A model generated the notes under the pieces. The model did not search any database. It was given only the letters and a program-made list of their open reading frames with translations, and was not told the origin of the DNA. Positions 1-33,671 of a stretch of DNA of 33,671 nt are shown piece after piece. Position numbers and translations under genes: made by a program. Numbering within the stretch: position 1 is the stretch's first letter; each line of letters opens with the position of its first letter. The stretch comes from a virus, in the IMG/VR virus record IMGVR_UViG_3300008266_000252, positions 1-33,671 of that record; one strand, 5' to 3'.

Positions 1-757
1 CCACTGGGAACTTAGGATCTGGATGAAAGTGAGATATCTTGTCTACTGCATCCCGCAACTGTCCGGGGATGGCTGGCAAGGCGTTGTAGTCATACTTGGC
101 AAGCATCTTTTCAATGTCAGGCCAAGGCAGGCTCATGGGCAACACCCGGCACCAGAAGCCATCGTAGATGAAATAGGTGTTCTGATCTTTCTGCACCATG
201 TGCTTGGGATCTTGATTGATGCGCAACAACTCATCCACAGAGGCAGTGGGCAAGGAAAAAGTGTAAGGAGACACAAAAGGCACAGACACCACAACCACAT
301 TGTTGGTTGCATACATATGCGTCTTGTCCACAAGAATGGAGCAGGACCAGGGCCTACTCGCATCCTCTGAAATAAATGGTGCAATCCGTTTGAGTGCTTT
401 GATGAACCCAGGTGCTACGGGCGTTGGCTCAACTCCCTCTGGTGGCCCGCCAACCTTTGGGTAGTCAGCATTTGCCATGAGGGGCAAGACAGCTTTAAAG
501 CCAGCTCGTTTGATGGTCAGTTTGTTGTTCTTCTCTGTAATGACTGGTTCCCCATCGCAGGCGTTGACAGCACGCAGAAAGCGGGATGCAGGCACAGTTG
601 CATTGACGCCTTTCAACTTCTCACAAAAAGCATCAATAGCAGTGCACCGCCCATCATTGCCCTGGATGTGACCATCGTAGATGTGGATGTGGCTGAAGGC
701 AGGCACCAAGGTCTTGTCTGCCACCGTTCCCGCTACCAATTTGATTGTTTCTAGCAT
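1..757 (-). CDS. Sliding clamp (DNA polymerase III beta)-like protein, partial at window edge
   Basis: This gene starts with ATG at 757, one base after the stop of dpdA, and stays open to the window edge, giving 252 visible residues. The pattern fits a DnaN-type clamp. Residues 5-40 alternate hydrophobic strands around 'HIHIYDG' and 'GNDGR'. A segment of the form 'VPASRFLRAV' is followed by 'KLTIKRAGFKAVLPL' and 'YPKV', as at the end of a clamp domain. A second domain then begins with 'FIKALKRIAPFISED', followed by a short 'MYATNN' strand. If correct, it forms a ring around DNA that tethers a polymerase. Its place at the end of the modification operon suggests further replication genes below coordinate 1. 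The identification is by eye; a divergent protein of another fold is possible. Confidence 0.62.
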   Translation of the reverse strand, partial: MLETIKLVAGTVADKTLVPAFSHIHIYDGHIQGNDGRCTAIDAFCEKLKGVNATVPASRFLRAVNACDGEPVITEKNNKLTIKRAGFKAVLPLMANADYPKVGGPPEGVEPTPVAPGFIKALKRIAPFISEDASRPWSCSILVDKTHMYATNNVVVVSVPFVSPYTFSLPTASVDELLRINQDPKHMVQKDQNTYFIYDGFWCRVLPMSLPWPDIEKMLAKYDYNALPAIPGQLRDAVDKISHFHPDPKFPV

Positions 758-758
758 C

Positions 759-1697
759 TTATAACTCGAAAAGTGAATCTTGGAACATGTGATTAGGCTC
801 TGGTAAGGAGTTGTGCCAAGACACAAACTCAAGCCCCGACATCAATCGTCGTGCGTTTTGATCGGTCACAATCTGTTCGAGTGTCAGACCGTAACTTGCT
901 GCCCTGTCAATGATTGCTTGTGCTGTGCCTGGGGGCATGTTGCAGATGTGCATTCCTGCATTGTGCCTGTCTGGGCTCTGGTCAGAGGTTGCAATAGCAG
1001 TCAGTCGGCCGTTGTCGTTGAAGTTGACGCGACCCATCACAGCAGTGTAGAGCCAAGTAGCGGAATCTACTGAATACCAAGGCACTTGTTTCAACATGGT
1101 GCCACCAGTAGCAGCCAAGCCGTGGCATTTCTTCCCAGGCAACTTTCGGTGTACATAGTTCGACCAATTGACACGGGTCCATTCAGGCAAGTCGTTCCTA
1201 GGTGAGACACAGATGTAGTCAGCCATTTCTGCTACCTCAAACATCCGTTCCTCTGACTCATTCTGGTGAAACACCGGCAACACAATGTCCCCAAACTCCT
1301 CCTTCAATATTTTGAAGTTCTCATCTGACGTTTTGATCGCTTGCGCTATTTCCTCAGGCCCCGCTGTCACCCCAGGCGATCCTGGAATCACATCTAAGTT
1401 GATGAGCCACACCTGCACATGCTTGGGAATGAGGGACATGATGTTCTTGTAGATAGAAATCAAATGCTTCAAGTCAACTCGTTTACCCTTTGACCAAGCG
1501 GTGAAGGCGCCACTATCCAACATCATTTCTTGAATAGCAGCGCCATCTATCTTGCACAGGTCTGCCCAGATCTTCGCCTCCTTCACATAAGCATCGTGGC
1601 AGGAGCAGAGGCGATGGGTGAACGCCCTTGCAAGGCGCTGCTTCATCTCATCTGAGCCACCGGTGGTGCCGGAGAAGAAAAGTTTGACCTTGGACAT
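759..1697 (-). CDS. dpdA: DpdA-like 7-deazaguanine DNA transglycosylase
   Basis: This 312-residue protein resembles phage DpdA, a relative of tRNA-guanine transglycosylase that exchanges guanine in DNA for a 7-deazaguanine base. Seen in the sequence: 'LDSGAFTAW' at residues 60-68 with a candidate catalytic Asp61, 'NLDVIPG' with Asp102, 'VFHQNES' at 142-148, 'YICVSPRND' at 161-169, and 'YSVDSATWLY' with Asp211. These are the conserved blocks of the phage DpdA branch. Its immediate upstream neighbours, queF, folE, queC, queD and queE, make the base it would insert, which strongly supports the call. ATG at 1697 follows the queF stop by five bases and has a purine-rich AAGAGAG upstream. No partner such as DpdB is seen, as expected for phage DpdA. 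Target sequence specificity cannot be told. Confidence 0.85.
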   Translation of the reverse strand: MSKVKLFFSGTTGGSDEMKQRLARAFTHRLCSCHDAYVKEAKIWADLCKIDGAAIQEMMLDSGAFTAWSKGKRVDLKHLISIYKNIMSLIPKHVQVWLINLDVIPGSPGVTAGPEEIAQAIKTSDENFKILKEEFGDIVLPVFHQNESEERMFEVAEMADYICVSPRNDLPEWTRVNWSNYVHRKLPGKKCHGLAATGGTMLKQVPWYSVDSATWLYTAVMGRVNFNDNGRLTAIATSDQSPDRHNAGMHICNMPPGTAQAIIDRAASYGLTLEQIVTDQNARRLMSGLEFVSWHNSLPEPNHMFQDSLFEL

Positions 1698-1702
1698 CTC
1701 TC

Positions 1703-2404
1703 TTACTCGCCTTCGTGCCAGTATTCAAAGGTGGGCCAGAAGGGAATGCCACCTCTGGGTGTGAACTGCCCCTCTACCTTCAAATAATTTGGTTGCAACA
1801 AGTCAACCAAGGCCTGAGCAATATGTGTCACGCAGGCTTCGTGAAACTCACCTGTCTGACGAAACGAGCCCAAATACAATTTCCATGCCTTTGACTCCAC
1901 ACACCATTCGCGTGGCTGATACTCCACCACAATGGTTGCAAAATCGGGTTGCCCAGTCAAGGGGCAGAGCGATGTGAATTCAGGCGACACAATTTTGATT
2001 CGTGTTTCGGCATGTGCGACTGGGTGGGAAACTGTCAACTTCATTGGGTTGGGGAAGCGTTCAAGCAAAGATGCATCTGCACCTTCATACTTGTACCCCG
2101 TTTCCTTGCCCAGCGACTGCAGGTGGTCAGCTTTTGAAAGCTGGATTGCGCTATGTGTTGCCATAGGTTCAAAGTCCTTAAAAAGTGGAATATCAATAGG
2201 CCCAGGCACTGCCTCAAGCCCCTCTTTATGCCAAATCCACAAACAGTGCTTGCCTGCTTTGTATTTTTTGACATACCCTTTCTCACCCAGTGCCCAAAGT
2301 GACTTGGACACAAGATCTGATGACAATTGCAGTCTTGCTGCTATGTCTTGATTGGTTAGCCAGCCGTGGGGTCCATGGGATAGGAACCAACGGATGCGGT
2401 TCAT
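1703..2404 (-). CDS. queF: NADPH-dependent preQ0 reductase (QueF) with N-terminal winged-helix domain
   Basis: QueF reduces 7-cyano-7-deazaguanine (preQ0) to preQ1 with NADPH. The catalytic pair is visible as Cys147 and Asp154 in 'LCPLTGQPDFA'. The QueF signature 'ESKAWKLY' spans 170-177, 'FHE' lies at 187-189 and 'FTPRGGI' at 214-220, as in the short Bacillus-type enzyme. The retained signature argues for a reductase and against the amidinotransferase QueF-L. Residues 1-60 are extra and look like a winged helix ('LTNQDIAARLQLSSDLVSKSL', then a basic wing), an unusual fusion. ATG at 2404 overlaps the folE stop as ATGA. A second ATG at 2164 has AAGGA ten bases upstream and begins where an ordinary QueF would, so a 153-residue form may also be made. 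An upstream in-frame start at 2533 lies wholly within folE and is rejected. Confidence 0.92.
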   Translation of the reverse strand: MNRIRWFLSHGPHGWLTNQDIAARLQLSSDLVSKSLWALGEKGYVKKYKAGKHCLWIWHKEGLEAVPGPIDIPLFKDFEPMATHSAIQLSKADHLQSLGKETGYKYEGADASLLERFPNPMKLTVSHPVAHAETRIKIVSPEFTSLCPLTGQPDFATIVVEYQPREWCVESKAWKLYLGSFRQTGEFHEACVTHIAQALVDLLQPNYLKVEGQFTPRGGIPFWPTFEYWHEGE

Positions 2405-2958
2405 CGACGAACCAGGTCTAACAGTTCTTCTTTGGCGGATCTGTCCCATTCGAAGAGCCCTTTCATTGCTGAGGTTACAGTGGAGGCACCTTGTCGTTGG
2501 ATGCCACGAGATTCCATGCACATGTGGCGGCACTCAATAATGACCCCAACCGCTTTGGGTTGGAGTGCATCTTGAATGGCATTTGCCACCTGACTGGTAA
2601 GGCGCTCTTGCACCTGTAGGCGTCTAGCAAACACATCCACTACACGCGATAGTTTGGAGAGACCTACAATCTTTCCATCTGGGATGTAAGCAACATGAGC
2701 CACACCAAAGAAAGGCGCTAGGTGGTGCTCACAATGACTGTAGATGGGAATATCCTTCACCAAAATAATCTGGTTATAGTCCTCCGCCCCATCCTCAAAC
2801 GTCTTGAGTATCTCCGCTGGGTCCTCCTTGTACCCGCCCGCCCAATGCTGCCACGCTTTAGCAACACGGATAGGTGTCTCAATCAAACCGCCCCTGTTCG
2901 GGTCTTCCCCAATGACCACTTTTAACAGGTCAGCAACAACAGTTAACTTATCAGGCAT
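2401..2958 (-). CDS. folE: GTP cyclohydrolase I
   Basis: This 185-residue enzyme opens GTP to 7,8-dihydroneopterin triphosphate, the first step to 7-deazaguanines (and to folate in the host). Zinc ligands are visible as Cys76 and His79 in '[12 protein letters not shown]' and Cys147 in '[11 protein letters not shown]'. The substrate-binding segment '[25 protein letters not shown]' is intact. The length fits short FolE proteins without the longer N-terminal helix of the E. coli enzyme. ATG at 2958 lies inside the last codons of queC (8-base overlap) and has AAGGAG seven bases upstream. The stop overlaps the queF start. The location inside the que cluster shows that its product feeds QueD and not folate. 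Confidence 0.96.
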
Positions 2959-3745
2959 GCCGCATCTCCTTAATTTCGTAGATCAACTGACTGTAAAAGT
3001 CTTCGTTCTGCAAATAGTTGTCGGTGCCTGGCAACTGCATCAACCCATCCATCCATGCGCGGATGACCAAGGGGTCTGGCAACTCCGCCTCCTCAAACCC
3101 CTTTGCCCGCAACACATTGGCATGGTTCATGTCCGTTGGTGGGTACTTGCCGTCATAAGATGTGTGGGTGTAAGCAAGAGCGGCGTAGCCTCCTGCCTCT
3201 CTCATCATCCTGATGCTGTCCGCTTTTGTGCTGTCAATCAACGGGGCGATAAGGTGCAGGTGAGCAATGCCCAGCGACTCGTTAGCCATTTGCTCGTACG
3301 AAAGTCTAAAATCGTCAGTGCAATCGGGGTAGTTCGCGTTGTCAGCTTGGCATATGCCAGTAACAAGGGTGAAGCAATCAGCAACAATGGCACGATTGGC
3401 AGCAACGGTAAAGAAGAGTGTATTTCGCATCGGTACGAAGGTGAGTTCCACCCGGTTGCCAATAATTTTGTCCATAGTTTCGTAGTCATCATATTGCTCC
3501 AAAAGTTGAGAAGAATCGGTCAGTGGTGAACGCCCTTTGAGGATGGGACCGAGTTCCACTACCTCATGGGATGCACAGCCAGCGATTCGGGCAACCTTGC
3601 GTGCTGCCTCTATCTCCAAACTGTGGCGTTGGTTGTAGTCAAAGGTGACAGCATGCACTTCCTTGTAGTTTTGCTTTGCAAGGAATAAGCAGGTTGTCGA
3701 ATCTTGTCCGCCAGACAAGATGACCATCGCTTTTTGTTTCAACAT
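2951..3745 (-). CDS. queC: 7-cyano-7-deazaguanine (preQ0) synthase, form lacking zinc cysteines
   Basis: QueC converts 7-carboxy-7-deazaguanine to preQ0 with ATP and ammonia. The ATP pyrophosphatase P-loop 'SGGQDS' is at residues 11-16, followed by '[11 protein letters not shown]' at 34-44 and 'FVPMRNTLF' at 103-111, all typical of QueC. The odd part is residues 193-213. In the usual enzyme four cysteines (one in SCY, three in CxxCxxC) bind zinc. Here the aligned positions are Ser196, Thr204, Asn207 and Asn210 with spacing kept, followed by the expected 'LRAKGFEEA' and 'DP'. I checked this on the DNA and it is not a frameshift. ATG at 3745 has AAAGGA upstream. It may belong to a zinc-free QueC branch; activity should be tested. 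Confidence 0.92.
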
Positions 3746-3749
3746 ATCT

Positions 3750-4205
3750 TCAGTTTCCTTTTCCTAAGTAAATTGCTGAATTCGCACCGTGTTCTCTCAC
3801 CTCTGCACTCACCACTCGGCAACGTGGCTCATACCCCGCCTCTCTCAACCACTCATAGGCCAAGCCGTAGGCAAACTCTGCAAACTTCTCACACCCAATC
3901 TCATCCATGACGATGATATCTGCAATGCCCCTTTTCTGAGCCTCCACATACCAATCCATATTGGGGTCATCTTTGGCAACCAGTGTCCGGTGGTCAAAGT
4001 AGTGCTCAAGCTTGGCACGCAACTTTTTCAAGCTACCAAAGTCAACCACCCAATGGTTCTCATCTAGCTCTGTTGCCTCAAACTCAAACTTAATGGACAA
4101 GGCGTAGCCATGCAGTTTGTTGCAATGGCTTTTCGCCCGCCATTGACGGAAACAAGCGCTGAGGCCAATCTCATGCCCGTAGGTCTTTGTGGATCTGAAA
4201 GTCAT
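3750..4205 (-). CDS. queD: 6-carboxy-tetrahydropterin synthase-like protein (QueD), divergent
   Basis: QueD turns dihydroneopterin triphosphate into 6-carboxy-5,6,7,8-tetrahydropterin. This 151-residue protein has the catalytic Cys28 and a zinc-type His32 in 'SHCNKLHGY', 'VVDFGSLK' at 53-60, 'FDHRTL' at 70-75 and '[13 protein letters not shown]' near the end with Glu138. It departs from the usual pattern. The first zinc histidine (the FxAAH motif) is replaced by 'GLSACFRQW', and the second histidine of HGH is Tyr34. I believe a phage and environmental branch with this FRQWRA pattern exists, but I cannot search. The start at 4205 gives an ATGA overlap with the queE stop; the longer reading from 4262 is less likely. 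Some members of this superfamily perform other pterin reactions, but the gene context favours QueD. Confidence 0.88.
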
Positions 4206-4906
4206 GGTAGTCCAATCATTTTGTGAAGTTGTAAAGTTAGGCGGTGCCCATGGGTCATGCAAAGGGCAGCCGCGTATTCAGTGTTCTCTTTCGTCTTATC
4301 CCAATCAACAGTTTTGTCTTCATGGTACTCCATCATCGGTTGCAACCACACAGTGCCTTTGCGTGCTCTGTAAAGCATCAACTCTTTGTGATCTTGTGTA
4401 GACATGTTGGGCAACCCATCTGCCTCACTGCATTCGCCTTTTCGCACAATGTACTTCCAATCAAAGCAGTAACGAACAAAGCCAGAATGGACAGTGCCCG
4501 TTTTTGGAGAACAGACAATGCTCACAAGTTTTGCCTCCACCAAGTCCTCCATCCCATCTTGCCACAAAGTGCCCGCTGTCTCAATCTGAATCTTCACATT
4601 GTTTGCCGCTATCAACACATTGCAAAGGTCGAGAAGGTTTTGACGGAAGGGCTCACCACCTGTGATGACCACGAGATCGCACTTGTAAGCGGCGCACGCC
4701 TCGGCAATTTCCTGCGCTGTCATGTAGGTAGTGGAACTCTCAAAATCGGTATCACAGAAGTGGCACCGGAGGTTGCAACCACCCAGTCGGACAAACACCG
4801 CTGGCATTCCCGCCAATGGTCCCTCTCCCTGAATGGTGTAGAAGATTTCTTGCACCCAGAAGGTGTCTTTAATCTCCCTTTTCATAATCTTATTCTTCCC
4901 GAACAT
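4202..4906 (-). CDS. queE: 7-carboxy-7-deazaguanine synthase, radical SAM enzyme
   Basis: QueE rearranges 6-carboxy-tetrahydropterin into 7-carboxy-7-deazaguanine (CDG) using S-adenosylmethionine and a 4Fe-4S cluster. The cluster ligands are Cys44, Cys48 and Cys51 in 'CNLRCHFC' (CX3CX2C). 'IQGEGPLAGMPAVFVRLGGCN' precedes it, the typical QueE substrate region, and the SAM-binding 'TGGEP' lies at 82-86. The length of 234 residues is normal. ATG at 4906 has AAAGGA upstream and overlaps the end of the small winged-helix gene by 17 bases; a second ATG at 4885 is also possible. The stop overlaps the queD start. This is the first que gene of the operon in transcription order. Confidence 0.95.
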   Translation of the reverse strand: MFGKNKIMKREIKDTFWVQEIFYTIQGEGPLAGMPAVFVRLGGCNLRCHFCDTDFESSTTYMTAQEIAEACAAYKCDLVVITGGEPFRQNLLDLCNVLIAANNVKIQIETAGTLWQDGMEDLVEAKLVSIVCSPKTGTVHSGFVRYCFDWKYIVRKGECSEADGLPNMSTQDHKELMLYRARKGTVWLQPMMEYHEDKTVDWDKTKENTEYAAALCMTHGHRLTLQLHKMIGLP

Positions 4907-5102
4907 GGATGAATCCTTTTCTTAATAAAACTGAGAGGTGCCGGTTGATGTCTTTCTCCTCCATTCCAAATCCAACCCGCGCATATCTTACCAAATCTTT
5001 CTGGTCAATGCCAGCAGCTCCTGCCGCCTGTACCTTGTCCAACACTATCCTTGAATCACCGTTGCCAGCACGGATAGGTGGACGGGAGAGATAATACCTC
5101 AT
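4890..5102 (-). CDS. Small winged-helix DNA-binding protein
   Basis: This 70-residue protein has a helix-turn-helix pattern: a helix 'IVLDKVQAAGAAG', then 'IDQKDLVRYA', then 'MEEKDINRHLSVLLRKGFIHV', where the last part resembles a recognition helix plus wing strand. It is about the size of a single winged-helix domain. ATG at 5102 has AAAGGG eight bases upstream; GTG at 5105 is also possible. It sits between the DUF932 gene and queE and overlaps queE. It could regulate the que operon or the phage switch, but nothing in the sequence shows its target. A second winged-helix domain occurs at the N-terminus of QueF in the same operon. Confidence 0.7.
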   Translation of the reverse strand: MRYYLSRPPIRAGNGDSRIVLDKVQAAGAAGIDQKDLVRYARVGFGMEEKDINRHLSVLLRKGFIHVREE

Positions 5103-5118
5103 CACCCCCGCCCTTTCC

Positions 5119-6096
5119 TTACGCTGCTACCAATTGGTTGGCAAGGTTGACTGCCAACTCCTTAGTTGTCTGACCGTCACCAAACCATGCACGGTCGATG
5201 CGAACATCATCAGTGCGACCACGGTGGTGATCTACATGCTCAGTCACAGCATTGATGAGGCCCCAAACTGTCTTGCGTGCTGCCTCCAAATCTGAACCCA
5301 TGCCGCGACCTTGATACAAGTCAAACAGTGCGTCAACTGTCTTGGGGCTAACTACCTCATCACCTTTCTCATTGGTGTAGGTGGAAACTGCGCTGAAGAA
5401 ATTGTGCGCCTGGTCATTGTCAACTTTTGTCTTGCTCCACACATCCACTGACTTGATGAATGAATCCCATGAGGTAGCAGCCAGACCCAACTGCGCCTTG
5501 ACCTTGGTCTCGTTGAAGTTGCTTCTGTGGTTGATGCGGACAATGCGTTGGCCTTTGTTTGCACCGGTACCCTCAACTGCGAAAGTCAATGTGTTGTTGC
5601 ACACCACACGGATGCTTGTGAACATAGCGACAGTTGACATTGAACCGTCACAGGCTGTGCCCAACAACAAGTAGCCCTTGATTGTGTCGTCCAACACCTT
5701 TGCCTCTTGACCCATATTGGCAAGTGCCCAGTATTTGCGACCATCGCGCAGGACACCAGCAGTCTCCATTTGAAAACCAGCGCTCTCAGTCAAGTCGCGA
5801 TAAAACTCCAACACCTCACCTGGTTGCACAACTTTGTAGTTGCGTGAAACCACACCAAGTGCTTTCTGGTTGTCAGAGCGGACCAGCACCTTGCGGTCAG
5901 GCACTGTCAAGATGTTGCCATCATTTGTTTCGAAGAGCACATCTTTGCTCTCCAAGCTGAAGTTCATGCCAGCAGCATACTTCCATTCGTCAATTGTCTT
6001 GCCAGCTTCCATTTTCTGACCCAGGCCATGCCAAGGTGTTTCGCCTACATAGGCCATTGCTGCTTTGCCAGTGGTGAAGTCGATTTCGTGTGCCAT
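5119..6096 (-). CDS. DUF932 phage/plasmid-like protein
   Basis: This 325-residue protein matches the DUF932 (TIGR03299-like) family of phages and plasmids. The N-terminus 'TPWHGLGQKM' is the family hallmark, followed by 'GVVSRNYKVVQPGEVLEFY' near residues 81-99 and 'TSIRVVCNNTL' near 160-170. The molecular function is unknown; family members are common in early regions of phages and in mobile elements. ATG at 6096 has AAGGAAA at good spacing. It is the second gene after the promoter at 6474-6501 and lies upstream of the que genes, so it is expressed with them. I cannot say whether it takes part in DNA modification. Confidence 0.85.
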   Translation of the reverse strand: MAHEIDFTTGKAAMAYVGETPWHGLGQKMEAGKTIDEWKYAAGMNFSLESKDVLFETNDGNILTVPDRKVLVRSDNQKALGVVSRNYKVVQPGEVLEFYRDLTESAGFQMETAGVLRDGRKYWALANMGQEAKVLDDTIKGYLLLGTACDGSMSTVAMFTSIRVVCNNTLTFAVEGTGANKGQRIVRINHRSNFNETKVKAQLGLAATSWDSFIKSVDVWSKTKVDNDQAHNFFSAVSTYTNEKGDEVVSPKTVDALFDLYQGRGMGSDLEAARKTVWGLINAVTEHVDHHRGRTDDVRIDRAWFGDGQTTKELAVNLANQLVAA

Positions 6097-6114
6097 GATG
6101 ATTTTCCTTAAAGA

Positions 6115-6426
6115 TTAGTAAACAATTTGAACATTTGCGCGAGGGGTAGTTTCTGCAGACATAATGTCTTTAGTCACTGTGGTGTACTTGGTGACAAGTT
6201 CTTCTGGAGCGTTGAGCTCTTTGGCAACCTTTGCCCATGCAACAGATTTGCGCTCCGCTGTGTGCTTAACAGTAGTAGTGAACAGGTCACCCACATATGT
6301 ACCTGCACCCAACAACTTGATCTGGTTTTTCAAATCTTCTTGCTGTTCGCGTAATTGCTCAATTTGGTCCTCAATGAGGCCCAGGCGATCTACTAATTCC
6401 AAAGTGTTGCTTACTGCGTGTGACAT
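6115..6426 (-). CDS. Small conserved phage protein with N-terminal coiled coil
   Basis: I do not recognise a named family. Starting at ATG 6426 the protein has 103 residues. Residues 9-40 ('LELVDRLGLIEDQIEQLREQQ...') form a likely coiled coil, followed by 'GTYVGDLFTTTVKHTAERK' and a short alpha-helical stretch. The start at 6426 has AAAGGA seven bases upstream; an in-frame ATG at 6453 has no such site and is rejected. It is the first gene after the promoter at 6474-6501. Its layout (coiled coil, then a G-Y-G-D-type strand) loosely recalls small accessory proteins next to phage recombination and SSB genes, which is a weak hint only. Confidence 0.78.
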   Translation of the reverse strand: MSHAVSNTLELVDRLGLIEDQIEQLREQQEDLKNQIKLLGAGTYVGDLFTTTVKHTAERKSVAWAKVAKELNAPEELVTKYTTVTKDIMSAETTPRANVQIVY

Positions 6427-6473
6427 CTTTCTATCCTTTCTGGTTTCTGACATTTACTTTGTCATTGCTGTCC

Positions 6474-6501
6474 ATTGTATGGCAAAAAAGGTATACATCA
6501 A
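6474..6501 (-). promoter_or_regulatory. Sigma70-like promoter of the que operon
   Basis: Read on the minus strand, TTGATG (-35) is followed after 16 bases by TACAAT (-10). It lies in the 115-base gap between the UvrD-like helicase stop and the start of the coiled-coil gene at 6426. The gap is very AT-rich and also holds the palindrome AACAATTGTT just upstream, a possible operator. It would drive the coiled-coil, DUF932, winged-helix, que and dpdA genes. Each hexamer departs from consensus at one or two bases, so this is a prediction. Confidence 0.5.
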
Positions 6502-6541
6502 TAACTTTTTTGATTATTTTCAACAATTGTTTTTATCGTCT

Positions 6542-8080
6542 CTAGATTGGCAATTGGAAAAACCTATTGGTCTGGGGCTGGACAATGTGCAAGCACCTCC
6601 GTGCACGGGTAACTCCCACATACATCACCCGCCTCTCTGCATCTGGATTTGCCAGGTATTCGAGGTTGGTTTTTCTTGCCTGATCTAAATGCAACACCAC
6701 ATTCTCCGCCTCCCCTCCCTTCACCCCGTGAATGGTGTTCACATGCACCTCTGGTTTGCTTGTAAATGCCTCCGATCCGTAGATGCGAAGTATGGACAAA
6801 TAGTACTCAATGTCATCCGATGAGATGGCCTTGAATGCATCATGCCAAATGGCATCTGTTAACAGACCAAAATTGTCCACCAACTCCTGCATGGTGTAGG
6901 TGGTATTGTCTTCCATCTTGCTCAGGGATTTGAAGCCTCTTTTTACCTCATGCCCAACACGAAATTGCTCATACACTTTTTTGATAGCAACGCCTGCCTG
7001 ATAGTGCCCTCTCCGCAACTTTTCCCAGCACCTAATTGCTTGCAGGTGTGTTTGATTAACTGACCATGAGCCGTGACGCCTGATGTAGGGGATACCCATG
7101 AGGCGCAAGTTCTTTTCAATGTTGGACAAGGCGTAGGTGTTGCGCACCAAAATCAACCATGAGCCCTTGGTTGGGTCAATGGGTATGCTGTCTGGGTCAT
7201 TGTGGAATTCAATCGACCCCTCCTCATTCCTTGGCACCACCGCCTTCTCATACCTGTGACTGACTTGTTTAATGATGCGTTGGGACAGGTCAAAGATGCT
7301 CCTTGGCATCCGGTGTGAAATGCCCAGCACCTCTTTTTCACCCTCAAGGGCAAGGAATGTCTTGATGTCTGCCCCTGACCATGAGTAAATGGCTTGGTCA
7401 TCATCACCTGCTATGTACACCCAGCGGCAATGCGCAAACGCAACCTTCAACACCTCCCACTGCAAGGTGGACAAATCTTGGGCCTCATCAATGAAGGCGA
7501 TGTCGCAGTTGACAGGTGAGCCATGGGCAACAAACTTTTCCAAGATGTCGGTGAAGTCCAACACCCCCGCCTCCTGCCTGTACCTGTCATAGGCATCAGC
7601 GATTTGTTTGAACATGTGCCAAGTAAATGCTGGTTGGGCAAGCTCTTGGTACACCTCCTCCAACGGCGCCCTCCTGACCCGCGCAAGTGAGGCGTAGAAA
7701 AGCATCTCATCACCAAGGGTGGCGCCAGCAGCCAAGCCAGTGGAATCATCTATGTTGGCGCTGAAAGGCATGCGCATGACTTTGGAAAACTCAGCCATGT
7801 TGGCAGGGGTGACCAGTTCGTTCTTTTTAACCGCCAGTTCTCGGTAGCAAAGAGCGTGGATGGTTTTGAAGTTGTACAGGTCAGACTTTTGATACTCAAA
7901 CTGCTCACATGTGCGCGAAATGGCTTCTTGTACGGCTTTTCTAGTGAATGAGACAAATGCAATGCGTCCAACAGGCGTTCCAAAGGCGATCTCCTGCCCC
8001 AGCAGCTTCAAAAGGCTTGTGGTCTTACCACACCCAGGGGCTCCTAGGATCAACCGCTGCTCGCCCATTCCAATCTTCAA
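6542..8080 (-). CDS. UvrD/PcrA-type superfamily 1 DNA helicase
   Basis: This 512-residue ATP-dependent helicase has the SF1A motifs in order: Walker A 'GAPGCGKTT' at 13-21, motif Ia 'FVSFTRKAV' at 42-50, motif II 'FIDEAQDLS' at 196-204, motif III 'GDDDQAIYSWSGA' at 225-237, a late 'TIHGVKGGEAENVVL' near 445 and motif VI 'VTRARR' near 490. It is shorter than UvrD (about 720 residues), so accessory subdomains are reduced. ATG at 8080 overlaps the stop of the primase gene (ATGA), which points to coupled expression and a replication or repair role. It could also act in recombination. No nuclease domain is seen, so an AddA/RecB-type role is unlikely. Confidence 0.92.
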   Translation of the reverse strand: MKIGMGEQRLILGAPGCGKTTSLLKLLGQEIAFGTPVGRIAFVSFTRKAVQEAISRTCEQFEYQKSDLYNFKTIHALCYRELAVKKNELVTPANMAEFSKVMRMPFSANIDDSTGLAAGATLGDEMLFYASLARVRRAPLEEVYQELAQPAFTWHMFKQIADAYDRYRQEAGVLDFTDILEKFVAHGSPVNCDIAFIDEAQDLSTLQWEVLKVAFAHCRWVYIAGDDDQAIYSWSGADIKTFLALEGEKEVLGISHRMPRSIFDLSQRIIKQVSHRYEKAVVPRNEEGSIEFHNDPDSIPIDPTKGSWLILVRNTYALSNIEKNLRLMGIPYIRRHGSWSVNQTHLQAIRCWEKLRRGHYQAGVAIKKVYEQFRVGHEVKRGFKSLSKMEDNTTYTMQELVDNFGLLTDAIWHDAFKAISSDDIEYYLSILRIYGSEAFTSKPEVHVNTIHGVKGGEAENVVLHLDQARKTNLEYLANPDAERRVMYVGVTRARRCLHIVQPQTNRFFQLPI

Positions 8081-9588
8081 AACTCACTCTCCACCTGCGG
8101 CACTGCAAAGTCCTCGTTCTGCTGTGCAAACTCATCTATTGACCAGCACTGCACGCACTTGCCTTTGATGTTAAATTGGTGGTGGGAAGAACCCGCTCGC
8201 CTAAGCGCTGCCCATTGCTCTTTGTTGGTAAGCTCGCGGAAATGTTGTTGATCCAGAAATCGAGCAAGGTCGACTGATCTAAAGTATGTTCGTTTTTCAT
8301 TTGTCCAGGGTTTGCCTGCCAGTAACTCATCTTGATGCCTTGCTTGTGCTTGTCCAGTGCAGAAGGCCTCAACCAACTGCATAAATCTTCCCTCTGTTGA
8401 TGCATCGGGTGGTGCCTCTATCAACTCCACATGCTCCAACTTCTCCTTCACCATCTTTTCCCACCTGTGCGGTTTAATCCGGTTGGGCAACTTGTTGATC
8501 TTTTCCATGCAGATTTTGCGGAACTTTTCTTGCGACAACAAGTCATCAGTATTCAACTCCAACCTGACCCCGTCAACATCAATTATCCAAGTGGGCGGAT
8601 CGGACAATATTTTAACCAAAGTGCCCACATTGATGGACGGTTCATCTGAATCGTTTTGCCCAATGCCAAACTCCCTGTGCTTGCACAATTCTTTGTTGCA
8701 AAGCCCTACAATGGGTGACTTGGTACAGGGGTAGAAATAGCTCTTTCGATTAAGTGACTTGATGACCATGCCAACTTCTTTGAAAGGCAAAGGTGGGTCA
8801 ACATAAAGACGGTTGTATTCTGTGACCTCTGTCTCCCAATCATCCCCAAACTTCATCCTAGCGTAAACACCTAGAGCAAAGAGGCCTTCATTCCTTTGCC
8901 CCTGTGGTATTTTGTTGAGTGAGAGCGCTTGCAGGCAAGGTGGACCATCAGCAAATGATTCGGTTTCTTTGATGGCAAGGGTAGCTAGTTTTTCCTCTGT
9001 TAGCGCAGATTTTATCTGTTCTGCCCGTTTGAGGAATTGAAGTACAGAAGCTTTCTTGCCCCCAATGATGGCGTAGCGATCTGTCTTGTCAGCGTTGAAA
9101 TACGGCATGTTGATCCAATTGCCAACATCCCGCTCACTTGCCAATTTAACCTGCTTTGGAAATATCTCCACTCCTGGGTGCCCAAGGATTGAGGAAAACT
9201 TCATCAAGTAGTTGCGTATCTTTTCAGCAGATACTGGTGTGTTAACAAACAAATACAAATGCGCGCCACCTGACTTAGTGCGGCAAGGCACAAGAGGTAA
9301 ATTCATGTCTTTCAACTTGGCCTCTAACGCTGGAATGTCCAGAGGGTAGGTGTCAATGTCTATGGCACCCCAAGAACATGTTGCGTCATCTCGAATAGGA
9401 ATTGAACCCACACCCAACTTGCCATTCAAATGGTCTTCCCACCTGTCCAAGGTCAACGGCTCCAACACCGTCAACGCTCTGCCTGAAATCTTTTTATCCC
9501 CAAGCGATGCATCATTGATACGGTATTGCCCGTGTGCCCGGTGTAGCCCTTCAAACAGGGCTTGAAATCTTTCTGCTACTTGTCTCAT
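8077..9588 (-). CDS. Archaeo-eukaryotic-type primase (AEP, TOTE-like)
   Basis: This 503-residue protein carries an AEP primase domain of the kind found in phages and TOTE elements. The metal-binding 'DID' (Asp77, Asp79) is in 'WGAIDIDTY', the nucleotide-binding 'SGGAHLYLF' lies at 106-114, and 'ASERDVGNWINMPYF' holds the third motif. A C-terminal region includes a cysteine cluster ('YPC...GLCNKELCKHREFG', near residues 283-300), typical of primase C-terminal modules and possibly binding zinc or an iron-sulfur cluster. It would make primers, or act as primase-polymerase, at the phage fork. ATG at 9588 has AGAAAG upstream. It is coupled to the SF1 helicase downstream. No helicase domain is present in this protein itself. 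Confidence 0.87.
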   Translation of the reverse strand: MRQVAERFQALFEGLHRAHGQYRINDASLGDKKISGRALTVLEPLTLDRWEDHLNGKLGVGSIPIRDDATCSWGAIDIDTYPLDIPALEAKLKDMNLPLVPCRTKSGGAHLYLFVNTPVSAEKIRNYLMKFSSILGHPGVEIFPKQVKLASERDVGNWINMPYFNADKTDRYAIIGGKKASVLQFLKRAEQIKSALTEEKLATLAIKETESFADGPPCLQALSLNKIPQGQRNEGLFALGVYARMKFGDDWETEVTEYNRLYVDPPLPFKEVGMVIKSLNRKSYFYPCTKSPIVGLCNKELCKHREFGIGQNDSDEPSINVGTLVKILSDPPTWIIDVDGVRLELNTDDLLSQEKFRKICMEKINKLPNRIKPHRWEKMVKEKLEHVELIEAPPDASTEGRFMQLVEAFCTGQAQARHQDELLAGKPWTNEKRTYFRSVDLARFLDQQHFRELTNKEQWAALRRAGSSHHQFNIKGKCVQCWSIDEFAQQNEDFAVPQVESEF

Positions 9589-9678
9589 GCTTTCTTTCTA
9601 AGGGGTGGGGGTACTCGCTACACTGCTTACTTTGCGCTTCACTTCAGAGTCACGCAGAATCCACTTTCCCCCCGAAAA

Positions 9679-9900
9679 TCACACAATAGTCAACGCTTCT
9701 TGCAAAGTGTCAACAGTCGTTTGATTGACAACCATAAAGGTCATTACATCAAAGGCGTGCTCATCACTGTAGTTCTTTTCCTTCTCATAGAACCCTTTGA
9801 TGATGGTCAACACACACCAAGGACCTTCAAGCGTAGCCCCAAATTCGAGTGCTTCGGCCTTGGTAGCAAAGCCACCAAAGAAAATGATTTCTTTTGGCAT
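9679..9900 (-). CDS. Small protein of unknown function
   Basis: Starting at ATG 9900, the product has 73 residues and begins 'MPKEIIFFGGFATKAEAL'. AAGGAG lies eight bases upstream; a longer reading from 10020 runs into the SSB-like gene and is rejected. The sequence alternates strands and helices and has no membrane segment or known motif. Its position directly after the SSB-like gene suggests an early DNA-metabolism or host-takeover role, but function cannot be assigned. The 90 bases between its stop and the primase start (9589-9678) hold no gene or clear promoter that I can see. Confidence 0.75.
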   Translation of the reverse strand: MPKEIIFFGGFATKAEALEFGATLEGPWCVLTIIKGFYEKEKNYSDEHAFDVMTFMVVNQTTVDTLQEALTIV

Positions 9901-9910
9901 GCTTTGCTCC

Positions 9911-10696
9911 TTAGAAAGGTATATTGTCTTCAGCAACAGTTTCAACAGGGGCGGCAGGTTTTGCCTCACCACTCTTGACTGCATCACGGAATGACTTGGC
10001 AGCACCGTACAAAGCAGCATCTTCTACTGCCCCTGCTGTCTCAATCTTCCAACCATACCATGAGCCCTGATCGTTCTGTTCTGGCACAGTGGTCAGGTGG
10101 TACATGTGAGAGAACATGGGAGGAGTGAAGAGCTGACCAGCAGCGTTCTTAAACTTGATACTCTCCATCCGCGTCATCCATTGACGGCTCTTCTTCACCT
10201 GTGTGCTGCTCATGCTGATGAGGGCAGGAGTAAACAAACCTGTCGCCTTGTCAACAACCAACACGTAGTGTGTGCGAGTATCAACTAGGTTGTTGCCATT
10301 GGCTAATACCAACTGATTCTTGGCATCACGCTGGCAATTGGTGACTGTTGGGTCGGATGCCAAGTGCTCACCTGCCAACCCACCTCCGCCTGCTGCCTCG
10401 CGGGGCACCCATTCAACAAAGCGCCGGGTAAAGTAACAGGGAATGACCAAAAGGCCTGTTTCCCCGTTCACAATCTCCTGACTTACAGAGTTAAACAGAA
10501 AACCTTCCTCCGCCCCTTTGATGTAAGCGCCATCTGATTTCTTCACCTGCGGTGACCCCGATTGCAAAATAGCAATAAAGGGTATGGAATAGGAATCGCG
10601 GTCTGCGTTCTCAAATCCGGCACCGACATCTTGCTCATACATTGAGGCAAGGGCTGGCAGGTTTTCCTGCTTTACTGCAACTTCATTTTTCGCCAT
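9911..10696 (-). CDS. Putative single-stranded DNA-binding protein with SSB-like acidic tip
   Basis: This 261-residue protein starts at ATG 10696, with AAGGAG six bases upstream; the longer reading from 10717 lacks this. The body is beta-rich ('GLLVIPCYFTRRFVEWVP', 'HYVLVVDKATG', 'SWYGWKIETAG') with a glycine-rich loop. The C-terminus is Pro/Ala/Glu-rich and ends 'AEDNIPF', very like the acidic tip of bacterial SSB (DDDIPF) that recruits repair and replication proteins. Similar proteins are common near replication genes of environmental phages and are sometimes labelled SSB or gp2.5-like. The call rests on this tip and on the neighbours (helicases and primase), not on a recognised OB-fold motif. 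Confidence 0.6.
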   Translation of the reverse strand: MAKNEVAVKQENLPALASMYEQDVGAGFENADRDSYSIPFIAILQSGSPQVKKSDGAYIKGAEEGFLFNSVSQEIVNGETGLLVIPCYFTRRFVEWVPREAAGGGGLAGEHLASDPTVTNCQRDAKNQLVLANGNNLVDTRTHYVLVVDKATGLFTPALISMSSTQVKKSRQWMTRMESIKFKNAAGQLFTPPMFSHMYHLTTVPEQNDQGSWYGWKIETAGAVEDAALYGAAKSFRDAVKSGEAKPAAPVETVAEDNIPF

Positions 10697-10708
10697 TTTT
10701 GGCTCCTT

Positions 10709-10743
10709 AAAAAACACCGGGCTAGTTTTTACCCTCCGCCCAG
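10709..10743 (-). terminator. Possible weak intrinsic terminator or attenuator
   Basis: On the minus strand, CTGGGC and GCCCGG can pair (five Watson-Crick pairs and one G-T) around a 15-base loop, followed by TG and six T. It lies between the coiled-coil gene at 10754 and the SSB-like gene, directly before the SSB ribosome-binding site. The loop is long and the stem short, so partial termination or RNA protection is as likely as full termination. Confidence 0.4.
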
Positions 10744-10753
10744 CTCAAGAGGT

Positions 10754-11266
10754 TTACTTCACTGTCGCCTTGGTAACCTGATAGGCACCGAAAAGCTCCA
10801 ATGGAATATTCTTACCCTGCGCCAACTGCTCTTTCACAAAGGCTTTAAGGGTTGCTGAATGCACTGACCGTTTGTCCTCTGGGTTGAGGCCTAGGCTTTG
10901 TGCTGCCGCTATCAATTCTTTCGCCCTTGCATCCTCCTCCTTCCCAAACGACGCTGACACCACATGCTTGATGATACCACCAAAGCCATTGGTGTTGAGC
11001 CATGCAAACGCTGTACTTTCTTTGTCCTTGGGAATGGAGGCATAAACATCGTCTTTTGTTGACACCTTCATCCCATTGTCTAGTGTAAAAGAACTAACGC
11101 CTGCCTCAAACATAGCGGTTGGCAGGTCAACTTCTGACACTACCCGCAAGTCTTCATTCAGTTGTTTAAGCTCTGCCTCCACTAGTTCAATCTTTTGCAA
11201 CAAATCGACTTGTCGCTGTGCTAAATCTGCAATTTGTTTGATGCTGTCGTTGCTTGGAATACTCAT
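10754..11266 (-). CDS. Conserved phage protein with N-terminal coiled coil
   Basis: This 170-residue protein has a coiled coil near residues 15-45 ('RQVDLLQKIELVEAELKQL'), then 'DLPTAMFEAGVSSFTLDNGMKVSTKDDVYASI', 'AWLNTNGFGGIIKHVV' and 'VHSATLKAFVKEQLAQGK'. I recognise the overall pattern as a widespread uncharacterised phage family that sits beside SSB and recombination genes, but I cannot name its function. ATG at 11266 overlaps the previous stop as ATGA. The cytosolic, charged sequence without membrane segments fits a nucleic-acid or complex-scaffold protein. Confidence 0.8.
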   Translation of the reverse strand: MSIPSNDSIKQIADLAQRQVDLLQKIELVEAELKQLNEDLRVVSEVDLPTAMFEAGVSSFTLDNGMKVSTKDDVYASIPKDKESTAFAWLNTNGFGGIIKHVVSASFGKEEDARAKELIAAAQSLGLNPEDKRSVHSATLKAFVKEQLAQGKNIPLELFGAYQVTKATVK

Positions 11267-11610
11267 ACCGCTTTCCCCGATGTGTCTAGTTGAATAGAAA
11301 TATAGTCATGCTCCATCCGATCCCATTTAAGGATCTTCACCCGCCCGTTGTTCCTCTCCCCTGCAATCATGGCAGCAGCCGCGATGACTGACGGGTCACC
11401 CACTGTGAGCAAATAGTCGTCGTCAGAAAAATCTGCCAACTTCTCTTTTAGCGTTCGGATAGTCAGGACAGGGGCAAAGAGCGCCCGCCCCGCTGGTATC
11501 AACACCTCCATCTTCCCGTATTTCAAAGCAGGCGTCAGATCAAATTGCTGGACAAAGTCACCAGCAATATTTTTCCGCATCTTTTCTTGTGTGATAAATA
11601 CTTTTGACAT
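11263..11610 (-). CDS. Conserved phage protein of unknown function
   Basis: The product has 115 residues. The segment 'LADFSDDDYLLTVGDPSVIAAAAMIAG' followed by 'GRVKILKWDR' is a pattern I recall from uncharacterised proteins of environmental phages, usually close to helicase genes. No catalytic motif is evident. ATG at 11610 lies five bases after the SNF2 helicase stop. A GTG at 11625 would give 120 residues and overlap that helicase. Neither start has an ideal Shine-Dalgarno site; GGAG lies 14 bases before the ATG. The stop overlaps the next gene, so the three genes are translated as a chain. Confidence 0.78.
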   Translation of the reverse strand: MSKVFITQEKMRKNIAGDFVQQFDLTPALKYGKMEVLIPAGRALFAPVLTIRTLKEKLADFSDDDYLLTVGDPSVIAAAAMIAGERNNGRVKILKWDRMEHDYISIQLDTSGKAV

Positions 11611-11615
11611 TTTCT

Positions 11616-13100
11616 TTATATCCACTCCAGTTTAGGATCCCCAGTTACCAATGACGCAATATCTTGTTTATCTCTTAGTGCTTTTACTATCGCTTTGTCT
11701 ATCGTGCCGACTGCTTCCACGTCAATGTAGGTTACGCTTTCGTCTTGCCCTATTCGGTGCGCTCGATCTTCGCTTTGAAGTCGAGTCTCGAGAGAGTAAT
11801 CGTTCGAGTAGTAAATAACGGTTTTTGCCTTAGTAAGAGTCAACCCAATACCACCTGAATGTGGCTGACCTACAAAGAAGCGTGCATCACTTGCTTGAAA
11901 CTTGTCCACTGCATCTACTCTGTCCTGCTGTTTAACTTCTCCAAAATACTGCACCACCGAATCATCGCCATACTTGGCTTTGAGAGCGGCACTAATGGCT
12001 TTGATTTCTGCTACAAAGCGTGCCCAAATGATGACCCCGCCCTGTATCTCTTCTAACGCCTCCATCATGGCAGCGATGCGTGGGTTTTTCTCGGGTGTCT
12101 CAAAATAGCTTTTGCTTTCCCCGTCATGCCCACCCACTACCTGTTGTAGGCGCAGAATAGACTCCATCTTGGTGAGCACCTTCACATCCCCACTCTCCAT
12201 CTTCATCCTCAACTCATCCTTGATGTACTTGTACGCCTTTTCCTGCACCGGCTCCAACTCATGGTACAGGCGTTGGTAAATCTTGGGCGGCAAATCCAGA
12301 CATTCAACTTTCCGCTTACGGTATGAGTAAGGGGCGAGTAAGGCTTGCAACTTGTCAAGGTTCCGCCATATGGGTCTACCGTTCTTGTCCTTGGCAATGA
12401 CCTGTGGGGTAAACTTAGAGCCTGTTCTTGCAACAATGTGCCGCATGAGCCCATGGTTGGCTGGCAACAACTCAGAATACTCAGCCTTAAAGGCATAGTA
12501 GCTGCTGGTCCTTAGGATATTCTCATCAAGAAACGAAAATTGCGCGAAAACATCCGTTGGACCTTGCGTCACTGGGGTACCCGTCATTATTCTTCTGTAA
12601 GGCGCAAGTTTGGCAAGCTTCAAAATATTCTCGGTTCTTTGTGCCGTTGGTGTCTTGATTCGCGATGATTCATCAATTACGAATAGCACCTTGTGTGTGC
12701 GAAGCCAGTTCTCAGCCATTTTGCGCCCCTTTTCAGAAGAGAACGCTTCGACGTTGAGGGATAACCAACGAAGACCTACAAACTTGGGATCTGACAGGTT
12801 CTCTAGAGCCTTCTTTTCTGCCTTGGTTGGCGTTGATGACCAGTAGGTGGCGATGTGGGGAGCCCAGTCCGGATGATGCACCGGCAACTCATTGTGAATC
12901 CAATTGCGGTGAACACCGTTGGGAGCAACCACAAGCACAGCATCAATCCGGCCTAGCCCAAACAAATGGGCAGCGGTATCAATGATGACTTTTGTCTTCC
13001 CTGTACCTTGTTCCATCAACAAGGCAAATGATTCCACCTCACAAGACAGGTTAAATGCCTCTAGCTGATGGTCATAGGGTTTGGTTTTGAATCTCTGCAT
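11616..13100 (-). CDS. SNF2-family superfamily 2 DNA helicase/translocase
   Basis: From ATG 13100 the protein has 494 residues. The motifs are Walker A 'MEQGTGKTK' at 29-37, Ia 'VVAPNGVHRNW', motif II 'VIDESSRIK' at 141-149, motif III 'MTGTPVTQGP' near 172-181 and, in the second RecA domain, 'GGIGLTLTKAKTVIYYSNDYS' and motif VI 'QSEDRAHRIGQ'. This is the compact Snf2-type core found in many phages, probably remodelling replication intermediates or stripping protein from DNA. The in-frame ATG at 13133 overlaps the -10 box TATAAT of the promoter at 13132-13159, so a transcript from there lacks it; the ATG at 13100, with AGAAAG upstream, is preferred. It is the first gene of the replication operon. 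Confidence 0.92.
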   Translation of the reverse strand: MQRFKTKPYDHQLEAFNLSCEVESFALLMEQGTGKTKVIIDTAAHLFGLGRIDAVLVVAPNGVHRNWIHNELPVHHPDWAPHIATYWSSTPTKAEKKALENLSDPKFVGLRWLSLNVEAFSSEKGRKMAENWLRTHKVLFVIDESSRIKTPTAQRTENILKLAKLAPYRRIMTGTPVTQGPTDVFAQFSFLDENILRTSSYYAFKAEYSELLPANHGLMRHIVARTGSKFTPQVIAKDKNGRPIWRNLDKLQALLAPYSYRKRKVECLDLPPKIYQRLYHELEPVQEKAYKYIKDELRMKMESGDVKVLTKMESILRLQQVVGGHDGESKSYFETPEKNPRIAAMMEALEEIQGGVIIWARFVAEIKAISAALKAKYGDDSVVQYFGEVKQQDRVDAVDKFQASDARFFVGQPHSGGIGLTLTKAKTVIYYSNDYSLETRLQSEDRAHRIGQDESVTYIDVEAVGTIDKAIVKALRDKQDIASLVTGDPKLEWI

Positions 13101-13131
13101 TTCAAATCTTTCTGTTGCTTTCTGAGCCTCC

Positions 13132-13159
13132 ATTATAGCCCAATCACAGCAATGTCCAA
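13132..13159 (-). promoter_or_regulatory. Sigma70-like promoter of the replication operon
   Basis: On the minus strand, TTGGAC is followed after 16 bases by a perfect TATAAT. It lies 30-60 bases upstream of the chosen SNF2 helicase start and just downstream of the putative origin. It is the strongest promoter match I found in the window. It implies that early genes are read by the host RNA polymerase. Confidence 0.65.
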
Positions 13160-13247
13160 TTGTTTTTTCCTATGCCATACACGTGCGTGATAGGGAACAA
13201 ATATATTTTTCATTTCCCAAAACCGAAACCGTTGCAACAAAGCATTC

Positions 13248-13256
13248 TGTGGATAA
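13248..13256 (-). promoter_or_regulatory. Perfect DnaA box (TTATCCACA)
   Basis: TGTGGATAA on the plus strand is the exact reverse complement of the consensus DnaA box TTATCCACA. It lies nine bases from the first TATTAG repeat. It suggests recruitment of host DnaA to this site. Confidence 0.55.
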
Positions 13257-13264
13257 CTACGAAA

Positions 13265-13342
13265 TATTAGCTGTTATTAGCACTTATTAGTACCCATATT
13301 AGTAAAAAGTCAATGACTACGTGTGTTTTATCAACATATTAG
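13265..13342 (+). repeat. Five TATTAG repeats, three in 10-bp phase (iteron-like)
   Basis: TATTAG occurs at 13265, 13275, 13285, 13297 and 13337. The first three are spaced exactly 10 bases, the fourth 12 bases on and the fifth 40 bases on, so all lie close to the same face of the helix. Extended consensus is roughly TATTAG(C/T)A. This is typical of binding sites for an initiator or repressor. The small winged-helix protein (4890-5102) or the QueF winged-helix domain could be the binder, which is speculative. Confidence 0.6.
13328..13336 (+). promoter_or_regulatory. Near-consensus DnaA box (TTATCAACA)
   Basis: TTATCAACA differs from TTATCCACA at one base. It directly abuts the fifth TATTAG copy and is opposite in orientation to the perfect box, so the two boxes bracket the main repeat cluster. 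Confidence 0.4.
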
Positions 13343-13406
13343 CATTTTCAACTTTTTTATGAAAATAAAAAAATGACCTAAGGGTTCGCGCACGTGTAAA
13401 GCGCAC

Positions 13407-13436
13407 AAAAAAAGCCCCACCGGTTAGGGCAGGGCT
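13407..13436 (-). terminator. Intrinsic terminator of the late operon
   Basis: On the minus strand AGCCC pairs with GGGCT, with an inner CC/GG pair possible, followed directly by seven T. It lies about 45 bases after the stop of the 1742-residue virion protein gene. It separates the late (structural) operon from the early control region. Confidence 0.75.
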
Positions 13437-13481
13437 ATGAGGCTCCGGGCAACTGCATAATATCGCTGGAGAACAGATATT

Positions 13482-16400
13482 TTAATGCAAATATGCGTTG
13501 TACCTATAAGCAAGGTTAGCGAGTTGAGGGTTTCTCAGCAATGGGCGTACCAAACCACCTCTTGCAAGTCCTTCTGGGTTTTGACGCAACTGCTCCTGTG
13601 CATCCCGCAACTCTTCAACCTTTATTTCAATCAAGTTCATCACTGCTCTTTCTTGGCCTTGCATTTGCGGGAATTGTGCCATGAAGTCATTGAAGAACAG
13701 TTGTGCCTGAGCCGGGTCGCGTAACTGAGCCAAATAGGTATTGTGCAAACGGTCAAGCAAGTCATTTTGCTCTGGTGTGGCATTTTGTCTTGCAGGAAGT
13801 GCAGGAGCGTTGGCTGGGTGTCCAGGATCTGGCTCAAACAAATTCAGGTCATCCACATTGATTTCTGCCGGTGGTGCAGGCAACTCGTTGTATCCTTCTG
13901 GAGGTATCCTTCCTTCCATAAAGTCCGGTATTGGATGACCTTGCTGTATTAGCCTTTGTGCCATCAACCACACAACTTCTCTTTGTGCTTGCAAATTTTC
14001 ATCTGCATTCATCCCATGTTCTCGAAAACCAGGATAATCAAGCTCTCCGTTAACCAAGGCGTACATAGTGTCGTGAACAGCGGTCAAGTTCATGCGACCA
14101 TCAGGATGCACATCTTGGGTCAACAAGTCATCTGCTGCTGTTTGAGGGTCAAAAGCAAACTGCTGCCCTGCTTCACGCTCATAGCGTTCAACATATTGCT
14201 CAAGTTCCGTTGCCAAATTAAACATGTCATTTTCGTTTTGACCCATTTCACGGTGCAAGTGTTGAACACCCCCGTTATTGCGCAAAGAATAAGCATAGTG
14301 CCTTAAAGAATCAGCATCAATTTGCCCAGTTTCAAGTCTAGTAGTTAAGTTGTCAAAACTTTGCTGGATGTCTTGAGGTTCAACGGGGTATGGGTTGTCT
14401 TGACCAACCATTTCTCTGGTTCGTGCATCCCTAATGGCATTTTCCATGTTTGCTAAAGCATCAGTCAACTTGTCTTGCAAGTGCAGGTAACCGTTCCGAG
14501 TCAAACCCATTTGAGTAGGTGTTCTGAAACCTTCATTCAATGCTTGTAAGTTTTTAAACGCCCCATCTTTTACTGCTTGATAGCGGGCTGTGTCTGTAGC
14601 GGCATTTCGGTATTCGTCAGAATTGCGAATGTCATCCCAGATGGAGGTCAGGTATTGTTGCGTTCGTTCTCCTGTGTCCATAGATGCCACAAACTGAGAA
14701 CTCATCCGCCTTTCACCAACTTCACCAACTGTTTCTTGTGGTGCATCATATGCCAATTGCCTTGTAACAGGTACATCTATAAACTCTGGAACCTTGATGT
14801 TTTCCCCTGCAGTAAATGCTTTTGCCACCAAATACCCCTCTGTTCTTGAAAGCGGTGCAATCAACGCACGAACTACTGGGTCATTTTCATACTTGTTGAT
14901 TATTCCCTGTATTGAGGTGTTGTTTCTGTAATCAGGTGAATCGTAAAACCGGGTGCCAGGAGGCGCATTTTGCAACCTGTCAAAATGCTCATGTATCTGG
15001 TCAAGCACATCTCTTGCCTTTCTTCGCATCTCTACAGAAGATGGTTCTGTCAACAAGCGTGATTTTTCCTCTGCCAAAGCAGCATGCAATTTTTCTAAGA
15101 CTTGATCCCTGATTTGATTAAACTTTGTTTGTTGAGCAACGCTTTGTTGAGGCAACACATCCATACCAGATACTTCAAACAATCTACCCGTACTGGTGTT
15201 GTTGGTTAGTCTGTCAATGACATTTTGCAAAGAATCAACATCTGGGTTGCCGTCATGCCCTTTTGCATAGTCTAACAATTTACCAGCAGCGTCATCAGTT
15301 GAAAAATCACGGATTCTTGACTCCACCCAAGCGTCTTTTACCTTGTCTGCATACTTACTAAAACTGTTTGCATCGTGTACATTCTTAAAACCCTCTTTTT
15401 GGTTGGTGTTAATTTGATAGGCGCGGTCGTATATGTCGCGAGCACGTTTAAGTTCTGAGTTTAATTCTTGCGGTGTCATTTGAGCAAGCTCAGCATCGGT
15501 TTTAAGTGGTGGTGCAAGTGTGGACATGGGCATACCGTATTGACGGGCAGCTTCCAGTACATCTTCCTCTCCAATAAACCGCTTATCACCCAGCCCACTG
15601 ATTAAAGCCTCATTGCGTCGGTTGCGGTAAATGTTCCACACCTTATCAATGTCTTTTGAAAGTTGATCGGTCAACTTTGCTGGGTCAAGCGCTGCCATGA
15701 AAGTGTTTTTGCTGTCATTACCAAGTGCCTCACCTACTACCTCATGTATCCAATCTTGGAAATCTTCACCCGGTGGGACAAGGTTGGGGTCACCCGCATT
15801 GTCTATATATGTGACTAGATCCATTTGCGCCTCACGCCGCGCTTCATCCGCTACCTCTGTCATCAAGTCATCTACTGCGTGGTGGTCAAACAGGGGGTTA
15901 AATTTGACAGCATCCCGTTGATGACTTTCCCCCAAGTCAACGGTGTTGGGAAGGTTGTGCTTGTCATTGACATTGCCGTCTAATTTGTCTTTGTTTTGAT
16001 TTAACCATGCGCGAATGGGTGCCTCAAACCTTGGGTCTATTCTACTGTTATTTTCACCCTTTATCTGATCTATTTTGTAGGTAGTCTTGTCGTCCATCAA
16101 TTTCTGAAGTTCAGGCATTTCAGCAACAGCAGTTCGCCAACCCATCCCTGTCTGTATAAACCTCTGCACCCCAACTGGCAAGGCATTAATTTGATTCATG
16201 CCGTTGTTTAAAAGATAGCGCTTTACGTCCTGCTGTATATCATCTGGGTTGGGGCTGTGTAGACGCACCTGCATTGCACCCTGCGCTGAGCCGTCAGGGG
16301 CGTAGACAGCAGGAAACATTTCTCGACCCGCCACTGCCTCATCAATGTAGCCAGAGGAGGTGGTGTCGTTGCCTCTTGGTACAAGACCTGTGTGCGGTTC

Positions 16401-18710
16401 AACCAAAGGGGCGTGGCCGGGATAATCAGGTGTACCGTGACCACCACGCGCAAGGCAGAAATTCAAGTCTTTGGTGAGAACTGAAAAATCTCGGATGTAC
16501 ATGTCAGGGTTAGCATCAATGAATGCTTTGTCAAACACCACTACCCTTGACCCTGCAGGTGTAATGCCAACCGGATTTGTAAAAACAACAGAAGCTGGGT
16601 ACTCTTGAACACGGTTGTAGCGCCAGTCACCGTATGCTTTCTTGCTGTTCTGCCTTGCTTTTTCTTCTGCCTTCTGCTGTTTGTGCGTCAAGTTAATGGC
16701 TGCAACCATGTCAACTTTTTTCAAGTCTTCTGGTGCAATTTCACCTTTCAACAGGCTTCTAAAAACATTTTTTCGCACATTTTCCAAGCCAAATTTATCT
16801 ACGTAGCGGTCATTTATGTCGTAGATCGGAACATCATCTGGAACTTTGGACATGTAAGGGTAGTCAGGACCTGTGTAGCCCTCATCCTTTAGCAACTCAT
16901 TGTGCCACGCTTGTGCATCTGCCTCATCTAGAAATGCAGAAGCTTTTACATCCGTTGAGTTATTCCCCCGCCTTGATACCCACCGTTGCCCGTAGCCCGG
17001 TACATTCTCTAACGCAATGCTTGGAGGTTCTTGTGCTCTAACCCTATCATCATCCCAGTGGCTAGAGGTAATGGAGGCGTCACTCATGTTTTCAACTTTT
17101 TGACCCAATGGGGTAGTTGCAGTTTGAGTACCGATTTCTGGATTCTTTGCCAAAGTGTCAGCAGAATGGGTACTGACGGCGTATTGACGTTCGTTTTCAC
17201 CCCTGTCTTGTGCCCGGCTGTAGTAGCTAGAATCCGTCACAAAATCACGGTCACCCACAAACACATCTTTTTCTGCCGCTTTGACAAATGGGTCGTTCTT
17301 GGTTCCAGTGCCCATTTGTTTGGTGATGTAGTTGAGGTAGGGGCCTTTGGTAATCCAGCCATAATAATCCTCAATTACCCTGCCCACATCCAAGGAAGAC
17401 CCCGGGATTTGTGCAAACGGTGAATCTGCGTGTTCTGCATTCCATTGCTTTGTAAATGCATCACTTGCTGAGTTAAGAATGACGTTTTTAACATCTTTGG
17501 GCAAGTCATAGAAGTCAATTTTAGCAGGCAAGCCAGGTGTGTTTTGTAACTTTTGCACTTCTGGCTGTTCAATAAGAGCTGGGTACTTTTGTATCCATTC
17601 TTCCAACGGTTTTGACTCGTTTTTTACCTCTTGTCCAAGAAACTCATCAAAAGCATTTCTCTGACCTGAGTCAAGTACATTCTGTTTCCATTCAATAAAA
17701 TGGGTTTTGCCAAGGCCTGGAATTTCACTGACGGGAGTGTAGTTGAGGTCAGGGGCAACTGAATGTAGGTGGCTGTATACAGGAGAGGTAGCAGAAAGTT
17801 CATCTATTGTCTTGGTTGCACCCAAGGTTGTTGGGAAATTGCCACCACTTGGTTTGACAGCAAAGCGGGCAACAGGAGTTTGGAACTCTTCTGGCAATCC
17901 AGGAACAAGTCCTTTGCCCTCCATAATGCGGTTTTGCACAACTTCAGCCGCACCTTTTACCGGTGCCTCTGTCACTTTAGCAATTTTGCTACCCACAGAT
18001 GGCTTGTTTGTTACTGGGTTCATCCTTGTGACACCAGACCGGTAATAGTTGCTAATGTCAGTTGGTATTTGTCTTGCCTCACTTGCGGCAAGTGATGCCT
18101 CACCCAACACAGCACGCGCATCATTAGGTGTAAGCAGAGGACGGCTAGTAGGAGGTGAAGGTGCAAACCCAGAACCCTTAGGACCAGAGGGCACTACTGG
18201 TATGTTTTCAGCCAAGAACTTCAATGCAGGTTCTTGAATTGCTTTCCCTGATGGACTTGTTGCCATTAAAGGCTTGTAGTATTTTTGCATCAGTGATGCA
18301 AATTCAGGTGACTTTTGTTGAGCAATTCGGGCAGCGTTTTCTTCATCACCTGCAAGCTCATACATCTTTTCTGCACCGTATCGCTGAGCAGCACCAAGCA
18401 CCATTTCACCTTGTGCAAGCGCCATAGGAACAGCGGCGGCGTATTGAGCGGTTGCAGGATGCACCATCAACCCAATTTTGCCTGCATCTCGAAGAGTGTC
18501 TCGTACCTCAAACCCTTTTTTGATGGCGTTGCCAACCATCTGCCTTGGTGACATATCACCAACCAATGGTCGGTTGTAGAAGTTGGGTGCTGGGTAGCGG
18601 GCAAGTAGCCTAGCAACCTCTGGGTCCATGGCAGGTTTAGGAGCGGGTGTGTTGTCACCCATGCCATCATCACCGGCATACGCCCCGTTTGCGTCAAAGA
18701 TGGCAGCCAT
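13482..18710 (-). CDS. Giant putative internal/ejected virion protein, 1742 residues
   Basis: This is the last gene of the late operon. It is largely hydrophilic, rich in Asn, Gln, Asp and Pro, with no clear signal peptide. A segment near residue 465 ('YLNYITKQMGTGTKNDPF') recalls a motif (NYI-x-MGT-x-DP) seen in very large phage virion proteins. Near residue 760 'LNFCLARGGHG' followed by 'SSGYIDEAVAG...MFPAVYAPDG' loosely resembles the HCV-GxY / SLRD pattern of PcfJ-like polyvalent protein domains. The extreme C-terminus has 'LARGGLVRP', a GG motif shared with neighbouring proteins. Size, position at the end of the tail genes and composition suggest a protein ejected with the DNA. No enzyme active site is certain. 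ATG at 18710 overlaps the preceding stop as TAATG. Confidence 0.75.
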   Translation of the reverse strand: MAAIFDANGAYAGDDGMGDNTPAPKPAMDPEVARLLARYPAPNFYNRPLVGDMSPRQMVGNAIKKGFEVRDTLRDAGKIGLMVHPATAQYAAAVPMALAQGEMVLGAAQRYGAEKMYELAGDEENAARIAQQKSPEFASLMQKYYKPLMATSPSGKAIQEPALKFLAENIPVVPSGPKGSGFAPSPPTSRPLLTPNDARAVLGEASLAASEARQIPTDISNYYRSGVTRMNPVTNKPSVGSKIAKVTEAPVKGAAEVVQNRIMEGKGLVPGLPEEFQTPVARFAVKPSGGNFPTTLGATKTIDELSATSPVYSHLHSVAPDLNYTPVSEIPGLGKTHFIEWKQNVLDSGQRNAFDEFLGQEVKNESKPLEEWIQKYPALIEQPEVQKLQNTPGLPAKIDFYDLPKDVKNVILNSASDAFTKQWNAEHADSPFAQIPGSSLDVGRVIEDYYGWITKGPYLNYITKQMGTGTKNDPFVKAAEKDVFVGDRDFVTDSSYYSRAQDRGENERQYAVSTHSADTLAKNPEIGTQTATTPLGQKVENMSDASITSSHWDDDRVRAQEPPSIALENVPGYGQRWVSRRGNNSTDVKASAFLDEADAQAWHNELLKDEGYTGPDYPYMSKVPDDVPIYDINDRYVDKFGLENVRKNVFRSLLKGEIAPEDLKKVDMVAAINLTHKQQKAEEKARQNSKKAYGDWRYNRVQEYPASVVFTNPVGITPAGSRVVVFDKAFIDANPDMYIRDFSVLTKDLNFCLARGGHGTPDYPGHAPLVEPHTGLVPRGNDTTSSGYIDEAVAGREMFPAVYAPDGSAQGAMQVRLHSPNPDDIQQDVKRYLLNNGMNQINALPVGVQRFIQTGMGWRTAVAEMPELQKLMDDKTTYKIDQIKGENNSRIDPRFEAPIRAWLNQNKDKLDGNVNDKHNLPNTVDLGESHQRDAVKFNPLFDHHAVDDLMTEVADEARREAQMDLVTYIDNAGDPNLVPPGEDFQDWIHEVVGEALGNDSKNTFMAALDPAKLTDQLSKDIDKVWNIYRNRRNEALISGLGDKRFIGEEDVLEAARQYGMPMSTLAPPLKTDAELAQMTPQELNSELKRARDIYDRAYQINTNQKEGFKNVHDANSFSKYADKVKDAWVESRIRDFSTDDAAGKLLDYAKGHDGNPDVDSLQNVIDRLTNNTSTGRLFEVSGMDVLPQQSVAQQTKFNQIRDQVLEKLHAALAEEKSRLLTEPSSVEMRRKARDVLDQIHEHFDRLQNAPPGTRFYDSPDYRNNTSIQGIINKYENDPVVRALIAPLSRTEGYLVAKAFTAGENIKVPEFIDVPVTRQLAYDAPQETVGEVGERRMSSQFVASMDTGERTQQYLTSIWDDIRNSDEYRNAATDTARYQAVKDGAFKNLQALNEGFRTPTQMGLTRNGYLHLQDKLTDALANMENAIRDARTREMVGQDNPYPVEPQDIQQSFDNLTTRLETGQIDADSLRHYAYSLRNNGGVQHLHREMGQNENDMFNLATELEQYVERYEREAGQQFAFDPQTAADDLLTQDVHPDGRMNLTAVHDTMYALVNGELDYPGFREHGMNADENLQAQREVVWLMAQRLIQQGHPIPDFMEGRIPPEGYNELPAPPAEINVDDLNLFEPDPGHPANAPALPARQNATPEQNDLLDRLHNTYLAQLRDPAQAQLFFNDFMAQFPQMQGQERAVMNLIEIKVEELRDAQEQLRQNPEGLARGGLVRPLLRNPQLANLAYRYNAYLH

Positions 18711-18868
18711 TATTTGTTGCTCTTTTTAACTGTCTTCTCAGCAGCTTTGAAGTTGGCGGAGGTGGGTGCGTTTTTGGTGCCAGGCTTCCGCATGCTCTCA
18801 CCTGAGCCCTCTTTAATCCGTTCCCGTTTTGCGTGAATGTTTGCGTACAGCCCAGGTTTCGTTGCCAT
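18710..18868 (-). CDS. Small basic conserved phage protein, 52 residues
   Basis: This short gene has ATG at 18868 and stops at 18710, where TAATG starts the giant gene. The product begins 'MATKPGLYANIHAKRERI', continues 'GSGESMRKPGTKNAPTSANF' and ends in a lysine-rich tail. I recognise this pattern (GLYANIHAKR...MRKPGSKGAPT) as a small conserved protein of many environmental phages, function unknown. It is strongly basic and could bind nucleic acid or accompany packaged DNA. Tight coupling to both neighbours supports that it is real. Confidence 0.8.
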   Translation of the reverse strand: MATKPGLYANIHAKRERIKEGSGESMRKPGTKNAPTSANFKAAEKTVKKSNK

Positions 18869-18871
18869 GAT

Positions 18872-19132
18872 TTAACACTTCCATCTTTTAAGGGCTGCTT
18901 TAGCACGTTCACCATCTTTGGCATTGGCTGCCACAGCGCCCATTCTTGCACAAAAAGAATCCTTACGCCCTTGGTCTGCCTTGGTCTTAGGGTTGGGGGC
19001 AGGCGGTTTAAGGTTGGAGCCTGTGGCATTGTTGTACTTCTCACGTCCTTTAGCCGTCAACCCAGCGCCCTTGGAGACAGGCAGCTTTTCACCCCTGCCA
19101 ATACTCAATGACACACTCTTATTCGTTGCCAT
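18872..19132 (-). CDS. Small conserved phage protein, DUF6321-like
   Basis: This 86-residue protein has 'GLTAKGREKYNNATGSNLKPPAP' in the middle and 'KDSFCARMGAVAANAKDGERAKAALKRWKC' at the end, of the kind seen in the DUF6321-type domain (SFCARM...RW-C) of marine and freshwater phages. The two cysteines (Cys61, Cys86) and the basic character suggest a small folded nucleic-acid-associated module, but no function is known. ATG at 19132 has AGGAG upstream and starts two bases after the previous stop. The domain name is from memory and not checked. Confidence 0.78.
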   Translation of the reverse strand: MATNKSVSLSIGRGEKLPVSKGAGLTAKGREKYNNATGSNLKPPAPNPKTKADQGRKDSFCARMGAVAANAKDGERAKAALKRWKC

Positions 19133-19134
19133 TC

Positions 19135-22100
19135 TTACTCCTCTGTTGCGTATTTCTTTTTCAGATCTTCAAATGTAGCATCCTCCTCCGCCATCCGCTC
19201 TTCTACCGATGGTTTTGGGGCTTCTGGCAATGTAGGTGTTGCACCAGCGGACACACTCATAGCACTTGTTGTTTGTTTCTCCCGCTTGGCGACTTTCTGC
19301 GCCTGTTGTGCCTTCTTTTTAACCTGCGCCTCCAACTTTGCAGTCACCTTCTGCACATCCCGCGGGCTGCCTGTTTTCAATATCTGCGCCACCTCATTGG
19401 CAACCTTTTCACTCATTGGCAGGCCTTGTTGGTAGATTTTGAAGACTTTGGCAAGAAAGGAACCAGGACCACTTGAGGCACTCAGGTCAAGCACTTGCCC
19501 GGTAATGTCAACAACTGGATTCTCATCCAAGTCTTTCAAAGCAGCGGCACGGGGTGCGGTGCGGCTGTTGCGCGCAATGTCTTGTGCGTTGCGGAACAGT
19601 TGTGCCTCCCGTTCCAACGCTGCTTCAAACAGTTTGTAGTCATTGGGGTTGTCAAACAAGGCAGCCAAGCGGGCCTTGGTTGCGGGTGCTGAGATGACGA
19701 TTTGAGCTGCATTGATTTGTTGAGGGCGAGTCATAATGTCGTTGAGAATACTTTGTGCTACACCAGCACGAAGAGCATTCTTTTCTGCTTCTGACATAGT
19801 TTTGACCATTGCTTTTGCCTGATCTGGCATAAAGCCTTTCTTCAAAAAGTCATCCTTACCAAACCGCAACGCCTCCAACACCTCTATGTCTCCTGCATAC
19901 TTGGCGCGTGCCTCTGCATACTTGGAAACTCCTGTCGCTGGGTCCTTGGTCACATTGTCAATCACATTGACAAACTCTTTCTTCACATCTTTAAGTGCAT
20001 TGGCCTCAGTTTTAGACAATGGGTTGGTGCCCCCAAACCCTTTATCAATGATTGAGTCAATGCCCCTCTTGATGTAGTCAAGGGTGCGGACATCAGGCAT
20101 CTGAGTCACACGAACAGTGCCATCTGAGTCAACAGTGTAGAGGCGTTTGAGGTCAAAGCGGCTAGTGTCTGTTTCACCTCTCAACTGCGCTGCCAACTTC
20201 TCTTTTTCAGCAATAGACCTTGCCTCCTCATACGCCTTTTTGAAGGTAGGATCTTCAAGCACTTTTGTGATTCTTGGGTCGTTTACTGTGCCAAAGGCGT
20301 AGGCGTCTTTGTAGGCAGTATCTGCATTGCCACGCAAGGTGCTTATTAGCTTGCCTTCCTGATCTGCGTAATTCACATTTTTGCCCACAGCCTTTGTGAC
20401 CTTGTCACCCACACTTTGACGCCCAGCTTCCAGGCGTTTTTCCATGACGTCACCCAAAATCTTTTTGCCACCACCTGGTTTAGTCACAACCGCCTCCCCT
20501 AGGCTAGTGAGTGATGGGGTGACATCTGCAATGGTTGACTTGACATTTAAAGCGGCATCCTGTGCCATGGTGCGTTTGAGTGAACGCATGCCAACTGAAT
20601 CACGGTTCATTGCGTTGAGCACTTTGTTGATAGCGGCAGTGCTCACATCTGCATCTGTTGGAAAGATTGCTTTTTTGACTGCCTTCAATCCTTGACCACC
20701 TTTGGTAATCAGTTTAGAAACAGTGGGGGCAACTACAGCAGTTGTTGTTCCGGTTGTAACGCCTTCAGACAGGCGATCGCCCATGTCTCCCTCACTCGCC
20801 CCCATGCCAGATACGAATCCTTGTGCGCCTGCGCTTCCTGAGGTTTTTGCGAGGTCGTACAGTTGTTTGCCACGCCCAACAGTCATGCCCAAGCCAGTTG
20901 CGGCAGGTGCTTGACCACCTGGAACCATGCTCATTGCTATGGAAGGTGCAAGACCACTGACCAACTCTGTGCCCAAGGCGGTGTAGGGATGTTTGCTTGC
21001 AAATGCTGCATACTTGGCTCGTTCCTCTGCCAACACTTCCTCATACGGCCTGTTTTCCATCTGCGCACGCACACGCGCAATTGCCTCATCACCAAATGAA
21101 AACCCAGCTCCCTGTCCAACTGCCCGACCAAAGTTAGCCAATGAGTAGTCAGCATCTTCCTCTGTTGGGACATAGGGCGGTGTGCCACCTTCTTGCATCC
21201 GCACAGCACCCCCATCTGCAAAATTCATGTTGTAGTTGGCGTTGTACTGCGTTGGTCCTTGCGTTGGCTTACTGACACCGAAGTTGAAGGTGCCAGAGCC
21301 AACGGGACGGTTGTAGTTGAGGAAGCGGGCGTCTACTTGGTTTTTGTTTGCAGGCAAATAGCGGGATGCTGCTACTCCTGCACTCACATTACCTCTTCCT
21401 ACTGGATAGGATGCTTGCAGGTCAACCAAGCGAACAGGAACATCAACAGGTTGAGCAACAGTACCTGCTACCTGCCCCCGGCCTACAGGAACAGAATAGC
21501 GGGCAGCCAAAGAAGCAAAGTTCTGAGGGCTCGCATCAGGTGTTCTGCTCACATGCCCCTCAACTGAGGCGTACCCAGGGCCTACCTTGCGCCCCGCACC
21601 CACCATGGCAGATTCCTGTCTGCCTTGAGGACCGTAGTTGACATTGGCACCGTACAGTTTTTGGTACAGTTGTTCATCATCCAACTGCATGTCGCCACCA
21701 TCTGCCATTCTGACAGGCCCACCATCTGCAAAGTCTTCGGTCTGTGCTTTGTGCATAGAACCAGACTTTGTTTCCTTGATGATGTCTTCGTTCTCTTTTA
21801 TCTTTCTAATAGCCGCGGCCATTGCGTTTTCAAAAAGAATTTTTCGCTCACCGGCACTCATGCTCAGTGCGCCTTCAAGGTCCAGTAAGATCTGTCGTTC
21901 ACCCTCTGTTGGGTTGCCGCCAAAAATAATCTTCAACTGGCTCAGTGCATTTTTGCCCATGAGGTTTTCAAGCTCTGTCGTTGCTCTCACCCCTTCTGAG
22001 TCACCAACGATGGGTAAGTTTCTGCCAATAGAACGGCGGGCGCTTGCACCAAAACCCTCATACGCTTTTTCATTGATTTCTAGCGCTTTGACTATGTTGG

Positions 22101-23214
22101 TAACCAGTGCCTTACCTGCACTAATTGCCTCTTGCGCCTTGCGAATGGCCGCACGGTCATCTGTAGAAAGTTTGACCTCTGACCGTTCTTTTTGCAACGC
22201 TTTAACACGCGCATTGAATTCAGGAGTTCCTGGTGTTAAACCTTCATCCTGCGCTACTTTGCCTAAAGGTGAAACGGCTATACCACTACCCTTACCACCT
22301 GCACCATCTTTGGTAGGTGCAATATAGGTGGATTTTCTGATAATTGCCTGCGCCCGGGCAAGATCGGCTTTAGGCGTTGAGCCAGGTGCTGCTGACTCAG
22401 CCAGCAGTGTTTTGTTTGCCCACTGTTCAAGAGACAAGTTCTCAGGAGGTTTGTCTACAGGTGCAATGTAGTTGAGTTTCTTAAGGCGTGCAGTTGCATT
22501 GTCTTTGGCAGTTTGGGTTGAAGTAGGATCGTCAAGAATGGCTGTTAGACGGTCAATTTCAAACTTAGGTCCAGCGGCGGGCTTATCAGCTGGGACAAAA
22601 GTCAGCCTCTTCATCCTCGCCTCAAGCATTGTTTTGTCAGCTGCGTAGGTAGGTGACTTGGGGTCAAGGCCTTGCAATTGACGCATCAAAGTTTGATACT
22701 CAGATGTCTTGCCCTGTGTCAGTTGCGACAGCTTGGTGACTACACCAATTTTGTCGCTGAGGTCACTTACATCTTGATCTAGCCCTGTTTGTTTATACTT
22801 CAACTGCAAGTCAGTCAGTGCATCTTTCCGTGCCTGCATTCTTTCAACTTCTGGTGCAAGAGCCTCACCCACATTGCCCAGTGTCTCACCAAAAGAACCC
22901 GTTTTAGTTGGTTTGCCAAAAGCCCCCGCTACTTTAAAGAGCATGGCGGCTTGCCCCAATGGGTCCTCAGCCCGTGCAAGCAGCTTTTGTTGCGCCTCAG
23001 CAAGAATGGCTGTGCGTTCTTTTGAACGCTTAGTCAACGCACCCTGGTACTGCGTCAGCAGCCCCTTTAACTCTTTGCTGTAAGGGCTTGTAGAGTCGAG
23101 TACAGAGGGGGTGTCGACTGTTTCAGAATCAAGCGCGGCTTGATCTTTTGCATCAACTTCCTCAAGCTGCTCTACATTGGTGATTACTTCTGCGTCATCT
23201 TCTGGCGTTGCCAT
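19135..23214 (-). CDS. Large putative internal virion protein with ADGG motifs, 1359 residues
   Basis: The N-terminal third is acidic and helical with long coiled-coil stretches ('QLKYKQTGLDQDVSDLSDKIGVV'). Around residues 490-504 is 'FADGGPVRMADGG' and around 663-676 'FADGGAVRMQEGG', two copies of a motif also present in neighbouring virion proteins. Between them is a repetitive segment built of 'YSVPVGRG', 'YPVGRG', 'YNRPVGSG' and similar units, like a beta-repeat or surface loop array. After residue 700 an Ala/Gly-rich region ('GQGAGFSFGDEAIARVRAQM') resembles internal virion proteins thought to cross membranes. The C-terminus is charged. It was probably packaged and ejected with the DNA; no lytic or other catalytic motif is certain. 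AAGGGG precedes the ATG. Confidence 0.75.
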   Translation of the reverse strand: MATPEDDAEVITNVEQLEEVDAKDQAALDSETVDTPSVLDSTSPYSKELKGLLTQYQGALTKRSKERTAILAEAQQKLLARAEDPLGQAAMLFKVAGAFGKPTKTGSFGETLGNVGEALAPEVERMQARKDALTDLQLKYKQTGLDQDVSDLSDKIGVVTKLSQLTQGKTSEYQTLMRQLQGLDPKSPTYAADKTMLEARMKRLTFVPADKPAAGPKFEIDRLTAILDDPTSTQTAKDNATARLKKLNYIAPVDKPPENLSLEQWANKTLLAESAAPGSTPKADLARAQAIIRKSTYIAPTKDGAGGKGSGIAVSPLGKVAQDEGLTPGTPEFNARVKALQKERSEVKLSTDDRAAIRKAQEAISAGKALVTNIVKALEINEKAYEGFGASARRSIGRNLPIVGDSEGVRATTELENLMGKNALSQLKIIFGGNPTEGERQILLDLEGALSMSAGERKILFENAMAAAIRKIKENEDIIKETKSGSMHKAQTEDFADGGPVRMADGGDMQLDDEQLYQKLYGANVNYGPQGRQESAMVGAGRKVGPGYASVEGHVSRTPDASPQNFASLAARYSVPVGRGQVAGTVAQPVDVPVRLVDLQASYPVGRGNVSAGVAASRYLPANKNQVDARFLNYNRPVGSGTFNFGVSKPTQGPTQYNANYNMNFADGGAVRMQEGGTPPYVPTEEDADYSLANFGRAVGQGAGFSFGDEAIARVRAQMENRPYEEVLAEERAKYAAFASKHPYTALGTELVSGLAPSIAMSMVPGGQAPAATGLGMTVGRGKQLYDLAKTSGSAGAQGFVSGMGASEGDMGDRLSEGVTTGTTTAVVAPTVSKLITKGGQGLKAVKKAIFPTDADVSTAAINKVLNAMNRDSVGMRSLKRTMAQDAALNVKSTIADVTPSLTSLGEAVVTKPGGGKKILGDVMEKRLEAGRQSVGDKVTKAVGKNVNYADQEGKLISTLRGNADTAYKDAYAFGTVNDPRITKVLEDPTFKKAYEEARSIAEKEKLAAQLRGETDTSRFDLKRLYTVDSDGTVRVTQMPDVRTLDYIKRGIDSIIDKGFGGTNPLSKTEANALKDVKKEFVNVIDNVTKDPATGVSKYAEARAKYAGDIEVLEALRFGKDDFLKKGFMPDQAKAMVKTMSEAEKNALRAGVAQSILNDIMTRPQQINAAQIVISAPATKARLAALFDNPNDYKLFEAALEREAQLFRNAQDIARNSRTAPRAAALKDLDENPVVDITGQVLDLSASSGPGSFLAKVFKIYQQGLPMSEKVANEVAQILKTGSPRDVQKVTAKLEAQVKKKAQQAQKVAKREKQTTSAMSVSAGATPTLPEAPKPSVEERMAEEDATFEDLKKKYATEE

Positions 23215-23224
23215 ACCTTACCCC

Positions 23225-24217
23225 TTAAATGAGTCCTGCTTTTTTCATTGCCAAACCAGTTGCACCAGCAGATGCCAGTTGCGACAAAACAGATGGCTGG
23301 TAGACATTGGCTGGGCCTGTCGATTCTGTTGTAGTGCGTGAAGGCAACTCCAACCCACGAACAGCGGCATTCATAAAGGCAATGCGGTTGTAGGGGTCAT
23401 CGCGTTGACGTTGGAAGTCTTGATAGGCAAGGTCTAAGCTTCGCTGGTTCAACGCCTGTTCTTGCTGACCAATGGATTCTACTGCCGCGGCACCTGTGAG
23501 GCCCAGTTGTTGTTCCAAGCCACCCAAGGTGGCTTGTTGTTTAGACAGTTCAAGCATGCGGTTAAGGTCTGCCGCTTGCAAGGTGCCTGCAGACTGACCC
23601 ATTTGAGCAAGTCGGGTTTGGTCTTGACCAAACTGTTGCCCCGCCTGTGTGTAACCTTGTTGCAATGCCTGCGCTTGTTGAGCCATTGTGGACTCCTGCA
23701 AGTCACGCATCCCGCGGGACAGTGCTTCACCAGATCGGCTACCCCCAAAACTACCCCCACCAATAAACTGGTTTTGAATGGTTGGGATGATGTTTTCTGA
23801 CAACTGCCGCTTTGCCAAGTCACCAATCCTGTTGACCACAGAATCAGTATACGGGTTCATGTATTCACCAATGCCTTGGGGCAAGGTTTTGGCGGCTTGT
23901 GAAAAATAGGGATTAGCGGCAGCAAGGCCTGTGGTGCTACCAGCAGCATCACTGTACATTTGTGCCCCTTGCATGTACGGTTGATAGGAGCTTGCTGCTG
24001 TTTTTGCCATGTCGTAGGCAGTCTTTTGCGTGGGGCTTGTTCCTGCAACTCGGGGGCCTTGGTAAGACTGGTAAGGTGAGGCAGCAATGGCGTTGGCCTT
24101 TGCCACCAGCCCTTGCGTGTAATCACTGTACCAAGCCGGTGTGTCCTTAGCCGCTACCCCGTAAGTGGTAACTGATGCAGGAGGCGCACCGTTGAAAAGA
24201 AAGTCTGTAACGCTCAT
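23225..24217 (-). CDS. Conserved virion protein, Gln/Ala-rich, 330 residues
   Basis: The segment 'MNPYTDSVVNRIGDLAKRQL' followed by 'FIGGGSFGGSRSGEALSRG' and a long Gln/Ala-rich helical region ('QQAQALQQGYTQAGQQF') is typical of a conserved podovirus virion protein found just before large internal proteins. Family knowledge is limited to probable structural or DNA-injection roles. The start at 24217 overlaps the upstream stop (ATGA). There is no membrane segment; the glycine cluster near residue 152 may be a hinge. Confidence 0.78.
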   Translation of the reverse strand: MSVTDFLFNGAPPASVTTYGVAAKDTPAWYSDYTQGLVAKANAIAASPYQSYQGPRVAGTSPTQKTAYDMAKTAASSYQPYMQGAQMYSDAAGSTTGLAAANPYFSQAAKTLPQGIGEYMNPYTDSVVNRIGDLAKRQLSENIIPTIQNQFIGGGSFGGSRSGEALSRGMRDLQESTMAQQAQALQQGYTQAGQQFGQDQTRLAQMGQSAGTLQAADLNRMLELSKQQATLGGLEQQLGLTGAAAVESIGQQEQALNQRSLDLAYQDFQRQRDDPYNRIAFMNAAVRGLELPSRTTTESTGPANVYQPSVLSQLASAGATGLAMKKAGLI

Positions 24218-26079
24218 GCCATACTCCTACTCAAATAAGCAAGTGGGGATTGTGCATCTGGCGAAATCTTGCCTTTTGACAACGCCCCACCTTTTTGTTT
24301 TCTGATCGCCTCACGCATGTGGTCCAACCGCTTGGCGCCAGCATCATTGTTCCCATTGCCAAGCAAGGCAACTGTTTCTGCATCCATCACATACTCCCCT
24401 TGCGAGAGCATGGCAGGAATATCATCTGTTCTACCATCTGGCACGTTGCCCCCGTGTGCCATTGCCAACCCACCTGTTGCTCTGTTTTGCAACGGTTGTT
24501 GTACAGGTTGCATGGGTGAGGTCACACTGGGTGGTATTTGCCCGTAGCTGAAATAGCGGTAAGCAGGATTTTGTTGTTGCGGTGCTACTTGTTGTGGCAC
24601 GTTGCGGCTTTGCATTTGTTGAGGAGAAGCAGATGCAAGAGGCGAAGGTTTAGCACCCATTGCACTTACTTGCGACAAAGCACCCATGGGTTGTTGTTGC
24701 ACAGGTGCAGGTGCCATCATAGGTCCAACTGCTGGGCTTTGATACTGTTGCTGCTGCATAGGACCGACAGGCGGCATACCCACCTGCCCACCATCTGCGT
24801 AGCTTACAGGAACATACACCGGGCTGCTCAAAAACTGATGCTCGCCACCGGTTTGCCCGTACCTATAAATATCGTCTTTATACGGGTCGTAGTTTTGAAC
24901 CATGCTCAATTGTTGCAACGGTTGGTAGAAGCGTGAATCGCCCACTTGACCATCTGAGCCACCACCACCGCCATCATCCTTTGGCTTGTCTTTGCCGTAA
25001 GAATTCGCAAGCAACAACCCACCGCCTATAAGATATTTGTTGTCTAGTGCAAAGTCAAGGGCACTATTTCCAGCCGCTTTTGTGTAGTCCCATGTTTGCC
25101 CAGCGGTGGGTGTGCTGCCTTCCATAGGACCAGCAACTGTGCTTTTGTCAACAACTTCAGGAAGACCGGGCTCTCCTTTTTCTATCAACACTCGCATGTT
25201 GGGGTCATTAGGATAATCGGTGTGTGGCCCAAACCTATCAGGTGTGCCGGTCGCTGGCTGACTTCCAGAACCTGGCACATAAGGCTTTTCAGCGCCTAGG
25301 TTTGTAAATTCAGATCTGTACACACTTCCTGCAGGGCTTTGTCCAGCAGCATTTCCTGTGTAACTACTTGCATCTGTTCGAAGTTCAGGTGCCGAAATAG
25401 GTGCTGGGTTGGGGTCAAGCCCCGACATTTCCAAGCTCAATGCAGATGGCGCTTTTGGTGCAAAAGGGTTTTGTACTTTCGTGGCGTCTAGGTAAGAAGT
25501 AGCGCTACTGTCTACTAAGTCAGCAGGGCGCACTGTTTCAAGAATTGTTGCGCCACTGCCGTCAAAGGCCGGTGTGTTGCTGCTAAAACTATTTTGGTCA
25601 ATGCCTGTGTAGTTACTGGTATTGTTTATGCCACTAGCGTCAATAGAGGCACCGCTAGCATCAATGGTTGCACCACTGCCATCAATGGCTGGCGCACTGC
25701 CCTCTCCTGGTATTGCACCTGAGCCAGAAACGAATTTACTCTTAACATAGTTTCCAGCCGCTGTAAATGCTGCCGCTTTAGCACCGCTTTTTACAGCATC
25801 ATTAAAATTATCTCCTTGCGCCAATCTTGACCCAGTAGTTGCTATACCTACAGCCGCCGCTGAACCCGCCCCTGCAAACGATAGCCCCGGTATCCCGTAT
25901 GAATACGCTACCGCTGATGCTATAAAAGTTAACGGGTCATTTTTAATGGGCTGAATAATTGCAATGTCGACTGTCTTGCCAATGTCGTTGAGAACTTTAC
26001 CTGGGTCGGTGACAATTTCTTTTGCTGTTTTGACCGTGGTGCCAATTGGGTCTCGAATAAAGTCTTTAAACCATCCCAT
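24214..26079 (-). CDS. Virion protein with Ser/Ala repeats and conserved C-terminal DDIPAMLSQGEYVM domain
   Basis: The 621-residue product opens with 'MGWFKDFIRDPIGTTVKTAKEIVTDPGKVL' and a hydrophobic Ala/Gly-rich stretch (residues 50-85) of the type seen in phage injection proteins. Residues 129-149 hold a heptad-like repeat (IDASGAS). A Gln/Pro-rich linker contains 'YADGGQVGM'. The last 80 residues contain 'GLAMAHGGNVPDGRTDDIPAML', 'GEYVMDAETVALLGNG' and 'GAKRLDHM', a C-terminal module I recall from many phage tape-measure and internal proteins. Role inferred: virion, probably ejected. ATG at 26079 has AGGAG upstream. Confidence 0.78.
   Translation of the reverse strand: MGWFKDFIRDPIGTTVKTAKEIVTDPGKVLNDIGKTVDIAIIQPIKNDPLTFIASAVAYSYGIPGLSFAGAGSAAAVGIATTGSRLAQGDNFNDAVKSGAKAAAFTAAGNYVKSKFVSGSGAIPGEGSAPAIDGSGATIDASGASIDASGINNTSNYTGIDQNSFSSNTPAFDGSGATILETVRPADLVDSSATSYLDATKVQNPFAPKAPSALSLEMSGLDPNPAPISAPELRTDASSYTGNAAGQSPAGSVYRSEFTNLGAEKPYVPGSGSQPATGTPDRFGPHTDYPNDPNMRVLIEKGEPGLPEVVDKSTVAGPMEGSTPTAGQTWDYTKAAGNSALDFALDNKYLIGGGLLLANSYGKDKPKDDGGGGGSDGQVGDSRFYQPLQQLSMVQNYDPYKDDIYRYGQTGGEHQFLSSPVYVPVSYADGGQVGMPPVGPMQQQQYQSPAVGPMMAPAPVQQQPMGALSQVSAMGAKPSPLASASPQQMQSRNVPQQVAPQQQNPAYRYFSYGQIPPSVTSPMQPVQQPLQNRATGGLAMAHGGNVPDGRTDDIPAMLSQGEYVMDAETVALLGNGNNDAGAKRLDHMREAIRKQKGGALSKGKISPDAQSPLAYLSRSMA
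25631..25693. repeat. Three imperfect 21-bp tandem repeats inside the 621-residue virion gene
   Basis: Units start at 25631, 25652 and 25673 and share the pattern CC(A/G)CT-x-x-C(G/A)TCAAT. They encode seven-residue units of the form I-D-(A/G)-S-G-A-(T/S). A further degenerate copy lies near 25553-25573. The period is a whole number of codons, so copy number can change without breaking the frame. Confidence 0.65.
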
Positions 26080-26080
26080 A

Positions 26081-26527
26081 TTATGCTCCTAATCCCAAGC
26101 CGGGCTGAGATGCACCAAGTTGCACACCAATAACTGTCATGCCTTCACCACCATCCGCTGTTTTGATGGTGTATTTTTGTGCTAGGCTTTGCAAGGCAGA
26201 AAGAATAACTGGGTCACTTGTTGTTATCTGCATCTGTTTCCACCCCTTTTTCATTGCGTTGTCAAACAACTGCATAAAGTTGGTAGGCACATTGGGTGTG
26301 GCATCTGCGTTAATCACCACAACTTTTGCAATGCTTGGGTCACGGGGTGAAACCAAGCAAATGAAAATGGTGTTGCCGTAGCGCAGAAAAGTGCTCTCAG
26401 GCATGGTTGCAAGTTTGGCAAAGGCGGCCTTGGACATTTCCAAAGGCACCTGTTCCCCGCCCTGCTGTGCATCAGCTTCCAGTATCTGATCCACCTCTAG
26501 CATCTGTTGTTTACTATCTACTTGCAT
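26081..26527 (-). CDS. Virion-module protein of unknown function, 148 residues
   Basis: The N-terminus is acidic and helical ('QQMLEVDQILEADAQQGGEQV'); the rest alternates strands and helices ('FLRYGNTIFICLVSPRDPSIAKVVVINAD', 'GWKQMQITTSDPVILSALQSL'). The layout loosely recalls small acetyltransferase-fold proteins in podovirus tail operons, but no acetyl-CoA-binding motif can be pointed to. ATG at 26527 has AAGGTGAG upstream. It lies between a 75-residue gene and the 621-residue virion gene, so a structural or chaperone role is likely. Confidence 0.75.
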   Translation of the reverse strand: MQVDSKQQMLEVDQILEADAQQGGEQVPLEMSKAAFAKLATMPESTFLRYGNTIFICLVSPRDPSIAKVVVINADATPNVPTNFMQLFDNAMKKGWKQMQITTSDPVILSALQSLAQKYTIKTADGGEGMTVIGVQLGASQPGLGLGA

Positions 26528-26536
26528 ATGCTCACC

Positions 26537-26764
26537 TTAAGAAACTGTTTGCACAAACCGACACGCCCACTCACGCCAGTCAGTAAAATCTAATGGGTTA
26601 GGTGGGTTTTTCTGGCAAATACCAGAAATGGCGCAAAACGCCACACCCCACTCCTGCCAATCTTTTTCATCATTTAACCTTGGAATAGGTGCAAACTGTG
26701 CCAGGTCAAGCGAGAGCTGATCTGCCCAGTCCCGCAGTTCAATTGTAACTGGCAAAGTAATCAA
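26537..26764 (-). CDS. Small Trp-rich protein in the tail module, probable TTG start
   Basis: The 75-residue product is rich in tryptophan ('LRDWADQLSL', 'DEKDWQEWGVAF', 'DFTDWREWACRFV'), with two similar D-W-x-E-W units. The only reasonable start is TTG at 26764, which overlaps the stop of the upstream gene (TTGA) and has GGGGGTG four bases before it. The family is not recognised by name; small proteins of this W-x-x-W type often sit after the gp10-like gene in podoviruses. The internal duplication (residues 34-39 and 61-66) suggests a small two-unit fold. Confidence 0.68.
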   Translation of the reverse strand: MITLPVTIELRDWADQLSLDLAQFAPIPRLNDEKDWQEWGVAFCAISGICQKNPPNPLDFTDWREWACRFVQTVS

Positions 26765-28392
26765 ATGACACCCCCAAGCACTGTACCATCCGCCTCTTCA
26801 ATGTGAGCAAGAATTTGCCCCATCTGGTAGTCCCCATCAACGATGTTGGAGGTAAAACGGAACCGCATCTCACGCCTAATGTCTTTGAAGAACAGCACCT
26901 GTTCATAAGGAGTAGTTGCAACTGCAGGAAACGCGTGTTGCTCTGTCTGCACCTCTGCTGACCTTGCATTTGAACGACCATGGATTGATGCAGTCATTTC
27001 CCCTACCTGCACAAAATCTGGCTCAATCATTGTGCAACGCAATGACTTTTCGTGGTTTTGAGTAACCAGTGCACTCATGTCTGCAGTTTCAAAGAATGAT
27101 TCAATCGCGTTCAATTCATTCAAATCCACCTCATTCACACCCACCTCATGTTGCCACAACTTGAAGTTGTCACCGGTGTAGGTGATCCTGATGTCCCCAT
27201 TGCTTGTAGTGCGAATATCACCTGCCTCAGTGGTGCGGATGCCAGGAGTTGTGCGTGTTTGCGTTTGTAAAACACCTGTAAGAAAGGGGCGACCAAAAGT
27301 GGTTGCAAACTCCCCTGCTGACCGACCGTCATTGGGCAATTCTGTGTCATACCAAGAATTCTCACGCAAGTTGTAGATGACTGCATGTGTGCATTCTGTA
27401 GCCGTACCTCTTGGGTAGCACCACCAAATTTCACCAAAGCGTGGGACTTTAAAAGCAAACACTCTCTGTGACGCCTCACGATTTAACCCATCAAAGAACC
27501 AATTGATGTTCATGTTGTTGGGCAGGTCACGGACAACACCATTGAAGTAAATAAAGCGGTCAGTGCCACACCAGTAGTATGAACCGTCATACTCAATAAT
27601 GGAGGCAGCAGACAGAACAGAACTCTGACTACTAATGGTGTCGAACTGGAATATCTGGTTGCCGCCCACATAGGATGCGCGGATGACAGCGTCCAAGGAC
27701 CAATAAAGGCCTGCAGGGGCATTTCCAGGCCCACCCCTTAGTGGTAACCCTCTTACCAGCTTTTGTGCCGCTATACGGGCGTTTCCTGACCCCACACCAA
27801 CTAAATCAGATGGGTTGCCAGGCGCTGACCAACCCAATGACCCATCTTCTCCAAAAACAGTCAAGTACGGGTGCAAGACACAGATGCCGCCCGATGCATC
27901 AACACCTGCAGGAATGGTCAACTCAACCAACCTGTCATTGGTAGTCAGGTCACCATAAAACACCTGCCCGTTGAGGGTGTTGGACAAAGATGTGTAGTTG
28001 GGCGCAACTTGGGCAATAATTTTGTTGCTAGGTGTCAAACTAATTGAGTCATACAAGACATCGAACTGCCACAAATTGTTTGCACTTGCATTGATGGTGA
28101 CAGGTGTTTTGTCTACTGTTGGTCCTGGCAACCCCTGCTCATTCAAAGTAATCATTTGAATGTAGTTGGCGCTGCCGGTGTGGACATACATGTACCCGTT
28201 TTGAGTAAATGTCTTGAGCCCCCTACTTGTCTCAGCTAAGTAGTTGGTGACATTTTGGTAGCCAAAGATCTTTCTTGGCAACCCGCGCTGAAAACGCACC
28301 CATTGCCCATCCACATAAAAGTCACCCTCAAACTTGGTGCCATCCCGCTTGATGCCGGGAAGTGACTTAATGACAATGGGTGTGGTTGCCAT
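26761..28392 (-). CDS. P22 gp10-like tail stopper/hub protein (packaged DNA stabilisation)
   Basis: This 543-residue beta-rich protein begins 'MATTPIVIKSLPGIKRDGTKFEG' with 'YVDGQWVRFQRGLPRKIFGYQN', the opening pattern of gp10-like neck proteins that close the portal channel after packaging. Blade-like strands recur ('YYWCGTDRFIYFNG', 'EIWWCYPRGTATECTHAVIYNLRENSWYD'), consistent with a beta-propeller. It sits three genes after the neck adaptor, as in P22-like modules (gp4 then gp10). ATG at 28392 overlaps the previous stop (TAATG). The similarity is by pattern; a related tail-tube nozzle protein would look alike. Confidence 0.7.
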   Translation of the reverse strand: MATTPIVIKSLPGIKRDGTKFEGDFYVDGQWVRFQRGLPRKIFGYQNVTNYLAETSRGLKTFTQNGYMYVHTGSANYIQMITLNEQGLPGPTVDKTPVTINASANNLWQFDVLYDSISLTPSNKIIAQVAPNYTSLSNTLNGQVFYGDLTTNDRLVELTIPAGVDASGGICVLHPYLTVFGEDGSLGWSAPGNPSDLVGVGSGNARIAAQKLVRGLPLRGGPGNAPAGLYWSLDAVIRASYVGGNQIFQFDTISSQSSVLSAASIIEYDGSYYWCGTDRFIYFNGVVRDLPNNMNINWFFDGLNREASQRVFAFKVPRFGEIWWCYPRGTATECTHAVIYNLRENSWYDTELPNDGRSAGEFATTFGRPFLTGVLQTQTRTTPGIRTTEAGDIRTTSNGDIRITYTGDNFKLWQHEVGVNEVDLNELNAIESFFETADMSALVTQNHEKSLRCTMIEPDFVQVGEMTASIHGRSNARSAEVQTEQHAFPAVATTPYEQVLFFKDIRREMRFRFTSNIVDGDYQMGQILAHIEEADGTVLGGVI

Positions 28393-29519
28393 TAGAACGT
28401 GCCACCATCAATGGGATCTAAGCCAAGGTTAATTCGGGCATTGGCAGCAGTAATGGCACCTGTACCGCCAAGGGCAACGGGCAATGGCAAACTAATACCA
28501 CCTGTTTCAGCTTGAATGATCTGAGAGCCGTTGCAGTACAAAATAGATGATGCTGTTTGTGTGACTGCCACTCCCGACAACGCTGCTGTTTTAACAGTAA
28601 GTGTGAAGGCACCTGTTGTGTTGTTGGTCACCCAATACTGTTGAATAGTGTTGGGCACAATGATGTTTCGATTGCTAAGCAAAGCACCTGTGAAGTTGTA
28701 CGAAACACGATTCAATTCCGAACCTGTCAAAGTGTAGTCACCTGTACCCGCCACATTGATACTGATGTAGTCAAAGGCAAAAATGGCTGACTGCCCAAAG
28801 CCAAGTGAGTAGAAGCTAGTGCCGTCAGTCAAAATGATGGCAGAATCAAGGGGTTGCAGGACAAGGGTTGACTGCAAGTCAATTTGGTTTGCACCAACTG
28901 TTGCTACTGTCAAAGTACCTGTGCCTGCGTTCTTAACTTGCACAAACCAGTTGTTGCCAGCAAGTGAGGCAAGGGGCAGGGTGAAGGTGCCCACACCGCC
29001 TGTCCACACAAAAGTATTGGCACGATCCGGAACTACAAGTGTATGGTTGGCGGTGTAGGTTAGCGCTGGCATTGACTGCGAAAGCAATGAGCCAAGAGCC
29101 ACAATTCCTGTACCTGCAAGTGAGGCAGCGTTGGCAGCAGATACAGCAGCACCGTACTGAAATGTTCGCCATGTACCTGCTGCTGTGGTGTTGTCTGTCA
29201 GATAGATCTGATATGTTGTACCAGCAGCAGAACTCAAAATCTGAGTACCTGCGGAATCATGCACTGTGTAGGAATAAGCGCCTGGGTTGTTGAACAGAAC
29301 TGTCTGCCCAACGGACACCTCATTTGCAGGCGGCAACCACAGTTGCTTACTTGCTCCTGTTTGCGTCACATCCATAATGCTTGCAATTAGGTTAACGCCT
29401 GTTGACGCCTCCACCGGCCAATTAAAAACCGTGATGGCGTCAGTCAAGTTTACTGAAGCATAAGAAACAACAGTTGACGCTATGTTGGAGCCGCCAAAAA
29501 TGTTAGTAAAGACAGTCAT
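28392..29519 (-). CDS. Tail fibre/spike-like beta-rich protein
   Basis: The 375-residue product is Thr/Ala/Gly/Asn-rich with many short beta strands and few charges, as in fibre shafts ('GTLTVATVGANQIDLQST', 'YTVHDSAGTQILSSAAGTTYQIY'). It ends 'ALGGTGAITAANARINLGL', the GGTGA-x-NLGL motif common at the end of collar domains in tail fibres. It lies between the neck adaptor and the gp10-like gene, an unusual place for a host-range fibre, so it may instead be a neck appendage. ATG at 29519 has GAGGT upstream. Confidence 0.72.
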   Translation of the reverse strand: MTVFTNIFGGSNIASTVVSYASVNLTDAITVFNWPVEASTGVNLIASIMDVTQTGASKQLWLPPANEVSVGQTVLFNNPGAYSYTVHDSAGTQILSSAAGTTYQIYLTDNTTAAGTWRTFQYGAAVSAANAASLAGTGIVALGSLLSQSMPALTYTANHTLVVPDRANTFVWTGGVGTFTLPLASLAGNNWFVQVKNAGTGTLTVATVGANQIDLQSTLVLQPLDSAIILTDGTSFYSLGFGQSAIFAFDYISINVAGTGDYTLTGSELNRVSYNFTGALLSNRNIIVPNTIQQYWVTNNTTGAFTLTVKTAALSGVAVTQTASSILYCNGSQIIQAETGGISLPLPVALGGTGAITAANARINLGLDPIDGGTF

Positions 29520-29521
29520 CG

Positions 29522-30175
29522 TTATACCTCTTGTCTTGAAGACGAACGGTCAATGACCTTCTTGTCGTCCTCTTGGCTAAGTGCGCTAGCAGCCATTTGA
29601 TAGAATTGTTGCCACACAGGAATACGCTCATCATTTTTCAAATACGGTGTTGCCTCAAGCAAAGTACCGTACAACAAAACATTGGGTGCAAATTCTGTCA
29701 GCCAGTTGGTTTGACTCTCATCATCAAGCAGGGCTGGCAACTCGTAGTACACAATTTCAACAGGGTAAGCGGTGTCAGGAGTAGGCGCAAAGAGCCAATG
29801 CTTGTAGTCGTAATCTGTGTAAAAAACAGGGGTTTCTGTTTGAGTTTGGTCAGGCCAGTAAGACCTGCAATACTCATATGAACGACCGTAAATGGTGGTG
29901 CGGGAGTTGCTCCCCCCGCCTGTACCAATGTTTATTGACACCGTTTCCCGCCACCTATCTGGCTTTGCCATCACTGCCACATTTGCCTGCATAGTGGTTG
30001 TGACTACAGTTTGAAAACCTTGAATCTTCAGGTCACGCGAAATGCGCCGTTCTGCAAGGTTGATAAGTTTGGGAATCTGTGCGTAGACAAGGGGGTCAGT
30101 AGCGGCGGAAGCTCCCCGCTCCAAGTAACTGCGAACATCGTCTTTTAAAGACGAAAAGGTCATTGCCTGAGGCAT
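29522..30175 (-). CDS. Head-tail adaptor protein, SU10/P22 gp4 type
   Basis: This 217-residue protein opens 'MTFSSLKDDVRSYLERG' followed by 'IPKLINLAERRISRDLKIQGFQ', the helical start typical of SU10-type adaptors that bind the portal ring. A beta core follows ('RWRETVSINIG', 'YRSYWPD'-like segment, 'PVEIVYYELPALLDD') and a helical end containing 'LLYGTLLEATPYLKNDERIPVWQQFY', also typical. The stop-start overlap with the endolysin gene is TAATG, with AAGGAA upstream. This is the best anchor for the podovirus-like assignment. Confidence 0.85.
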   Translation of the reverse strand: MPQAMTFSSLKDDVRSYLERGASAATDPLVYAQIPKLINLAERRISRDLKIQGFQTVVTTTMQANVAVMAKPDRWRETVSINIGTGGGSNSRTTIYGRSYEYCRSYWPDQTQTETPVFYTDYDYKHWLFAPTPDTAYPVEIVYYELPALLDDESQTNWLTEFAPNVLLYGTLLEATPYLKNDERIPVWQQFYQMAASALSQEDDKKVIDRSSSRQEV

Positions 30176-30513
30176 TACACATTCCTTTCAAAATGCGGGC
30201 AATCTACCAATGATTTGAAGTTGCCACCCCAACGGTTTTTGGTGTTCAACGACTCCCAATATGCGCCCAAAGGCGAAAGAGTTGCTTTGTCCCAAATTAT
30301 ACGCCCATTTTGAAAAAAATTCAAGTCAATGGCGCATCTTTTCAAATGAATAGAATTCATAGTTTTGGAACGCCCCGTCTTAAAGTAGATGGCCTGCTGT
30401 TCTGGTGTACGGGCAAGTTCACCGCCGGTAACTTTAAACCCCTGTTCTGTTGCGTACTGAATTAGTTTGCAGGCATCCAACAGGAATGCTGCTTGTTCGT
30501 TAGATAGGCTCAT
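30175..30513 (-). CDS. M15-family peptidase endolysin
   Basis: This 112-residue enzyme cleaves peptide bonds in peptidoglycan. Zinc ligands are recognisable as His56 and Asp63 in 'SIHLKRCAIDLNFF' and His107 in 'DCPHFE'. 'RTPEQQAIYFKTGRSKT' before them is the usual M15 (VanY / T5-type endolysin) pattern. It is a single catalytic domain without a cell-wall-binding module, as expected of a phage of Gram-negative bacteria. ATG at 30513 overlaps the holin stop (ATGA), so holin and endolysin are coupled. Confidence 0.92.
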   Translation of the reverse strand: MSLSNEQAAFLLDACKLIQYATEQGFKVTGGELARTPEQQAIYFKTGRSKTMNSIHLKRCAIDLNFFQNGRIIWDKATLSPLGAYWESLNTKNRWGGNFKSLVDCPHFERNV

Positions 30514-31019
30514 TTTTTCCTCATGTCAGCAAGTTTTTCAATTGTTCTGCCGCCAAAGTACGCCCCCATAATGAGCATCCCCCAATTTCCAAGCAGGGTC
30601 ACATAGGATTCATTGGCGTTGTACCCATACGCACTCATCATGGCAAACAAGAAGTAACCTAAAAAGATGGCTATAAGGGACATGGGGCGTATGTTTTTGG
30701 ACAACCATGAATCACTGCTCATATCGGCTTGCCAGCGGTCGGTCACATTGTCTGCGTCACTCTGGGCAGCTTTTGCCAACAAGTCAAGTTCAGCCAATTC
30801 CATTTTGGCTTTTTCAATGCCCAATTCTAGCAATCGCTCTTCATGCTCAAATTGAAGCTGGCGTAGCTTGCTGACATCTTCAGGTGTGGGTGCATCAGGA
30901 ATCTTTACGCCAAGGGTGTTCTCAACCACTTGCTTGCCCTTGGCTTGAATAGCTGATGACAAAAGACCCAAGCCGTTTTCAGCAAGGGTTCCTAGTAAAG
31001 ATGCAACTATTGGAATCAT
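30510..31019 (-). CDS. Holin, GTA-type with C-terminal membrane segments
   Basis: The 169-residue product has an amphipathic N-terminus (1-25), a long charged helix (45-90) and the motif 'DRWQADMSSDSWLSKNIRPM' just before two hydrophobic segments at about 111-131 and 137-157. This D-x-W-L-S-K-N-x-R-P pattern is common in phage holins of the GTA_holin_3TM group. It would form membrane lesions releasing the M15 endolysin. The start overlaps the previous stop (ATGA). The topology with its large cytosolic part is family-typical. Confidence 0.8.
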   Translation of the reverse strand: MIPIVASLLGTLAENGLGLLSSAIQAKGKQVVENTLGVKIPDAPTPEDVSKLRQLQFEHEERLLELGIEKAKMELAELDLLAKAAQSDADNVTDRWQADMSSDSWLSKNIRPMSLIAIFLGYFLFAMMSAYGYNANESYVTLLGNWGMLIMGAYFGGRTIEKLADMRKK

Positions 31020-31213
31020 TGTTTTTCCTTTTTCTCTAAATCTTTCACCAATTTTTCAATTCTTGCCTCTGTTTTCTCTGTCTTCTTTTGCAAGGTCAAA
31101 GTGTCAAAGTAGAGCATTGCCATCAACGGAATCACTAGACAAACAAAAAGCATCAACAGCACTGCAACAACTACGGCCCCCGATTCAGATGGATGACGTA
31201 CATCAAGCCCCAT
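31016..31213 (-). CDS. Small single-pass membrane protein of the lysis cassette
   Basis: From ATG 31213 the product has 65 residues: a short N-terminus 'MGLDVRHPSES', a membrane segment (about 12-36) and a highly charged coiled-coil tail ('KKTEKTEARIEKLVKDLEKKEK'). This is the size and layout of a small spanin or holin-accessory protein. A longer start at 31294 (92 residues) overlaps the upstream gene by 124 bases and adds a low-information N-terminus, so I prefer 31213 (43-base overlap). Neither start has a strong Shine-Dalgarno site. The stop overlaps the holin start (ATGA), supporting the gene. Confidence 0.62.
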   Translation of the reverse strand: MGLDVRHPSESGAVVVAVLLMLFVCLVIPLMAMLYFDTLTLQKKTEKTEARIEKLVKDLEKKEKQ

Positions 31214-31698
31214 ATTTCTAAAATTACCACCAACACCGCTCCCAAGATCAAAGCGTCGTTTTGTAACCTGTCGATCCTTTGTTGACGTTGCCATTTTCTT
31301 TTCCGTTCTGCCACTACCTCTTGTTTGATCTCTTCGTCATGCTTTTTTGCAAGCCTTTTAAATTCCGCCTCATACCTTGACCAAACTGCACCCAGCGCCG
31401 GGTCTGTGTGGTAAATCAAAAATTCTCTCAACTCAACTGCCTGCCGCTCAAGTTCGATTTGGTTAAACACGTTTTCAAGAGCCTGAGCCTTGAGCGATTT
31501 TTCTTTTGGCGGGTCTAGTTCATTTCGTTTGACTTCCTTTTTTACTTCCTCATGCGCCTCAAAGAACTGCCCAATGAACCCTGATATCTCCTTGGTTACT
31601 TTGTAGAGGTCAGAGCCTGTGGCTTTGGCATCTTTGTACAGTGCAATCCCTTGCTTGATACCAGCAATGGCGGTAAGGGCAAGGGTAATCGGTTCAAT
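31171..31698 (-). CDS. Conserved phage membrane-anchored protein with no canonical start codon
   Basis: Open coding sequence runs from 31698 to 31171 (about 175 residues). It starts 'EPITLALTAIAGIKQGIALY', continues 'GSDLYKVTKEISGFIGQFFEAHEEVKKE', has a long charged helix and ends with a membrane segment ('ALILGAVLVVILEIWGLMYVI'). I recall phage proteins beginning M-x-P-I-T-L-A-L, so the N-terminal part is real. Yet no ATG, GTG or TTG occurs in frame before GTG at 31470. Candidates are ATT at 31698 (AGG eight bases upstream) or a +1 frameshift at the TGA (31702-31700) of the preceding gene, like the prfB site. Function unknown, probably membrane or lysis linked. Confidence 0.65.
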   Translation of the reverse strand: MEPITLALTAIAGIKQGIALYKDAKATGSDLYKVTKEISGFIGQFFEAHEEVKKEVKRNELDPPKEKSLKAQALENVFNQIELERQAVELREFLIYHTDPALGAVWSRYEAEFKRLAKKHDEEIKQEVVAERKRKWQRQQRIDRLQNDALILGAVLVVILEIWGLMYVIHLNRGP

Positions 31699-31699
31699 T

Positions 31700-31894
31700 T
31701 CACGCGCCTATGAGTTTGTTGAGCATTGTACCAACAAAGCCTGGTCCTAACAGCACTGCACCAATCACGATGTAGAGCAGGTATTCAATGCGCGTCATGC
31801 GCTTGTCACCCTCAGTAAAGGCTTTCTCAATGGCAGCATACCTTTCAGCGCAAACGGCTTCATGCACAGCAAACTCCTTTTCTACTTCATTCAT
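31700..31894 (-). CDS. XhlA-like small membrane protein
   Basis: The 64-residue product has an N-terminal charged helix ('EVEKEFAVHEAVCAERYAAIEKAF'), 'DKRMTRIEYLLY' and one C-terminal membrane segment (about 37-57) ending in a short tail. This is the layout of hemolysin XhlA-type proteins in lysis cassettes. ATG at 31894 overlaps the end of the preceding gene by 8 bases. Its TGA is directly followed, one frame over, by the unusual gene at 31171-31698, and the two may be linked by frameshifting. Confidence 0.72.
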   Translation of the reverse strand: MNEVEKEFAVHEAVCAERYAAIEKAFTEGDKRMTRIEYLLYIVIGAVLLGPGFVGTMLNKLIGA

Positions 31895-32327
31895 TTACTG
31901 GCTCACTTGAGGTGGTCGCAACAACTTCAGGTGCAGGTTCTACAGGCGCTTCCACGACTGGCTCAGGGATAGGCTCGGGGATAGGGCGCAAGTCGCCTCT
32001 GTCCCATGCTGTAGTCTCTTGATTCCATGTGTAGAAGTATTCATCCACAGGCATAGCAACAGGTGGATTCCACAGCCATGTGGCAGTGTCCAGCACCCAG
32101 TTGTCAAAAGGCTTGGGGGCAATGAAGACATCGTTCACATCGTCATAGGTGTAGCCAATGCCAGCATAGTTGCCACGCAATGGGCGACCTTCTGGGTGTT
32201 GGTTGCCAAGGGTGTTGTAGCTGGTTTGAATCCAGCCGTGACCGACTGCACCAGTGTCAATGAAGTCTTGTTCAGCAACAATCACCTGAGTAACGATACC
32301 GTTTTCTACTTTTGCAAAATGACTCAT
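31887..32327 (-). CDS. Conserved phage structural-module protein with Pro/Glu-rich tail
   Basis: The 146-residue protein begins 'MSHFAKVENGIVTQVIVAEQ' and has 'GWIQTSYNTLGNQHPEGRPLRGNYAGIGYTYDDVNDVFI' and 'LWNPPVAMP'. This is a pattern found in many cyanophage and other environmental phage genomes, usually near tail fibre genes. Function unproven; a fibre-associated or adhesin role is usually assumed. The last 40 residues are a Pro-Glu-Val repeat ('PIPEPIPEPVVEAPVEPAPE') and probably disordered. ATG at 32327 has AAGGAG upstream. Confidence 0.82.
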   Translation of the reverse strand: MSHFAKVENGIVTQVIVAEQDFIDTGAVGHGWIQTSYNTLGNQHPEGRPLRGNYAGIGYTYDDVNDVFIAPKPFDNWVLDTATWLWNPPVAMPVDEYFYTWNQETTAWDRGDLRPIPEPIPEPVVEAPVEPAPEVVATTSSEPVNE

Positions 32328-32336
32328 GTTTTCTCC

Positions 32337-33437
32337 TTATCGGGCGTTAGCGTATTTAAAAGGGTTTTCGGCGAAGGCGGCGTAGATGTAGGTTGCGCTA
32401 CCGTCGTTTATATCTCCAGAGTTTCCACGCAGTTTGAAACCATTGGACAAAATATCTGCAAATGCACCAGAAGTTGAAGTTGATGTGCTTTCTGTGCCGG
32501 ATGTATTTGGCAATAGTGGATTGTCGGCCACATTAAAATTATCACGGGAAGTATCAAGAATTGACCAGTTGCTTGTAGCAGATGTTTTCTTGAACATCAC
32601 CCACCTCGGCCTAAACCCAAGGTACACAAACGGCCCGTCAGGGAGGCCATTGCCTGTGTAGCTACCAAATGCAGAATATCCAGCTACTGGTGCAAAGCAG
32701 TAGGCTACCATCTGTTGAGAACTGTTTGTTCTATTAAGGGAACCCACAGAAAAAACACTTGAGTTAAATGTAGGAGAGCCTCCATTCCATGCTGTGTTAT
32801 CTGTTGCCTCTTGGTCACTTCCAGTTGTAGTTTGAAACAGTTTTAGATACTTAGTTGCACCCATACTTGTGTGGTAAACCGCCCCACCAATTGCGCCACT
32901 ATCCCTGTTTTTAACCATAATCATTGCTGGAGTAGCGTTCAACCCATGCCCAACAGTAGCATTAGCACCTGTGCCTGTATAAGTCACCACGCTAAAGCCA
33001 GCAGTAGTATTGGCGCTTACGGTTGATGTGATAGAGCCAGCATTATTGGTTGCGGCTGTACCACCTGCCAACCAATTCCATGCAACATAAGTATCACCAG
33101 ACTTGTTGTAGTTGTCCCAAGTCGATGTGCCATTTGTGGTTGTAAAGCCACCTGTGTCAAAAGAAGATAACCACCCATAAGATGATTCTGGAGACGCCGC
33201 TGGTGTTGGCTCTGCGCCCGTTGAGTTGGATGCAAGAACTTTCCCAGTACCCGCACCTCGTACAGAATCCATCCATTGATGACCAGAACCAGATGTACGA
33301 GACTTTTCCCATACTAAGTCTGGTTTAAAGTTTAAACCCGTAATACTTCTAGTTGCACCAGAACTTCCTCCAGTACCAGACCAAAGAAGAACATTAAAAG
33401 CAGTACGACCATCAGGAATTGCATATGTTGTTGGCAT
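32337..33437 (-). CDS. Tail fibre-like protein with DUF7483-type domain
   Basis: The 366-residue product is rich in Ser, Thr, Gly and Asn. Near the N-terminus are 'NVLLWSGTGGSSGATRSITGLNFKPDLVWEKSR', and near the C-terminus 'RPRWVMFKKTSATSNWSILDTSRDNFN' and 'LSNGFKLRGNSGDIN'. These two related halves (a W-x-K or F-K-K-T strand followed by W-x-x-x-D) resemble the DUF7483-type domains of phage tail fibres. The domain name is from memory. It probably forms a beta-sandwich that binds the host surface. ATG at 33437 has AAGGA upstream and directly follows a related gene. Confidence 0.72.
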   Translation of the reverse strand: MPTTYAIPDGRTAFNVLLWSGTGGSSGATRSITGLNFKPDLVWEKSRTSGSGHQWMDSVRGAGTGKVLASNSTGAEPTPAASPESSYGWLSSFDTGGFTTTNGTSTWDNYNKSGDTYVAWNWLAGGTAATNNAGSITSTVSANTTAGFSVVTYTGTGANATVGHGLNATPAMIMVKNRDSGAIGGAVYHTSMGATKYLKLFQTTTGSDQEATDNTAWNGGSPTFNSSVFSVGSLNRTNSSQQMVAYCFAPVAGYSAFGSYTGNGLPDGPFVYLGFRPRWVMFKKTSATSNWSILDTSRDNFNVADNPLLPNTSGTESTSTSTSGAFADILSNGFKLRGNSGDINDGSATYIYAAFAENPFKYANAR

Positions 33438-33446
33438 GGTTGTTCC

Positions 33447-33671
33447 TTATAGGTTGTATGTGTTTAGGGCAACGAAACCTGTGGGTGGGGTGTAGGTGAA
33501 TGGGCGTTGGCCGAAGTTAAATGCACCTGCGTTGTTGTCATAAAAACTACCGCCAAAAGCATAAGTATTTGCTGGTATTGAACTTATTGTCGCAACTAAA
33601 TTTCCTGCGTTGTAAAACTTCAATGTTGAACCATCAAAAGTCATAGCAACTGTTGTACCAGCAGACCAAGT
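33447..33671 (-). CDS. SPRY-like tail fibre protein, partial at window edge
   Basis: Only the C-terminal 74 residues are in the window. The frame is open to the edge (ACT TGG TCT at 33671-33663), so the start lies beyond. The sequence 'AMTFDGSTLKFYNAGNLVATI' and 'GQRPFTYTPPTGFVALNTYNL' is the end of a SPRY/concanavalin-like domain seen in phage fibre proteins. It is followed nine bases later by the DUF7483-like fibre gene. The in-frame ATG at 33644 is internal and not the likely start. Confidence 0.75.
   Translation of the reverse strand, partial: TWSAGTTVAMTFDGSTLKFYNAGNLVATISSIPANTYAFGGSFYDNNAGAFNFGQRPFTYTPPTGFVALNTYNL

Follow-up and report, generated by a model that had tools for sequence, protein, structure and literature searches.

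The window analysed here, by which we mean the whole stretch of 33,671 bases of a virus record, raises the question of why one short GG-containing motif should recur in several large proteins encoded by a single block of genes. Packaging, docking, and protease recognition are all possible roles for such a motif as judged from the sequence, and we tentatively prefer one in which the motif would address its proteins to the virion for ejection; the evidence for this and for three other explanations is set out below.

Gene block and neighboring genes

The motif lies in a block of four minus-strand genes, encoding proteins of 621, 330, 1359, and 1742 aa, that resembles tape measure plus DNA ejection genes. 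The 621-aa protein (24214–26079, minus strand) is tape-measure-like or ejection-type, with two motif sites, a C-terminal hook-like module, matches to PHROG tape measure families, and homologues at the viral loci L002, L005, and L006. The 330-aa protein (23225–24217, minus strand) matches a DNA ejection family and has no copy of the motif. The 1359-aa protein (19135–23214, minus strand) matches two separate, adjacent genes of Rhizobium phage RHph_I1_23, and the last gene of the block, an ORF call of 1742 aa (13482–18710, minus strand), has no recognized domains. A search for enzymatic domains in the 621-, 1359-, and 1742-aa proteins found none. Upstream of the block a 543-aa protein matches a virion structural family, with an SU10-type adaptor farther upstream, and the block is followed by a gene for an SNF2-like helicase. 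Genes are ordered much alike in lake phage DSL-LC04 (“stabilization protein”, “tail tape measure protein”, two more genes, “DNA transfer protein”, helicase); this phage has BLAST matches to the 621-, 330-, 543-, and 505-aa proteins of the window and none to its 1359- and 1742-aa proteins. The neighbors of the 621-aa gene look podovirus-like, that is, of the ejection type, so one would not expect a long tail, and we infer from family resemblance and gene order that the motif proteins are ejected.

The motif in the window

The repeated unit is an octad, [M/F/Y/K]-A-[D/E/K/N]-G-G-x-[V/I]-x, which is found singly or in tandem, and all the sites that follow are on the minus strand. The 621-aa protein contains YADGGQVGM at residues 427–435 (24775–24801) and the pair RATGGLAMAHGG at residues 533–544 (24448–24483). 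Two further pairs, FADGGPVRMADGG at residues 495–507 (21694–21732) and FADGGAVRMQEGG at residues 665–677 (21184–21222), are in the 1359-aa protein, and the C-terminal tail of the 1742-aa protein, LARGGLVRPLLRNPQLANLAYRYNAYLH (13485–13568), includes ARGGLVRP at residues 1716–1723, 19 residues from the C-terminus. The window copies are mostly paired with a spacing of eight residues (seven in RATGGLAMAHGG). Weak look-alikes occur beyond the block, ATGGTML in the ORF at 759–1697 and ADGGEGM in a 148-aa ORF at 26081–26527.

These exact positions bear out the original prediction that the motif recurs in the 1359-, 621-, and 1742-aa proteins, and the residue numbers given there are correct to within ~5 residues. 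The pattern as first written occurs five times in the 35 ORFs examined, each time in one of these three proteins; shuffling within the proteins of the four-protein block gave a mean of 0.17 matches, and none of 1000 shuffles reached five, so the motif is indeed above background in the window.

A hook-like module beside the motif

The second copy in the 621-aa protein leads into a tape-measure-like module, DDIPAMLSQGEYV... (residues 545–600; 24280–24447, minus strand), which is common to tape measure proteins. The C-terminal 98 aa match 12 PHROG families, nine of them tape measure (scan at E ≤ 10; best 1.7e-5), and the whole protein matches phrog_6090 (E = 5e-4), so that the 621-aa protein has the sequence match to such families by which a tape measure protein is judged. 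The module matches 458 of 50,697 phage records at E ≤ 1, and among the matches listed (60 of 458) most are named tape measure. It also matches the tape measure chains of two PDB entries, Douge gp16 (8zdo, in two stretches) and 8rk3, a chain of 1158 aa that is taken, from its length, to be JBD30 gp46. In the profile hit, module residues 545–600 align to 994–1056 of 8rk3 and so overlap the predicted JBD30 hook at 1022–1066, which is compared with T5 pb2* in PMC11445458. According to that paper, JBD30 residues 930–1021 are predicted to be unstructured and 1022–1066 to form a hook (two helices plus a short hairpin) that might fix the chain to the baseplate, cleavage is proposed at 1066, and the modelled part is the last 33 C-terminal residues, a coiled coil. 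For the Douge TMP only residues 1658–1699 are assigned in the structure (PMC13033339). Neither PDB structure shows the module, since the models cover only these two short segments.

The AF2 prediction for residues 510–621 (31 sequences) has pLDDT <50 over residues 1–38 of the 112-aa segment, a stretch that includes the motif and the first module residues, followed by confident helices at 58–64 and 69–92, with no strand called. A Foldseek search of the hook model against the PDB gave no match. An unstructured stretch is predicted to precede the hook in JBD30 and the hook-like module in the 621-aa protein; unlike JBD30, the window block has a podovirus-like look. A C-terminal position is not obligatory for the module, because its DD[I/V]PAxLxxGEFV element lies toward the N-terminal end of gp49 in both HMO-2011 and CRP-1.

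A fusion seam and a conserved tail

Two adjacent genes of RHph_I1_23 match residues 321–439 and 694–1329 of the 1359-aa protein separately, and on these alignments the protein is a fusion of genes that are separate in that phage. The 157-aa cassette (residues 508–664; 21223–21693, minus strand), with a motif pair on either side of it, sits between the two matching halves. The L005 and L006 homologues (~50% identical) are without the cassette, yet keep the motif NADGGPVGSYAKGGIVHMEEGG at the seam. The homologues in Pam5 (Pam5_12) and RHph_I1_23 (two proteins) have no motif, so these protein families work without it, and we count this against an address function. The cassette itself has no PHROG match, and the best of its six phage hits has E = 2; its regular VGxG repeats hinted at the hairpins of a beta-barrel, for which AF2 (mean pLDDT 29) gave no backing.

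The 1742-aa protein has no match among PHROG, Pfam, NCBIfam, or PDB sequences. The L004 homologue matches its residues 1–287 and 1712–1742 (E = 2.5e-5), and more weakly also 1526–1569 (E = 3e-4). Identity to L004 in 100-residue blocks is 64, 50, and 36%, then 13–29%, and 42% over the last 42 residues; the tail has been kept while the interior diverged beyond recognition. A-GG-V and LA---Y-Y are invariant among six tail sequences. Locus L204 is the same virus again (99.8% DNA identity) and adds no evidence on the tail.

The seam and the tail bear differently on the possibility that the motif is a processing site, at which a phage or host protease would recognize the GG motif and cut large virion polyproteins before or during ejection. 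The motif pairs lie exactly between halves that are separate RHph_I1_23 genes, and the seam motif is retained without the cassette (L005 and L006), as such a site would be; at the extreme C-terminus of the 1742-aa protein, however, a cut would free only a short peptide, and the 28 window ORFs scanned contain no HExxH-type motif. The polyvalent-protein study reportedly proposes processing of the proteins that it describes. There are several precedents in the literature: the lambda and T5 tape measure proteins are cleaved (PMC10038345), cleavage is proposed near the JBD30 hook (PMC11445458), P22 gp20 may require host cleavage (PMC8954989), and “likely processing” is written of polyvalent proteins (PMC5512222). 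The T5 site, though, follows Arg1127 rather than a GG (PMC10038345). On balance we consider processing unlikely but, like the plain linker discussed below, a serious rival to an address.

The motif across viral contigs

A collection of viral contigs was scanned with back-translated patterns. The paired form A[DENK]GGx[VIM]xMxxGG was found in at least 120 stretches, whereas completed scans gave 10 stretches for a reversed-order control and 33 for a control in which the [DENK] residue and the next Gly were swapped. With a stricter first pattern, FADGGxV[R/S]M, there were 15 stretches versus four for its reverse, all four in one gene. At the free pattern position before the Ala, M, K, F, or Y is frequent, and half of the sites (25 of 50) have Ala at +8, evidence of an eight-residue tandem unit. 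The flanks are variable, and so are the synonymous codons of the fixed motif residues; the varied codons imply that conservation acts on the peptide and not on the DNA.

These properties bear on whether the octad is simply a flexible linker, a favored glycine-rich interdomain hinge without specific recognition. The placement of sites at domain seams, the variable flanks, and the location of the 621-aa site in an AF2 stretch of pLDDT <50 all suit a linker. Such a hinge does not account for the strong order specificity, reversed or swapped versions of the same residues being much rarer, and a plain linker needs neither the fixed Ala, the V/I at +5, and the hydrophobic residue before the Ala, nor the eight-residue period; we therefore think it a rather unlikely explanation.

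From the ≥120 paired-motif stretches, 118 loci with 123 sites were taken, and 99 of the sites are in ORFs of at least 150 aa. The other 24 are in ORFs of <150 aa and unrecognized kind, which we count against an address. With the ascertained pair excluded, motif proteins have 0.69 core motifs per 1000 aa, versus 0.17 in neighbors and 0–0.06 for permuted orders. Shuffling gave a mean of 9 against 88 observed in motif proteins, and 21 against 68 in neighbor proteins, which shows that the neighbors are somewhat enriched too. Proteins of the same locus share variable motif positions above expectation (47 pairs; 0 of 500 permutations), with no such coherence at flank positions (377 of 500) or at the D/E/K position of the motif (108 of 500). 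This test covered octads that are more than 8 residues from an ORF start, more than 20 from an ORF end, and within the residue classes. After redundancy removal 37 of 500 permutations equaled the observed coherence in 11 independent loci, and coherence that is strong before and weak after this step we regard as no more than suggestive; the weakening, together with the D/E/K position, tells against an address.

A search of the literature in open-licence PMC papers found no description of the motif, and strings of motif and module peptides retrieved unrelated papers only.

Kinds of protein that carry the motif

Among non-overlapping ORFs of at least 150 aa, 91 motif ORFs form 49 clusters (E ≤ 1e-10, half coverage). 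“49 unrelated families” would be too strong a description, because looser linking (E ≤ 1e-4, any coverage) leaves 29 components of octad proteins; these 29 have no BLAST match to each other at that cutoff. Nine of the 25 PHROG families listed for cluster representatives (the best 25 of 38) are tape measure, versus none of the 25 listed (of 70) for neighboring clusters without the motif (49 taken at random from 196), and the motif search in relatives thus agrees with the predicted link to virion proteins. Endolysin, ParB-like, and acetyltransferase matches are also among the families listed for motif proteins. Most motif proteins are unannotated, so the virion link comes from a minority of them. 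The hook module is in 11 of 49 motif clusters versus 2 of 196 neighbor clusters (Fisher p = 4e-7), an association that is partly circular because the module profile was built from hits in the same loci, and it is absent from 38 of the 49. Of the proposal that virion proteins share a packaging, docking, or protease tag, the tie of a non-background motif to virion-type proteins has held up in relatives, and the motif may serve in any of these three ways.

Common descent could also explain the recurrence, if the octads are relics of one ancestral tape measure or ejection module that was spread by recombination and has no present role. That octad proteins coalesce into 29 components at the looser cutoff (E ≤ 1e-4, any coverage) would follow from this, as would the recurrence of the hook module beside the motif (49 module segments were detected across the collected viral loci), but not the 38 motif clusters without the module. 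The motif moreover persists where neighboring sequence has been lost or has diverged, and its codons are diverse, which together point to selection; a remnant without function seems to us improbable.

Isolates and cellular genomes

Five isolates were chosen for having matching motif proteins or the module and are a non-random sample. Their octads per 50-kb stretch number 5 in Puniceispirillum phage HMO-2011, 5 in Pelagibacter phage HTVC027P, 8 in DSL-LC04, 3 in CRP-1, and 3 in GB2A, with shuffled means of 1.1–1.7 and maxima of 3–7; given these maxima the CRP-1 and GB2A totals fall inside the shuffle range, which again counts against an address. The good-looking octads in isolates are mostly in late-gene proteins, and that of GB2A is in a helicase.

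In the GTDB collection the paired motif in its [F/Y] form was hit 40 times, and F or Y is at that position in 28 of the 123 viral-contig sites (from at least 120 stretches), counts that are not comparable as rates because the collections differ in size. By their flanks, 21 of the 40 GTDB hits are one FLKWYADGGM-type family, mostly from Paenibacillus and relatives, which we take to resemble a sugar-binding protein, and five look phage-like (L156, L157, L159, L171, and L184).

A possible address on ejected proteins

The best explanation, in our opinion, is that the octad serves as a movable and largely disordered signal, an address or a docking site, on proteins that the virion carries and ejects, although we hold this tentatively and at somewhat less than even confidence. 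It is favored because the motif is far above chance, is kept in relatives, and is in many proteins that BLAST does not link and that are often tape-measure-like, and because it is retained in virion-type proteins where its surroundings have been fused, inserted, or diverged. A virion partner common to all octad-bearing proteins, which might be the portal or core, the tail lumen, or a scaffold, would bind them; this binding would bring them into the particle, keep them on the route out, and set the order of their ejection. In the 621-aa protein the motif leads into the module that resembles the tape measure hook. A broader version, in which many environmental phages label otherwise unrelated proteins with the A-x-GG-x-V octad, a portable “ship and eject me” signal recognized by a common virion component, is more doubtful; cargo domains could then be exchanged, added, or joined without loss of the address.

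In phage T4 a short peptide common to several internal head proteins, the capsid targeting sequence, directs them into the head; it is N-terminal and is removed by the prohead protease. The octad is like it in idea only, since the window octads are internal or C-terminal and differ in sequence. The podovirus ejection proteins (T7 gp14–16 and P22 gp7, gp16, and gp20) are similar in arrangement, the window likewise having a compact block of large virion-type genes with a 330-aa DNA ejection match, though no sequence match between window proteins and those of T7 or P22 was seen. The last five residues of T7 gp16 are required for infectivity (PMC8954989), and the conserved tail of the 1742-aa protein parallels these essential C-terminal residues; the octad is not described in that paper's passages on ejection proteins. 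Polyvalent proteins are very large, are encoded near virion genes, and are inferred to be packaged and injected (PMC5512222). Octad proteins elsewhere have endolysin, ParB-like, and acetyltransferase matches in keeping with this group, but the several enzymatic domains per chain that characterize it are not seen in the 621-, 1359-, and 1742-aa proteins of the window, and neither “tape measure” nor “glycine” occurs in the text of PMC5512222.

The GG octad has the appearance of a tag, so far uncatalogued, for addressing, docking, or processing, and in the 621-aa protein there is a sequence-level tie between an ejection-type protein and the tape measure hook. How phages choose the proteins that they load and eject is unsettled outside a few model phages. 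If the address reading is true, a marker motif would allow host-delivered proteins to be predicted among phage proteins of unknown function, and the octad is a natural candidate tag for cargo-loading trials.

Motif-bearing proteins and the gp49 element

The 157-aa cassette (residues 508-664 of the 1359-aa protein; window 21223-21693, minus strand) lies between two motif pairs and contains VGxG repeats at residues 537, 543, 576, 604 and 637; judged from its sequence, it may be rich in beta-hairpins. It is kept in the relatives L002-L004 and is missing from L005 and L006. Tandem octads of the form MAKGGxVK are abundant in short ORFs (about 95-200 aa) of the viral-contig loci L027, L038, L082, L114 and L116, and these ORFs possibly encode small internal virion proteins.

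The gp49 proteins of the isolate phages HMO-2011 (L199 38772-41060) and CRP-1 (L202 42142-44289) both carry a DD[I/V]PAxLSEGEFV element near residue 40, and both genes lie between a portal-type gene and the coat gene.

Probable lysis genes and deazaguanine genes

The minus-strand genes at window 30175-31294, with an M15-type peptidase and weak matches to a 3TM holin and to SieB, are likely lysis genes. Deazaguanine pathway genes (FolE, QueC, QueD-like and QueE-like; 2401-4906, minus strand) are also present in the window, which suggests that the phage DNA contains modified guanine.
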